Shown here one piece after another: positions 1 to 64,000 of a stretch of 64,000 bases of DNA. The stretch lies in NCBI GenBank assembly GCA_905221615.1, contig CAJNDT010000979.1, positions 930,001 to 994,000 of the forward strand, given 5' to 3'. Every line of letters starts with the position of its first letter. Position 1 is the first letter of the stretch. The position numbers were made by a program, and so were the translations under genes. Source of the stretch: Symbiodinium sp. CCMP2592. Its lineage: Eukaryota > Sar > Dinophyceae > Suessiales > Symbiodiniaceae. Under the pieces are notes generated by a model. It made no database searches. It was not told where the DNA came from and was given only the letters and a program-made list of their open reading frames with translations.

Positions 1-11
1 ATCCTCCTTGA

Positions 12-146
12 AGGAGTTTTGTTGGATTGGAGCTCGCGGCAGGGATGCGCCAGCGGCTTGTGCAGGACGGCTTTGACGAAGTCGACGTGCAGCTGAGCAG
101 AAACAGCACCAACCACTCCGTCCTCCGCATGAAGATCCATTGGTAA
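12..146 (+). CDS. 3' terminal exon of an unrecognised gene
   Basis: An open frame runs from the window's left edge region to a TAA at 144-146. The readable C-terminal part includes LELAAGMRQRLVQDGF and ends SVLRMKIHW. It has coding-like composition (GC-rich, mixed charged residues) and no repeats, unlike the DNA after 500. An upstream in-frame TGA at 9-11 means the exon must begin after that, probably following one of the AG dinucleotides at 12-31. The rest of the gene would lie left of the window. I do not recognise the family. Confidence 0.45.
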   Translation, partial: RSFVGLELAAGMRQRLVQDGFDEVDVQLSRNSTNHSVLRMKIHW

Positions 147-660
147 ACCCAGGGCCGAGACTCACAGCTTGGGCGTCTCTGACGTGACTTTTGCTTGGAG
201 GATTCAGCCGCGCTTGTGCAAGCAGCAGAGAACAAAAAAAAAAGGTGCAAGGCTACCGACCAACTGGCACAGCATTAGTGCTAAAGGGGCTCCATCCGGT
301 TCCTGTGCTCACGCCTACAGCTGCCGTTGGCTTCTTCGCCTGTTCCCGTTGCCTGTGACGTGTCCGTCAGATCGTGCTTATCTCGTGCTGGAGCAACATT
401 TGTCAATGCAAGCCGGACTGTTTCGTGTAGAAACACGGAAGCACATCTGGCAGGCTCACCTGCGTTGTATGCGCTCGTAACACCGTTCAAGAAGCTCTCG
501 AAAACCGTGGTTTGTTGAGCATTGGAAACCCGAAGCCTTAAACCGACAAACCTAAACTCTCACACAAACCCATAAGCACACAAGTCTATCAACCTGCAAA
601 CCCATCAGCCCAATCCCTTCACCCTAACCCGATAACCCCAAAATCCTTTCTGTTGTGCTC
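147..660. other. No supported gene; presumed 3' flank
   Basis: The stretch includes an A-run near 235-243. Overlapping open frames at 169-518 on both strands lack any recognisable motif, and none is preferred. From 540 onward the sequence grades into degenerate CCCTAAA-like DNA. Confidence 0.4.
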
Positions 661-662
661 TC

Positions 663-884
663 TGGCACCCTAAACCCTAAACCCTAAACCCCTAAACCCT
701 AAACCCTAAACCCCTCGACCCTAAACCCTAAACCCTAAGCCCTAAACCCTAAACCCCTAAACCCTAAACCCCTAAACCCTAAACCCCTAAACCCCTAAAC
801 CCTAAACCCTAAGGCCAAACCCCTAAACCCTAAACCCCCAAACCCCTAAACCCTAACCCCTAAGCCCTAAACCCCTAAACCCCT
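663..884. repeat. CCCTAAA telomere-like block, left of exon
   Basis: Imperfect tandem CCCTAAA and CCCCTAAA units (Arabidopsis-type telomere motif, C-rich strand on plus). The block is internal, not terminal: unique sequence lies on both sides. It runs straight into the AG that precedes the exon at 887, so it forms the 3' end of the putative upstream intron. Confidence 0.9.
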
Positions 885-886
885 AG

Positions 887-955
887 TGAGGCCGCCGAAG
901 AGGAGGATCCCGAGATGAAAGAGGCGATCGAAGATTGCCCACGCCCCAGCTACAG
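887..955 (+). CDS. Small internal exon between two telomeric blocks
   Basis: The 69-nt segment reads EAAEEEDPEMKEAIEDCPRP followed by SY and a split codon. It is bounded by CCCTAG on the left (AG at 885-886) and by ACAG/GTTTAGCGTTTAGGG on the right (GT at 956). The acidic, lysine-containing peptide and GC-rich codons contrast sharply with the telomere repeats on both sides. Its partner exons are unknown. This is a clear example of an exon with a CCCTAAA array upstream and a TTTAGGG array downstream. Confidence 0.5.
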
Positions 956-1000
956 GTTTAGCGTTTAGGGGTTTAGGGTTTAGGGGTTTAGGGTTTAGGG
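956..1000. repeat. TTTAGGG block starting at a splice donor
   Basis: About six TTTAGGG/TTTAGGGG units begin immediately at the putative donor GTTTAG. They are the inverted counterpart of the CCCTAAA block at 663-884. Confidence 0.85.
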
Positions 1001-1214
1001 ATACTAGAATCCTCAGCAGTACCCTTTTGACCCTTCTGTTTGGGGTTCTCTTATTAAACCTGATAGCAGTAACAAGGGTACCCTCATTATTATTACGCTG
1101 AAAGCCGGAAAGCCAAGCTAGCTAGTTGCAGCACAGAAGCCCGGCCACGTGTAGATGTTGCAGGGGTAAGGGTTCAGGATTGGTTTAGACTTCAGCCAAA
1201 CCTGAGACGAGGTC

Positions 1215-1326
1215 TATATGGGAGTTTCCGAAAATAGGGGACACTAATATAGTACCCTAAATAGTAGGATCATTATTATAAAGATACCAAAGTAAGGTAC
1301 CCTTTCTTTCGGAAACTCCCATGTAG
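1215..1326. mobile_element. MITE family F
   Basis: About 110 bp with long terminal inverted repeats: the left arm TATGGGAGTTTCCG pairs with the right arm CGGAAACTCCCAT(A/G)TA. Further inverted internal segments contain AGTACCCTAAATAGT. Other copies lie at 17505-17613 and 41692-41803. No coding capacity. The right end CATGTAG supplies an AG directly before a coding-like segment at 1327. Confidence 0.85.
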
Positions 1327-1394
1327 AATCCTTCTTCGTCTGCGACGCAACTGCCGCAGCTGGAACAGCCAAGCAGATCAGCACAGCAGCTTAA
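1327..1394 (+). CDS. Putative terminal exon abutting MITE F
   Basis: It reads SFFVCDATAAAGTAKQISTAA-stop (split here: SFFVCDATAAAG, TAKQISTAA), with TAA at 1392-1394. The preceding AG belongs to the right inverted repeat of the MITE F copy. A second frame (Q-rich, ATQLPQLEQPSR) is also open, so the frame is uncertain. Confidence 0.3.
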
Positions 1395-1930
1395 GCAACC
1401 CTCGAGCCTGAACCCTGCAATGCTGCCAACACCATCTTAAGGCCCTCAATGTCCGGATAGGGTTTAGGGTTTAGGGTTTAGGGACCCTCTTGAGGCCCTC
1501 AATGTCTCAAGGGAAGCTCTCTTCGGTGGTGTATTTCAGTATAATCATATCGAGACTACAAAGTGGAGCCTATTACTATTTCTGCAAACATTTATATTGC
1601 AAGAGCTGCCCTTAACTCTATGCTTAACACTGGACAAGATGCCGAACCAAACACTAAAGCCGCCCCAATAGCTCTCTGCAAATTGCTCTGTTTAAGGTTC
1701 CTTGCAAGAAAATGGAGGCAACATAAGTCGGTAGTTTTATCAATTTCTCCGCCGCTCCCCGCCCACATTTCGTTCCGACAGAACTACTACGCTCCCGTTA
1801 ACCCTCGTTTCGGCGTAGACAGTATCGAAGCTCCCCAGTAGTGCCCCTTTCCTCGTTTCACTCTACGGGTCCTTATTCAACTGAGTAACAGCAAAAAGGG
1901 TGCCCTCATTATTCAGGGGACACGGAGGAA
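1395..1930. other. Mostly unassigned sequence with short TTTAGGG block
   Basis: A three-unit TTTAGGG stretch lies at 1458-1482. A 92-codon open frame at 1563-1841 has no recognisable feature and is low in GC, so I do not call it. Confidence 0.4.
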
Positions 1931-2024
1931 CCAGTGCCTCCAACACCCCTTACTTGAGAAATACGCCTTAAATCGTGCTAGGGATCATTCTATAATTTAA
2001 GAATATTCCTTACGAGTCTCTGGG
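1931..2024. mobile_element. MITE family J (diverged copy)
   Basis: The left arm CCAGTGCCTCCAACACCCCT pairs imperfectly with the right arm ending GAGTCTCTGGGG. The family consensus seen in other copies (46049, 47589, 49712, 55155) begins CCCAGAGACTCCAATACCC and ends GGAGTCTCTGGG. This copy ends 14 nt before the acceptor AG at 2037-2038. Confidence 0.7.
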
Positions 2025-2038
2025 GAACCTAGGTGCAG

Positions 2039-2259
2039 TAGCCCTGAAGAAGTTGTCAGCAGCTACTCGAAGTTGCTTCTTTGTGTGGGGCCGGTTTAGG
2101 TTTAGGGTTTAGGGTTTGCTTGAAGTGGGTCTCCTCCAAAAGTTCAGGGGTTGGTACAGGGTGCCCATCTGGAAAAGCTTCCGAGGCAAAGATGTGCTGC
2201 AGCTCATGCGCGAGGAGATCGAGATGCAGGATACAGACGTCTTCAGTGCCAGGAGCTGA
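2039..2259 (+). CDS. Two-exon 3' end of a gene with a telomere-type intron
   Basis: Exon 2039-2093 and exon 2160-2259 join in phase 2 across a 66-nt intron (2094-2159) that starts GTTTAGGTTTAGGG and ends GGTACAG. The joined reading is ALKKLSAATRSCFFVWGR then VPIWKSFRGKDVLQLM and REEIEMQDTDVFSARS, stop TGA at 2257-2259. The junction gives a continuous frame (WG-R-VPIW). This is the shortest clear case of an intron whose 5' end is made of telomere units. The protein family is not recognised. The upstream exon is not identified. Confidence 0.5.
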
Positions 2260-2705
2260 GTAAAGCAGGGGCGTTAATAAGTAGAAAGCGTTTCAGGGTA
2301 TGTTAGGCTATATTTATGTGCAAGGGTACCCTAGGGAACCGTAGTCTTGATTGTTCAAGCATCGTTTAATTTTCTTGGTTTCGTGCTAGCGAACTCGGCA
2401 TAACCCACTGCAGCTTCTAATCAGTTGTCATCTCGCTAAGATCGTGCTTACCAGTACTGCAACATTGTTACGGGTGTTCATGCCTTTAAAACTTTCAGGA
2501 TATCAGCCCAGCTCAACTATGCTCTCACAAGCACAGTTTTCGGGTTGTGCTGAAAGACCCGAAACCGTGCCAAGTTATCCATTCTCTGAACCCTCCCCCT
2601 TCCAGAAACAACTTGTTGAAATGTCCAGGCCCCCTGTATCATCCGATTTCTACCCCAAACCCCCAAGCCCTAAACCCTTAAAAGTTGGCTATCCCAAACT
2701 CTCAA
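2260..2705. other. Unassigned, low coding signal
   Basis: AT-richer sequence grading into degenerate CCCTAAA after 2650. An 89-codon open frame at 2444-2713 ends inside the telomeric repeats and is not supported. Confidence 0.4.
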
Positions 2706-2840
2706 AACCCTAAAAACCCTACACTCTAAACTCTACACCCTAAACCTAAACCCCAAACCCTAAACCCTAAACCCTCAAACTCTAAAGTTAAACTCTAAGC
2801 CCTCAAAACCCTCAAAACCCTAAACTCTAAACCCTCAAAC
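2706..2840. repeat. Degenerate CCCTAAA block, left of exon
   Basis: Imperfect CCCTAAA/CTCTAAA units lead to the acceptor CCGCTCAG at 2847. Confidence 0.85.
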
Positions 2841-2847
2841 CGCTCAG

Positions 2848-2964
2848 ATGCCGGGCGCAACCTGTTGGGTGCAGTTTCCCGAGGTGGAAGACGTCTGTGA
2901 TGTGGGTGAGGGAAAGCCCCTGTTTGCCAACTTCGCCTACGAGGACACTTTCTCAGGGGATTAG
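2848..2964 (+). CDS. Exon between telomeric blocks, ending in a stop
   Basis: After CGCTCAG the frame reads MPGATCWVQFPEVED, VCDVGEGKPLFANFAYED, TFSGD and TAG at 2962-2964. The peptide looks coding (aromatic and acidic residues, no repeats). CCCTAAA lies directly upstream and TTTAGGG directly downstream (2966 on). The ATG may simply be an internal methionine of a longer protein. No family recognised. Confidence 0.45.
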   Translation: MPGATCWVQFPEVEDVCDVGEGKPLFANFAYEDTFSGD

Positions 2965-2965
2965 A

Positions 2966-3060
2966 TTCGTTTAGGGTTAAGGGCTTAGGGTTTAGAGTTT
3001 AGGGGCTCAGGGTTTAGGGTTTAGACTGTGGGGTGTAAGGGTTTAGGGTTAGGTTTCTTC
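2966..3060. repeat. TTTAGGG block, right of exon
   Basis: Imperfect TTTAGGG units facing the CCCTAAA block at 2706-2840 across the exon. Confidence 0.8.
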
Positions 3061-3980
3061 GCTTGGGGTTTTCCAGCAAAACGCCCTGCTTGGGGGCGGT
3101 GCGGTTTACAGTGCAGGGCGCTGCTGATGTTTGTTGTGTCCTGCGCCGATTTACGGCTTTGCGCCCCAAATGACTTGTTTTAAGTACAACAGCCTACTTC
3201 TGCGTTTTATGGCAGGGCAACCCCTCAACCCTAACTCCCTGGACCCTCACATTAGGACCCTCCGAAACGTATGTTTTCGTAGTTTAAGGGAGGCCCTCAC
3301 CCAACAAAAACCCTTCCTAATCCTCCAAACTCAAAGCCGTACCTAAACTGCTCTAAACCATGAACCCCCAACCCGTGATTACGGGTTGCTCCGTGCTCTG
3401 TCTCTGGAGCTCTGTCCTCCGAAACCAGGATTTCGGATGCTTCTGCAAATTGAGATCAGCCCAGACACAAAAACCCTTAAATTCACAAGCCTTTATGGTA
3501 CCTTTAACCATAAAAAAGAAAGATTTTGGAGGAGCTCTAAACCCTGAAACCCCCTAAGCCACCTTCTAGTCGTGTCCCTATAGTACCCTCACAGGAACCC
3601 TTTACAAGAACCTCTTCAAAGGAGCCCTGGATCCCTGAAGCCCCCTAAACCCTGAACCCTAAACTCCTGAAGCTCTAAACCCTGAAACCCCCTGAACCCT
3701 GAACCCCTAAATCCGCATACACCCTGAAACCCCTTAAACCCTAACCCCTAACAAACCTTTTAGAACCCTACAGATCCCATAAAGGATCCCTGAAAGGAAC
3801 CCCCGAAACCCCAGAAGCCCTAAACCCTGAAACCCTAAACCCGTATCAGACCCTTATAGGTGCCTTTATAGGAACCCTTTTAGGAACCCCTTAAAGGATC
3901 CCTTAAACTCCCTAACTCCAACCCTAAACCCAAAGCTGAACTTTAGACTCTCCCTAAACCCAAAACCCTAAACTCTAAAT
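3061..3980. other. Degenerate telomere-like DNA, target region of the LINE
   Basis: The stretch is mostly mutated CCCTAAA/CCCTGAA units mixed with motifs such as CCTTTAAAGGAACCC. Open frames at 3131-3346 and 3360-3557 have no supporting feature. The composition changes abruptly near 3985, where the LINE begins. Confidence 0.5.
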
Positions 3981-4134
3981 CCTTTCAAGGCTCAGGGGGT
4001 AGCTGTTCTCCTTCAGGGTTTCGGGGGGTGCGGCGTTTGTCTCTTCTCTGCTTGGGCCACGATCCCGGACAGCCTCGAGAAGTTGGCGGGAGCACGTGTT
4101 CCAGGGGTTCCTGTACGGTGCGATCAGCCGCAAG

Positions 4135-5088
4135 ATGGAGGGAGGGGGCAAACCCCAGATCAATCTGGGGAAGAGGGTGCCGGTGCCGGACGATGATGAT
4201 CTTAGTCCGGCCAAACAGCCTCGCCGTGAAGTGGAGTCCGGGGCTTCGTTGGGCGTCTCTGCTTCGGAGTTGCAGAGAATGCTGGCGCAGCAGACTGAGC
4301 AGCTGGCAAGATCGCAGGAGCAGGCGGTGTCCCGTGCTGTTGCCCACTTTGAGAAGATTGTTGAGGACAGGGTTGCACAGACGGATGGACGTGTGGATGC
4401 CCTCGAGCGCAAGGTCGAGGAAATGGCAGGGGAGCTCCAGGCTGCTCTGGCCGGAGGGCCTGGGGAGGCACTACGTGCTCCAGGGCAGACCTCGGGTGAG
4501 CAGGCACGTCGGGAGAGAACTCTTGTCTTTGGAGGGTGGAGCCGAGACACGCGACGAGGGGAACTTCTTTCGGAGCTTAAGGAGGCGCTTGAGTCCCTGG
4601 GGGTTGCGAAGGATTTGGACTCGGAGCCCTTTGCAACAGGGGCTCGGCGAAGCATTGCTCTTGCAGGGTTTGCACAGAGGTCCGGCGAGTCCTACTCAGA
4701 CATGAGGGGCAGGATGCAGCGGGTTATTCGGGCGTTTGCGGATGCAGAGGTGATCGGGCGTCAGGGGAAGAAGCTCTGGAGCAACTGGAGTAAGAGCCGC
4801 CTTGAACGCATCCACAGCACACACGCCTCCATTGTGAAACGCACGGTGGCTGAATTTGACAAGAGCAAACTCAATCAGCTTGAGGTGGAGTGGAACAACG
4901 GAAGCGTTTGGACCTACCATAACCTTGTTGCAAGCAGTGCTGTCCCTCCGCCGCCAGGGGTTGATCCACAAAGCCTGTTCGTCCGGACTGAGGTGGACAC
5001 CAAGCCCTGGGTGGATGTGCTCAAACTCGCAGCTGATCTGGGGCTGGATGCAGGAAAGCTGAGGGAGGCCTTCGCAGCGATCAACTGA
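4135..5088 (+). CDS. LINE ORF1 protein, coiled coil plus RRM-like domain
   Basis: A 317-residue frame. The ATG at 4135 is chosen because the upstream open part has only a GTG (4096). Residues about 1-40 are basic/acidic (PDDDDLSPAKQPRREVE). Residues about 45-105 form a probable coiled coil (LQRMLAQQTEQLARSQEQ; VDALERKVEEMAGELQ). At about 130 lies RTLVFGGWSRDTRR, an RNP-like beta strand as in RRM-type ORF1 proteins, followed by LLSELKEALESLG and a basic region (GKKLWSNWSKSRLERI). The likely role is RNA binding and ribonucleoprotein assembly for retrotransposition. The stop TGA is in the same frame as ORF2, 27 nt upstream of its ATG. Confidence 0.75.
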   Translation: MEGGGKPQINLGKRVPVPDDDDLSPAKQPRREVESGASLGVSASELQRMLAQQTEQLARSQEQAVSRAVAHFEKIVEDRVAQTDGRVDALERKVEEMAGELQAALAGGPGEALRAPGQTSGEQARRERTLVFGGWSRDTRRGELLSELKEALESLGVAKDLDSEPFATGARRSIALAGFAQRSGESYSDMRGRMQRVIRAFADAEVIGRQGKKLWSNWSKSRLERIHSTHASIVKRTVAEFDKSKLNQLEVEWNNGSVWTYHNLVASSAVPPPPGVDPQSLFVRTEVDTKPWVDVLKLAADLGLDAGKLREAFAAIN

Positions 5089-5115
5089 CCAGGGCAGGGC
5101 CGACATACCGGCCCG

Positions 5116-7941
5116 ATGAAGGTACTGCTGCCGATCGCTGACACGAGCTTCAGGGTCTGTGGCTGGAATCTTGGTGGGGTCGAGGTACAAGACTTGACTT
5201 CTGCTCTTAAGGAGGGCACTGGTGATGCTTTCGGAGAAAATGATATAGCACTGGTGCAGGAATTGCCGAGGAGTCGTGTAGGCTGGTCTACGGAAGAGTT
5301 TCAGGGCTTCAGGCTGGTGGCCTTCAGACACGCCAAGATGTGGAGAGGCACAGGGGTGGTTTACAATCCGAGGGTCTGGAGTATGATCAGCAAGCGCAGT
5401 ACCAATCGGGGCACCTGGGTACACATGCGTCACCTTGCCAGTTCGGAGGGAGTCTGGTTTGGGACCGCCCATTTCAGCCCGGGGGTGCCGCAGGGAGAGT
5501 ATGAAGCGGAGGTCGAGAACCACTTTAGAAGTTGCCCCGCTCGGGGTGCCCCTGCAATTTTCCAGGGGGATCTGAATGCAGGTTTCCGCTGGTGGCAGGA
5601 CAGAGAGCGAGTGGAGGCTACAGGGCGGGATGACAAAGGGGAGATCTTTGGCAGATACGCTATGGAAAAGGGGTTCGACTTCGTGCATTTGAAGAGGGAT
5701 CAGTGGACTACACCCACAAGCAGACCCAGACAGGCTGGCAGAGTAGGGTCTCAGATTGATTACATGTTGTGCAGAGGGATACGACGTGAGGACTGCTGCA
5801 TCCATGTGGATTCTTGTCACTGTGTGGGTTCGGACCATGAATGCTTGAGTGCGTGGTTTATGCTGAGAACTCAGAGAATGATCCATCGCAGTGATACCAG
5901 ACCACGGGTATGGACAGGGTGCCGCGGAGTTGTGGGCGAGCTTGATCAAACAGCCATCGAGGGGTATGCCAGGAGATGTACGAAGCCCAAACCTGGGGTT
6001 GGCTACCGTGACCCAGATGATGTGAGGAAAGCATTCAAACAGGCCAAGGTGGCTAAGACGGGTGCTGCTTGGACTCATGCTTTGAAGTTGCGAAAACAGG
6101 CACGAAAGGTGTGGGAGGCAGACAGATTGAAAAGGGCCAGTGAAGGTGACTGGACCGCCCTCAAAGCGTGCCGTCCACGCAAGCATGCTGGGTGGGATGT
6201 GGGGTTCGCAGAGGCCCAACAAGGGGATCCCCACGAAGCGGTCCATAAGCACCTGCAGGCGGTCTACCAGGGGCATTCGCCGGATGCATCGAAGTATCGC
6301 TTTGAGGGTCCGATTTCAGAGTTCACGGTGAAGGAGATGAGAGAAGCATTGGCCCTCCTGAAGGCAAACAAGGCGGTCGGCACGGACTTGACATCCCGGG
6401 AATTGCTTGTGGGGCTTATGGAGGTTCCGGGCGGAGAGCAGGGGCTCCTCACGTGGTTCAATGGGATATTAGCTAGCCAACGGATGCCTGCACGGTGGAA
6501 TGAACCGTTGGTGGTGATGATGCCCAAGGTGGCCAATCCTAAGCAGTGCAAGCAACTGAGGCCCCTGGCCATGGGGAGTGCAGTAGGGAAACTGTTCGCC
6601 AAGATGCTGCTTGCAAGAACTTCGTGGGCTCTACAACCTCGTCAATCTGCTCAGTGCGCTGCTCCACATCGTCAAACCTCGGATTACCTTTTTAGTGTGC
6701 ATCGGATATTCGAATTATGCCGTGAGTGGGGTTCTGAGATGTGTGCGGTGAAAGTCGACCTTAATAAGGCCTTCGACTGTGTGGATCGACGTGTGGTGTT
6801 GGAACGGCTTGCTTCCCGGCTGGGTCCTTGTGCAGAGATGGGCTGTTGGGCAGCTCTGATGTCGGATGTGCAGGGCTGCCTTCAGACACCGTGGGGGCGG
6901 TCTGGATTGGACATGCACAGAGGGATAAAGCAAGGGGCGTGCGAATCCCCCGCCATGTTTGGGTTCATCGGTGAAATTGCTTTGGAGGAAGCTAAGCTCA
7001 AACACAGATGGGATCGGAGAACCAAGCTCTTTGAGGGGATGGATGACGAAGAGTGTCTCTTTATGGATGATGGAGTGTTGTGGGCCAAAGGGGTCGACCA
7101 GATGCAGCAACGGTTGGGTGAGTACGCAACACACCTGCAGAAGTTTGGACTCAGCATCAATCTGGCGAAATGTCAGCTCTATTGTGCACCTCGATGCCCA
7201 GGGTTGCGCAAGCTCGAGGTTGATGGCCAGGTCCTTGAGGCTTCTCCTTTCCTGGAAGTGATGGGCTTGCAGTTTCGGGTTGGGGTTACGATGACGGAAT
7301 TGGTGGCGTCTTTGGCGACCAGGGCGAAGCAGAAGTTTTGGGACCTCCAACATATCCTTCGAGCCAAGGGAGGGCTGAGCAAACGTATTCGCACCATGCA
7401 AAGAACGGTCGGGCAGGCAGGGTTGTGGTGCCTTAGTGCACTTCCACCAGACTCGAGCACGATGGGCTACCTTAACTCGGTTCAGCTTGGGCTTATTGTT
7501 TGGATGATGAGATTATCCAAGGGTGTTGCCGAGGACTGGGGGGCCTACCGACTGAGAGTGTGGCGAGCAGCCAGAGCGGCCTTGCACAGGGCCGGTGAAG
7601 ATAGGTGGTCCACTACTTGGTTGAAGAGATACTGGACGTATTCAGGACACAGGGCAAGGGGTTTGGATCAGCAGTACCCCACTATTAGCTCGAAACTGGA
7701 TGCTTTCAGGGATCGAGGCTGGTGGGAAGCCGAAAAGCTCAAGAAGGATGGCCTCACACATGTGCACCATTATCCTCGTTTGATGAAGATGGAAGCCCGA
7801 ATGGATGCAGTTTGTGGGGGGCCCTGGAGGGTGGCAGCCAGGGATCGGGGTACATGGAGAACCAGAGAACAGACTTGGATCAGGCAGGAGGACCTGCCAT
7901 GGGCGTCGGGAAGGCAAACTTCACTTGAGTCGGGGGGCTAG
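5116..7941 (+). CDS. LINE ORF2: EEP endonuclease and reverse transcriptase
   Basis: 941 residues. The N-terminal endonuclease/exonuclease/phosphatase-like domain (about 10-255) shows CGWNLGG, an acidic VQEL, GTAHFSPG, GDLNAGF, QIDYML and GSDHECL, matching the family's N, E, H, D-x-N, D and terminal SDH positions. The reverse transcriptase (about 390-720) shows LLKANKAVGTDLTSREL, LRPLAMGSAVGKLFAKML, VKVDLNKAFDCVDRR (palm motif A), GIKQGACESPAMF (motif B) and CLFMDDGVLWA (motif C, FMDD where YADD is usual). The tail is Trp/Arg-rich and has no zinc knuckle I can see. The product would nick DNA and copy the element RNA at the target. The frame is intact and lies in the same frame as ORF1. A 526-codon antisense frame (4696-6276) is a shadow. 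Confidence 0.9.
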   Translation: MKVLLPIADTSFRVCGWNLGGVEVQDLTSALKEGTGDAFGENDIALVQELPRSRVGWSTEEFQGFRLVAFRHAKMWRGTGVVYNPRVWSMISKRSTNRGTWVHMRHLASSEGVWFGTAHFSPGVPQGEYEAEVENHFRSCPARGAPAIFQGDLNAGFRWWQDRERVEATGRDDKGEIFGRYAMEKGFDFVHLKRDQWTTPTSRPRQAGRVGSQIDYMLCRGIRREDCCIHVDSCHCVGSDHECLSAWFMLRTQRMIHRSDTRPRVWTGCRGVVGELDQTAIEGYARRCTKPKPGVGYRDPDDVRKAFKQAKVAKTGAAWTHALKLRKQARKVWEADRLKRASEGDWTALKACRPRKHAGWDVGFAEAQQGDPHEAVHKHLQAVYQGHSPDASKYRFEGPISEFTVKEMREALALLKANKAVGTDLTSRELLVGLMEVPGGEQGLLTWFNGILASQRMPARWNEPLVVMMPKVANPKQCKQLRPLAMGSAVGKLFAKMLLARTSWALQPRQSAQCAAPHRQTSDYLFSVHRIFELCREWGSEMCAVKVDLNKAFDCVDRRVVLERLASRLGPCAEMGCWAALMSDVQGCLQTPWGRSGLDMHRGIKQGACESPAMFGFIGEIALEEAKLKHRWDRRTKLFEGMDDEECLFMDDGVLWAKGVDQMQQRLGEYATHLQKFGLSINLAKCQLYCAPRCPGLRKLEVDGQVLEASPFLEVMGLQFRVGVTMTELVASLATRAKQKFWDLQHILRAKGGLSKRIRTMQRTVGQAGLWCLSALPPDSSTMGYLNSVQLGLIVWMMRLSKGVAEDWGAYRLRVWRAARAALHRAGEDRWSTTWLKRYWTYSGHRARGLDQQYPTISSKLDAFRDRGWWEAEKLKKDGLTHVHHYPRLMKMEARMDAVCGGPWRVAARDRGTWRTREQTWIRQEDLPWASGRQTSLESGG

Positions 7942-8020
7942 GTTTCACAGTGAGAGGAGAGGGTGTGGAGAGAGTGTACAGTTGTTGCCTGATGTCGCTG
8001 TCTTGTGATGGCTTCCGAAT

Positions 8021-9475
8021 GTGTGCGGCCGGACTCACAGCGATTGCAGTAGCTGGACCTACTCTCGCATGCTCAACATGAGCGCCTTCCCTCCATATCT
8101 TTCATATCTTTCATGGTTTGCTGCCCTTGCAGCGTGCCTGGCTGCCTTCCCTAAGGGATGCGCTGGCTCTAAGGCGTTGCTGTTGCAGCCTGCAGCGGAG
8201 CCCTTGATGGAAGCTCGTGCTGAACCCAGAGGTACTGCCCAAGGTAATGATTCACCGGATGAAGATCAAGCTCGGCGGGAGCAGCGGGCCCTGGGGAACA
8301 TCAATTACACGTTTCGGGACTTTGATGAGGTGACTCTTTCGCAGCGGTTGGAAACACATGAGGTTGAGACGGATCCGTCGCCTTGGTTGCTGAGGTGGCA
8401 TGCGCTGGTGGAACAGATGTGGGTGTGGTTCGAGGAGGAACGCTCGGTGCACATTGCCTTTGATATGGTCCTTCATCTTCTTCAGTCGAGGCAAGATCAG
8501 GAGTATGCAGCCTGGGCCTTGGGGCCTCTCCACACTTTGGCTGCTGGTGTGGTGCAGCAAGTAGGGCCGCCTGACTCCTCGCAGATGCCACTAGTGTTCT
8601 TCGAATGGGCGGTTGAGGTGGAGGGCTACTTCTGGCATGCGTTCAACAGGGATGGTGTCCTTGCAGCTCTGGACGGCCTGGAACACGCAGGGGTGGCTGC
8701 GCATGCTACAGCCCCTGATGCCACAACTACGGTGAATGGTGAAGCCCCCACCCTGGCAACGGCGGCTGCTACTGTGGTGACCTTCGAGGAAGGGGTTGGA
8801 ATGGAGACGGATGAGCCTGTGGGCAGCGAGGAACCTTCGGCGTCTTCGGGGACCATGGTGGCAGGGGAGGCCGCTGGTGCCGATGGCCATATGGATCGAG
8901 AGGCACCGTGGATGCAGAGAATGCGGGCGATATACTTGAGGTTCCGCCGATCAGGCCGTGGACCTGCAGCCAGGCGGGCTCTTAGGGACCAAACCACCTC
9001 CTCAACGAGGGCGGTCATGGGATGTGCTCGGCGGACTCTGCCTGTCATTTTTGACAGAGCAGAACCAGAACAGGGTGAGCACCAGCACGACCACGTGGAG
9101 GATGACATGACGATAGAGGCATGGGTGGAACTGATGCTGGACGGTTGGAGAGAGCAAGCTCGTGCCCGAGGAGAAGAAGCTGGGGAAGAGCCTGAGAATG
9201 GAAATGCCACTGAGGTGTCAGTGGACCCAGACCTCCCCTTTGGCATCTTCCATGCGGCCCATGTGTGGCCTAACGGGACCTGGTCCACGGCGGAGGAGCT
9301 GACGGTCATCAACTCGGGTGTGGTGGCGAGCGGGGCTGATGAGAACGGTGAAGACCAGAGTGCCAATTGCAGCTCCGAGTCGTCTGGATCTAGGTCGGCC
9401 AGCCGCACACCGAGACGGAGGGCTGCAGCTGATGAAGCTGATGAGCACTCTCAGCTCTCCCTGTGGCGAGTTGGG
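8021..9475 (+). CDS. LINE third ORF, N-terminal part, with hydrophobic leader
   Basis: A frame open from 8009. The first ATG is at 8021 and a likelier one at 8069 (MLNMSAFPPYLSYLSWF then AALAACLAAF), which would begin with a signal-peptide or membrane-anchor-like hydrophobic stretch. Then follow acidic and Trp-rich segments (SPWLLRWHALVEQMWVWF; MPLVFFEWAVEVEGYFWH). The frame formally runs to 9619, but sensible sequence switches to the next frame around 9440-9480, giving the end used here. No known domain. I infer it is part of the element because it lies between ORF2 and the poly-A tail, on the same strand and with the same base composition. Confidence 0.55.
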
Positions 9476-11240
9476 GCACTGGTCGGTGCGGTTGGCACGG
9501 TGGTACGAGGAGATCCTCAGGCATGGTCTTCGGTTGGTGAGACAAGGTGGAGATGCTCGCCAGATGGTTCGGGACTTTGCTGCAGGGGTGCTCCTCATGC
9601 CGGACAGCGACTTTTTTGATCAGGCGATGAGGTGGGTAGGAGGTATCAACTGTGACCTGCTTGAGGAAGCCCAGCTGGGGTGGAGACCTGAATCAGATGC
9701 TGCACCGCCGGGGACGGCTGAGGTGGCCGAGTGGGTTCATGGCAGCATCGAGGTGCTGCTGTTCGAGTGGGAGCGACAAGGAGGGCAGCGAGCTGGTGGG
9801 TGTCAAACAGCAGAGGGCCGAGAATGCCGGAGGCACCCTAGAAGCCGTACGCCTCCGAGAAGGGCAAGCCAGGGAGAGCTGAGTGACGAGCAGTCCTTCA
9901 TGGAAAGAGGTGGACCAAGGGAGGGTGACCGGAGAGGACGAGATGACCCAGACTATACACAAGTCAACCCGCGATGGTTGACACGAAACCGGACGAGGAC
10001 TCCGGAGGGAAGGCCTGCTAAGGCTAAAGCGAGGCCGGCACCGAGGGCTGAGTGCGTCACCAGCGAGACCAGAGTTTTGAGGCCACCGTTGAGGAGACCG
10101 GCGAGCAGGCCTGCGGCAACCGGTGATTCAAGGTCGGGGGCTTCCAGCAGTGGTGATGCAGCAGGGGGCCATGACACTGGCTCCGTCTCCTTGAGACCGG
10201 CGGGGCTGCCTGGAACGGTCCCTGGGCACATGGAGGAACTGCAAGCTGTTGATGCCTGGAGGTTCTTGCTCGGTATGGATCCTGAAAGCTTCCCGGAAAA
10301 CGTCGATGTGGTAGCTGCCAGCCCACCCCAACCATTGCTGCCTCAGTATGCTTCGGAAATGATCACTGAGACTATGGCGGGCTACTCGGAGCACGATCGG
10401 ATGGTGATGACGATCAGCTTTGTTCGCTTTATCCGCATGCTGATGTCGGAAGTTGCTGCGGCCTTCGAACGAGGGGTGCAAGCAGGGGCGGCAGGTGCTC
10501 GCGACGAAGTGCTTGTCGATGTCGAGGTGGAACGGGGAGATGGGACCAGCCTTATGCAGCGCACCCTGACGGGCCACTTTGCAAAAGGGCCGGAGTCGCA
10601 AGATGTGTGGACACATGCTGTGCAGCAACTTCAGGCTGACCTCAGTGGGCAGCCCGGGGCATCCCGTAATGGCAACATCGAAGGCCTCAGGTCGAGGCTG
10701 GACCGGTATGCCGAAGTGGACCCACATCGCCGGGAAATGCTTGTGGCGGTGCTGGTGGCGATGCAAGAACCCACGGAGATCAGTACGGCTGGTGATCTGG
10801 GCTGGCAACTTCGGATGTGGAACAAGCTGTTTCCTGCGAGTGGTGGTGGCCAGAACTGTCCAGGCTCATCGTCGGACCGGTGGCCTTGGACCATTCCGAA
10901 TCCTGATGCGACTGATGGTGTGCTTCAGGAATTGGCAGAAGATGAACGTGAAGAGCGCCGTGGGAAGCAAGCTGAGATTGAGAGGACGGAGGCACAGCAG
11001 CTGGCCAGGGAGTTGGAGGAGGAAGAGGAAATGGAGTACAGGGTTGGACTTGGTGAGCACCGAGATGGTGATCGGAGTGGCGGACAACCGGGTGGTGTCC
11101 AAGGTCGGATGTCGCCCAGAGCCTTCAAGCAGTGGGAAGACTGGGAGTGGCATCAAATCATGACGGAACCGGCTGCGAAAAGGCAACGGACAGTGATGGT
11201 GGCCACCATGGAGGGGAGGACAGAAGAACGCGGCCGTGGA
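9475..11240 (+). pseudogene. LINE third ORF, middle part in shifted frame
   Basis: Continuation of the third coding region after an apparent +1 shift. The open frame spans 9318-11255 and contains GELGHWSVRLARWYEEIL, an Arg/Ser/Pro-rich linker (HPRSRTPPRRASQGEL), a helical region (MVMTISFVRFIRMLMSEV), an acidic coiled coil (QLARELEEEEEMEY) and a C-terminal FKQWEDWEWHQIM followed by AAKRQRTVMV. The W-rich/basic ending resembles what I recall of dinoflagellate LINE proteins. The shift may be an inactivating indel, a sequencing error or programmed frameshifting. Confidence 0.5.
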
Positions 11241-11764
11241 TCAGCCGTACCCTGAGAATGCCTATTACCACTGCTGGTGCTACCCCTACTTTGGACTTGC
11301 ACATCCGCTTTGAGAAAGAGGACTTCCCGGATGATGTTGACACGATACACTTGGGACGTGCTGAATGTGGAGGCAACACCAAGGTCCACCCGGATGAGCA
11401 GGAGACCCTACCGTATGAGACGTACCAGGACACTGAGACGATACCACTCAACCAGGACGGTGTCACGGATGGGATGGCTGCATCGGTATCGCAACCAGGG
11501 AGCCCACTTACTGAGCCAGCTGAGATACAACAGGACGGCCAGGTCGAGGAGGAGACTTTGGTGGGGTCTATGTCAGAGATGGACTTCCGGGACTACGAGG
11601 TGGTTTACACGAGGTGGAAAAAGGGTATCCTGGACAACAAGGAGGTGATTGCAATCGGGGGTGAAGGGTTACTGGAACTTATGGAAGCACAATATGTTCT
11701 GGATACGGAAACCCAGGTTATGGATGCGAACAATGTCTCGAACCTCAATGTGACCAATGAGTAA
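11240..11764 (+). pseudogene. LINE third ORF, C-terminal part, frame restored
   Basis: The original frame resumes (open 11132-11764) with ATPTLDLHIRFEKEDF, an acidic stretch and VVYTRWKKGILDNKEVI, stop TAA at 11762-11764. The two shifts compensate each other, so the full third protein would be about 1,240 residues if the frame were continuous. No domain recognised. Confidence 0.45.
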
Positions 11765-11883
11765 TCACTGTATCGACGTGGATAAGATCTACCTGATTGA
11801 TGGTTGGGTAGTTCCAGAGCCTGTCTCAAAAGAGACTTTCGCTGGATTATGCAGACGGAAAAAGGCCCTTAAAAAAAAAAAAA
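11765..11883 (+). other. LINE 3' untranslated region and poly-A tail
   Basis: About 105 nt of non-coding sequence followed by an uninterrupted A-run at 11871-11883, directly followed by CCCTGAAAGGATCCC of the target DNA. Confidence 0.7.
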
Positions 11884-11941
11884 CCCTGAAAGGATCCCTT
11901 AAAGGAAAGCCTGAAAAAAACCTAAAGTGTAAACCCGGGTA

Positions 11942-11999
11942 GCATCGAAGGACTGGGCGATGCTGAGCCTCAGGGCGGAGCTGCCTCTCGGCCCAAGGG
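11942..11999 (+). CDS. Possible small exon right of the LINE
   Basis: A GC-rich 58-nt segment after GGGTAG reads IEGLGDAEPQGGAASRPKG and runs straight into AAACCCTAAACCC. There is no GT at the right edge, so the exon may be on the other strand or end differently. Confidence 0.25.
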
Positions 12000-12345
12000 A
12001 AACCCTAAACCCTAAACCCTAAACCCCTAAACCCCTTTAGAGTTTTAGGGAGGGTTAAGGAGCTTAAGGGTTTTAAGGAGGTTATGGGTTTTAGGGAGCT
12101 TAAGGGTTTTAGGGAGTTTAGGGTTTATGGCTTTAGGGTTTTAGAGTTTAGGGTTTAGGGTTTAGGGAGTTTAGGGGCTTAGGGTTTCCTTAAGGGTTCC
12201 TTTAAGGGTTTAGAGTTTAGGGTTTAGAGTTTAGGGTTTAGAGTTTAGGGAGAAGTTTGGAGCTTGAGGATTTCGGGAGTTTCAGGGTGTAGGGTTTAGG
12301 GTTTTACATATGGTTTCAGGGGTTAGGATTCAGGGTTTAGGGGCT
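12000..12345. repeat. Mixed CCCTAAA then TTTAGGG degenerate block
   Basis: A few CCCTAAA units (12000-12035) flip to a long degenerate TTTAGGG/TTTAGAG run. The inversion point at about 12036 is CCCCTTTAGAG. Confidence 0.8.
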
Positions 12346-12761
12346 TAAGAGTTGCCCATCACTGTGCTGTTGTTTGATGCTCTGTGTTCCTTGAAATCCC
12401 TATAACTATGCAGCTCTCCGTTTTAGATCGGGCTGAGTACTCTGTAGCGTACAGCATACAGTTCTACTAGAGTGTACACCGAAACCTATTCTAATCATTC
12501 AGGACCAGTCAGTAGCACAGTTCTGATGCTCTTTCAGGTTCGGAGGATGGAGAGGGGCACTCCTGAGTTTGAGGGTTTAGGGCTCTTCTAAACCCTACAC
12601 AACAATATCCTAAAATCCCGGAACTTGATTCGGATTAGGAAGCCATTACAACACACGTTTCTCTGAACACTAGACAAGACTTTAGTGAGACGTTGGGATG
12701 AAGGCTACTTTCGGGCTCAAGAGACTTGGCGGTCCGGCGGTCAGGGTTGTAAATGTTTTGT
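12346..12761. other. Unassigned sequence
   Basis: No convincing exon, MITE or array. One short telomere-like fragment lies near 12570. Confidence 0.4.
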
Positions 12762-12830
12762 ATTGCGGTTATCAGTACCTTGAGGTTTATCCTAAGTATA
12801 ACCTTGCTTACTAAGTGCCATGAGCTTGAA
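12762..12830. mobile_element. Right half of MITE family A
   Basis: It contains CCTAAGTATAACCTTGCTTA followed by CTAAGTGCCATGAGC, the diagnostic right arm of family A. The left arm is missing. A MITE D copy follows with no gap. Confidence 0.55.
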
Positions 12831-12933
12831 ATATAGGGGCCGAAATAACTACCAATGTTATTATTGGGGTTCCTTATTGTAATTATAGCATGAGGGGCCC
12901 CAAGACCCTATTCTAATTATTAAGACCTCTATA
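12831..12933. mobile_element. MITE family D
   Basis: The left arm TATAGGGGCCGAAATAACTA pairs with the right arm TTATTAAGACCTCTATA. The centre carries GGGGTTCCTTATTGTAATTA. Family consensus: TATAGGGGCCTTAATAATTA with CCCTATTCTAAT near the right end. Other copies: 20889, 22672, 34371, 36909, 39974, 42931. Confidence 0.85.
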
Positions 12934-12942
12934 ATGACTTGG

Positions 12943-13058
12943 TGTTCTTCTGGTTGGCTCTTTGGACTTTAACTTTTTGGGTTTCTATATGAGCCAGAAT
13001 AGGGCGGCTAAAGTTTATCTTTTAGGAGGGGTTCAGAAGTCAGCCAGGATAAGTGCTA
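12943..13058. mobile_element. Repeat family G
   Basis: Contains TGGTTGGCTCTTTGGACTTT, TGGGTTTCTATATGAGCC and GGAGGGGTTCAGAAGTCAG. It is nearly repeated at 22966-23064 and, split by a MITE F, at 41664-41850. The terminal inverted repeats are weak (TCTGGTTGGC against CAGCCAGG). Confidence 0.65.
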
Positions 13059-13060
13059 CT

Positions 13061-14220
13061 GTGGCAGTCTAGATTACCTTGGAGCCCCATGCCCAGAGAC
13101 CCCACCACCTCTAATCTCTAGTTTAGGAGTTACGCCGACAGAAACAGGGATATCCTTTCCATGATTCAAGGTACATTCCTGAAAGAATCCTATCGGATTT
13201 TGGAATCCGTCATAGCATGATTTAAGGCATACTCCTGAATTAGGGGGTTTTGGAGAGTTGAGTACGGGCTTCCACATACCGACTTAAGGGTTCAAGGGAC
13301 TTAGTACCCTAAGGGTCCAAAAACCCCAATAATTAGGTACTCTGTTTTAGGATAGTAGTTATGTAGCATGGGATTTCGGAGGGTATATGATTATTAGGTA
13401 CTTGGACCCTGGGGGGGCCAGTATGGTTATCATTGCGCTTCTCAGTGCCTGAAGTAGGGTTATCCTAACTATAAGCCTTACTAAGTCCCATGAGCCTGTA
13501 AGTACGCCCTAAACCCTAAACCCTCAAAGGGAACCTTATCATAGAACCCTATGGCACCCTTAAAAGGGCCCCTCTAAACCCTAAACCCTTAAAGGGGACC
13601 TTATAGAACCCTATAGCACCCCTTAAAAGGGCCCCTAAGCCGCACTTGCTGAATCCCATGAGCCTGTTAAGTGGACCCTAAACCCATGGGGATCCAGAGT
13701 TCATAGTGTCGGGTTTTAGGGTATAGAGGTTGAGGGTTTAGGGTTTAGAGAGTTAGGGGTTTAGGGTTTAGAGGTTTAGGGGTTTAGAGGTTTAGAGGTT
13801 TTGTGGGGTTTTGAGGGGCAGGGTTCATGTCGCGGTGGTTTAATATTGGGATCTAAATCGTTGGCAGTCTTGCACCTGAAAAGAAGCCCCTGTATAGCTT
13901 TAGGGTTTTAGGGTTTAGGGTTTAGGGTCCGATTTCCCGTCAACACTACTTTACAGCCGTGCCTTTTTTTGAAAGGGTTTATTCACCGAAACTGTAAGTA
14001 AGGAGAATGGCTGCTTTTCTGTTTACAGGGCTGCTGAGACACCTAGGTAAGCATCATAGCTTACACCGCAACGAACTTATAGATTCCTCTGTACAGTTCT
14101 AATCGTGGGGCATCTCGTATCAAGGAGCCCTAGGCATCTAAGGACTCATATATTAAGGCTGTTGAGCCCAAAGACCATACTGTATAAGGCTTCTGGGCAA
14201 GTTTGATCCCTAGGGAACGA
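13061..14220. other. Repeat-rich spacer without a supported gene
   Basis: It holds a truncated family A right arm at 13440-13502, two near-identical short repeats of the type CTTATAGAACCCTATAGCACC (13530-13640), and TTTAGGG blocks at 13735-13800 and 13900-13927. Nothing coding-like was seen. Confidence 0.4.
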
Positions 14221-14236
14221 GGGGGTGAATGACCAG

Positions 14237-14312
14237 GAACATGCTCATCCAGTCATTCCTGCACGACTGCGCGGATCCGGACCGAAACGGCCTGGGACTG
14301 AGAAATTCTTCT
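14237..14312 (+). CDS. Possible exon reading FLHDCADPDRNGLG
   Basis: After GACCAG the frame reads NMLIQSFLHDCADPDRNG then LGLR. The GC-rich codons and DPDRNG loop are coding-like. It is isolated; the following MITE K starts at 14331. No donor is defined. Confidence 0.3.
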
Positions 14313-14330
14313 AGGTCCTAAACCATAGCC

Positions 14331-14428
14331 TAGTAGCTGAGTGGATACACTTTACACTTGTTGGGATAATAATACCCACTATAAAACTAAACGTGTACAC
14401 TTTTGGGGCTTATGAACTCAGCAACTGA
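14331..14428. mobile_element. MITE family K
   Basis: The left arm TAGCTGAGTGGATACACTTT pairs with the right arm AACTCAGCAACTGA. The internal pair is TACACTTTACACTTG with GTGTACACTTTT. Copies lie at 25806-25905 and 35152-35249. Confidence 0.8.
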
Positions 14429-15283
14429 GTATGTAAACCATAGCCGTCTTTTTGTTAAGGGAATTCTTGTTTAAGGCCTTGAATGTCGAACTGAGAGCTG
14501 CTCAAGAAAGAAGCAGGCTATGCTGTGTTGGACTCGGACTTAGCTAGGACTGTTTCCCTGGGGCCTTACATTACGGTCATGGGTCCATGAGGACAGCTTG
14601 TCCTAACTGCCATGATGTCTTGGTTTATAAGGACTGGAGTTTATGCTCAAGTAAGGGATGGCAGATAAGTAGAGTTTCCTTGTCACCCTGTTCGTCGAGT
14701 CCATTGTAACGGTTTGAGACGTTGTAGGTATCATCTTTGCTTGCTGTGTTTCGACACACGACAGAAAACCCTAGACCACGTAAGAAGCACGCATCAGTGT
14801 CCAGGCTTTTCTCGTTTTAGTTTTGTTCGGGGGCCCCCCTTTTGAAGTTGCACCATAAACCCGAGACCCCTTCTCTCTGAAGGAAATCCCTGTTGTTGCC
14901 AGCATCCTCGTGTGATCTGGGTTTTCCCCGCAGTCCGAAGAACTGGACGCTCCAGCAGGGGTTAATGCTTAAGGTTTAGGGTGTTTAGGGTTCTGGATCA
15001 GTGTTTGGATTCTAGGGTTTAGGGTTCAGGATTATGGTTTCAGGACTTCCGGGTTAGGGTTCCGGCGTTAGGATTACTGCATGTTCAGGCACCCGAGAGA
15101 TTTGATGTCTAGTACTTCCCCCCACTCCCCCCCTTCATAAACAAATTCCGTTCTGACGATAACGGCCCCAGTTTGATGGTATCCTAATACAAGCAAAACT
15201 CTGTACACATGTTTGAAAAGTTGTTATAATCATAACGACTCAAGCAATCATAAGCTTAACACTAGCTGTAAAAACAACCATCA

Positions 15284-15388
15284 TACGGTTGATGATATAA
15301 ATCCTGCACTACCCATAATAAGGAATATACCATAATTCCCATAGTTTAGGGTCCTTAAGGTAATGCAGGATTTATATCATCAACAGTA
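15284..15388. mobile_element. MITE family B
   Basis: Near-perfect terminal inverted repeats: TACGGTTGATGATATAAATC on the left and its complement ending TATCATCAACAGTA on the right, 105 bp in all. Family consensus TAC(G/T)GTTGATGATATAAATC. Other copies lie at 34160, 40897, 50110, 53627, 56548 and 59523. TA flanks the arms. Confidence 0.9.
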
Positions 15389-15455
15389 CTTAGGGAAGAT
15401 TTACACCAGGTAGCAGTAACAGTAGGAGTCGTGGAGTCGCCGAGCACTGGAAGTT

Positions 15456-15560
15456 TACAGGGAACTCCAGAAAGTTGGAATATGGTTTCATGGTAGGATC
15501 CCCTAGAGTTGACCTTAAAGGGACTATGATGATATTCCAACTTTCTGGCTTCTACTGTAG
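15456..15560. mobile_element. MITE family C
   Basis: The left part ACTCCAGAAAGTTGGAATAT pairs with the right part ATTCCAACTTTCTGGCTTCT, which then ends ACTGTAG. Other copies: 18353, 33584, 42604, 46301, 51018, 63096. The right arm is a pyrimidine-rich tract closing in TGTAG, like a splice acceptor. Confidence 0.85.
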
Positions 15561-15949
15561 GGCTTAGGGTTTACTGTTCATAATGTTTCGAGTGAAGGTC
15601 TCAGGGGGCACAGGCATCAGGACGCTAAACCACGGGCTCAAATGACAACTAGTATCATTCCATAGGGTTCTTTACTGAGCAACCTATGGCATACCAAAGC
15701 AAGAATAAGGCGCCTACATTATAGTACTAGTCGGACGCATAACCTGAAACCCTCTTCACCGGAACAAGAGCCGCCAAGTCCCCTGTAACAGAGCCCTTCT
15801 GGTCCATAACAGTAGGCAGTTAGCCTATTATACTGTGCATTGAAGCTACAGAAGAGAGGTAGTTGGAGAGTCTACGGAGCCCTAAACCCTAAACCTTAAA
15901 CCCTAAACCCCTGAGAAAAGGAGCTCAACAAAAATTAAACCCCGCTCAG

Positions 15950-16016
15950 GGATCCACCCGGAGTTCATTCCCTTCTACTTCGGCAGCTTCGGCTGCATGT
16001 GCTTTGCGGGCTCCGG
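15950..16016 (+). CDS. Small exon, hydrophobic/aromatic peptide
   Basis: Between AAACCCCGCTCAG (AG at 15948-15949) and GGGTTTTT (GT at 16017) the frame reads IHPEFIPFYFGSFGCMCF and AGS. The aromatic and Cys/Gly-rich sequence could be part of a membrane protein. A CCCTAAA block precedes it at 15881-15913. Partners unknown. Confidence 0.45.
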
Positions 16017-16136
16017 GTTTTTATCACGGCCTTTCCGGCCCGGGGACTCTGAAGAGGCTTCAAGGGATCTCCAGGGTTCCTTTAAAGGGATCTAAGGCTC
16101 TAAGGTTTAGGGTTTAGGGGTTTAGGGCTTAAGGTT

Positions 16137-16253
16137 TAGGATCTTGAAAGTAGATCTCCTAATTTGGGGCCCTATACTACTAAGGGTACTTTATAGGAAC
16201 CCCCATTAAGGGATCTACTTTTGGATCCTTTTGGGGGTCTGGGTATAGGGGCT
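16137..16253. mobile_element. MITE family I
   Basis: GATCTTGAAAGTAGATC on the left pairs with GGATCTACTTTTGGATCC on the right, closing in GGGGGTCTGGG. The left outer arm (CCCAGACC in full copies at 33781, 49491 and 56429) is lost into telomere-like sequence. Confidence 0.75.
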
Positions 16254-16520
16254 TTGATAGTTACCAATACTATGCGTTTAAGGTTTAGGTCTGTCGGGTT
16301 CTTGAGGGCTTAGCTTCTCTCTGGGTTTCAGGGCTTTTAGGGTTGAGGGTGCTGGGTTTAAGGCTTGTTTCTCTCTGGGTTTCAGAAGGGTTCCAAAAAA
16401 GGTGTTTCGGGGTTCAGAGTTCAGGCTTTTAAGCTTCAGAGTTCAGGGTTTGTTCCGGGCTTAGGGCCTCATAAACCTCACACCCTAAGCCTCTTCAGAT
16501 CCTTCAGGCCGGAAAGGATA

Positions 16521-16675
16521 ATATAGGGGCCTTGATAATTACTACTATTTGCTTAAGAAACACCCAAAAAATAAAAATAATAATCCCTATATTACCACCA
16601 TAAGGAATATATATTTTTTTTTGGGGGGGGGGTTCTTAAGCAAATAGTAGCTATAGTTAAAATACGGAGCCCCAA
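16521..16675. mobile_element. MITE family E nested inside a MITE D
   Basis: Family E (16542-16650) has arms CTACTATTTGCTTAAGAA and TTCTTAAGCAAATAGTAG with A-rich and T/G-rich interiors. It interrupts a D-like element whose left arm ATATAGGGGCCTTGATAATT precedes it and whose right remnant TTAAAATACGGAGCCCC follows. A second E copy lies at 23523-23630. Confidence 0.75.
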
Positions 16676-16695
16676 ACCTGCCAGCCTGGAGCTGC

Positions 16696-16885
16696 TTTGC
16701 GCGTTTAGGGTTCAGGGTTCAGAGTTTAGGGTTTGCGGTTTAGGGTTTGGGGATTAGGGTTTAGGGTTTAGGGGTTAGAGTTTAGGGTTTAGGGTTTAGG
16801 GTTTAGAGTTTAGGGTTTAGGGTTTAGAGTTTAGGGTTTAGGATTTGCGGTTTAGGGTTTAGGGATTTGGGGTCCAGGGTTCAGG
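16696..16885. repeat. TTTAGGG block with GTTCAGGG variants
   Basis: About 25 imperfect TTTAGGG, TTTAGAG and TTGCGG-type units. Confidence 0.85.
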
Positions 16886-17093
16886 GCGGCTAGGGTTGAG
16901 GGTATGGGGTTTCCTGTGACATGCTAACCTTTAGTTCCTTAGTCCTAAACCCTAAACCCTACGGTGCAGCAGAGATCCTTGCCAAAATACTTAGATTTCG
17001 GGCTATCGTGATTATGAGCAATACATCCCGGAGTCTTAGCCCGAACTGCCTCGACACTCCAAGCTCTAATTACGAAGTAAACCCTAAATCCAT

Positions 17094-17156
17094 ATGGGTA
17101 GTTGTCAAAATTATGGCCCCTTTTGGGGTACCCTAAATAATAGGTGCCGTACTATT
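17094..17156. mobile_element. Left half of MITE family H
   Basis: GGGTAGTTGTCAAAATTATG through TAGGTGCCGTACTAT matches the left half of the H copy at 49268-49380. The right half is absent; coding-like sequence follows directly. Confidence 0.75.
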
Positions 17157-17510
17157 ACAAAATGATCATGCGGCTGGTCGACAAGGAAGGCAGGGGTATC
17201 TATGCGGAGCTTCGCAACTCGGACCCCAAGGTGATGAAGAAAGCGGCTGAGCCTTGGACGAAAGATGCTTGCTTCGCCCTGCAACTCAAGCCGGTGAGGA
17301 ATAAGTTCTTCGCCGGGCACTACATAGACCAATCGGAGAAGGCATGCAAAGCGAAAGCCGTTCCGGTGGCTTCTTCGCATCCTCAGGCGATGGAAATCAA
17401 AAATCTTTTTCCCATTGGGAAGTCGGACTTCTCGGTCATCGAGCAACAGTGCCAAGGGCGAGAGCGCGCCGATGTCATTGGAGTGGTCACGGAGCTTGAG
17501 CTGCCATGGG
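17144..17510 (+). CDS. Exon of an OB-fold (RPA-like) protein, tentative
   Basis: An open frame reads MRLVDKEGRGIYAELRNSDP, then LQLKPVRNKFFAGHYIDQ and RADVIGVVTELELP. The D-K-E-G-R-G loop and the late DVIGVV strand resemble RPA1-type single-strand-DNA-binding OB folds. This is from memory and unverified. The left edge overlaps the family H remnant (VPYYYK is encoded by it), and the right edge meets MITE F at 17505, where CCATGGGA/GTTTCC offers a donor GT. The body of the exon (about 350 nt) is GC-rich and free of repeats. Confidence 0.55.
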
Positions 17511-17613
17511 AGTTTCCGGAAATAGGGGACCCTAATATAGTACCCTAAATAGTAGGATCCTGATTATGAGGACCCCAGAATAAGGTACCCCTGTTCTCGG
17601 AAACCCATATAAG
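17505..17613. mobile_element. MITE family F abutting an exon end
   Basis: ATGGGAGTTTCCGGAAATAG on the left, CTCGGAAACCCATATA on the right, same internal layout as the copy at 1215. Confidence 0.85.
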
Positions 17614-17754
17614 AATTTTCACAAAACCTCTACAACGGACTCACATAGAAGAATTCTACCAGAGCACTAGAGCAGACCTGAGTTGCAAAAGTATCCTCGC
17701 ACGACCCTTCAGCACCCGGTAAGAACCCTAAGAGCCCCGAATATCAAATATGAT

Positions 17755-17930
17755 CCTAAACCCTAAACCCTAATCCCTTTAAACCCTAAACCCCTAAATC
17801 CCAAAGCCCTAAACCCCCAAACCCCTAAACCCCTAAACCCTAAACCCTTCAACCCCTAAATCCCAAAGCCCTAAACCCTAAGCCCCTAAACCCTAAACTC
17901 TAAACCCTAAACCCTTAAACCCTATCAGCC
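17755..17930. repeat. CCCTAAA block, left of exon
   Basis: About 22 CCCTAAA/CCCCTAAA units lead to the acceptor CAGCCTACAG. Confidence 0.9.
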
Positions 17931-17935
17931 TACAG

Positions 17936-18025
17936 CGCTACGGTTCAGGAAAGTACTTCCGCCGCAACTTCAGCCCGAAGTTCTACGGGGTGCCGGTCTT
18001 AGATGGCTTGGGGCGAAGAAAAGGG
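17936..18025 (+). CDS. 90-nt exon between inverted telomeric arrays
   Basis: Exactly 30 codons, RYGSGKYFRRNFSPKFYG then VPVLDGLGRRKG, from CTACAG (AG 17934-17935) to GGG/GTTTAGGGG. The reading is basic and aromatic, clearly unlike the repeats on both sides. If not spliced, translation would stop at once in the donor (GTT-TAG). Family not recognised. This is the cleanest exon of the telomere-flanked type. Confidence 0.6.
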
Positions 18026-18232
18026 GTTTAGGGGTTTAGGGTTTAGGGCTTAGGGGTTTAGGGGTTTAGGGGTTTAGGGTTTAGGGGTTTAGGGGTTTAG
18101 GGTTTATAGGGGTGTAGGGGTTTAGGGGTTTAGGGGTTTAGGGGTTTAGGGTTTAGGGGTTTAGGGTTTAGGGGTTTAGGGGCTTAGGGGTTTAGGGTTT
18201 AGGGGTTTGGGGGCTTAGGGGTTTAGGGATGA
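18026..18232. repeat. TTTAGGG block beginning at the donor
   Basis: About 27 TTTAGGG/TTTAGGGG units, inverted relative to 17755-17930, starting with the donor GT itself. Confidence 0.9.
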
Positions 18233-18352
18233 TTATGGCTGTGTACAGGGCTTCGTCGTAAGCATGTCATTGCCCAGGGCCCTGCCTGCTCAGCCTCCGT
18301 GAGGTCCCCCACAAAAGGAAAAGGATGGAGAGGCTAAGAGCGCCTTCCTAAA

Positions 18353-18446
18353 GGGAACTCCTATATGGTTTCAGGGTAGGATACCTTATAATTTACCATA
18401 AAGGGTTTAGGATAATCATATTCCAACTTTTTGGCTTTTACTTTAT
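18353..18446. mobile_element. MITE family C, diverged
   Basis: The right arm CATATTCCAACTTTTTGGCT is retained. The left arm is reduced to AACTCCTATATGGTTTC. Confidence 0.6.
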
Positions 18447-18449
18447 AGT

Positions 18450-19262
18450 GGCTGATTAGGAAACTTCTTTGAGGTTGTAAGCATTTAGCACAGGTGTCGG
18501 AACCACTATTCTCGCCTTGTGGTCCCTATGCAGTCATAGTATCCTGTGCCCTGTGTTGGGATTCAGGGTTTCGTCGTTTGGGGTTTAGAGTTTGTGCGGA
18601 AACCACTTGCCGGTGAAATGTTCAGTACCTCGCTTGCACTAGCGGTACCCTTACGTGACCACGTAAAGGAACCCTGAAAGAACCCCCTGAAGCATTCCTG
18701 GTATTCGGCCTCTAGGTCAAGCCTCAAAGCCAAACTGCCCATAGAGGAGCCCAGACTCCCAAACCTTACACCTTAAACCGCCAAACCGTACCTTAAATCC
18801 ACGAGGTCAAAACTGGAACCCAAAACACTAAAATGGAAAACGTTAAGGAACCCTTACCTAGGTATCCCAGTGGGCCACTTGTCCTTCTTTCTGGTCTCAG
18901 GTTCCTTACAAAGCTAACAGGCTTTAACTAAATGGGGAGCCCTTGTTTTTTCAGGATACTGGGGATGCTAGCAAACATGTTCCCAAGTTGGCTACGTAGG
19001 GACCCTAGATCATACCAATATGCTTCAAATCCTAAGCTTTCAGCAACCCTTAAAATACGATAGTCTCCTTAGGAGTTACTTTTTGTTCTTATAAGACCCA
19101 AGAGAGTATTCAAGATACTGTTTTTATTTTGGTTCCAACGGGGGTATAGAAACAACCTGCCTAAACCCCTAAACCCTAAACCTTCAGGAACCTTGAAAAA
19201 TACCCTAAACCCAAAACCCCTAGACCCTAAACCCCTAAACCTCCCTTAAAGTACCCTTACAG
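18450..19262. other. Intron-like spacer with two old MITEs
   Basis: It holds a diverged family M copy (18856-18972: left GGTATCCCAGT, right ATACTGGGGATGCTAG), a family L copy (19060-19140: TAGTCTCCTTAGGAGTTACT, repeated at 37569 and 63842) and a CCCTAAA block (19163-19240) before the exon at 19263. No gene seen. Confidence 0.55.
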
Positions 19263-19330
19263 GTCAACACCATGGAAGAGCTGGTTGCCTTGATCGACGA
19301 CACCCTCGCAAGGGACCTGGCAATAAACGA
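19263..19330 (+). CDS. Small exon with GTGTTTAGGG donor
   Basis: After CCCTTACAG the frame reads VNTMEELVALIDDTLA then RDLAINE, ending at GA/GTGTTTAGGGTTTAGGG. The helical acidic peptide is plausible coding. CCCTAAA lies upstream and TTTAGGG downstream. Family unknown. Confidence 0.55.
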
Positions 19331-19759
19331 GTGTTTAGGGTTTAGGGTTTAGGGGTGCATGCTGTAAGGGCTCTATGTGGGTTCCATAGAGGTTTTTACA
19401 GGGTTTGGGCGGTTTATAGATTTAGGGTTTGAGGAGTTTTCTGAGGGATCTACAAGCTTTCCATGGCCGGTAGCTTCCAGAAGGTTTCTGAGGGGCAGAG
19501 GGGCTTCATGTTTCTTTTGATGATAGTTTGGGGTTTAGGGTTTTGGGGGTGTAGGCCAAGGGTTTTGCAGAGCTTAGGGGGTTTTGGTTAAGGTTGAGGG
19601 GGTTTAGGGCTTAAGGGAGTTTGATTCAATGGGATCGAATCAGGCGATTGCTTTATGCCACGTGGGGTTTCGCAGGTTTTCGATAAGGGTGTGGAGTTTT
19701 GTTTAAGTAACGTTCTGCAGGGTTTTGTAGGGGTTTTGCGGGAGCCCTTAAGCAAAAAC

Positions 19760-20335
19760 CGTACAGCTCAAGGCTCATTGCTCTTTGCCGGCGTCAGCTG
19801 TAAATCCATCAGCTGCAGAGACAGAAGTTCGCCGATTGTTATCAAACAGGCGAGGGAAGCAGCCATTGGCTCACTTCTGTACATCTCTCCGGAGCGCCCA
19901 GACGCTCAATTTGCCAGAGGGTCCGTGGCCCGATGTATGGCAAGATCAACAAAGAAGGCGTGGAGTCAATTGTACATGTTGGGTGAAAACCTGTAGCACG
20001 CGAGACATTACGAGCTCACTTTGAGATGGACCTTTCCAGGCCGCTCGATGCCTGATGAGAGGCAGTTGTCTGCTGCAGAGGTTGCCCAGCAACAAACTGC
20101 AAATGCAAATGAGCCCATGTTGATTGAAGTTCTGACAGATTCTGATTGGGCCGGTGCAGCAGACCGTATTTCCACGAGTTCATGCCATATCTTCGTCAAC
20201 GGTAACCTTGCATATGCTCTTGTGCGGAAACAAGGGTGCATAAAGCGATCCCAGAGCTGGGGGCCGCTGCCACGTATTCGGCGAGCGCGTCATCGTCCCT
20301 TAAATCCTCATAGGAGGCCAAAAGGCGTTTTAGCC
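19760..20335 (+). pseudogene. Decayed Ty1/copia pol fragment (RNase H region)
   Basis: Two frames hold consecutive parts of a copia-type C-terminus. The first, at about 19845-19990, reads LLYISPERPDAQFA then SWSQL-like KKAWSQLYMLG. The second, at about 20100-20260, reads VLTDSDWAGAADR, ISTSSCHIFVNGNLAYALV and RKQGCIKRS. The TDSDWAG and STS motifs are characteristic of copia RNase H, where the Asp residues bind metal. The frame change near 19996 and loss of frame after 20260 show decay. No LTR is recognised. Confidence 0.75.
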
Positions 20336-20826
20336 TAGGGCCTATGCGGGTTTAGTAGGGACTAGGGTTCCCACAATAGGGTTCATATTCAGGAATCCCT
20401 ACCCCAAAGGATCTTAAACCCTCCTGCCGGCCTCCCATCAAATCCTAAACCCCCAAGCCCCTGAACCCTACTGAAACTACCCGACGGAGGGTCTTCACAA
20501 CCCGAACCTGAGCGACTTTGTAGCTATAGAGGGAGTGAAAGGGGTACTAGTACTATTTGTCTCATTTTCCAATATCATTTTACCTGTTCGACCCCGTATT
20601 GCGTCGTGCTCCTCCCAGATCCTAAACCCTAAGAATCTCCTGACCCATGTGGTCTTTCGTCGACGGCTTGCACCTTAGGCGGAAAAAGGAGCTCAAAGAA
20701 AAAGCTCAAAAAAATAATCTTAAGGCGCTCAACAAAAAAACCCTTAAGGAGCTCAACAAAAAAACCTTTAGGAGTTCAAAAAACGCCCTTAAATTACCCG
20801 CTTACCCCACACGTGATCCTCCCAGA

Positions 20827-20888
20827 TCCTGCACGGCCGCGTTGTCGAGACTCAGATTTCGACAGAGTGCCTGCCTCAGCTTCCGGGG
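20827..20888 (+). CDS. Possible exon immediately before a MITE D
   Basis: After TCCCAG the frame reads ILHGRVVETQISTECLPQL and PGH, ending where MITE D sequence (TAGAGGGGCCTTAATAATTA) starts. Confidence 0.4.
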
Positions 20889-21064
20889 CATAGAGGGGCC
20901 TTAATAATTAGAATAGGGTTCCTTTAAAGTGTTCCTTATAGGGGTATATAAGTGATCTATAGTCGGGTTGTACGGTATAGGGGCCTTAATAAGTAGAAAA
21001 AGGTTCTGGGGCCCAGTATCCTGTCATTATGATAATATTGGTAATTATTTTGGCCCCTACAGTA
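20889..21064. mobile_element. MITE family D, partial plus complete copy
   Basis: A left-arm fragment at 20889-20925 is followed by a copy at 20977-21064 with TATAGGGGCCTTAATAAGTA on the left and TTTTGGCCCCTACAGTA on the right. The right arm ends in CCCCTACAG, an acceptor-like sequence. Confidence 0.75.
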
Positions 21065-21721
21065 CCCAGAGGCGCAGGGGACTTAGTAAGTAGGGTAGTT
21101 TAGGGCTTAGGGAGCTGGGTGATAAGGAGGCACCCCTAAACAAGGGGATTTTAGATTCTAAAGCGAAACATATAGACTCCACCAGCTACGCGCGCTATCT
21201 GGAGGGTCGGGGTTGTCGGGTGTCAAGGTTTGGTATGGTTTGGTGGTTTAGGGTTTAGGATAAGGGTCCAAAAAGGGTTCCTTCGACGTGGTTATATAAG
21301 AGCCCGATCAGGGTACTATAGAGGGTGGGTGTTTTGGGTTGCGGGTGTTGGGTTTGAGGATGTCTGGCTTTTCAGTTTGGGGGGTATCTGGTTGCTTACC
21401 GTGGGCATACTCGTACGTCAACCCCGATGATAGCCTTGCCTTGGCAACCCCACTTCGGGGATTCGTGTTTGGGCTGTGCCGTTGTCGAGAGGGTTCAGTG
21501 CAAATCGATTTTAAGGATTTAGGAGTCATAGAGTTGGGGCTTTTGGTGTTCGAGCTGTGCTCACTCCTACCCCAGAACCCGCAGCACGAACGAGTGATCC
21601 CCAGTGTAGCAACATGTGGTACACCCTGACAAATCCTTGTGGAATCTTGCAATGAACTGAACTGCAAAACAAAAGGTAAATCCTGAAGAAAGCTCGACCC
21701 CTTAGAACCTCAGACACGGCA

Positions 21722-21826
21722 AGGATCGACACGAACGAAGTCTTTGTGGCCTTGACAGAGGACGCCAGGAGGATCAGGTGGCGCTGTGGCCATTCTGATC
21801 ATTGCTACGATTATAAGCCAGGCTAA
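21722..21826 (+). CDS. Possible terminal exon, Cys/Arg-containing
   Basis: It reads IDTNEVFVALTEDARRIRW then RCGHSDHCYDYKPG, stop TAA at 21824-21826. Coding-like, but isolated. Confidence 0.3.
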   Translation, partial: RIDTNEVFVALTEDARRIRWRCGHSDHCYDYKPG

Positions 21827-22227
21827 TACGAGCATGTAATGATTTGAGGGCCTTGATGTGCGGACTCCCACCATAGTCCCTGTGAGTGTCTTAATGTTAG
21901 GATCCCCGTTGTAAGCTCCATGAAGCGAGGGGTTCACTTTCGCCGAAAGCTCAGCACAAGTTGATGGACTTGGATGACTCCTGCAGGTTTAAGGTTTGGT
22001 GCCTCAGGATTTGGGTTTTTGTAAGGATTCAGAGTATCGACTTATTCGCTCTTAGTTTGTGAAACTATGCCGACCACTGGTAGCTAAAGCCTCCCCTTGT
22101 TTAAAGCCCCAATGATCGTCCCTACTGGGGCAGTGGGGTCCTGAGCTTTCATTACTCTCGCTGTGATTCTCGCCATCCATTGCAGGACTCGGCCCCCCAA
22201 GCCCTGAACCCCCACGAGAGACTGTGA

Positions 22228-22290
22228 AAAACAAATGAACTTCAACAAACTCCGCTCGATTGTCATCTTTGTCAACACCGGCGCCGACAT
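22228..22290 (+). CDS. Possible exon before MITE A
   Basis: It reads MNFNKLRSIVIFVNTGADIL. It may join the exon at 22470 across an intron containing the MITE A at 22321-22447, but no GT donor fits; a GC donor would be needed. Confidence 0.3.
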
Positions 22291-22320
22291 CCTAAAGCCC
22301 AAACCCTGAGGCCCTAAAGC

Positions 22321-22447
22321 CTACTTAAAGGATCATGGGACTTAGTAAGTAGGGTTATAAGTAGGTTATAATTAGGCTAACCCCACTTAGGGGACTTATA
22401 ACCCCACTTATAACCTACTTACTAAGTCCCATGATCCCTTAAGTACA
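22321..22447. mobile_element. MITE family A, nearly palindromic
   Basis: Arms TACTTAAAGGATCATGGGAC and its complement ending CCCATGATCCCTTAAGTA. The interior is also paired (TTATAAGTAGG with CCTACTTATAA class). Family consensus (C)TTAGAGG(A/C)TCATGGGACTT, flanked by TA. This is the most abundant family: 24770, 33013, 41239, 42724, 49031, 55574, 59139, 60417, 60820 and within the two tandem arrays. Confidence 0.9.
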
Positions 22448-22469
22448 CCCTGAGCCCCCTAAGCCGCAG

Positions 22470-22552
22470 GCACCGGAAGCTCAACTCGGGCGACATGACT
22501 GCCAACTTGCAGATCAACATCCCCCAAGATGGCTATGGACCGGAGCTTATGG
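22470..22552 (+). CDS. Exon with GTGTTTTAGGG donor
   Basis: After AGCCGCAG the frame reads HRKLNSGDMTANLQINIP then QDGYGPELM, ending ATG-G/GTGTTTTAGGGTTTAGGG. Clear coding character. Family unknown. A MITE A lies 22 nt upstream. Confidence 0.55.
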
Positions 22553-22671
22553 GTGTTTTAGGGTTTAGGGTGTTAAGACAAGGGCTTTGGGGTATACTAC
22601 AGGCACCTAGATTTGACTAGGGTTCCTGTGAAGGGGTCAAAAAGGGCTACTGCAAGGGCGGTTGCAAGGCT

Positions 22672-22786
22672 TTATTTTGGGGGCCTAATCATTACTAATA
22701 CGGGGGGGGGGGGGGGCCGTCCTAATTGCGAGTATGGTATATTATAGCGACCAAAACCCTATTCTATTTATTAAGGCCCCTATATC
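22672..22786. mobile_element. MITE family D with poly-G expansion
   Basis: GGGGGCCTAATCATTACTAA on the left and TTTATTAAGGCCCCTATA on the right. The interior has a run of about 15 G. Confidence 0.8.
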
Positions 22787-22965
22787 AAGGTTTGCGGCTG
22801 AATGAAAGTCTTGTTTTTCAAGGGTTCCACTGGGGGGTTCAGTTAATTTTAGGGTGTCAGAGTTTTCAGACTCTAGGATGTTTGCGTGCTCTGGTTATTT
22901 GTGCTCGGCCCCGCTACAAAATGGATCTCCGACAACTAGTCAGTGTTGATTCCTTTTCTTGCAGT

Positions 22966-23064
22966 TCTTCTGGTTGGCTGTTTGGACTTTTTGGGTTTCT
23001 ATATGAACCGTAATAGGGAGGCTAAAAGTTTAACTTGCAGGAGGGGTTCAGAAGCCAGCCAAGT
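22966..23064. mobile_element. Repeat family G, empty of MITE F
   Basis: Same order as 12943. It contains the uninterrupted GGGTTTCTATATGAACCG that serves as an empty site for the insertion at 41692. Confidence 0.7.
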
Positions 23065-23522
23065 CTTTTCTCTTCTTTTCAGAGGTAGATTTGGCGAACT
23101 TGCAGCCCCCAATTCCCCTTGAGTATGCACTGTAAAAATAAACCATGTCAACATTTATGACAGTGGGCAATTACGCTACTATTATGAAGGCAGTTCAAAG
23201 TAACTCCTAATCCCTCAACCCACCGAAAGCTTATGGAAGCTGAGGGGTTGGCTAAGAACACCCCTTGAACCCTAATTAAACCCTGAACCTCATGCCCTAA
23301 TCTCTAAACCCGGATCCCCCGCTGACGATGTGAGTGAAAGTGTTGATCCACCAAGTCAAGCCTCGTTCTCCCGCAACTTAGAAGTTTGCCGAAATAAATG
23401 GGACCCCAATAGTTGATGAAAGCTGAACCCTAAAAGCCTAAAACCTCAAACCCTAGCCTAAACCCTAAAAGCCTGAGGCCTTCAAAACCTTAAACCCTAG
23501 ACCCCGAACCTCGATCCCCAAA

Positions 23523-23630
23523 CTACTATTTGCTTAAGAACCCCCAAAAAATAAAAAAAAATAATAATCCCTATATTATCCCTATAAGGAAGATATTTTT
23601 TATTTTTTGGGGGTTCTTAAGCAAATAGTA
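23523..23630. mobile_element. MITE family E
   Basis: CTACTATTTGCTTAAGAACC on the left and GGTTCTTAAGCAAATAGTAG on the right form near-perfect arms, with CCCAAAAAATAAAA and TTTTATTTTTTGGG continuing the pairing inward. Confidence 0.85.
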
Positions 23631-23706
23631 GCAAACCCTGAACCCTGAGCCCCTAGGCCTCAAACCCTAAATCCTGATCCCTCCCCAAAAGCTTGTCGAA
23701 GCTGAG

Positions 23707-26700
23707 GACAGGGCTATGGCTATGGGATGCAGAACATGCAGATGTACGGCAACCAGGGCTACGGCGGGCAATGTTGCCCAGCAGATTATTTTAGGGCCTA
23801 TAGGAAGTGTTGAAAGCGTGTAGGGGTTTAGGGTTTGGGGCTCTCAGGGTGTGGGGCAGTGTAGGGTTTAGGAGGTGTAGGGTTTGGGGATAACAGACGT
23901 TATTTCTCTGGCTTCCTTACTTTCTTCCCCAAACCCTAGTCTAATCGTCAAGGTCCCGGGATTGGGGGTTTACGGTTTGGGGTTCAGGATTTGCAGATCT
24001 GGCTCAGGGCATAAACCTGGCCAGAAACTTTGCAGTGCAAAAACGTTTTCATAGGTTTGACATGGAAGGTCGTTCACTTTTCATTCCACTCCTGTCCAAG
24101 ACGTGTAGCCAGCTCTTATTTCACATCGTCCATTAGAACACCCACTCGTGCCCTTCAGCAACTCGCTTCCACAAGCAATCACCATGTGCCCACACTGTTC
24201 CAGGCTATGGCAACATGGGCGGCTGCTGCGGCAACATGGGTGGTTGCTGTGGCAACAACTGTGGCTGCGGATACAACAACATGGGCGGCTGCTTAGCTGG
24301 TCAGTGGGAGAGTTTCAGATTTTTTGGCCTTGTATATGCGGTTTATTTTAGGAAGTTAGACCTGTTTTGGGCCTGATTCTTGAAGAAGAGAGGCTGTTGC
24401 GGCAACATGGGTGGCTGCTGCGGTCACCCGGTAGCAGCAAGAGTTTTCACCTTGTCTTCGGAAGGATCTGGACAAGGGTTTAGGGCTAGGGGACACTCCG
24501 GACGTCTCGAGCTCTAAACCCTATCTGTGGATCCAAAAACCTACCGTTTTAAGGGTTATACCCTCTAAGTAAGGCGTCATAACCTACTATTTTGAGGGTT
24601 TGGCGTCGCAGGTAAACCCTAAACCCAGACCCCTAAACAGTAGATGGTTCCTATGAAGTACCTTTCAGAAGGATCTTCTCGAGGCTTTGGGGAACATTTA
24701 CAGGATCATAGGACTTAGAAACTAGGGTTCTTTGAAAGGTTCCTTTAAGGGTTCTATAAGGGGGAGTCTAGGTTTCTTAGAGGGTCATGGGACTTAGTAA
24801 GTAGGCTCTAGTTGGGATTACAAGTCCCCCAAGTGGAGTTATCCTAATAATAATCTACTTGTAACCTGACTTACTAGGTCCCATGAGCGTGGAAGTAGTT
24901 CTTCGTGACGTACTTTTCGGACTCCTTCGGTATCGGGTATCACACAGGGTCTTACATGTTTACATCGTAGACAGTGGGGTTTAATTGCTTAGGGTTTCTG
25001 CAATAGGAACTTCTATTGTGGTTGGGGTAAGTATCCCCCGCATCGGTACGTAGGACCTCTGGGTATACATGTCGCCATCCTGCTCGGATGCCCCTAAGGA
25101 TTGGAGACATCAGTTTTTTCAGAAGGTTTAGGTTTTCGGTGTTTAGGGTTTTAGTGTTTTTGGGCTAGGGCAACTTTAGCATCAGGGGTTTTGAGGACTG
25201 CAAGGGCTCTGATGACTCCAATCTCGAGGCGGATGTATGGACGGATGTGGCCAAAATGCTTGCGGCTGGGGCAACAACATGTGCGGCAACGCGGCTGGAA
25301 ACGACTTTTTCTTAGGTCAGATTGTACTAGGTCATCCTGAAACAAACCTAAATCCTGCACCCAAAGAGAGTTCATCCGAAAACATCCCTAAACCCTAAGC
25401 CCTAAACCCTAAAAGCCCCGCCCTAAGCCCTAAACCTTAAGCCCTTAGCCTCAGGCAACTACATGGAGGGCTGTGGCTGCAACAACATGGGAGGCCAGGA
25501 CCTTCGCTGCCTGCGCTCGAGGGCTTCGGGGCTTACCGGGACCCCCCAAGTATCCTTTAAACCGCTCTGAGGGGTTCCCCTTAAGAGGTAACTAGAGTGC
25601 TAGAAGAATGGGAAGTTGGGGGACCCCCTAAGTATCCTTTAAACCGCTCTGAGAATTTCCCGTTAAGAGGTAACTATCGGGCCCGAAGAATGGGTAGTTG
25701 GGGGGTCTTGGAAGAGGTTTAAGGTTTCAGTTAAAGGGTTTGTCTAACAGGTTCCTTCCTATAAAGGCACCTAAAACCGTAAACCCTAGACCCTAAACTG
25801 TTTCTTAGTAACTGAGTGGATACACTTTACACGTTTTGGGATAGTATCACCCACTATACAACTAGAAGTGTACACTTTTAGGGGGTTATGAACTCAGCAA
25901 CCAAGGTTTACAAGGGTTCTAGAAGGGCTTCGGGATTTCAAGGTTCAGGGTCCGGGGGGTTCCTTTATCTAAATTTTCAATAAATATAAAAACAAATATT
26001 TCAAATAATTCAACTTTTCGGTGTTCAGGATACAGGGGTTGAGGGTTTAGGGGTTTAAAGGTTCGGTGTTTAGGGTTTGAGGGTTCAGCCTTTAGGGTTT
26101 AAGGTTTAGACTGTGTAGGAAGTTCAGGAATTCAGGGCTTTGGAGTCTGAGAATTCCTTATCGGATCCTTTTACTGATGCCAGCTAGGGTTTAGGGTTTA
26201 GGGTTTAGGGTTTAGGGTTTAGGGGTTTAGGGTTTAGGGTTTAGGGTTTAGGGTTTAGAGGGTACTAAGCGTTACTGTTCGGGTTCCGTTCAGGTACTAG
26301 CTAAGGTTTGTCGGGTTTAGCCATTACAGGGTTTTTAGGGCTGTACGGTTTAAGGTTTTGAGGTTCAGGGTTTCGGTTCAGGTCTAGGAGTGTGGTTTAG
26401 TTTAGAGGATTTGGAACTTAGTGAACAGCTCGAAGCGGCGAAGCGCTCACGGGAGTTCAGCATGCATTTGATGCCAAGATAAAAACATGCGGGGTTTTCC
26501 TGCTTAGGGTCCCTTTGGGATCCCTATTCTAACACTTCTGCCAAGTTGACAGGGAACTTCCCATATGTCTAAAGGCTGCCCCCGCACATATGAACTCCAG
26601 GACTTAGGGTTTAGGGTTCCCCTAGAGCCCGAGAGCTCCAAAGCATTGAAAGGCGGCTGTGGTGGAAACAATATGCAGCTTGGACCACCGCTTCGTGTGT

Positions 26701-27722
26701 AAAGGTGTGGTAGACCTTCTTGTTTACGATTAATTTTTCGGGTTGATACAAAATGCAGGGATCGGAACTATGTTTAACAATCATCATCTTCTTCTTCAAA
26801 ACTATTATTGAAACCGTTGTCTAATCATTCTAGCTATTGTGGCCCTATGCAGACTATAACTTTGCTGTTCCTTTCTCCAGTTAGAGAGCTTTTCGGTGTG
26901 ATATTCCTGTGTTTTCTGGTTTTGGGGCTTAGGCTTGAGGAGTTTCAGCATGTGTTTTGTTTTTGCCATGTTGGGTGCTGTAGACTCTGAGGAGAGAAAG
27001 GCAGAGGACCTTGGACAAAAACCAAACTTGAATCCCAAACCACGTGTGATTTTGAGGGTTAAGCCTAAGCCGCCCCAGTTCAACAAATCCGCAAGCTCCA
27101 ACAGAAGAACCAAGCCCTGCAAATCAGGTGGGTAGCTCGCAATCCAGGAAACCCTAAACCCTAGACCCTCGCGGAATAGAGGCCCTTTGAAAAAAACCAA
27201 ACTTAGACCCTGAAACACTAAGCTAGCCTCGCTTTTGGATCCCCCGGAGGAGCGGATCTTTAGTCCTTATATAATGTCGCGTTGGTGTTCTTCTGGTTTT
27301 TCGTTCTACATAATTATAAAATAGGGTTTAGGGGTTTAGGGTGGAGGGGTTGAGGGTTTAGGGTTTCGATTTAAACTCAAGAGAGTTTTGCAAAACGTTG
27401 CTTTTTCTACGGCTCTAAGGGTGCTTAAGTATTGAGGAGCTTCAACAACCCCGAATGTAGTGAAGTCCTCAGGTGCATCCCGGCATACAACCCCCGAACC
27501 CGACCAACTACCACCAACCCCCCATTCCCAAATCCTTAAAGCCCCCAAAACCCCCAACGTCTTAAATCCTACAACCCTGAATCCAAAAACCCGAAACTCC
27601 CGGATGCTAAAGAAGCCCAATCCAGGTACAACCAGCAGGGCGGCAACTGCGACACCTCCATGGGCCAGGCGCAGGCCGTCTTTGATCTGGAATTTTTTGG
27701 GGGCTCAGGGTTTGGGGTTTAG
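23707..27722 (+). CDS. Seven-exon gene: Gly/Cys/Asn/Met-rich repeat protein
   Basis: Exons: about 23707-23772 (GYGYGMQNMQMYGNQGYGGQ), 24204-24299 (YGNMGGCCGNMGGCCGNN then CGCGYNNMGGCLA), 24393-24422 (CCGNMGGCC), 25229-25315 (GCMDGCGQNACGWGNNMC then GNAAGNDFFL), 25455-25493 (NYMEGCGCNNMG), 26653-26698 (GCGGNNMQLGPPLR) and 27626-27722 (YNQQGGNCDTSMGQAQAVF), stop TAG at 27720-27722. Introns 1-5 are all phase 1, usually G/GT...AG/GC splitting a Gly codon. Intron 6 is phase 2 with GTAAAG. Intron 5 needs a GC donor. The same motif set across scattered segments plus agreeing phases makes this one gene of about 150 residues or more. The first exon may not be the start. The repeated C-C-G-N-M-G-G pattern could suggest metal binding or a structural protein; that is inference only. 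Introns contain MITEs and telomeric blocks. Confidence 0.65.
24770..24898. mobile_element. MITE family A in intron 3 of the Gly/Cys-rich gene
   Basis: TTAGAGGGTCATGGGACTTA on the left, CCCATGAGCGTGGAAGTA on the right, interior slightly diverged. Confidence 0.8.
25541..25709. repeat. Tandem duplication of an 85-bp segment (family P)
   Basis: Two direct copies of a segment starting CCCCCAAGTATCCTTTAAAC or its variant and ending GGGTAGTTGGGGG. They differ at several sites. Each has weak inverted ends (CCCCCAA / TTGGGGG). Lies in intron 5 of the Gly/Cys-rich gene. Confidence 0.75.
25806..25905. mobile_element. MITE family K in intron 5
   Basis: TAACTGAGTGGATACACTTT on the left and TGAACTCAGCAACCAAGG on the right. 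Confidence 0.8.
26181..26262. repeat. Near-perfect TTTAGGG block
   Basis: About 11 TTTAGGG units with a single TTTAGGGG variant. The high purity points to recent addition or homogenisation. Confidence 0.9.
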
Positions 27723-27844
27723 AAGTTTACGGCCTTTAGGGTTTAGGGGTCTTTCGGGTTTAGGGCCGGGGTGTATGCGCATAGATTTAGGGGCACCTCA
27801 CGAAACCCTTGGGTTTCGGGTTTACAGATTGCGTGCGATCAGAG

Positions 27845-27946
27845 CATTACCACTATGGGCTATTAGACCTTATGGGTACCTTAATCTACCCTTAATAGGG
27901 TCCTAATAGGGATCTTTAGGGTCTAATAGCCCATCGTGGTATGCAA
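27845..27946. mobile_element. MITE family O with TA target duplication
   Basis: CCACTATGGGCTATTAGACC on the left pairs with GGTCTAATAGCCCATCGTGG on the right. It is bordered by TA on both sides. The later satellite units carry the uninterrupted site CAGAACATTATGCAAGAG, so the insertion and its TA duplication can be read directly. Confidence 0.9.
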
Positions 27947-28388
27947 GAGGCCGATTTGCACTTTCAGGGTTGAGGGGCTTAAACCTTATAAGCCTTCAGG
28001 ACGAAAAGAACCCTAAAAAGGTATCAGTAGGATAACCCCATTTAGGGGACTTATAACTCCAAGTAAAACCTACTTACTAAGTCCTATGATCCTCTCAGTA
28101 ACCTAAACTCCCCCATATAGACCCCTTATAGATCCCTAAACCCTAAACCCTAAAGGAACCCTTACATGTACCAAGCTCAAAAAAAGAGGATCCCTTACAG
28201 GAGCCCTTTAAGGAACCCTACTAAGTTTCATGATCCTCTAATATACCCTAAAACCCTAAACCCTTAAAAGGGAAGCCTACTATAGAACCCTAAAGTACCC
28301 TTAAAAGGAACCCTAAACCCCACTTACTAGGTCCCATGAGCCTCTAAGTAAGCCGTTCGGGCTCTATCCTTAGAGCCTGAACCCCCTG

Positions 28389-28501
28389 CTAGGATGCCCA
28401 GTAGTACCCTTATTCCCTTTTTGTAGTCCTAGGTTCCTTATAAAGTTACCCAATACCAAAAAGAGAGGCCTTTCTATTCTTGGTTACTGGGTATCCTAGC
28501 C
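28389..28501. mobile_element. MITE family M (within satellite unit 1)
   Basis: The left arm CTAGGATGCCCAGTAGTACC pairs with the right arm GGTTACTGGGTATCCTAG. The interior has CCCTTATTCCCTTTTTGTAG. It is repeated in each satellite unit and stands alone at 47818-47935 and 56296-56408, so the satellite captured a mobile element. Confidence 0.9.
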
Positions 28502-31500
28502 TGTATCCTCGGCCCTGAAGTGCAGAGCCCCACGACCCTTATAGTAGGGTGTAGGGTTTAGGGTTTAGGGGTTCGGGTTTAGGGGTATAGGGTTTAGGGG
28601 TTTAGGGTTTTAGGGGTTTAGGGTTTAGGGGTTGAGGGTTTAGGGGTTGAGGGTTTAGGGGTTTCGGGTTTACAGATCTTCCGCGCGATCAGAACATTAT
28701 GCAAGAGACCGATGTGCACTTTCAAGGTTGAGGTGCTTAAGCCTTAAGGACGAAAAGAACCCTAAAAGGGTTTAGGGTTCATAGACCTTATAGGGTTTAG
28801 TAGTGTACTTGTATAGGGCCCCTACTTTTAAGCGTCATTGGGTCCTTAAGGAAGGCGGCCCACTCAAGGGTGGGCTGCTTTGCGCTTAGGGTTTGGAGTC
28901 CAGTTTGGGTACGGCCCCGACTCAGTAATAGTTGAATAATACTCATAATATAGATATATTAGGACTTTCATAGTAGCCCTATTATAGTTCCTAAAGTCTA
29001 GGGTTTAGGGCGTGGACTTCAGGGTTTTGGGTTTAGGGTCCAGACCCTCATCTGCTCTATACCCTGCCTACTTAAAGGCTCATCGAACTTAGGAAGTTTA
29101 AGGTTATAAGTAGGCTATAAACTTACACCCCCAATTATAACCTACTTACTAAGTCCCATTATCCTCTCAGAAACCTAAACTCCCCCTTATAGAACCCTTA
29201 TAGATCCCTAAGCCCCATACCCCAACCCCTAAAGGACCCCTTAAATGTACCAAGCTCAAAAAAAGAGGATCCCTTACAGGAGCCCTTTAAGGAACCCTAC
29301 TAAGTTTCATGGTCATCTAATATACCCTAAAGCCCCAAACGCTTAAAAGGGAAGCCTATTATAGAACCCTAAAGTACCCTTGAAAGGAACCCTAAACCCC
29401 ACTTACTAAGTCCCATGAGCCTCTAAGTAAGCCGTTCGGGCTCTATCCTTAGAGCCTGATCCCCCTGCTAGGATGCCCAGTAGTACCCTTATTCCCTTTT
29501 TGTAGTCCTAGGTTCCTTATAAAGTTACCCAATACCAAAAAGAGAGGCCTTTCTATTCTTGGTTACTGGGTATCCTAGCCTGTATCCTCGGCCCTGAAGT
29601 GCAGAGCCCCACGACCCTTATAGTAGGGTGTAGGGTTTAGGGTTTAGGGGTTGAGGGGTTTCGGGTTTGGGGGTATAGGGTTTGGGGGTTTAGGGCTCTA
29701 GGGGTTTAGGGTTTAGGGGTTGAGGGTTTAGGGGTTTCGGGTTTACAGATCTTCCGCGCGATCAGAACATTATGCAAGAGACCGATGTGCACTTTCAAGG
29801 TTGAGGTGCTTAAGCCTTAAGGACGAAAAGAACCCTAAAAGGGTTTAGGGTTCATAGACCTTATAGGGTTTAGTAGTGTACTTGTATAGGGCCCCTACTT
29901 TTAAGCGTCATTGGGTCCTTAAGGAAGGCGGCCCACTCAAGGGTGGGCTGCTTTGCGCTTAGGGTTTGGAGTCTAGTTTGGGTACGGCCCCGACTCAGTA
30001 ATAGTTGAATAATACTCATAATATAGATATATTAGGACTTTCATAGTAGCCCTATTATAGTTCCTAAAGTCTAGGGTTTAGGGCGTGGACTTCAGGGTTT
30101 TGGGTTTAGGGTCCAGACCCTCATCTGCTCTATACCCTGCCTACTTAAAGGCTCATCGAACTTAGGAAGTTTAAGGTTACAAGTAGGCTATAAACTTACA
30201 CCCCCAATTATAACCTACTTACTAAGTCCCATTATCCTCTCAGAAACCTAAACTCCCCCTTATAGAACCCTTATAGATCCCTAAACCCCATACCCCAACC
30301 CCTAGAGGACCCCTTAAATGTACCAAGCTCAAAAAAAGAGGATCCCTTACAGGAGCCCTTTAAGGAACCCTACTAAGTTTCATGATCCTCTAATATACCC
30401 TAAAGCCCTAAACCCTTAAAAGGGAAGCCTACTATAGAACCCTAAAGTACCCTTGAAAGGAACCCTAAACCCCACTTACTAAGTCCCATGAGCCTCTAAG
30501 TAAGCCGTTCGGGCTCTATCCTTAGAGCCTGAACCCCCTGCTAGGATGCCCAGTAGTACCCTTATTCCCTTTTTGTAGTCCTAGGTTCCTTATAAAGTTA
30601 CCCAATACCAAAAAGAGAGGCCTTTTTATTCTTGGTTACTGGGTATCCTAGCCTGTATCCTCGGCCCTGAAGTGCAGAGCCCCACGACCCTTATAGTAGG
30701 GTGTAGGGTTTAGGGTTTAGGGGTTGAGGGGTTTCGGGTTTAGGGGTATAGGGTTTAGGGGTTTAGGGTTTTAGGGGTTTAGGGTTTAGGGGTTGAGGGT
30801 TTAGGGGTTTCGGGTTTACAGGTCTTCCGCGCGATCAGAACATTATGCAAGAGACCGATTTGCACTTTCAAGGTTGAGGGGCTTAAGCCTTAAGGACGAA
30901 AAGAACCCTAAAAAGGGTTCAGGGTTCATAGACCTTATAGGGTTTAGTAGTGTACTTGTATAGGGCCCCTACTTTTAAGCGTCATTGGGTCCTTAAGGAA
31001 GGCGGCCCACTCAAGGGTGGGCTGCTTTGCGCTTAGGGTTTGGAGTCTAGTTTGGGTACGGCCCCGACTCAGTAATAGTTGAATAATACTCATAATATAG
31101 ATATATTAGGACTTTCATAGTAGCCCTATTATAGTTCCTAAAGTCTAGGGTTTAGGGCGTGGACTTCAGGGTTTTGGGTTTAGGGTCCAGACCCTCATCT
31201 GCTCTATACCCTGCCTACTTAAAGGCTCATCGAACTTAGGAAGTTTAAGGTTATAAGTAGGCTATAAACTTACACCCCCAATTATAACCTACTTACTAAG
31301 TCCCATTATCCTCTCAGAAACCTAAACTCCCCCTTATAGAACCCTTATAGATCCCTAAACCCCATACCCCAACCCCTAAAGGACCCCTTAAATGTACCAA
31401 GCTCAAAAAAAGAGGATCCCTTACAGGAGCCCTTTAAGGAAACCCTACTAAGTTTCATGATCATCTAATATACCCTAAAGCCCTAAACTCTTAAAAGGGA

Positions 31501-33012
31501 AGCCTATTATAGAACCCTAAAGTACCCTTGAAAGGAACCCTAAACCCCACTTACTAAGTCCCATGAGCCTCTAAGTAAGCCGTTCGGGCTCTATCCTTAG
31601 AGCCTGATCCCCCTGCTAGGATGCCCAGTAGTACCCTTATTCCCTTTTTGTAGTCCTAGGTTCCTTATAAAGTTACCCAATACCAAAAAGAGAGGCCTTT
31701 TTATTCTTGGTTACTGGGTATCCTAGCCTGTATCCTCGGCCCTGAAGTGCAGAGCCCCACGACCCTTATAGTAGGGTGTAGGGTTTAGGGTTTAGGGGTT
31801 GAGGGGTTTCGGGTTTGGGGGTATAGGGTTTGGGGGTTTAGGGTTCTAGGGGTTTAGGGTTTAGGGGTTGAGGGTTTAGGGGTTTCGGGTTTACAGATCT
31901 TCCGCGCGATCAGAACATTATGCAAGAGACCGATGTGCACTTTCAAGGTTGAGGGGCTTAAGCCTTAAGGACGAAAAGAACCCTAAAAAGGGTTCAGGGT
32001 TCATAGACCTTATAGGGTTTAGTAGTGTACTTGTATAGGGCCCCTACTTTTAAGCGTCATTGGGTCCTTAAGGAAGGCGGCCCACTCAAGGGTGGGCTGC
32101 TTTGCGCTTAGGGTTTGGAGTCTAGTTTGGGTACGGCCCCGACTCAGTAATAGTTGAATAATACTCATAATATAGATATATTAGGACTTTCATAGTAGCC
32201 CTATTATAGTTCCTAAAGTCTAGGGTTTAGGGCGTGGACTTCAGGGTTTTGGGTTTAGGGTCCAGACCCTCATCTGCTCTATACCCTGCCTACTTAAAGG
32301 CTCATCGAACTTAGGAAGTTTAAGGTTATAAGTAGGCTATAAACTTACACCCCCAATTATAACCTACTTACTAAGTCCCATTATCCTCTCAGAAACCTAA
32401 ACTCCCCCTTATAGAACCCTTATAGATCCCTAAACCCCATACCCCAACCCCTAAAGGACCCCTTAAATGTACCAAGCTCAAAAAATGAGGATCCCTTACA
32501 GGAGCCCTTTAACGAACCCTACTAAGTTTCATGATCCTCTAATATACCCTAAAGCCCTAAACCCTTAAAAGGGAAGCCTACTATAGAACCCTAAAGTACC
32601 CTTGAAAGGAACCCTAAACCCCACTTACTAAGTCCCATGAGCCTCTAAGTAAGCCGTTCGGGCTCTATCCTTAGAGCCTGATCCCCCTGCTAGGATGCCC
32701 AGTAGTACCCTTATTCCCTTTTTGTAGTCCTAGGTTCCTTATAAAGTTACCCAATACCAAAAAAAGAGGCCTTTCTATTCTTGGTTACTGGGTATCCTAG
32801 CCTGTATCCTCGGCCCTGAAGTGCGAGCCCCACGACCCTTATAGTAGGGTGTAGGGTTTAGGGTTGAGGGGTTTCGGGTTTAGGCGTTTAGGGGTTTAGG
32901 CGTTTAGGGGTTTAGGGTTTTAGGGGTTTAGGGTTTAGGGGTTTAGGATTTAGGGTTTAGGGTGTAGGGTTTAGGGTTATAGCTGTTATAGCTCGTCTCT
33001 AAGCCTGTCAAA

Positions 33013-33138
33013 CCTCCCATTACTTAGAGGATCATGGGGCTTAGCAAGGAGGCTATCATTGGGGTTACAAGTCCCAAAGTGCGATTCTCCTAATTATACA
33101 TAGCCTACTTATAACCTTACTTACCAAGTCACTTGAGC
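33013..33138. mobile_element. MITE family A, diverged
   Basis: TACTTAGAGGATCATGGGGC on the left and GTCACTTGAGCCTTTAAGCA on the right. Confidence 0.8.
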
Positions 33139-33454
33139 CTTTAAGCACAACCCTCAACAAGCCGTGTCAAACCTTCAAACCACCTTAAAAGCTACAGACC
33201 CCAACACCTTACACTTCTAATCCCGATAAATCACCAACCCCAGAAGTCTAAAGTCCTTTAGCCAGAAGGCGTCCTTAAGCCAGAAGGCACCCTTTGAGGA
33301 ACACTAAAACAACAATATAGACCCCGAGAGAACCCGTACAACCCTGAGACTCCTAAACCCCAAACTCTAAAGGCGTTTAGACCCCCAATCCTAAACTTTT
33401 GGAACCATAAAAACTACAACCTTCAATTCCTATCCTCGAAGCACTTTCTTCACC

Positions 33455-33545
33455 TTAACCTCGAATAACCTACCCCTTTGAGGACTCATATAAGGAAGTC
33501 GCAATAAAGAGCCCTAAAAATGAAGGTTCCTTAGGGTCCAGATCT
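33455..33545. repeat. Dispersed repeat family N
   Basis: AATAACCTACCCCTTTGAGG ... GTTCCTTAGGGTCCAG. Related copies lie at 55936-56025 and 63594-63676. Weak inverted ends (ACCTAC / GTAGGT class). Confidence 0.6.
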
Positions 33546-33583
33546 GCCTTAAACCCTTAAGCCCTAAACTCTAGACCCAAAAC

Positions 33584-33690
33584 CCATAAAGTTAGAAACT
33601 GGATTAAGGCCAAATTGTGCTAGGATTGCCTATACATTACTCTTAAGGATGGAGGCTCTGGGGTTTCCAACTTTTTGGCTTCTACTGTAG
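33584..33690. mobile_element. MITE family C
   Basis: AAAGTTAGAAACTGGATTAA on the left, TTTCCAACTTTTTGGCTTCT then ACTGTAG on the right. The interior matches the copies at 42604 and 46301. Confidence 0.85.
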
Positions 33691-33780
33691 CGGACTTCTT
33701 TTAGTTTTATGTGAGATTTAGGGTATACATAGGGTTCAGGGGTTCGGGGTTCAAGGGTTTTTGTTGGTGCGTTTGTGGTT

Positions 33781-33906
33781 TAGACCCAGACCAGCGGGAG
33801 GATCCAGAAAGTAGATCCCTTAATGGGGGTTCCTATAAAGTACCCTTAGTAGTATAGGGCCCCAACTTAGGGGATCTACTTTCTAGATCCTTTCGGGGGT
33901 CTGGGG
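33781..33906. mobile_element. MITE family I, complete
   Basis: CCCAGACCAGCGGGAGGATC on the left, TAGATCCTTTCGGGGGTCTG on the right. Inner pair GTAGATCCCTTAATGG with CTTAGGGGATCTAC. Confidence 0.85.
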
Positions 33907-33970
33907 AGGGTTTAGAACCCTAAACCCTAAACCCTAAACCCTAGGCCCCTCGACCTCCTTCGACCCACAG

Positions 33971-34064
33971 GGCGCCGGCCAGCAAGCCGGCGAAGCCCAC
34001 GCCCAAGGCTGCGAACCCAAACCCCTTAACTACGGAATACCTAGGGGGCCTAGGGCTCCTTTAA
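33971..34064 (+). CDS. Lys/Ala/Pro-rich exon
   Basis: After ACCCACAG the frame reads APASKPAKPTPKAANPNP and stays open to TAA at 34062-34064, but the coding-like part ends near 34015. The composition resembles the linker of a basic protein, such as an H1-like or ribosomal protein tail. No assignment possible. Confidence 0.4.
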
Positions 34065-34159
34065 GGGATCCTTAAAAGGGATCCTTTAAGGGCTTAGGGT
34101 TTAGGGGATTCTGATACCCCTGAATTAGGGAATATCCCTTAAATCCTATTAGGGATCCT

Positions 34160-34265
34160 GCGGTTGATGACATAAATCCTGCATTACTTCAAGGACCCTA
34201 AACCATGGAAATTATGGTACATTTTTTTATTCTGGGTAAGGCAGGATTTATATCATCAACCGTAC
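34160..34265. mobile_element. MITE family B
   Basis: GCGGTTGATGACATAAATCC on the left and GGATTTATATCATCAACCGT on the right. Confidence 0.9.
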
Positions 34266-34370
34266 TATAGTTTAAGGACTGAAGTAAGGACTATTGGAGT
34301 CTCTGGGATCCGATGCTTGTCGGATGCAAGGTGAAGGGTTCAGAGCTCAGAGCTTAGGACTAAGATTTTA

Positions 34371-34485
34371 TTACAGGGGCCTAGATAATTACGAATATTA
34401 CTGTGGGGGTTCCTTAATGTATAGCTATAATAGAGTATACCCCCAAACCCGCCCAAACCCTATTCTAATAATTAAAGCCCCTATA
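34371..34485. mobile_element. MITE family D
   Basis: TACAGGGGCCTAGATAATTA on the left, TAATAATTAAAGCCCCTATA on the right. Confidence 0.85.
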
Positions 34486-35460
34486 AGAAGAGTTTAGGGC
34501 ATTGTGTTTGGTTTCGGGCTAGCCGGTGATCCAGGCATCCATTTACACTTCAATAGAGCACTTGTGGTCTCTAAATGTCTGTGAAAAGTAGGTCTTTCAG
34601 TTATAGTCGAGGCTAGTTGCGTGGTCCTTTGAAAAAAGGGTTTACGATTTGAAGTTGAAAGGACTTTTCTGGTGTTTGGGTTTGGTTAGGGTTAGGCACA
34701 AGTTTGAAGATCTTTTCAATTTTAGTTGGCTTTGTGAACGACAGCTGTGAGTCTATATAGGCCTAGGGCATTCAGGCTGTAGGCATGGGGCGTTTGTCTG
34801 CGTTCTTTGAGAAGGTTTTTTTGCTGTGGGTGTCAGAGTTTGGCAGTAGATGTTTTTTGGTTCATTGAATTTGAGCCCTAAGCTCTAAACTTCTCCTTCT
34901 AAACCCTAGCTCCTGAACTCTAACCCAGAGGCATAGCTCCAAACTCTAACCCAGAGGCTCCAAGTGCCCAAATAGTAGGGTTGTAGACCCCAAAATCCAT
35001 ACTCTGAAAGCGTTTTGGGACCTAAACCAATGCCCTCTTATTTGAGTACTTGAACCCTCTGGGTAAGCCCTAAATCCCAAACTCTAAACTTCAAACTCTG
35101 AGCTTCTAATCCTAAACTTTCGATATAGGGTTTCGGGTCTGGGATTTAGGCTGAGTAGTTGAGTTTATACACGTGTTTGGGATAGTGACACCCTCTTGAA
35201 ACTAAAACTTTAAACTTTTTTGGGCTTATGAACTAGGCAACTAAGTAGGGTTATGGCTTACGTACCTGAACCCAAATAACCCGGTTTAGGGTTTAGGTTA
35301 TGGCTTACGTACCTGAACCCCACATTTACGTCTTGGATACAAGGACAAAAGATAGGCTTTCTGGGGTTATCGAATAGAAACCCTAATCCCGAAACCATTA
35401 GCTCCTAACCCCTAAATCCCCTTAATCCCTAAACCCCTAGTCCGTAAACCCCTACACCCT
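34486..35460. other. Intergenic or intronic spacer
   Basis: It contains a diverged MITE K (35152-35249), duplicated short text TTATGGCTTACGTACCTGAA (35251 and 35300), and degenerate CCCTAAA. No coding signal. Confidence 0.5.
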
Positions 35461-35626
35461 AAACCGGCATGCAGGAAGAAGGCCCTAAACCCTTAACCAT
35501 GTCGAACCCAGACACAAAAAGCCGAAGGGCTCCACAAGCCTGTGGCCATAGGCCCTCAGTCCTCCAACGACCCTATGTCGAAGTTTCAAGGCCTAAGCGA
35601 TCAAAGTCGCCAAACACCCGCATATG

Positions 35627-35790
35627 TGTGCATGCATGTATGTATGTATGTATGTACGGTATGTATTACGGTAAGTAATGTATGTACGTATGTATGTATG
35701 AGTTTGTATTCATCTGCACGCATGTAGCTCTCCCATACATATACACATACATGCACACATACACACATCGGTACATACATGTTGGAATGT
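35627..35790. repeat. ATGT/ACAT microsatellite region
   Basis: (ATGT)n-type units at 35633-35700 flip to (ACAT)n-type units at 35735-35775. Overlapping low-complexity open frames (Met/Tyr/Cys/Val-rich) are artefacts of the repeat. Confidence 0.85.
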
Positions 35791-35967
35791 GCCAGACCAG
35801 TCCCACCCGAAGCCATTTCGGAGGTGGTGCTGATGGAAGCGCGCAGATGCATCTCGGTCTGTTGTTTGTTGTTACGGTGGTGCCTGGAGTTTAGGGGTGC
35901 TGACCATGCTGGTGTAGGATTTGGCTTCGTGGGACTCTACTTGGCTTCAGGTTTCGGCTGCTATATT

Positions 35968-36112
35968 TAGGATGTCCTTAAGGGGGGGTGGTCCAAGGGG
36001 GGTAGGTAACCTAGTAATCCCCATTATTCCCCAATACTCCCTAAGCTTCCCTAAGGTTCCCCAAAGCTCCCTAGTACCCTCCCCCCTTGAACCACCCCCC
36101 CTTAAGGATCCT
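35968..36112. mobile_element. Single-copy inverted-repeat element, G/C-run arms
   Basis: TCCTTAAGGGGGGGTGGTCC on the left pairs with GAACCACCCCCCCTTAAGGA on the right. The interior has repeated CTCCCTAAGCTTCCC-like text. No second copy seen. Confidence 0.7.
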
Positions 36113-36300
36113 ATAATATATTCCCTAAAGCCTCAACTCTAAGCCCTCGAACATTAAAGCCTGAGCTTAAACCTGAAGTGCTCAGGCACAAACCCTAAAC
36201 GCCAAGAAACAATAACGTATAACCCTTACCTCCAAACCGCAAACCCTAAACCCTCGCCACTGTGCGTTGTCAGCCTGGCATGCCCCGCCCTAGCATGAGC

Positions 36301-36362
36301 CCCTAAACCCTAAACCCTAAACCCTAAACCCTAAACCCTAAACCCTAAACCCTAAACCCTAG
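36301..36362. repeat. Perfect CCCTAAA block
   Basis: Eight or nine perfect CCCTAAA units, immediately followed by an inverted TAGGGG-rich segment (36363 on). Confidence 0.95.
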
Positions 36363-36465
36363 TTAGGGGCTAGGGGTTTGGGATTTAGGGTGTAGGGTTT
36401 GGGGTCTGGGGCTGAGCATTTAGGGCTTTCATGTTCATCCCGCCGTGGCACCCTCCCGTTGTGTA

Positions 36466-36484
36466 TATATATATATATATATAT

Positions 36485-36514
<30 letters not shown>
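36466..36514. repeat. (AT)n microsatellite
   Basis: Alternating AT interrupted once by TTG. Confidence 0.95.
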
Positions 36515-36519
<5 letters not shown>

Positions 36520-36760
36520 TCTGCGGCCCCAACTACAGCGTGCGGAATATCCTGAAAACCCGTTCAGATTCCTTCAAAATCCTTAACCTCGCTGAGAAAT
36601 TTACTGTAAACCCATGCAGAATATACCGAAATAAAACATACATTCTACCCCCTTGCAGCTGTCCACACTGTTCACCATTTCCACCACATTCGTCGTAACA
36701 AGAAACATCAGACAGGTTGAGGGTTTGACGTTCTCAAGATTTAGGGTTTAGGATGTACAG

Positions 36761-38931
36761 CAAACTGTTTCTGACGAAGTCTAAGACACAACTAGCAATG
36801 ATGGCACTGCCAAAAGTTGTCACGCCCGCTGATCCATCTTATGTAGGCAGCTTTGTAGCACGAGATGTGTCTTGCGAATCTGAGCACCCATCAGAAGGTA
36901 CAGTAATATAGAGGCCCCAATAGTTAGAATACGGCTTTGGGGTCCATTGCAGTATACCATACTGACTTCTAAAAGGAACAAAATAACATAGGTAGTTATT
37001 TAGGCCCCTGCAGTGTGCAGTCAGTTCTATTGCAGAAGCTCTCGAGCTGAGGTCAGAGCAGCAGCTGCTTCAGCAGCAGCAGATGCAACAGCAGCAAATG
37101 TACCAGCAGCAACAGCAGCAACAGCAAATGCAGCAACAGCAAATGCAGCAACAGCAAATGCAGCAACAGCAACAGTACCAGCAGCAGCTGCAGTACCAGC
37201 AGCAGCTGCAGCAACAGCAGCTGCAGCAACAACAGCAAATGCAGCAACAGCAACAGTACCAGCAGCAGCTGCAGTACCAGCAGCAGTTGCAACAGCAGCA
37301 ATTGAAGCTCGGCCGCAATGCAGATCTGTGTCGTGGGGATAACCTTGTGCTATGAGCTACTGATGGGGTCATGAGACTGAGTAAGTATGGTTAAAGTTAA
37401 AGGCAAGGTTGTCAGTCCCTTAAGTAGGCTTATCCTAAGTATAACCTCCCCCTGCTATGCCCTCCGAGCCTGCAAGTGCCCAGCTATGTAAGTCGGCTTC
37501 CAAACTCGCGCATTGCACACGGCACTGGCTTACATAACTTCAGGATGTGAGCTTTCGCCGAGCTTTACTATAGTCTCCTTAGGAATTTTTTGTTCATACC
37601 AAACCAAAGAGAATATTAAAACTAGCATTTTGATTATGGTTCTAAGGGGGGGGTGTAGTTTAGTATTTGGATTTCGGAGTTCAACCTTCGCTGAAGTGGC
37701 CAGACATGCCCCGAATCCCATAAGTCAAGGATATACATACCTTAATTCTTCTAAGGCTTCTTAGGGGAATATACACTTTTCTTGACATATATACATATAT
37801 ATGTTTGTAAAGAGATTACATATTTCTGTGTATATGTTTACACAAGTACGTATTTGCATGCATGCATGCATGCAGACAAATTGCTCAAAAATACTCCCTT
37901 GTCAAAGGGTGCTGCACGCTCTTAGGAGGTCTTCTTACTGTTTCCTACGGTTGAAGGCAACATGTTCAACCAGCCCTGGTATGGGATAACTGTAGGAGTT
38001 GAGGCGGCGGATTCCTGTGTGCTAGACCATCTACCTTTCTATCTGGCTCTATCTGTCAGTGGTCTTTCTTTAACTACATATACAAAGCTATGTTTATTCT
38101 TTCTAGTGTCTGTTTGTATGTTTAACTATATAAATGTAAACATATGCATATATATATATATACACATGTACAGATGCACATTTGTTGTTTTAACTTTTTT
38201 TGTCAGCACTCTTCCCGTGAAAGCTGCCTTTGACGCGAAAAAATGCTAGTCCTTCCGCATGTGTCGCCGGCCATGTTGTTGTCTGGGTGGTGGATTGTAC
38301 GGACCTGTTCAGCTTATGTTCATGCTACTTCTCATTTTGCCTGATATGTGCAAGCATCACCCGGTTAAAAGTTCCATGATCTAGGACCTAGAGTAGGCCC
38401 TTATTCCCTTTTTTAGGGTTCAGGTTCGGTGACTGTCTCATGGCCGTTCCATAACCCTAAACCCAAGCCTTGAACTCTCAAAACGTATGTATGTATGTAT
38501 GAATGTATGTGCACATGTGTATATTCTGCATATACATATGCGTATATATATATATATATATACATATACAAAAAAGCCAGCGACACTAACCCCTAAATCC
38601 TCAAATGCTAAACTTTAAACCCTATAAGACCCGTAACTTGAGGGAGTTCTTGAATGAACCCTAAAACCGGAAACCCCCAAAATCAGAAAGCCCTAGCCTA
38701 CCCCTAATTAAACCTTAAATCCCAGAACCCCCAAATCCTTCGACCCCCCCCTCCACCCCTAACCCTAAACCCTACTCTCTAAAAACTTAAACCCTTAACC
38801 CCTAAACCCTAAACCTCAAACCCCTCAAGCCTAAACCCCTAAACCCTAACCTACAGGCAGCTCCAGCAGCAGCAGGCGTATATGTATCAGCAGCAGATGG
38901 GCGGCGCGGGTGCTCCACCTCCGCCTCCCAG
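36761..38931 (+). CDS. Glutamine-rich protein gene, three exons, one MITE intron
   Basis: Exon 36761-36897 follows GGATGTACAG and reads KLFLTKSKTQLAMMALPK, VVTPADPSYVGSFVARD and VSCESEHPSE. Exon 37021-37327 reads SSIAEALELRSEQQLLQQ, then a long CAG/CAA tract encoding mostly Gln with Met and Tyr, then LKLGRNADL. Exon 38857 to about 38931 reads QLQQQQAYMYQQQMGG and AGAPPPPPR. Junction 1 (G/TC, phase 1) and junction 2 (CT/G, phase 2) both keep the frame. The Q-rich middle and Pro-rich end resemble low-complexity RNA-binding or transcription-related proteins. No catalytic domain seen. More exons are expected on both sides. An Ala-rich reading of the CAG tract is also open, but only the Gln frame agrees with both junctions. 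Confidence 0.6.
36898..37020 (+). mobile_element. MITE family D forming an entire intron
   Basis: The 123-nt interval starts GTACAGTAATATAGAGGCCC and ends TTAGGCCCCTGCAGTGTGCA plus G. The D arms (TAGAGGCCCCAATAGTTAGA and GGTAGTTATTTAGGCCCCTG) occupy 36909-37015. Removing it joins two coding exons in frame. This is direct structural evidence for an introner-like role. Confidence 0.7.
37362..37480. mobile_element. MITE family A, strongly diverged
   Basis: ATGGGGTCATGAGACTGAGT at the left edge and GCCTGCAAGTGCCC at the right. Inside the second intron of the Gln-rich gene. Confidence 0.5.
37563..37648. repeat. Dispersed repeat family L
   Basis: TATAGTCTCCTTAGGAATTT ... ATTATGGTTCTAAGG. Related to 19060 and 63840. 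Confidence 0.65.
37785..38180. repeat. AT- and TGCA-type microsatellites in an intron
   Basis: Short runs of ATATATAC and (TGCA)n at 37787-37875 and (AT)n at 38148-38164. More lie at 38485-38565. The intervening AT-rich sequence has no exon signal. Confidence 0.7.
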
Positions 38932-39023
38932 GCCTTTGCGGGTCTTCGGGTTCAGAGTTTAATGTAGGAGCCTTTTTTAAGAAACGCTGGGCCTACAAGC
39001 CCCAAATGGATTCAAAATAAGGA

Positions 39024-39345
39024 GCCCTAAACCCTAAACCCTAAACCCTAAACCCTAAACCCCTAAACCCTAAACCCTAAACCCTAAACCCTAAACCGTG
39101 GCCCAAGGTCTCTTAGATCGGCTCTTGGGGGGGTCTTAGGGCTTAGGGTTTAGGGGTTCAGAGTTTGGTAGGGTTTAGGGGTTTAGGGTTCAGGGTTTAG
39201 GGTTTAGGGTTTGGGGTCTTAGGGCTTAGGGTTTAGGGTTTAGGGGTTCAGAGTTTAGGGTTTACGGTTCAAGGTTTGGGGTTCAGAGTTTAGGGTTTAC
39301 GGTTCAAGGTTTGGGGTTCAGAGTTTAGGGTTTAGGGGTTTTGAG
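39024..39345. repeat. CCCTAAA block followed by inverted TTTAGGG block
   Basis: CCCTAAA at 39024-39095, then about 35 bp of other sequence, then TTTAGGG and TTCAGAG variants to 39345. The interposed GTGGCCCAAGGTCTCTTAG may be a relic exon. Confidence 0.85.
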
Positions 39346-39644
39346 TCTAGGATTTTCGGGCTATGTTCTTCAAGTTGCAGGAGGGTTTAACGCGGCTCTC
39401 ACAGCCATGTCGAGTGTTGTTACAGGGTTTCGGCGGGGATTTTTTATAGCAGTTCCAGAGGCTTAGAAAATCTTGACTAGTCATGCGTAATTCTACAGAA
39501 CCTAAACCCTAAACCTTAAACCTTTCTTAGGGTTCCCTTTGATGGATAAACCCTAAACCTTAAACCCTAAACCCGAAACCCTAAACCCTTAGCCCTAAAC
39601 CGGAAACCCTAAACCTAAACCCCTAAACCCTAAACCGGAAACCA

Positions 39645-39705
39645 CACGTCTGATTGTTGAGGACTCCATGGGTCCTTTCAAGTCAAGTCTGAAAGGACTT
39701 CAATG
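39645..39705 (+). CDS. Possible terminal exon
   Basis: It reads TRLIVEDSMGPFKSSLKGLQ then TGA (39702-39704 region), after CCCTAAA repeats (39500-39640) and before TTTAGGG repeats. Confidence 0.3.
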
Positions 39706-39973
39706 AGTAGGAAGTAGTAGTTTTGGGTTTTAGGGTCTTAGGGTTTAGGGTTTAGGGTTCAGGGTTTGGTGTGTAGGATTTGGGGTTAAGGGTTTGGGGT
39801 TTAGCCATTGGGGCCTTGGGTTTAGGGTTTGATCAGTAGTAAGTAGTTAGCCATTAGGATTCTGAGGTCCCGTTGTGACGCTGTCCTAGTGTTAACTTTG
39901 CTTCGAACTGCTGAAAAGCAAAAGCAGCTTCGAACATGATCGTGAAGCCTAGTCAGTCGTGCTCTCTATCTAA

Positions 39974-40078
39974 ATTTGGGCCTAGATAGTTATCCGTTCT
40001 ATTTTGGGGGGTCCCTTATTATGAATGTAGTACAAGGGCCCCAAAACCCTAGTCCAATTATGAAGGCCCTCATTATAA
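39974..40078. mobile_element. MITE family D, diverged
   Basis: TTGGGCCTAGATAGTTATCC on the left, CAATTATGAAGGCCCTCATT on the right. Confidence 0.7.
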
Positions 40079-40171
40079 AGCCCCATAATACCCCTTCTCG
40101 TACCCCCTTATAGTACTCCTTATAGACCCCTTTGAAAGGAGCCCTTAAAGGAACCCTATTCTAATTTGAAA

Positions 40172-40258
40172 CGCTGCGCGTCGTCCGCCTCGGCCCGGCT
40201 GTACGCGCATGCGGCGAGTGGCTACTATCTGCAGCAAGCTCTTGTAGGAAAAAAGTAA
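40172..40258 (+). CDS. Terminal exon, Ala/Tyr-rich
   Basis: It reads RCASSASARLYAHAASGYY then LQQALVGKK, stop TAA at 40256-40258. GC-rich and coding-like, following CCCTATTCTAATTTG, which resembles a MITE D right arm. Confidence 0.4.
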   Translation, partial: RCASSASARLYAHAASGYYLQQALVGKK

Positions 40259-40350
40259 CAGTTGGAATCGCACTTAGGAATTCAGGTTTGAAACTCCCTT
40301 GGTACTGCAGCCTTACAGGCGAGCCCCAATTTTTCAGGCTGGGGTTAGGG

Positions 40351-40462
40351 TGTAGGGGAGGGGGGGGAGGGGGGGGGGAGGGGGGGGGGGGGGAGGGGGG
40401 GAGGGGGGGGAGGGGGGAGGGGGGGGAGGGGGGGGAGGGTTCCATTTTTAGGGGGGGGGGGG
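40351..40462. repeat. Poly-purine G-run tract
   Basis: Runs of 6-14 G separated by single A cover about 110 bp, potentially several G-quadruplexes on the plus strand. The antisense Pro-rich open frame (40161-40493) is an artefact. Confidence 0.9.
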
Positions 40463-40896
40463 CGCAGTAGCCCCGATTTTGGTGTGGGGTCACTGCAGAG
40501 GGGATTAAGAGGTGGGGAATAGAGGGAATCCGAATAGGAACCTCTGACCGCTTCGGCCGGGGCCGAGGCGAATTATTCAGGCCCCTACAGTATCTAAGTC
40601 TGCTTATTTACCGTTGCCTGAGCCTGAGTATGCTCCCCGCCTGAAGGTCCTGAGAACGACGTGTGTGTGTGCATCAGACGGTTCAGAGGGGGCTGGCGGC
40701 GCAGTGGCAAAAATCTTTGACGGCGAGATCATTCTTTTGTGGGATTTCGAAAACCCCTAAGGCAGGAGCAGTAGTATTTAGACATGAGTTGTGGTGCACA
40801 TGATTGTCGACTTTTTCATCGGACCATATGGGGAATAACGTTACCACTAGTTCCGACCCGTTATGTTAGACACCTACAGCCTCTGTTCCAAGCCAT

Positions 40897-41015
40897 CCTC
40901 GGGGTTGATGATATAAACCCTGCCTTACCCATAATATAGCAAGGAACATAAAATGTTATCCATAGCCTAGAGTCATGAATTAAACTAATGCAGCATCTTT
41001 ACTAACCACCGTAGC
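40897..41015. mobile_element. MITE family B, decayed
   Basis: TCGGGGTTGATGATATAAAC on the left; the right arm is reduced to AATGCAGCATCTTTAC. Confidence 0.7.
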
Positions 41016-41238
41016 ATTCAAGTCCGTATCTGGGCCTTCTACTTAGGAGCTCAACGGACCTAGTGCGGGGGGTTTATAATTGCGGCTACACACCCTGAGC
41101 CCTAGACCACTGAACCTAAACCCTAACACCCCCTCAGCAGGGTTAGTGGTTCCTTACTTACAACCTTACTCACTAAGTACCTTGAGCTCGAGACCCTAAT
41201 CCCTAAACCCCGAAAGGGAACCCTGTTATAGAACCCTG

Positions 41239-41361
41239 CTTAAAGGCTCATGGGACTTAGTAAGGCTTTAATCTAAGTAGGTTACAATGAAGATACCCCC
41301 ACTTGGGGGACTTTTAGCCCCATTTATAACCGACTTGCTCGGTCCCATGATCCTCTAAGTA
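41239..41361. mobile_element. MITE family A
   Basis: CTTAAAGGCTCATGGGACTT on the left, GGTCCCATGATCCTCTAAGT on the right. Confidence 0.85.
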
Positions 41362-41663
41362 TAGTACCCTAGAAGGGAGCCCCCAAACTCTTCAGATTCG
41401 GGTTGTCGAACGCTGGGTTTTTGCGTCATAGCTTTCGCAGTTGGGGCCCATGGTTTAGTCTTTGCAGCACTTGGGTTTAGGGGTTTAGGGTTCAGGGCTT
41501 ACTTATTTAGCATATTTTTGGCTTTAGTTTCTTTCTAGTGTTCTTCCTAAACCCCAAACAGTTTTGCTTATCTTCTAGGGAGCATGGAGCAGAGGGCCTG
41601 GATGTGCGAGCTTCAGAATTGTGGCTGTTAACCCAAAATCTTTGGAACAAGCTAAACTTGGCG

Positions 41664-41850
41664 CTCTTTGGACTTTACCTTTTGGGTTTCTATATGGGAG
41701 TTTCCTAAAATTGAGAGTACCTTTTTGGGGGTCCTTATAATAAGGATCCTACTATTTTGGGTACTATCTTAGAGTCCGCCTATTCTTGGAAACTCCCATA
41801 TGAACCATACTAGGGAGGCTAAAAGTTTAACTTCTAGGAGGGGTTCAGAA
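41664..41850. mobile_element. Repeat family G split by a MITE F insertion
   Basis: G sequence (TTGGACTTTACCTTTTGGGT ... GGGAGGCTAAAAGTTTAACT) is interrupted at TTTCTATATG by a MITE F (41692-41803). The same site is uninterrupted at 22966-23064 and 12943-13058. Confidence 0.85.
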
Positions 41851-42015
41851 TTCAGAATCTGAGGTTAGAAGTATGGGGGCTCCTAGCATGGACCCTTAGC
41901 CCTTTTAAGGGACCTTAAAGGGTACAAACAGGGTATGTATGAGGGATATAAGGGGTGTCGGGCAAAAGGGCCCATACTAGGGGCCCATGGTCTCATCCTA
42001 AGACAGAATCATTGG

Positions 42016-42108
42016 TAGGGTTTAGGGTTTTGGGTTTAGGGTTTAGGGTTTAGGGTTTTGGGTTTAGGGTTTAGGGTTTTGGGTTTTGGGTTTAGGGTTT
42101 AGGGTTAA
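42016..42108. repeat. TTTAGGG/TTTTGGG block
   Basis: Alternating TTTAGGG and TTTTGGG units, a variant mix not seen in the other blocks. Confidence 0.9.
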
Positions 42109-42603
42109 CCTCAACACCACCAGAACGCCCCAAGTACCCTTTCATAAGTCGTAGAGGAGTGTAGCTGGTAAGTCTAGGCAGACAAACTGTCTCACATGCA
42201 GGTATTGCTACAGCCAGAACACTCTGTATGCCCTGAACAAGCCTGCAAAAGCCTGTACTCTAGACCCTACATTGCGCGGCGCAATTTGGATCCAGCAAGA
42301 CGAAAGCCGTACTTAGTCTTAGCACAGCTCCGATTTAGCCCAGAGTTCACACGGTTGGGTCTCTTGCAGCTTGGCTTTAGGGCCTAGACTTCAGGAAGTT
42401 AGGGAGTCTTTTTGGCTCAGGGTTTCTAGTCTCTTCCAGCCTAAGACTTTCGATCGTGCCAGGCCACACAGAGCTAGAGTTCAGGATAGGAAGAATCGAA
42501 GCGAAGCGGACCGCGTCAATGCCGTCCGTGAAGAGTATGGGTGCTGAGCTCAGCCAAGTGCCGAAATCTACACGCAAAGCCTTGAAGCCACGAGCCGACA
42601 TTA

Positions 42604-42719
42604 TAGTAAACCCCATAAAGTTGGAAATCGGATTAAGGTCAAATAGTACTGGGATTCCCTATACATTACTCTTAGGGAATGAGGCTATTGGGTTTCCAAC
42701 TTTCTGGCTTCTACTGTAC
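42604..42719. mobile_element. MITE family C
   Basis: CATAAAGTTGGAAATCGG on the left, TTTCCAACTTTCTGGCTTCT then ACTGTA on the right. Confidence 0.85.
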
Positions 42720-42723
42720 ATAA

Positions 42724-42857
42724 TCCTTACCTATAAGGACTCAAGGGACAAAGTAAGTAGAGTTATGGTTGGCGGTATAAAACCCCGAAGTAGGGTTGTC
42801 CTAAACGAATTGTAATAACCTTACGAAAAACCTTACGTACTAAGTCCCCTAAGCCTT
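42724..42857. mobile_element. MITE family A, directly next to MITE C
   Basis: CTATAAGGACTCAAGGGACA on the left, AAGTCCCCTAAGCCTTCAAG on the right. Confidence 0.75.
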
Positions 42858-42930
42858 CAAGTAAGCCTTGAGTCTTCAACCCTGGGCTCTCTACTGCAGG
42901 ACCGCTTCGCAGAGGTTGCAGGAGCATTCT

Positions 42931-43036
42931 ATAGGGGCCTTAATTACTACCTATACTACTTTGGTGTTCTTTATTGTAAGTATAGTATCATGGGACCCCA
43001 AACCCTGCTTGTTAAGGCCCCCATAGTAAGCCGCCT
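42931..43036. mobile_element. MITE family D
   Basis: TATAGGGGCCTTAATTACTA on the left, CTTGTTAAGGCCCCCATA on the right. Confidence 0.85.
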
Positions 43037-43734
43037 TCGCATAAAGCCCTAGAGCCTGATCACGAATGATGCCCTAAACCGCACCAGCAAATTGCATCCA
43101 GCCCTTTGCCAATATTCTTCCCTTTAGCTTCCCTCTTAGACCTACTGTACGTTACCCGTCTGAACCCGAAGCCATAGTTTCGGGTTTAGGGTTTATGGCC
43201 TCTAGGGTTTAGGGTTCAGAATTTCTTTGACATCCCAAAGCCACAGAACAGACGGAACTAAGCTTACAACTCATACCGAAAACCGTCTCTGTACCCTTAA
43301 ATCTGGATTGCCTGAATCCGAAGCCCGTGTGTCCCGACCCCAAATCCACCGGACACTTCTACCAAACTCGTAAGGAATCCTCCCGAACCCGAAAACCATC
43401 GAGACAAACAATCGCCAATACCAAAAGGATAACACACAACAGAGACCGATACCTATCATCTGTATATGGAATATGTTCATATGTACATAAGCATACAACA
43501 TGTACAGTTTGATAGAATACCTTAAAGCCCAAACCCTTACTTACAACTCAAAAGCCCTAGGACCCTGAGCTCTGAGCCCTAACTCCCTAAAGCTCTAAAC
43601 CCTAGACTCCTAACCCCTAAACCCCCAAACCCGAAGCCCTAAACCCTGAAGCCCCAAGCCCATAATCCCCTCAACCCCACAAACCCTAAGCCCTAAGCCC
43701 GATTTCTGGCACAGCGCTGCTTCTCGGCACGGCC

Positions 43735-45910
43735 ATGCCTCCGGAGAAGGCGGAGCCTGCCATGCACTACCCTGGTCAAGAAGCCTCCATCAGTGATCTT
43801 TACTGTGAATTCGGAGAGCTCAGCTCCGAGCCGGGCTGGGGAAGTGCCAGCATATCTGTGCTGGGTAAGTTAGAGTACCATGTGGGCATGATGTCTCAGC
43901 TGACACATTTGCTTGAACTAAGTTTTTGCCCGCCGCCCGCCGTCGCAGCTGAAGCTGAGATTTCAGACAATGCTGTCAAGTGCGCCTGCCGTTTCTTCGA
44001 TCGCCGTTTGTTGCACGGCTGTGCTGTCATGGACCACGCTTGTGCTTCGGGGACCGAGGGCACGAGAACGGTTCCTGCTCAAACTGTGAAGCGACACGCT
44101 GAGGCAGACACCGTTGGCCGTGTCCTGCGACATTGCGTCGCAGAGCCTATCACAATGAGCGAAATGTCCCGCCGCCTCGCACACCTCAGAAAGGACACCG
44201 AGTTCGTTCAGCGCACAGCCCTCCTGCAAAAGATCGTGAGTTTGGATTCGGGCGTTTTAGAGGAAGGTGTGCGTGGCGGGCTAGTGCTTCGTCGGATGCC
44301 TTTGACGGAGAGCCGCAAAGCACTCCTTGATTCTTTGGGGTGCCCTTGGACAGGTTCCAGCCTGTGATGCAAGGCGCTGGTCGCTTCCAGCAGCATCCTG
44401 TGCAAAATGGAGCTTTGGCCGTGCCAGCAATTGCCACCACTGGTCGCGTTCAGGAGATGTTATTCCCCCGCCTGCACCTTGGATTTATGCTGGCGTATCC
44501 TTCATGGGTCTTCTCTTCCAACCGGCTTCTATGAGATTCCATGCCTGCGTAAATGTGGCCACGGGCCCGGAAGTGGGGCGGCAAGTGTGTTGGCAGGATG
44601 GCGATGATATGGGAGCGGCAGTGGTGGTGCCTCCGCCATGGACGTATGCTGTGGTCAAACGTCCAGAAGAAGCGTCTTTCAGGGCTTTGTTTACTCAGCC
44701 AGCAGAACTCGGCCATGCAGCAGGACATGCCGGCCTAGCTGCTGAGAGGCCGGTGCTTTTTGCCGGCGAAATCCAGCTTGGCCCAGATGCCGTATGTCAC
44801 CGGCACGTATCAGTTTCCGGAGTCTTTGGTGCATCAGAGTGGCTTGGCAGCTACTTTCTTCTGGGCTTTCAGTGTGTGCCCTGCAACGGACCCAGCTGAC
44901 CCCAGTGCATCCCTTCCGCTGCCAGGCGGCCATTCGCTACTCGCTGCAGTCAGCCTTCCGCTGAGACTTCTCGCGAAGCTGCTCTCCAACCTTTTGGATG
45001 TGCGGCAGGAGCAGCAATGAATACCGAACCACACGGCGCTGCACCGCTCGACTCGGAAGCTGAAAAAATGCGAGAAACGGACTCGTCAAGGCATGGGTTC
45101 CTCAAGCGTACCCCGCAGCAAGACTCTACCACCCAGATTGATTTGTCTGGCGATTCTAAGTCAGCGACCAGTGATACCATTTTGCTTGTGCTTTCTCAAG
45201 CAAGCCCCGACGGTGCAAACCAAGGCTCTGCTTCGGAAGATCTGGGACTACCTGCTAGCCGCAATGGCGACGAAGCGATCTCCGATCCTGGCTGTGCGGC
45301 CGCAACGAGCAAACCAAGTCCGCGCCGAAAGGTTGCAACAGGCCGGATGCGAGGCGAGGCGCAGTCGCAAGACAATGTTAGTGAATCTGACGTCGGTGCT
45401 GTGAAGGAAGAACACTGCAATCAAGAGGCAGCAGACGCTGATTCTTCCGACAAACAGCCTTCGCAAGAGGATGCCGCTGCACCCCTGCCCCGACCAAACG
45501 CGGCAGAGAATGTTCTGGGCAGGGTGTCTGTTGCTGACCCTGGTGCCAAAGGAGAATGCTGGCAAATTGCTGAGAAGTATTTGCGCTCTAAAGGGTATAA
45601 GTTACGTCCAGCGGTCGAGCCCAGCCGCCGCAAGCTTCGGTGGCCGCGCTTCTATTGCTTATGCGGTGGGAGGTCGAAGGAATCTACCAAAGGAGAGCTT
45701 GCATGCCCTGTTGTCTGGACCGGCCGTGTCGAAACGGCGACTCATTTCGATCTGCATGAGCTCATCATTGCACAGGCCGGTGTCCACGAACCTTATGCAA
45801 GCAGAGACGCCGGGCCCAAGATGAAGAAGATGAGTCTTCGGATGACGAGAATCCTATCGGGGCCCCTTCGTTCCCCCCCACGTCTCAAACACATGAAACT
45901 CATAATCTAA
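43735..45910 (+). CDS. GC-rich gene with short conventional introns
   Basis: Proposed exons: 43735-43864, 43949-44235, 44354-44871 and 44926-45910. Introns of 84, 118 and 54 nt start GTAAGT, GTGAGT and GTGTGT and end CGTCGCAG, TTGGACAG and GCTGCCAG after pyrimidine-rich stretches. The sum is 640 codons (639 residues plus TAA) with all phases agreeing. An alternative third exon (44361-44458 joined to 44536) also keeps phase and reads VMQGAGRFQQHPVQNG. N-terminus: MPPEKAEPAMHYPGQ. The middle is Cys/Trp-containing. The C-terminal third has an acidic Ser/Ala-rich region and a basic segment (SRRKLRWPRFYCLCGG). I recognise no domain. The gene contains no MITE or telomeric block, in contrast to its surroundings. 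Confidence 0.5.
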
Positions 45911-46300
45911 ACCAGCATTTACTCTAAACTCTAAACGGCCCTGAGTCCGAAACCCTAAACCCCGAACCCTAGAGGGCAAGGACGAAATCAGCCCGGACAA
46001 GGGTGCAAGGTTCAGGTGCCATGTAGGAGGTTTTTGTGTAGTTTAAGGGTCATGCCCCAGAGACTCCAGTATCCCTTACTTTTAATTATAGTAGGATCCC
46101 TAATATGTTTTCAGTCATTTTCCTTCCTTCATTTAAGGGATATTGGAGTTTCTGGGTTGCTCCTCAAGGTAAACCTCAACGCCGCAAACCTATTCAAGCC
46201 CAGATAAGCCTCTAATCTTGATCAGCATTGACACCAAACCCTAAACCCGAATCAACCTCTTTCCCCTAGTACACCTCTTCTCCTTTAAACCCTTTAACCA
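45911..46300. other. Spacer with MITE J
   Basis: Degenerate CCCTAAA after the gene, then a MITE J copy (46049-46165: CCCCAGAGACTCCAGTATCC on the left, GATATTGGAGTTTCTGGG on the right). Confidence 0.65.
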
Positions 46301-46417
46301 TACAGTGGAAGCCCAAAAGTTGGAAACCCAATAGCCTCAATCCTTAAGAGTAATGTATAAGGAATCTCAGCACTAATTGTCCTTAATCAGGTTTCCAACT
46401 TTTTGGGGCTTACTGTA
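46301..46417. mobile_element. MITE family C
   Basis: TACAGTGGAAGCCCAAAAGT on the left, CTTTTTGGGGCTTACTGTA on the right. TA at both ends. Confidence 0.9.
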
Positions 46418-46435
46418 ATAAACCTTTAAACCCAG

Positions 46436-46533
46436 ATCTCCGAGGCCGACTTCTCAGATGGCTTTGGCTCCTGGCAGCTGCGCGGGTGCACGGTCGGGGC
46501 ACCCGGAGCTTCCGCCATCTTAGAACGATCTGG
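46436..46533 (+). CDS. Exon of a possible carbohydrate-binding-type domain
   Basis: After AACCCAG the frame reads ISEADFSDGFGSWQLRGC then TVGAPGASAILERSG, with a donor GTTAGGGTTTGTAGGG. The D-F-x-D-G...W pattern recalls the N-terminal strand of CBM4/9-like jelly rolls; this is a weak resemblance from memory. MITE C lies 19 nt upstream. No partner exon identified. Confidence 0.5.
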
Positions 46534-47588
46534 GTTAGGGTTTGTAGGGTTTATATGTTTCAGTTTATGGTTCAGGGCTTAGGCCACTGGGAAAACTTTC
46601 ATCTGTAAGCACTGTTGAACCCGACAGTTAGTACCTCCTCAAAGGAAGACTTGTATATGTATTTGGTCTAGCTTAGAAAATCTGAACTCTTATGGGCCCG
46701 ATTGTTGAAGAAGAGAGTGAACAGGGCTGCTTTGGTTTCGCGGCATAAGGTTCAGGGTTCCTTCAAAAATTCACAAAGAGGTTTCGTGATAGGGGCCACA
46801 ACGAGTTCAATAGTTACAGTCTTAACAGGGCTTAAACAAGGTTTTGATAGGGTGGCCATGGCTTTCAGCGTTTCAAAATAGGGTTTTACAATGGTTTCAT
46901 ACAGGATCCTTCGTCAGTAGTGTGGGATTCCTTGAAGGGCTCCTGATGCTAATGGGGGCCTTGAAGGTACTATGGGGCTTTGAGGGGTTCGGGACTCAGT
47001 TAGTGTTTGGGCTTTCGGGCATAGATTTCGGGGTCGAGAACTTGACCAACCTCATTCCTCAGGCCTCCTTATTAAATATGTAGTACCATATACACTCAAG
47101 CCGCATTCTAAGTGTTTCGGCCCCCAATATTGCAGCATTTGTAGAGGGCTTTGCAGGGCGTGAGTTTAGGTGTTGTTTAGATGTTTATGGGTTCTTTGAG
47201 CTTCTATATACCTATAGAATACTGTTCCACCCAAAAAGCCTGGTAGATATAATGTGTATATGTGCACATACATACATACACACACACACACACACGCACA
47301 CACACAATCGAACGTGTAAGACAGAGACACGCACACACAACAATTCAACAACAACACTTCCTAATCTTTACCCTCCCAAGGCCTCAACCCGATCGGCCTT
47401 CCTGGTGGCACTTCACCAACTCACCGATTCTTTCAAACGATCCCACGGGACGAAACCGTTGCATCCGATTTTGGCTCAGTGCCTGGGAGCTGAGAATTGG
47501 TGTCCTCAAGGTTCAGACATCCCCTGCTATGTCTAAGGCAGAGACTCCAGTGTTCTTGAAGGCCACCTCATTAAGGTGCCTGCTCAAC
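46534..47588. other. Spacer with CA microsatellite
   Basis: (CA)n at 47268-47310. Short open frames at 46844-47083 and 47262-47660 are not convincing. A possible coding-like stretch at 47340-47500 (GC-richer) has no splice context I trust. Confidence 0.4.
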
Positions 47589-47752
47589 GAATACCCAGAG
47601 ACTCCAATATCCCTTAGTGAATACCCCTTAAATCATATTAAGGGTCCCACTTTAGCTTAAGGTACATTCCTTAACTATATTCCTTAACTCAGGGATATTC
47701 CTTAGTAGAGGTACATTTTTCATGAAGGGATATTGGAGTCTCTGGGTAACCT
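47589..47752. mobile_element. MITE family J, enlarged copy
   Basis: TACCCAGAGACTCCAATATC on the left, GATATTGGAGTCTCTGGGTA on the right. Perfect 18-bp arms with an internal duplication of CCTTAACT. Confidence 0.9.
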
Positions 47753-47817
47753 GGCGGAGTCTCTTAGACAGTGCTTGGGGCTGAGGAAAACAGTTTCCTG
47801 CTCCTGGGACCCTTCAA

Positions 47818-47935
47818 GTCTAGGATGCCCAGTAGTACCCGTATTCCCTTTTTGTAGTCCTAGGTTCCTTATAAAGTTACCCAATACCAAAAAGAGAGGC
47901 CTTTTTATTCTTAGGTTACTGGGTATCCTAGAAGT
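47818..47935. mobile_element. MITE family M, solitary copy
   Basis: TAGGATGCCCAGTAGTACCC on the left, AGGTTACTGGGTATCCTA on the right. Nearly identical to the copies inside the 1.07-kb satellite. Confidence 0.9.
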
Positions 47936-47986
47936 GCTTTATGCCCTGCCAAAACCCTGAAATCCATCATTCCGAACACCTCTCAG

Positions 47987-48087
47987 GTGAAGACAAGGTG
48001 GATGGTGGGGACATCCTGGATGCGATGCTTGGCGACTTGCCGGACCCTGTGGAGGACTTTCAAAGCTTGAGATCTAGGTTGAGTTGA
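47987..48087 (+). CDS. Terminal exon, acidic
   Basis: After CACCTCTCAG the frame reads EDKVDGGDILDAMLGDL then PDPVEDFQSLRSRLS, stop TGA at 48085-48087. Strong coding character, with a downstream TTTAGGG-like flank. Confidence 0.5.
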
Positions 48088-48738
48088 AGGCCTTAGAGAT
48101 GGTGTGCAAGGCCTTGGAGATGGTGTGCAGGGTTTAAGCTTTACGGTTTTGGGGAAGCGGTTTTGGGTTTAGGGTTTAAGGTTTATGGTTTTGGGGAAGT
48201 TTAGAGTTTAGAGCGTAGGGCTTTGGAATCAGGGATCAGGGTTTACGGTTCCAGGTTCAAGCAGGCAGTCAGGACACCCCGAGATCACAATGCGTCTGCT
48301 AAGGAATCCTCCTTAAGAGAGGTCTCTAGGTTCCGAGGTATCTATGACACTAATTACGCCCCTAACTCCCAGTCCTAAACCCTAAACCGTCACAGTATGT
48401 AGGCACTTTGGCCGTCAGGCTTAAACCCGGTTTTGCAGTGTACACGATTATGAGCTCAGGCGCTAGGGTGCAAACGATTAAAGGTATGGGGTTTGGGGTT
48501 CCTTCTGCGTTACGGTTAAGGGAACAAAGGGACATCAGTCCCCCGAGAACTCTCACAAGGCCCATGTCATGTAACTGTGCAGTAAGTACTTGGCCGAAAA
48601 GGCCCCTTCCGGGCCTAAGTGTATCATAGACATGCTCTGATAAGCCCTATAAGTCTTTTAGCCCTAAATTAAACCCTAAACTCTAAACCCTAAACCCTAG
48701 CCCTGAAGTACGTGGCCTCTCAGTTTTCTCCTCCCAGG

Positions 48739-48782
48739 TGCTCCACCACCTACGCCTCAGAGACTCGGCAGTCTCAGCTTGG
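48739..48782 (+). CDS. Possible Pro-rich exon
   Basis: After CTCCTCCCAG the frame reads APPPTPQRLGSLSLE, with a possible donor GTTAGTC. Similar in flavour to the AGAPPPPPR end of the Gln-rich gene. Confidence 0.3.
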
Positions 48783-49030
48783 AGTTAGTCTGGGCTTTAG
48801 GATTTAGGCTTAGGGCTTCTTAAAGGAACTAGGTTGGATTTTGGGACTTTTTTTATTTTCCTTATTGGGGTTTATAAGGGACCCTATATATAAATATTTT
48901 TCAGGGTGTTTAAAGGCCAACCCAGGGAATCCTGGAAGACAGACACCCTCAGGGTCTTAGGGTTTTGGGGGGTTTAGGGTTCAGGGTTTCGCAAAAGAAA
49001 CACCTCCTTAAAGCCTCAGAGGGAACCTAT

Positions 49031-49151
49031 ACTTAGAGGATCATGGGACTTAGTAAGTAGGTTATAAATGGGGTTATAAGTCCCCTAAGTGGGGTTATAC
49101 TTTTGACCTACTTATAACCTTACTTACTAAGTCGCATGAGCCTCTAAGTAG
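49031..49151. mobile_element. MITE family A
   Basis: ACTTAGAGGATCATGGGACT on the left, AGTCGCATGAGCCTCTAAGT on the right. Confidence 0.9.
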
Positions 49152-49267
49152 ACCCTAAACCCTAAACCCCTCTTATAGAACCCTATAGTACCCTTTAAAG
49201 AGCCCTTAAGTAGAGAAACCCTCTGGATCCTGAGCACTTCCGGTTTCAGTGCTCAGGGTGTCGTTGT

Positions 49268-49380
49268 TAGCATCTGGGTAGTTGTCAAAATTAGGGTCCC
49301 TTTTGGGGTACCCTAAATAGTCGGTGCCGTACTATAGGGACCCAAGAAGGGACCATAATTTTGACAACCGCCCATCTGGA
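49268..49380. mobile_element. MITE family H, complete
   Basis: CTGGGTAGTTGTCAAAATTA on the left, TAATTTTGACAACCGCCCAT on the right. A second complete copy lies at 58001-58108, a half copy at 17094-17156. Confidence 0.9.
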
Positions 49381-49444
49381 GATTTAGGGATTTGTGGTCA
49401 TTGTCTTTGCAGAGTTTGGGGTTTAGGGTTTAGGGACTCGGGCT

Positions 49445-49490
49445 CTACACGCATTTGGGCTTGAGGCGCGGACGGGTGTGGAACACGCAC
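49445..49490 (+). CDS. Possible exon before MITE I
   Basis: It reads LYTHLGLRRGRVWNTHS and then enters the MITE I arm. Confidence 0.3.
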
Positions 49491-49613
49491 TCCCAGACCC
49501 CCGGGAGGATCTCGAAAGTAGATCCCCTAATTTGGGCACTATACTACTAAGGGTACTTTATGGGAACCCTCATTAAGGGATCTACTTTTTGGATCCTGTC
49601 GGGGGGTCTGGGT
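49491..49613. mobile_element. MITE family I, complete
   Basis: CCCAGACCCCCGGGAGGATC on the left, GGATCCTGTCGGGGGGTCTG on the right. Confidence 0.9.
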
Positions 49614-49711
49614 TGTGGAGCAAGGCAGTCGGAACCCAAGAGCTGGGTATAATCTTATGCTGCGGCAGGCTGTTATGTGGGTTTGAGAAGTTGCAGTAGG
49701 GTGTGCTAAGC

Positions 49712-49833
49712 CAGAGACTCCAATACTTCTTGATTTTGGAATATACCTTAAATTGTAGTAGGATCCCTAATATGATTTATATAAAACCCTAAACCCTAAA
49801 CCGTAATTATGGGATGTTGGGGTCTCTGGGAAC
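49712..49833. mobile_element. MITE family J containing telomere repeats
   Basis: GCCAGAGACTCCAATACTTC on the left, GATGTTGGGGTCTCTGGGA on the right. The middle contains AAAACCCTAAACCCTAAACC, not present in other J copies. Confidence 0.85.
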
Positions 49834-49878
49834 AGATTGGGGGCAAGGCTCCGATACGTGTGGCAGCAAGATGCGTGA
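49831..49878 (+). CDS. Possible terminal exon abutting MITE J
   Basis: It reads NRLGARLRYVWQQDA and TGA directly after the J right arm CTCTGGG. Confidence 0.25.
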   Translation, partial: NRLGARLRYVWQQDA

Positions 49879-50109
49879 GGTGGTCTTCCTTAAACCCTAA
49901 AGCCTTAAACCCTAAACCCTAAACCTTAACCGTGGTTTAGGGTTTAGGGTTTAGGGTTGTAACCCCAAGTAAAACCCTCCCAGAGCCCCAACCCAAAAGC
50001 CTGCAGCCCCAGATCCAGAAACCCGAAAGCCTAAAGCCCGATAGCACTTAGAGCCGTAAACCCGTGGCCTCTCACCCTAAACCCTCAACTGCAGCCCAAC
50101 ATGGGGACC

Positions 50110-50215
50110 TACTGTTGATGATAGAAATCCTGCATTACCTTAAGGGCCCTAAACTATGGGAATTATGGTATATTCCTTCTTATGGGTCATGCAGGATTTA
50201 TATCATCAACCGTAT
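50110..50215. mobile_element. MITE family B
   Basis: TACTGTTGATGATAGAAATC on the left, GATTTATATCATCAACCGTA on the right. Confidence 0.9.
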
Positions 50216-51017
50216 TGTGCTCAGGTTGCTGTGCAATTTCGGGGGGTTTAGGGGTTTAGAGTTTAGGGTTGAGCTCTAGGGTCGATGGGGTAGAAGTAAT
50301 GTAGGAAGGAACTTAAGGACCTGGAGGAGTAGTATTGCTAATGATCCAGGCTTCCACGTTAAATTATAGCAGCCTTGCAGTGAGCCATGAAAAGGATGAA
50401 TTGGTGTGGAAGCAGTTTGCCGTGCACGAAAGTTAGCCGAACAAGCCTCCACCAAAGTGGCTTAGGAACCCTTACCCATAGACCCTAAACCTCTAAACCC
50501 CTAAACCCTAATAAACCTTAAACCCTGAATGCTTACAGGAACCCTTAAAGAAGGTTGCCCCTAATCCCTAAACCCCCACCATAACCCCTAAATGCCTAAC
50601 CCTACCCCTTAAACCCCTAAGCCTCTAAACCATAAACCCTAAAACCCCTGATCCCCCAATCCCTAGCCCCTAAACCCTAAACCTCAAACCCTAAACCCTT
50701 AGAGGAACCCTTAAGGAAGGTTTCTAAACCGATAGCAGACCTCTACACTCTAAACCCCTAAACCCCCAAACCCTAATCCCTAAACCCCTAAATCCCCAAA
50801 TTCCCTAACCCTAACCCTTAAACCCCTAAACCCCGAAACCCTAAACCCCTAAATGCCAAAATTCCCTAACTCTAACTCCTACATCCTTAACTCTCAACCC
50901 CTAAACCCCTAAACCCTCAAACCATAAACCCCTGAATTATTAGTTTTTACCCCTTAAATGCTAAACCCCTAAATCGCTACACTCCTAAACTGCTAACGCC
51001 CTTAAACCCCTAAACCC
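50216..51017. repeat. Long degenerate CCCTAAA region
   Basis: About 230 bp of unassigned sequence, then from 50480 to 51015 a highly mutated CCCTAAA/CCCCTAAA array with interspersed AGGAACCCTTAAAGAAGG motifs. No gene. Confidence 0.7.
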
Positions 51018-51130
51018 CTATAGTAGAAGCCAGAAAGTTCGAACATCATCAGCCTCATGCCCTTAAACCAAAGTATAGGGAATCCTAGCACTGATCCTCC
51101 TAATTCCATGTTGCAACTTTCGGGAGTTCA
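51018..51130. mobile_element. MITE family C
   Basis: TATAGTAGAAGCCAGAAAGT on the left, GTTGCAACTTTCGGGAGTTC on the right. CCCTAAA resumes immediately. Confidence 0.75.
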
Positions 51131-51191
51131 AACCCTAAACCCTAAACCCTAAACCCCTAAACCCTAAACCCCTAAACAAACCCCAAAGCAG

Positions 51192-51289
51192 ACCTCTGCG
51201 AGCCGAGGATTCCTACCGTAGCGCCCGTGGTCCCCACCACGCCAGAGCAGATCGTCTCGCCGAACAAGCCGGCGCGATGGGGCTTCGGG
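51192..51289 (+). CDS. Exon between inverted telomeric blocks
   Basis: After CCCCAAAGCAG the frame reads LCEPRIPTVAPVVPTTPE then QIVSPNKPARWGF, ending GGCTTCGG/GGTTTGTGG. CCCTAAA at 51125-51178 upstream, TTTAGGG at 51298-51405 downstream. Pro/Val-rich, possibly a linker. Family unknown. Confidence 0.55.
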
Positions 51290-51530
51290 GTTTGTGGGGA
51301 TTTAGGGGTTAGGGGTTTAGGGGTTTAGGTTTCTAGGGTTTATGGGTTAGTTAGGGGTTTAGGGGTTTAGGGGTTTGGGGGTTAGGGGCTTAGGGTTTAG
51401 GGCGCGATGGGGCACTGTAGGGTTCCTTTAAGGCTTCCTTGAAAGGTTCTATAAGGGGTTCCAGGGTTTAGGTTCCAAGGTTTAGGGTTAAGGGGCTTCG
51501 GGCCTGTAGGGTTCCTGGAAGGGTTAGTAA

Positions 51531-51648
51531 AACTGGGCTTTGGAGTACCATACTTAATACTTTTTTAGGATCTGTTCCTTAAAGGGAACCAATATTGAAC
51601 GAAAAAGTCTATACTTTTTCTCCCTGGTTACTGCAAAGCCCAGTAAAG
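51531..51648. mobile_element. Single-copy inverted-repeat element
   Basis: TAAAACTGGGCTTTGGAGTA on the left, ACTGCAAAGCCCAGTAAA on the right. Inner pairing is poor. TA-type flank (GTTAGTAAAA). Confidence 0.65.
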
Positions 51649-51917
51649 GGCTCTATATGGAATTAGGGTTCAGGGTTTAGGGTTTGGGGGGTTCAAGGGT
51701 TTAGGGGCTTAGGGTTTTTGGGGTTTAAAGTTTTAGGGTTTAGGGTTCCCAGAAAGCCCAATGCCCCTTAATTATGGAATATGCCTGAAATTTCTCGGGT
51801 TTTGCATTATGATTTTAGCACGAGCTTCATATAAAGAAATACCTATAGTTGTTCCAGTTGTTCCATACCTCTATATTCAAGGGGTTGGTGTACTGCCGCC
51901 TACTGCCGCCAAAAAAG

Positions 51918-51972
51918 TATAGCACCATTGGAGCAGCAACAGCAGCAAGAACGACAGCAGCAAAAGCACGGA
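51918..51972 (+). CDS. Possible Gln-rich exon
   Basis: It reads APLEQQQQQERQQQKHGQ, bounded on the right by CCTAAACCC. Similar in composition to the Gln-rich gene at 36.8-38.9 kb, but it cannot be joined to it by sight. Confidence 0.35.
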
Positions 51973-52040
51973 CAGTCAATCCTAAACCCTAAACCCTAAA
52001 CCCTAAACCCTAAACCCTAAACCGTAGTCAATCCTAAACC

Positions 52041-53160
52041 CTAGACCTCAAACTAATAGATGAGCAGATTGAAAGCTCGCCCTTAACTTGAAGCCACTTT
52101 GTGTCTTTCGTCGGGAGGGAGCGGGGTATTTTAATGAGAGGGAGCCAGAAGTTAAGGTTAGCAGCCGGGCTCTTTGCGGTTCTATTAGGGTTTTCATGTG
52201 GGTTTCGGGCTTAGGATTAGCGCTCAAGGTTCAAAGCTTTACAGAGTGGAAGGAGGACTTCACGTACTCTGGACATATTGACGGCTCGGGGTTTGGGGAG
52301 TTGGAGTTTTCAGGATACTGCGTGAAGTATGAGGAGTTCAGTGGCTTTCTTGTGGTGTGGGACTTCTCGCATAGTATCGAGTAGAGGTCGTGGGATGTTC
52401 TGGCTGAAGTCTCTTCCCTCGAGAAACCGACCTCAGCGAATTCCTCCAAAATTTCCACCTGGCCACTTTGGACACACAAGTCATCTTGCAGCGGGGGTAG
52501 CCCGCTCCACAAAGCATGTCAATTTGAGAGTCGTCGCGGCATCTTGCAAGGACTTTGAGAGATGACCCCGATCGACCTCCCGGAGCTTCTCAGAGACGGA
52601 TCGGAAGCAGTCCTGGCACCTCCAGTGAGCGCACAGTCGGATGTACACAAAGGGAAGTCCGATTCCCCACTCACCCAAACACATCCAGACATGCGGGGCC
52701 AACAAAGCCTATGGTGGCAAAGCCTGGATACGGCTGACGTGCGGCACACCGGGATGGGCTACGGCGGATGATTGCCCGTTATCGCTGAGACGCATCACAA
52801 GCCAGCCTGATGCAGTTTGTGGCAAGGCTGTCAGCCTCGCACCAGGTTGATAGTTTCCCTAACGGGCCAGAGCGCAAAACACTGCGAAACCGAGCTGAAG
52901 CAACTTTCTCCGATGATTTCGCATATAGCACTGACGCGTAGAATAACGTCAGCATGCTTGTACCACGGCGTGCACGTACTTGCCGCTTGGCTAGCCGCGG
53001 CTAGCCGTCTCGTCCTACTCAAGGCCTATAGTTGTCTGAGACAGTCAGCAACAAAGCGAAGCAATTGTGTTCGAGCCAGCAGCGCCTTAAGACCCTACAG
53101 CAAACGCGGAAATTGGTGGTGGGGTTAAGCAATGTTGCATGTACATGTCAAAGCGCGAGA
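52041..53160. other. Repeat-free, GC-balanced stretch, coding status open
   Basis: No telomeric block or MITE from about 52080 to 53160. Several overlapping frames (52088-52384, 52562-52850, 52817-53128) of 60-103 codons exist, none with a recognisable motif. It could hold a decayed gene or retroelement piece. Confidence 0.4.
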
Positions 53161-53626
53161 TGCTGCGATAGTTGGGATTGACTTCTAGATCCCCAAATCC
53201 GAAACCCGAAATCCCCAGACCCCGAAGCCCAAGACTTTGACATCCGCCCTAACTTCAGAGATGTTGGGTTGAGGATTGAGGGATTAGGGCTTCGCTCTGT
53301 GCACTGCAAACCTTAACTCCCTAACCCCAAAAACCCAAGCTTTTTCGCTCCCTACACAGTGAAAACATTAAGACTGCAAGTGCACATATCCTTCGACCAC
53401 CAGAACTTGATAATTTGTAGCTCACATGTTCTCACTGTAAACCCAACATAAAATTTTACAGGAGCCCTTCAAAAAAGTAGGTTTCGATAGGTTAAAGATG
53501 GGAAGACCTGCTTTGGGCTCTCAAGACCACAGAAAGCACCTACTTTGGGCTGCATGGAATCTTCCTTGAGGACCAAATGACCCTTAAAAAGTAAGGCCCT
53601 ATATCCTCCAGCAGAAGTTGCGAACT

Positions 53627-53725
53627 TCGGTTGATGATATAAATCCTGTATTGCCCATAATAACGAAGATACCATAATTCCCATAGTGTCCTTGAGGTGA
53701 TGCAGGATTTATATCATCAACAGTT
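53627..53725. mobile_element. MITE family B
   Basis: CGGTTGATGATATAAATCCT on the left, AGGATTTATATCATCAACAG on the right. Confidence 0.9.
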
Positions 53726-53904
53726 TCTCACCCGAGGCTTGCAGGCTTGGAATCCCTAAAGTTTCTAAACTTTAGTGCCTCGGGCTCAAGGTTTAGGAGC
53801 TCGGGCCTAGGGAGTAAAGCCTATAGGGTTTAGGATTCAGGATATTTAGGGTCTAGGGTTTTAGGGCTTTCAGGATAGAGACTAAGACCCCAACCCTCGT
53901 TCAG

Positions 53905-53970
53905 GGCTGTGCCGCGGATATCACCACGGCCCTCTACGACCTCACGAACATCGCCCGAATGCTGACGTGA
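53905..53970 (+). CDS. Terminal exon
   Basis: After CGTTCAG the frame reads GCAADITTALYDLTNIAR then MLT, stop TGA at 53968-53970. Good coding character, helical. Family unknown. Confidence 0.5.
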   Translation, partial: GCAADITTALYDLTNIARMLT

Positions 53971-54907
53971 CCATCTTTTGGGGGCTTCCAGAGCCAAAAT
54001 GCAGGATTCGTTAAAGGAAACGGTTTAGGGTTTAGGGAACGAGGCCTTTGATAGGAAGATTACAAGGGTTCTTGGAAGGTACCCTGATGCGTGTTGAGGG
54101 TTTGAGTGCTTTAGGGTGCTTGTGCATTACTTGTAGAGGGGACAGTGTTCCTTCAAGGGTTCTTAAAAGGGCTTTTCTAAAGGCAGTTTTTTTGGACGGG
54201 AGGGGGGCTTAATACAGGGGCCTGAATAGTTAGAATAGGCTTCTGGGGCTCTTATGCGGGTTCTATCAGAGAGTTTTGGGGGGGCGGGGCGTTCTGGACG
54301 CCGGGGCTTTGAGAAGCAAAATTGGGTTTGCAGGGGCCCCGTGTTATTTATGTACTGTTATTATTTAGGGGATTCTACAAGGGATATGTAGGTTTTAGGT
54401 AGGGACTCAAAAAGAGATTTCAGAGGGGTTTAGGCTTGAAACTGAACCTCAAGCCCCAACATCTAAACCTTCAGCCCTGAACTTTAAATGTATTAGGGTT
54501 TAGGGTTTAGGGCTTAGGGTTTAGGGTTTAGTTTTTTTTTTTTTACGGTTTGGGGTATAGGGCTCACAACTGCAAGCTTTCATCTGGTCTTGACAAGGTG
54601 TCGTTTTTGTTTCGCGAAGGCTGCGATTCGATTGAAGCTGTTTTTTTCGCGAGGCTCTTGGGCCGAAGGATGCAGGGGGAGTTGCTTAGGGGAGTAGGGC
54701 ACTTTAAGGGTTCCTTTGGGGGTTCCTTTGAAGGAATCCCTTAGGGGGTTAGGGGTTAGGGTTTAGGGTTTGCTTTGTTTCGGCTCTTGGGTTCGGAGTA
54801 AAGCGGAACCTGGAAAACGGATGGATCGTGTTCAACTTCTCTAGGGTTTAGGGTTTAGGGGTTTAGGGTTTAGGGTTTAGGGTACTTTTCGGTGACTCTG
54901 TTTGAAG
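53971..54907. other. Spacer with TTTAGGG blocks
   Basis: TTTAGGG at 54495-54530 (followed by a T-run) and at 54842-54881. No supported gene. Confidence 0.45.
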
Positions 54908-55048
54908 CTTGAACGCGAAGTCGAGAAGCAGAAGCATCAGCGCCACGAGCCCCAGTATGTCCTTACTCTGAATTTGCTGAAAAGGAACTTAATGGAGTTT
55001 AGGCAATACGGACACCATAGTTATCACTACAGACTCCCGCAGTTGTAA
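54908..55048 (+). CDS. Terminal exon, charged then basic/aromatic
   Basis: After TTTGAAG the frame reads LEREVEKQKHQRHEPQYV, LTLNLLKRNLMEFRQYG and HHSYHYRLPQL, stop TAA at 55046-55048. The first part resembles a coiled coil. It may instead splice out at CCCAG/TATGTCC. Confidence 0.4.
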   Translation, partial: LEREVEKQKHQRHEPQYVLTLNLLKRNLMEFRQYGHHSYHYRLPQL

Positions 55049-55064
55049 TGGTAAGCAACTTCAG

Positions 55065-55157
55065 TATTGGCGATGACCCGTGCGCCACCATTGGCCAGCG
55101 GGCTTGCAGAAAAACGACATCAGCGCACTTGGACTTCGTAGCCTGCCCCTCCCCGAG
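55065..55157 (+). CDS. Possible Cys-rich exon before MITE J
   Basis: After ACTTCAG the frame reads IGDDPCATIGQRACRKTT then SAHLDFVACPSPR, reaching the MITE J arm. On the far side of that MITE (from about 55347) the frame SSDVEPFFGSRVRPVLS is open, so J may be an intron here, though no GT donor is present. Confidence 0.4.
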
Positions 55158-55347
55158 AGCGCAATACCCCTTGATTAAGGAACATGCGTTACAGTAGAAG
55201 GGCCTTCATATTATTGTGTAAGCTATATTCCGTAATTGAGGGGTATTAGAATCCCCTAAACCCTAAACCTATAGATTCCTTATGGACCCCTTGAAGGAAT
55301 CCTAGATATTGCTTAATTAAGGGGTATTGGGCTCTCTGGGCACCTCG
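55155..55347. mobile_element. MITE family J, enlarged, with telomere unit
   Basis: CCGAGAGCGCAATACCCCTT on the left, GGGGTATTGGGCTCTCTGGG on the right. It contains CCCCTAAACCCTAAACC and a second partial palindrome. Confidence 0.85.
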
Positions 55348-55573
55348 TCAGACGTTGAACCCTTCTTCGGGTCACGTGTCCGACCGGTGCTGAGCTTGCA
55401 AACCAAATTCGCCTCTTGTATAAGCCTTATGTTAGAGTCGTACCGAAACCCTTTTTTAGGGTACATAACGGATCCTCAGGTACCCTGAAACAGGGGTGGT
55501 GTATGACCCTCTAGCTTCTAGGTATGGTAGTGGTAGTGCAGGCTGGCAGTGGTAGTGGTGGTGGGAAGGATAC

Positions 55574-55701
55574 TACTTAGAGGATCATGGGACTTAGTAA
55601 GTAGGTTATAACTGGGGTTATAAGTCCCCTAAGTGGGGTTATATCCTAATTATAACATACTTATAACCTTACTTACTACGTCCCATGAGCCTTTGAGTAA
55701 G
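55574..55701. mobile_element. MITE family A
   Basis: TACTTAGAGGATCATGGGAC on the left, GTCCCATGAGCCTTTGAGTA on the right. Confidence 0.9.
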
Positions 55702-55751
55702 TAACCTGGCCATAGGTTGCAGTTCAGGGTGCAGACCTGGCATAAACCTTA

Positions 55752-55855
55752 CGTACTGCCCCCATACAGTAAGAGTCCGGAATAGGGCTACTATTAAGGT
55801 CTTAATGTATCTATAACATGAATATTCTTCAACTACTATTGAGTGGGGGCCGTAC
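55752..55855. mobile_element. MITE family S, solitary copy
   Basis: GTACTGCCCCCATACAGTAA on the left, TATTGAGTGGGGGCCGTAC on the right. The reverse complement of the S segment inside each 1.07-kb satellite unit. Confidence 0.8.
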
Positions 55856-56295
55856 CCAACATAACCTGAACTCTTTGAATCCTTCAACCATCAGCCCTTA
55901 ACCCCAGACCATACACCCAAGACCCCACCTGTACCCTGAATAACCTAGCTCTTTATAGGTTTATGTACGGAAATCATATTAAGAAGGAGCCCTAAAAAGG
56001 TAAGCTCATTAGGGTCCAGGTAAACCCTCAAGCCCTACTGCAGACAACCTACTCCCCCAAATGCCAAAACGCTAAAGCCTAAACCCTAATCCCCTAAACC
56101 CTAACCCCCTAAATCCCTAAACCCCTCAACCCTAAACCCCTAAACCCTAGACCCCTACCCCTGAAACCCCTAAACGCCTTATAGAACCCTTAAAGGAACC
56201 CTTAAAGGAAGCCTTAAAGGAGCCCTATAGTGCCCTACTCCCCTAATTCCTTGGGCCGAGGAGCCTCGCGAAACCTAGCGACTGCAAAGCAACAA

Positions 56296-56408
56296 CTAGG
56301 ATGCCCAGTAGTACCCTTATTCCCTTTTTGTAGTCCTAGGTTCCTTATACAGTTACCCAATACCAAAAAGAGAGGCCTTTTTATTCTTAGGTTACTGGGT
56401 GTCCTAGA
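56296..56408. mobile_element. MITE family M, solitary copy
   Basis: CTAGGATGCCCAGTAGTACC on the left, GTTACTGGGTGTCCTAG on the right. Confidence 0.9.
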
Positions 56409-56428
56409 CAATCGTTGAAGGATAAATA

Positions 56429-56535
56429 CCCAGACCGTCGGGAGGATCCAAAAAGTAGATCCCTTAATGGGGGTTCCCTTAGTAGTCTAGGCAAATTAGG
56501 GGAGCTACTTTCTAGATCTTCCCGGGGGTCTGGGT
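56429..56535. mobile_element. MITE family I
   Basis: TACCCAGACCGTCGGGAGGA on the left, TCTTCCCGGGGGTCTGGGT on the right. Confidence 0.9.
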
Positions 56536-56547
56536 GAGGGATAAATA

Positions 56548-56750
56548 CTACGGTTGATGATATAAGCCCTGCATTGCCTTTAAGGGTTCCGTTAAGGGAC
56601 CTATAGGGTTCAGGGTGTAAGAGGGTTTAGTTGTGATGGGTTTATGATTTAAGGTTTAGGTTTTAGGCATTTCATGAATGACCCTAGACTATGGGAATTA
56701 TGGTACATTCCTTAGTATGGGTAATGCAGCATTTATATCATCAACAGTAG
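56548..56750. mobile_element. MITE family B with internal insertion
   Basis: TACGGTTGATGATATAAGCC on the left, GCATTTATATCATCAACAGT on the right. About 100 bp longer than other copies because of an internal telomere-like segment (GTTTAGGTTTTAGG). Confidence 0.85.
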
Positions 56751-57216
56751 TAGGGCTTACAGGGTTTAGGGTTCGCTGTGCGGGTTTGGATTCAGGTCTC
56801 GGGGGTTTAGGTTACAGCTGTAGGAATATGTTCTTTTGATGGTTCGCAGGGTCTTCACCTAAACCCTAGTGCAGAATTTATAGGGGCCCTACGAAATCCA
56901 GGTGGATGGAGGCAATTCATAAATCCACCTCCTGTAATCCTGATTCACAGGGGAATTATTCATCAGGAATCTAATATAGTCATAAGTACCAAAATTATGC
57001 CTGGGGGCTTCTCTAGAACAGTCAAAGTAGACTTTTGAAGGTCTCTATAATACACCCAAAAGGGTTTTGGTTAAAGCCCAAACCCTTATCACCCATTTTG
57101 AGGACGGTTTGCTCAGGAAGAAGGTCTTCAACAAATTTGCATCCATGAACCCTAAACCCCTTCCTGAACTCTTTCCAATTTCAGGAACTCAAGATTCTGG
57201 AGCCTTAGATCTACAG

Positions 57217-57260
57217 GTACGTCACCACCGACTGCGCGCAGCCAGGCGTGGGCCCAAACT
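57217..57260 (+). CDS. Possible exon
   Basis: After GATCTACAG the frame reads YVTTDCAQPGVGP. Short, GC-rich, isolated. Confidence 0.3.
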
Positions 57261-57767
57261 CTCAAACCTCCTGGTGTCTTTGCACTCAGGGTTTGAGGTT
57301 TAGGCAGGGTTCACGGTAGAGGGTACATTTCCGGCACTTAGCCTTGGAACAGTCTGGGTCTTCGCGCTACTTGAACTTCTAAGCCTGGAGTTTCCTGGGT
57401 AGTTACTCCTGGTTGTCGGGGGCCTTGTGCGTAAAGCATGGAGCTTTCATCGTCTGAACAGTTGCAACTATTCGCACAATGCCATACTCCAAACTCTACT
57501 TGTAGGGATTATTAAGGCCTATGAGATTTTGCTTGTAGCTCAGATTTATCCCGAGCCCCTTCGCCCCAAATCCTCGCATAGTGCCCTACCGTACAAGTCC
57601 AGAAAAGGAATATGAGAACCACATTGTTTTGTTGAATATATTCTGTTGCTTGAGGACCAAATGTCCCTTAAAAGTAGGGGCCCTATACCCATAAACTATG
57701 AATCCCTATATGGTATATGAACCTTAAACCCTTTTAGGGTTGATTTCGTCCTTAAGGTTGTAGATCA

Positions 57768-57835
57768 TGGCATTCCGCGCATCTATGCCTAAGAAGCATC
57801 AAGATCCCCGTGCCATCAACTTCCTGGACCCTAAG
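57768..57835 (+). CDS. Possible exon
   Basis: After GTTGTAG the frame reads MAFRASMPKKHQDPRA then INFLD. Isolated. Confidence 0.3.
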
Positions 57836-57931
57836 GAATCTGCCTTTTCAGGGTTCCCTAATATGATTTCTTTATATAAGTCTTTAAAAAGGCAGGTTAC
57901 AAGGGGTTAAGGTTATCTTCTCTGGGTAGGA

Positions 57932-58000
57932 TAAGATGCCATTGGCTTTGAGCGCCTCTATCTCGAAAGCCGTCGCATTTCAGGAGGGCATTTAATTAGC
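57932..58000 (+). CDS. Possible exon before MITE H
   Basis: It reads DAIGFERLYLESRRISGG then HLISHW, ending CACTGG/GTGGTTGTCA where MITE H begins, so the element's arm would supply the donor GT. A second frame with a stop is also open. Confidence 0.35.
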
Positions 58001-58108
58001 CACTGGGTGGTTGTCAATATTAGGGTCCTGTTTGGGGTTCTTATTATAATACAGCACCTAATATTTATAGTACTCAAAAAGGCACCATAATTTTGACAAC
58101 CACCCTAC
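58001..58108. mobile_element. MITE family H
   Basis: CTGGGTGGTTGTCAATATTA on the left, ATAATTTTGACAACCACCCT on the right. Confidence 0.9.
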
Positions 58109-58194
58109 TATTTGTCATCAACTCTGATTCTACGACAAGGAACACTAGACCTTACAGGTGGGACCAACTGCTGGAGTCCTAGGCTTTTTTGCAG

Positions 58195-58626
58195 CAGAAA
58201 CACGACATCCTCAGCAAGTTGCCTCCTCCTGAGGAGAAGGCTCTCCGAGCAGCATGTCGCAAGAGCGTTGGTGGTCGCCAGAGGGAAGATAGGCGGCCGC
58301 GGCCGCTACAGCAAGGCACAGTGCACTCACTTTTGCATAGTGCAGTGCCTCAAGTGCAAGGTCGAGCCACTGGCGAAAGCAATGAGCCACCGTCAGGGCC
58401 GCGGGACCTTGGGATGCGGCAAAAGACATCAAAGTCAAGGTTCGTATCTGGAGATGGCGTGATGTGTGCGAGGCCATATCTGTGCGGAGGCCGACCAACC
58501 AAACCACCACCAGTCCTTCGCACCTCAAGGTTCGTATCTGGAGATGGCGTGACGTGTGCGAGGCCTGATCTGTGCGGAGGCCGACCAATCAGGCCACATG
58601 CGCCATTCGCACCCTCAGCAAAGTAA
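58195..58626 (+). CDS. Terminal exon of 143 codons with internal repeat
   Basis: After GGCTTTTTTGCAG the frame reads QKHDILSKLPPPEEKALRA, then a basic Arg/Gln-rich middle, then two near-identical 22-residue repeats starting SRFVSGDGV and containing CARP and LCGGRP, 30 residues apart. Stop TAA at 58624-58626. The DNA repeat is about 66 nt with a 90-nt period (58435 and 58525). Pro/Arg-rich low-complexity protein, family unknown. The strong pyrimidine tract before the AG supports the acceptor. Confidence 0.55.
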   Translation, partial: QKHDILSKLPPPEEKALRAACRKSVGGRQREDRRPRPLQQGTVHSLLHSAVPQVQGRATGESNEPPSGPRDLGMRQKTSKSRFVSGDGVMCARPYLCGGRPTKPPPVLRTSRFVSGDGVTCARPDLCGGRPIRPHAPFAPSAK

Positions 58627-58918
58627 ACCATGTAATTACACGGAATGCAATAGCTCCAAAGTAATAATACCCAGCTGCTTGCGAACAATCCTATCCGTAT
58701 CGTAGTCCGGCCACAAATGGCACATGAATTCCTTGTCAAGAACGTAAAGAGTCTCAAACTTCATACCCAGATCTCCCCAAACCCAATTCAGGAATATACT
58801 TCAAAGCAGATTGTAGATCTCCTAACAAGGCAACGTATTATTACTCAAACCCTAGACCCTGAAACCCTAAACCTAAATTAGGGTGTTTTGGAGGCTTTGG
58901 GTACATGTTCACCTTCAG

Positions 58919-58977
58919 GTCCCTTCGTTGCGCTTGCCCACACCCCAACCTTCCAATCCTGGGAATGCTAAACTGGG
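58919..58977 (+). CDS. Possible exon with GTTTAGGG donor
   Basis: Between CACCTTCAG and GG/GTTTAGGGTTTAGGG a GC-rich 59-nt segment is open in more than one frame (for example SLRCACPHPNLPILGMLN). Confidence 0.35.
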
Positions 58978-59138
58978 GTTTAGGGTTTAGGGTTTACCCT
59001 AAGCATTGGGAACCTAAATCCTTGCGTACCTGGATCAGAAGAATTGCCATTGGTATCCCCGTGCAGGTCTTGTAGTTAGTTGCTATATACCCCAAAGATC
59101 TATGCCATTATATGCTTATCAAGGCCTTTCTGTTTGCC

Positions 59139-59252
59139 TACTTAAAGACTCATGGGACTTAGTAAGTCAGCTTATAATTAGGATAGCCCCAAGTAGGGGA
59201 CTTCTGACCCTCATTATAGCCTACTTACTAAGTCCCATGATCCTGTAAGTAC
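59139..59252. mobile_element. MITE family A
   Basis: TACTTAAAGACTCATGGGAC on the left, GTCCCATGATCCTGTAAGTA on the right. Confidence 0.9.
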
Positions 59253-59267
59253 GCCATAAACAGCTCA

Positions 59268-59343
59268 GAGGTCAGGTTTCTACGGTCTGTGCCAACGACG
59301 TCCTGACCATTGTGACTTTTTGGCGGCACTTACATAGGAGTTA
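59268..59343 (+). CDS. Possible terminal exon after MITE A
   Basis: It reads GQVSTVCANDVLTIVTFW then RHLHRS and TAG. Plausible, isolated. Confidence 0.3.
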
Positions 59344-59522
59344 GAACTTAGGGTTGAGTTTAGGGTTTAGGGTTTAGGGGTTTAGGGGTTTAGGGGTTTA
59401 GGTCCATTACGTAGGATTAGAGTATAGGCTTGAGGGTTTATAGGGTTTAGGTCTAGGGCACATTCATAGGAGTGCAAGCGTAGGGTTGGGGGTTGACAGG
59501 GTCTAGGTCTAGGCCACTTACA

Positions 59523-59627
59523 TACTGTTGATGATATAAATCCTGCATTACCTTAAGGACCCTAAACTATGGGAATGGTGGTATATTCATTATTATGGGT
59601 CATGCAGGATTTATATCATCAACCGTA
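59523..59627. mobile_element. MITE family B
   Basis: TACTGTTGATGATATAAATC on the left, GATTTATATCATCAACCGTA on the right. TA at both ends. Confidence 0.95.
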
Positions 59628-59833
59628 GGAGTTAGAACTCAGGCTGGAGGGTTAACAGGGTTTAGGTCTAGGGCACTTACAGAAGAGTTAGAACCTAACC
59701 CTAAACCCTAAACCCTAAACAGGGCGGTGGAGGGGGTTCTAGGGTTTTTTGGGTTTGCGGGTTTGCTGTCGGGTTTAGGGTTTAGGGTTTAGGGTTTTAG
59801 GGTTTTAAGGCCTAGGCTTTTCAAGGCTTTGGG

Positions 59834-59908
59834 CTCTGCGTCAAACCAAAGCTGGAGGCCTCGAGCGAGGTGGTCTTTAATGGAAGCCCCGTAGAAGCCC
59901 TCTGTTGA
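59834..59908 (+). CDS. Possible terminal exon
   Basis: It reads LCVKPKLEASSEVVFNGS then PVEALC, stop TGA at 59906-59908, downstream of TTTAGGG repeats. Confidence 0.35.
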   Translation, partial: LCVKPKLEASSEVVFNGSPVEALC

Positions 59909-60416
59909 AAATCCTTCTATGCAAAACCATAAAAGCATCCAATAGCCCAAACCCTTCGAAAAGGAACACCATGATCTGAAACCCGAGCCCTCAGAACAGC
60001 TCCGGCAGTTCCTTAAACTGTAAACTCCTGTTGTTCATATGTTCAGCTTTCGGATTTGCTTCTGGCTTCAGTCGGTCAGGGTGTCGCCTTGAAGAGTGTA
60101 GGGTACATCATAGGGACCTTAGAAGGGTAGAGGGGAGGTGGCTGGGGTAGTACACTTCCTGGAATGGGCTTTGTTGGACTCTTGTCGAGTCCTTGTTGGG
60201 GGTCGTCGCCCTTATCCCGAGGGTCCTTATGAGTATAGGAGTGTAGGGTGTGGGGGTCTAGGATTTCAGGATGCAGGTTCAGGGTTTGAGGATATACGCC
60301 CTAACCCCTAAACCCCTAAACCCTAAACACAATTTTTCCGGTGTGGGGCATGGGGTTTGCGAACCGCCTTCAAGCCTTCAATCCCGGTCTGCATCAGGAG
60401 CCTCAAAAGGTGGGGT

Positions 60417-60506
60417 AATTAAAGGATCATGGGACTTAGTGAGGGGTTATCCTAATTGTAACCTACTTATAACCTGACTTACTAAGTCCAATGAGCCTTT
60501 AAGTAG
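60417..60506. mobile_element. MITE family A, internally deleted
   Basis: TTAAAGGATCATGGGACTTA on the left, AGTCCAATGAGCCTTTAAGT on the right, 90 bp instead of about 125. Confidence 0.85.
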
Positions 60507-60819
60507 GTGTGGTAATCCCAAAATGACAGTCCTTTTATAAGGGACCCTTATTCCTACCTACTTACCTTCATCCTACCTTGTGAGGCCTCTCACTGTAGCT
60601 TGTCGATTTTAGGGTTTAGGGTTCAGAGTTTCCGATACAGGCTTTAACGTTTATAGGGTATGTTGTAGACCTGTGTGTAATCCCAGAACACCTTTACTAT
60701 TTCCAATTTTTAAGGCCACCAGTGGAGATTCCAAGCACTAAATCCTAAGCCCTCAATCCTAAACCCTAAACCCTAAACCCTAAACTCTAAACCCTCAACC
60801 CCGAACCCAGAACACCCTC

Positions 60820-60943
60820 ACTTGAAGGCTCATGGGACTTAGTAAGTAAGGTTATAAGTAGGTTATAATTAGAATAACCCCACTTAGGGGACTTATAACC
60901 CCAGTTATAACCTACTTACTAAGTCCCATGACCCTCTAAGTAA
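60820..60943. mobile_element. MITE family A at the head of the 97-bp satellite
   Basis: CACTTGAAGGCTCATGGGAC on the left, AAGTCCCATGACCCTCTAAG on the right. Its right arm is the first repeat unit's start. Confidence 0.9.
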
Positions 60944-62780
60944 CCTAAACTCCCCCTTATAGAACCCTTATAGATCCCTTAAAGGAGCCCTTTAAAGGAA
61001 CCCTAGGGTTTCTTACTAAGTCCCATGATCCTCTAAGTAACCTAAACTCCCCCTTATAGAACCCTTATAGATCCCTTAAAGGAGCCCTTTAAAGGAACCC
61101 TAGGGTTTCTTACTAAGTCCCATGATCCTCTAAGTAACCTAAACTCCCCCTTATAGAACCCTTATAGATCCCTTAAAGGAGCCCTTTAAAGGAACCCTAG
61201 GGTTTCTTACTAAGTCCCATGATCCTCTAAGTAACCTAAACTCCCCCTTATAGAACCCTTATAGATCCCTTAAAGGAGCCCTTTAAAGGAACCCTAGGGT
61301 TTCTTACTAAGTCCCATGATCCTCTAAGTAACCTAAACTCCCCCTTATAGAACCCTTATAGATCCCTTAAAGGAGCCCTTTAAAGGAACCCTAGGGTTTC
61401 TTACTAAGTCCCATGATCCTCTAAGTAACCTAAACTCCCCCTTATAGAACCCTTATAGATCCCTTAAAGGAGCCCTTTAAAGGAACCCTAGGGTTTCTTA
61501 CTAAGTCCCATGATCCTCTAAGTAACCTAAACTCCCCCTTATAGAACCCTTATAGATCCCTTAAAGGAGCCCTTTAAAGGAACCCTAGGGTTTCTTACTA
61601 AGTCCCATGATCCTCTAAGTAACCTAAACTCCCCCTTATAGAACCCTTATAGATCCCTTAAAGGAGCCCTTTAAAGGAACCCTAGGGTTTCTTACTAAGT
61701 CCCATGATCCTCTAAGTAACCTAAACTCCCCCTTATAGAACCCTTATAGATCCCTTAAAGGAGCCCTTTAAAGGAACCCTAGGGTTTCTTACTAAGTCCC
61801 ATGATCCTCTAAGTAACCTAAACTCCCCCTTATAGAACCCTTATAGATCCCTTAAAGGAGCCCTTTAAAGGAACCCTAGGGTTTCTTACTAAGTCCCATG
61901 ATCCTCTAAGTAACCTAAACTCCCCCTTATAGAACCCTTATAGATCCCTTAAAGGAGCCCTTTAAAGGAACCCTAGGGTTTCTTACTAAGTCCCATGATC
62001 CTCTAAGTAACCTAAACTCCCCCTTATAGAACCCTTATAGATCCCTTAAAGGAGCCCTTTAAAGGAACCCTAGGGTTTCTTACTAAGTCCCATGATCCTC
62101 TAAGTAACCTAAACTCCCCCTTATAGAACCCTTATAGATCCCTTAAAGGAGCCCTTTAAAGGAACCCTAGGGTTTCTTACTAAGTCCCATGATCCTCTAA
62201 GTAACCTAAACTCCCCCTTATAGAACCCTTATAGATCCCTTAAAGGAGCCCTTTAAAGGAACCCTAGGGTTTCTTACTAAGTCCCATGATCCTCTAAGTA
62301 ACCTAAACTCCCCCTTATAGAACCCTTATAGATCCCTTAAAGGAGCCCTTTAAAGGAACCCTAGGGTTTCTTACTAAGTCCCATGATCCTCTAAGTAACC
62401 TAAACTCCCCCTTATAGAACCCTTATAGATCCCTTAAAGGAGCCCTTTAAAGGAACCCTAGGGTTTCTTACTAAGTCCCATGATCCTCTAAGTAACCTAA
62501 ACTCCCCCTTATAGAACCCTTATAGATCCCTTAAAGGAGCCCTTTAAAGGAACCCTAGGGTTTCTTACTAAGTCCCATGATCCTCTAAGTAACCTAAACT
62601 CCCCCTTATAGAACCCTTATAGATCCCTTAAAGGAGCCCTTTAAAGGAACCCTAGGGTTTCTTACTAAGTCCCATGATCCTCTAAGTAACCTAAACTCCC
62701 CCTTATAGAACCCTTATAGATCCCTTAAAGGAGCCCTTTAAAGGAACCCTAGGGTTTCTTACTAAGTCCCATGATCCTCA
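60924..62780. repeat. 97-bp satellite, 19 nearly identical units
   Basis: TCCCATGATCCTCTAAGTAA recurs every 97 bp: 60924 (with one C variant), 61021, 61118, 61215 and so on to 62767, exactly 19 intervals. Apart from the first unit I see no differences. Each unit holds the right arm of MITE A, CCTTATAGAACCCTTATAG, and the palindromic CCCTTTAAAGGAACCCTAGG. It ends at 62780 with CTCAGCCCC. Confidence 0.97.
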
Positions 62781-63014
62781 GCCCCAACCCTCAACACCCC
62801 GAGCCCCGAGCCCCTTTCAACCTGCAACCTTCATCCCCAAGCTCTGAATCGAACCCGCGGACCCTTTCAGGGGACTCTTATTAAGGAATCCACGGTTTAG
62901 AGTTTAGGGTTTAGGGTTTAGGGTTTAGGAATCCTTCTACAAACAAAAAGAGCCGTAAAGGAATCCTCAAAACCCTAAACCCTCAAAGCCCAGAGCCGTC
63001 GACCTAGGAGATAT

Positions 63015-63074
63015 ATGGCGAAAACCGCCGCAATCATCTCCGACGCTGTGCCTGCGCCCGAGCTTTCTGCATAG
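63015..63074 (+). CDS. Small terminal exon
   Basis: It reads MAKTAAIISDAVPAPELSA with TAG at 63072-63074, between telomere-like flanks and a MITE C 21 nt downstream. It may be a whole exon or part of one. Confidence 0.4.
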   Translation: MAKTAAIISDAVPAPELSA

Positions 63075-63095
63075 GGGTTGCTTTAAGGGTTACTT

Positions 63096-63202
63096 TACAG
63101 TAAAAGCCAGAAAGTTGGAATATGATTATCCTAAACCCTTTATAGTAAATTATAAGGTATCCTACCCTGAAACCATATTCCAACTTTCTGGAGTTCCCTG
63201 TA
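63096..63202. mobile_element. MITE family C
   Basis: TACAGTAAAAGCCAGAAAGT on the left, ACTTTCTGGAGTTCCCTGTA on the right. TA at both ends. Confidence 0.9.
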
Positions 63203-63265
63203 GGGGTTCTGCAAGGGTCCCCGAGGATGCCCCAAACGTCGCCCTTCGGGGTTTCGGGCCTTAGG

Positions 63266-63320
63266 ATCTTAGGGTTTAGGGTTTAGGGTTTAGGGTTTAG
63301 GGTTTAGGGTTTAGGGTTTT
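63266..63320. repeat. TTTAGGG block
   Basis: Seven nearly perfect TTTAGGG units. Confidence 0.9.
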
Positions 63321-63593
63321 AAGTGTTTCTTTTGTGGTATGGGGCCGGCAGGTTTAGAATTTGGAATGTACATTTTTTTGGGGGGCTTAGGGCCCTACTA
63401 TAGAACCCTATAGTACCCTTTAAAGGAGCCCTATAAGGCTTGTAGATTTTTCCGAAAGGGGTTTATACGGTTTTACTACAGGGTTTTATGTAGAGATAGG
63501 ATAGTGTGTCCTCCGGGGTTGCTGCAACTAGGGGTTTAGGGTTTAGGGTTTAGGGGTGGCTTGGGTGTGGGAGTGGGGACTTCGTACTTGCAC

Positions 63594-63676
63594 CCAGAGT
63601 AACCTACCTTTTAAGGACCTAAGAAGGAAATCATAAGAAGGAGCCCGGAAGAGGTAGTTCGTTTAGGGTCCAGGTA
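63594..63676. repeat. Dispersed repeat family N
   Basis: AGAGTAACCTACCTTTTAAG ... TTTAGGGTCCAGGTAGG, matching 33455 and 55936. Confidence 0.65.
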
Positions 63677-63761
63677 GGGGCGAGTATGGCGGTTCTAGGA
63701 GTCTAAACCCTAAACCCTAGACCATAAACCTAAACCCTAAACCCTAAACCCTAAACCGTCT

Positions 63762-63838
63762 GTGCTGACTCCAATCTGTCGCGCCGCTTGCCCCGCTCTT
63801 CGAAGGCGGACCCGAGAGACGCAATGAACGCGCAGGGT
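63762..63838 (+). CDS. Possible exon between CCCTAAA block and repeat L
   Basis: It reads VCADSNLSRRLPRSSKAD then PRDAMNAQGH and runs into repeat L (TATATAGTCTCCTTAGGAAT). CCCTAAA precedes it at 63705-63758. Confidence 0.35.
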
Positions 63839-64000
63839 CACTATATAGTCTCCTTAGGAATTATTTTTGTTCATATATTATTAACAGTATTATGGTTCTC
63901 AGGGAGGTATAGCTATAAGCATGTACCACTCCTGTCCTCTGCTGCCAGGCTTCTTCCAGTGTTTCTCTCTCCTGCCATGCCTCCATGGTTGTGGATCGGA

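Follow-up and report, generated by a model that had tools for sequence, protein, structure and literature searches.

Telomere-like repeat arrays oriented relative to exons in a dinoflagellate nuclear genome

An AG exclusion zone exists upstream of 3' splice sites. Dinoflagellate introners are reportedly the subject of Roy et al. 2023. The repeats described below touch on both: as in the AG exclusion zone, acceptors here have little AGG immediately before them, but a repeat that contains AG in one orientation and lacks it in the other would, unlike that zone itself, expose the constraint genome-wide. A third neighbor is the interstitial telomeric sequence. Like such sequences, the arrays here consist of tandem telomere units inside chromosomes, away from chromosome ends; unlike them, they are very dense and are oriented relative to exons. 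In Amoebophrya, introner elements give introns that have an inverted repeat at each end (PMC7789003). In Prorocentrum cordatum, introners were recognized by two features lying no more than 30 bases from the intron ends, inverted repeats of 8-20 nt and direct repeats of 3-5 nt (PMC10666404). Whereas those dinoflagellate introners carry inverted repeats at both ends, the arms in our introns co-occur no more often than by chance. At the level of titles and abstract openings, the papers listed in literature searches yielded no description of exon-oriented telomere repeats.

The window analyzed here is a stretch of 64,000 nucleotides (C979:930001-994000), and genome-wide counts were made over the 1.098-Gb assembly of 5383 contigs. 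Peridinin-chlorophyll protein (PCP) gave 143 matches across the assembly, indicating that the host is a peridinin dinoflagellate; PCP genes and GC, GA and GT donors, both expected of such a nuclear genome, are present. The PCP genes occur in large arrays on contigs C1035, C722, C784 and C2391. On its two strands, the window holds 509 TTTAGGG/CCCTAAA units, compared with 30.6 expected, and 0 of 100 shuffles reached as many. Perfect three-unit matches number 130,959 in the whole 1.1 Gb; 43 of them are in the window, against 7.6 predicted from the genome mean, which marks it as a telomere-rich stretch. Tandem repeats of ~1.07 kb with telomere-like arrays in both orientations occupy 28000-33000.

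Candidate exons and their flanking arrays

The initial annotation had cited eight coding-like segments of the window (Table 1) as exons of introns that start with TTTAGGG repeats and end with CCCTAAA repeats. The right-hand side of this description was borne out, as a TTTAGGG unit lies within ~25 nt of all eight segments. On the left, a CCCTAAA unit was found within 60 nt of six of the eight, but there is none at 2039 and no exact unit at 22470. AG directly precedes every segment and GT directly follows seven, the exception being 2848-2964. That each intron would carry both arms was not confirmed: two of the four chain introns, those ending before 2848 and 19263, have an exact CCCTAAA unit no more than 60 nt from the acceptor. 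Candidate intron 18026-19262 has both arms.

Two sets of segments, 888-955 with 2039-2093 and 2848-2964, and 17936-18025 with 19263-19330 and 22470-22552, each maintain one open reading frame throughout. We drew 5000 random three-segment AG..GT chains with the segment lengths of the second set; an open frame existed in 138 of them, and all scored below both cited chains, although the cited segments had been chosen beforehand as coding-like. From their sequence, these two chains may be exons as annotated, but 51192-51289 scores better on the minus strand and 58919-58977 has no coding support. A codon model served as a second test of coding status; 20 long frames from loci of dynein, chaperonin and PCP, 10,282 codons in all, formed its training set, and it replaced an earlier GC-driven model that was too noisy. 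Applied to 12 homology-defined dynein exons from two loci (L062 and L063), it placed 10 on the right strand and 1 on the wrong strand, and missed 1. Its scan of the window did not include 2039-2093, 17936-18025 or 58919-58977 among its islands, and searches of the window exon chains against Pfam and PDB gave no convincing homologue. The stretch 3' of 2848-2964 may be UTR rather than intron.

Joining 17162-17515 to the chain 17936-22552 was considered and rejected, because this piece belongs to a repeated family while the exons downstream of it matched only the window in a genome search with the window gene. Beyond the window's own part of its contig, the family has 50 matches, at ~60-65% identity and on several contigs. 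Its copies are paired ~1.9-2.5 kb apart on several contigs, many of the frames are 312-335 aa long, and nothing in Pfam scored above the cut-off. The end of the 17162 frame seems to be overlapped by a MITE-like palindromic element.

Table 1. Cited segments, candidate exons and neighboring arrays in the window
Feature	Positions	Strand	Remarks
CCCTAAA array	667..882	-	left of first cited candidate exon
candidate exon EAAEEEDPEMKEAIEDCPRPSY..	888..955	+	AG before, GT after; in frame with 2039-2093 and 2848-2964; coding scan 888-944
TTTAGGG array	955..1000	+	directly after candidate donor
candidate exon SPEEVVSSYSKLLLCVGP	2039..2093	+	frame continuity only; score alone 0.6 in frame used; no CCCTAAA unit near left
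TTTAGGG units	2093..2114	+	after candidate donor
degenerate CCCTAAA array	2657..2835	-	before third candidate exon
candidate exon	2848..2964	+	AT after; ends in in-frame TAG; coding scan 2845-2952
TTTAGGG array	2969..3050	+	after candidate exon 2848-2964
CCCTAAA array	17724..17924	-	before candidate exon 17936
candidate exon RYGSGKYFRRNFSPKFYGVPVLDGLGRRKG	17936..18025	+	in frame with 19263 and 22470 exons; score alone 3.8, not a listed coding island
TTTAGGG/TTTAGGGG array	18022..18228	+	at candidate donor
CCCTAAA array	19160..19241	-	upstream of acceptor at 19262
candidate exon VNTMEELVALIDDTLARDLAIN	19263..19330	+	coding scan 19260-19322; in frame in second chain
TTTAGGG array	19333..19356	+	start of candidate intron
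candidate exon HRKLNSGDMTANLQINIPQDGYGPELM	22470..22552	+	coding scan 22477-22551; in frame in second chain
TTTAGGG units	22557..22571	+	after candidate exon 22470-22552
CCCTAAA array	33916..33943	-	directly after short TTTAGGG-type block (head to head); then coding-like island 33959-34015
CCCTAAA array	51130..51184	-	before candidate exon 51192
GC-rich candidate exon	51192..51289	+	strand uncertain: minus 15.8 vs plus 10.1; scan picks minus 51196-51276
TTTAGGG array	51287..51513	+	after candidate exon 51192-51289
cited segment	58919..58977	+	coding score -1.0
TTTAGGG array	58975..58995	+	after last cited segment

Array orientation around splice sites

The dynein AAA_6 family gave 96 genome matches. 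In the fetched dynein loci, 95 exon pairs were aligned with their splice sites, and removal of 2 duplicates left 93 introns; none was excluded for lack of splice gain, and only GC, GT or GA donors with AG acceptors were permitted. The donors were GC in 47, GT in 30 and GA in 16. Paralogous dynein genes (C1446, C4623 and C7 versus C5362, C5290 and C4952) differ greatly in intron load, one having a 3269-aa open frame and others consisting of short exons split by kilobase introns.

On the sense strand, 27 TTTAGGG units but only 3 CCCTAAA units lie within 150 nt downstream of 123 dynein exon pieces, and 42 CCCTAAA versus 7 TTTAGGG units lie within 150 nt upstream; these are counts of units, in which long arrays are counted repeatedly. 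When only the nearest array within 120 nt was considered, donors had 10 of TTTAGGG type and 3 of CCCTAAA type (P = 0.046), and acceptors had 12 of CCCTAAA type and 1 of TTTAGGG type. Combined, arrays in the polar arrangement (TTTAGGG-type after donors, CCCTAAA-type before acceptors) outnumbered the opposite arrangement by 22 to 4 (P = 0.0003). Nearest arrays at any distance gave a TTTAGGG:CCCTAAA ratio of 13:6 for donors (P = 0.08) and a CCCTAAA:TTTAGGG ratio of 14:5 for acceptors. Counted as introns with any unit within 120 nt (n = 93), 10 had TTTAGGG-type and 6 CCCTAAA-type units near the donor, and 12 had CCCTAAA-type and 2 TTTAGGG-type units near the acceptor. For introns of at least 400 nt (n = 24), the TTTAGGG:CCCTAAA ratio of arrays within 120 nt was 9:4 at the donor (P = 0.13) and 2:12 at the acceptor, and no orientation bias was seen in their interiors (27:26 and 22:25). 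Single-unit arrays in these introns were no more concentrated near either splice site (4.5 and 4.9 per kb) than in the interior (4.4 and 3.9 per kb).

The polarity at intron ends that the initial annotation had noticed is thus present at dynein exons and in the genome pairs described below, but the systematic use of telomere units as splice-site arms is not. Any array, by a looser motif, occurs in only 19 of the 93 dynein introns (an exact TTTAGGG or CCCTAAA unit in 15), interior arrays are unbiased, and in 0 of 93 does the donor fall within a telomere unit.

The initial annotation had also proposed that the two ends of an intron pair in the RNA and so join the splice sites. Although TTTAGGG and CCCTAAA are complementary, and both occur in some introns, such as window 18026-19262, we consider such pairing very improbable. 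Two arms were found in 4 of the 24 long introns, with 3.4 expected (P = 0.45, a comparison of low power), and the arrangement CCCTAAA-exon-TTTAGGG could also pair across exons. The same counts bear on transposons of the introner type whose terminal inverted repeats would be telomere-like, an explanation to which we give the least credence of all. Dinoflagellate introners are on record (PMC7789003, PMC10666404), but no dynein intron takes its splice site from the end of an element by beginning inside a unit, inverted repeats at both ends of one intron are not in excess at this low power, and the distance from splice site to array varies among introns. A nested transposon ("bracket") model was rejected because the interiors are unbiased and the arms do not co-occur. 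The P. cordatum criterion could also pick up pairs of telomere units located by chance near intron ends, a caution that inverted repeats there may appear without introner transposition.

Genome-wide, we counted pairs in the order CCCTAAACCCTAA...TTAGGGTTTAGGG (C->G) and in the mirror order (G->C) at three gaps. In these raw counts, which include each long array several times, C->G exceeded G->C 5.1-fold at a gap of 150-180 (15,698 vs 3,095), 2.3-fold at 60-90 (2,392 vs 1,055) and 1.5-fold at 400-430 (6,968 vs 4,557). On contig C1, with overlaps merged by hand among the matches listed, C->G and G->C numbered 18 and 5 at 150-180, and 9 and 7 at 400-430. The largest ratio, at 150-180, fits an exon with short flanks. 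Among matches of this gap in the sequence examined, four in the window (near 800, 17869, 19167 and 33918) enclose a segment that is cited or coding-like; others, at window 39025 and in locus L019, enclose no evident exon. For the gap of 60-90, the C->G matches listed had a median interior GC of 0.58, and the G->C matches listed one of 0.48. With each distinct place among those listed entered once (31 C->G and 37 G->C, at most 80 letters each), the interior GC was at least 0.55 in 18 of 26 C->G places and 2 of 27 G->C places that were mostly non-telomeric inside.

Polarity could also arise in the DNA, if breaks in exons or short introns were healed on both sides by telomerase and then rejoined to give exon-TTTAGGG...CCCTAAA-exon. 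This would need no role in splicing, and head-to-head junctions do exist, at window 33916 and in a dynein intron of L062 just before 9118. We nevertheless judge such an origin improbable. At gaps below 30 nt, the sequence examined contained 11 head-to-head and 13 tail-to-tail junctions, G->C at a gap of 60-90 was the rarest class counted, arms occur without co-occurrence, and interior arrays are unbiased. Direct repeats next to arrays also occur at about the control rate. With telomere-like repeats filtered, direct repeats of at least 9 nt flank 26 of 289 blocks, mostly where the sequence is locally repetitive, as in L077; ~7 of the blocks appear clean, close to the ~6.5 predicted by a control rate of 2.3% (135/5983). 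Direct repeats beside arrays are therefore not taken as marks of insertion. Among isolated arrays, those at window 1460, window 35283 and L063:6077 have clean flanking direct repeats (14, 21 and 13 nt, respectively).

Coding islands gave a further view of the arrays. These tests excluded the retroelement block at 4000-11800, the frames at 43600-46000 and islands longer than 260 nt. Arrays of at least two units around islands were polar in 30 cases and of the opposite orientation in 6 (P = 3.5e-5), and their total of 36 exceeded the 21.4 expected (P = 0.0007). Units of any kind were not enriched near islands (96 vs 87.4 expected, P = 0.17), with 66 polar and 30 of the opposite orientation. The share with at least two units was higher among polar exon-side arrays (30/66) than among distant arrays (80/378; P = 8e-5). 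For nearest arrays of any kind, polar and opposite orientations stood at 33:20 in the window and 30:10 in the dynein loci, compared with 714:661 in non-coding control intervals.

A probable link between splicing and array orientation

The confinement of polarity to the neighborhoods of splice sites indicates splicing, and we infer that selection on splicing is most likely its cause. For the polarity near exons, a constraint imposed by splicing seems a better description than purpose-built pairing arms. We lean toward an explanation in which interstitial telomere-like arrays have their orientation sorted by splicing near splice sites. TTTAGGG and variant arrays are dispersed through non-coding DNA, long introns included; within ~120-150 nt of splice sites, the TTTAGGG type tends to be found downstream of donors and the CCCTAAA type upstream of acceptors, with orientation free deeper in. 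Acceptors in this genome read AG/G (the slash marking the junction). A TTTAGGG array amounts to a row of TTTAG/GG acceptor mimics, which would be damaging just 5' of a true acceptor and harmless immediately 3' of a donor, and CCCTAAA offers neither AG nor GT.

In telomere-free introns (n = 76), AGG made up 2 of 912 in the last 3-15 nt, 11 of 1117 at 15-30 nt and 44 of 2471 at 60-200 nt. Because every TTTAGGG unit contains AGG and no CCCTAAA unit does, this depletion accounts well for the acceptor-side polarity. The donor-side polarity is weaker. The arrays do not appear to copy a general preference, since telomere-free introns (n = 78) show no skew between GGG and CCC (40 vs 45 in the first 40 nt and 32 vs 36 in the last 40 nt).

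A pure filter can only remove arrays. Arrays of at least two units are enriched and purer beside exons, so a positive role in splicing is possible, and the genome-wide C->G excess seems, by argument rather than by a computed model, to be above what a filter alone would give, as removal from an even scatter should not lift exon-spanning C->G pairs several-fold over the mirror class. Two accounts would fit: introns were still short when arrays entered them and later lengthened internally, or the arrays beside exons are maintained. Maintenance by positive selection of functional splicing elements, which bind factors or otherwise define exons, is an alternative that we regard as rather unlikely but by no means negligible. 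The enrichment of arrays of at least two units near coding islands, the greater purity of polar than of distant arrays, and the peak of the C->G excess at the exon-sized gap among the three tested are in its favor. Most dynein introns nevertheless lack arrays altogether, the telomere-free introns lack the skew in GGG and CCC, and CTAA precedes acceptors in only 2 of 76 of them, which also leaves a supply of branch points by CCCTAAA unsupported. In its specific form, this alternative holds that arrays across the genome have been co-opted for orientation-specific exon definition, with CCCTAAA preceding exons and TTTAGGG following them; it is a tentative proposal that we doubt to a similar degree. 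If true, it would explain the enrichment and purity of exon-side arrays of at least two units, which would help the spliceosome to locate short exons among long introns with GC, GA and GT donors.

Sorting of orientation by splicing, the reading we prefer, suggests that gene structure can shape telomere-like repeats. The arrays also provide a natural genome-wide experiment that sets true splice sites against look-alikes where most donors are not GT.

The window carries several other elements. A non-LTR retroelement at 5089-7941, with endonuclease and reverse transcriptase domains, is flanked by long open frames at 4003-5088 and 8009-11761; the flanking frames 8009-9616 and 9303-11252 had no match in Pfam. 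In a search for its relatives in viral contigs, 11 stretches fit the pattern and 0 were confirmed. Short palindromic (MITE-like) elements of several families, with recurring arms, lie for example at 15290-15380, 22337-22430, 49281-49370 and 59154-59240. At 60834-62770, ~20 copies of a tandem repeat with a spacing of 97 nt contain the arm of a palindromic element (CTTACTAAGTCCC).
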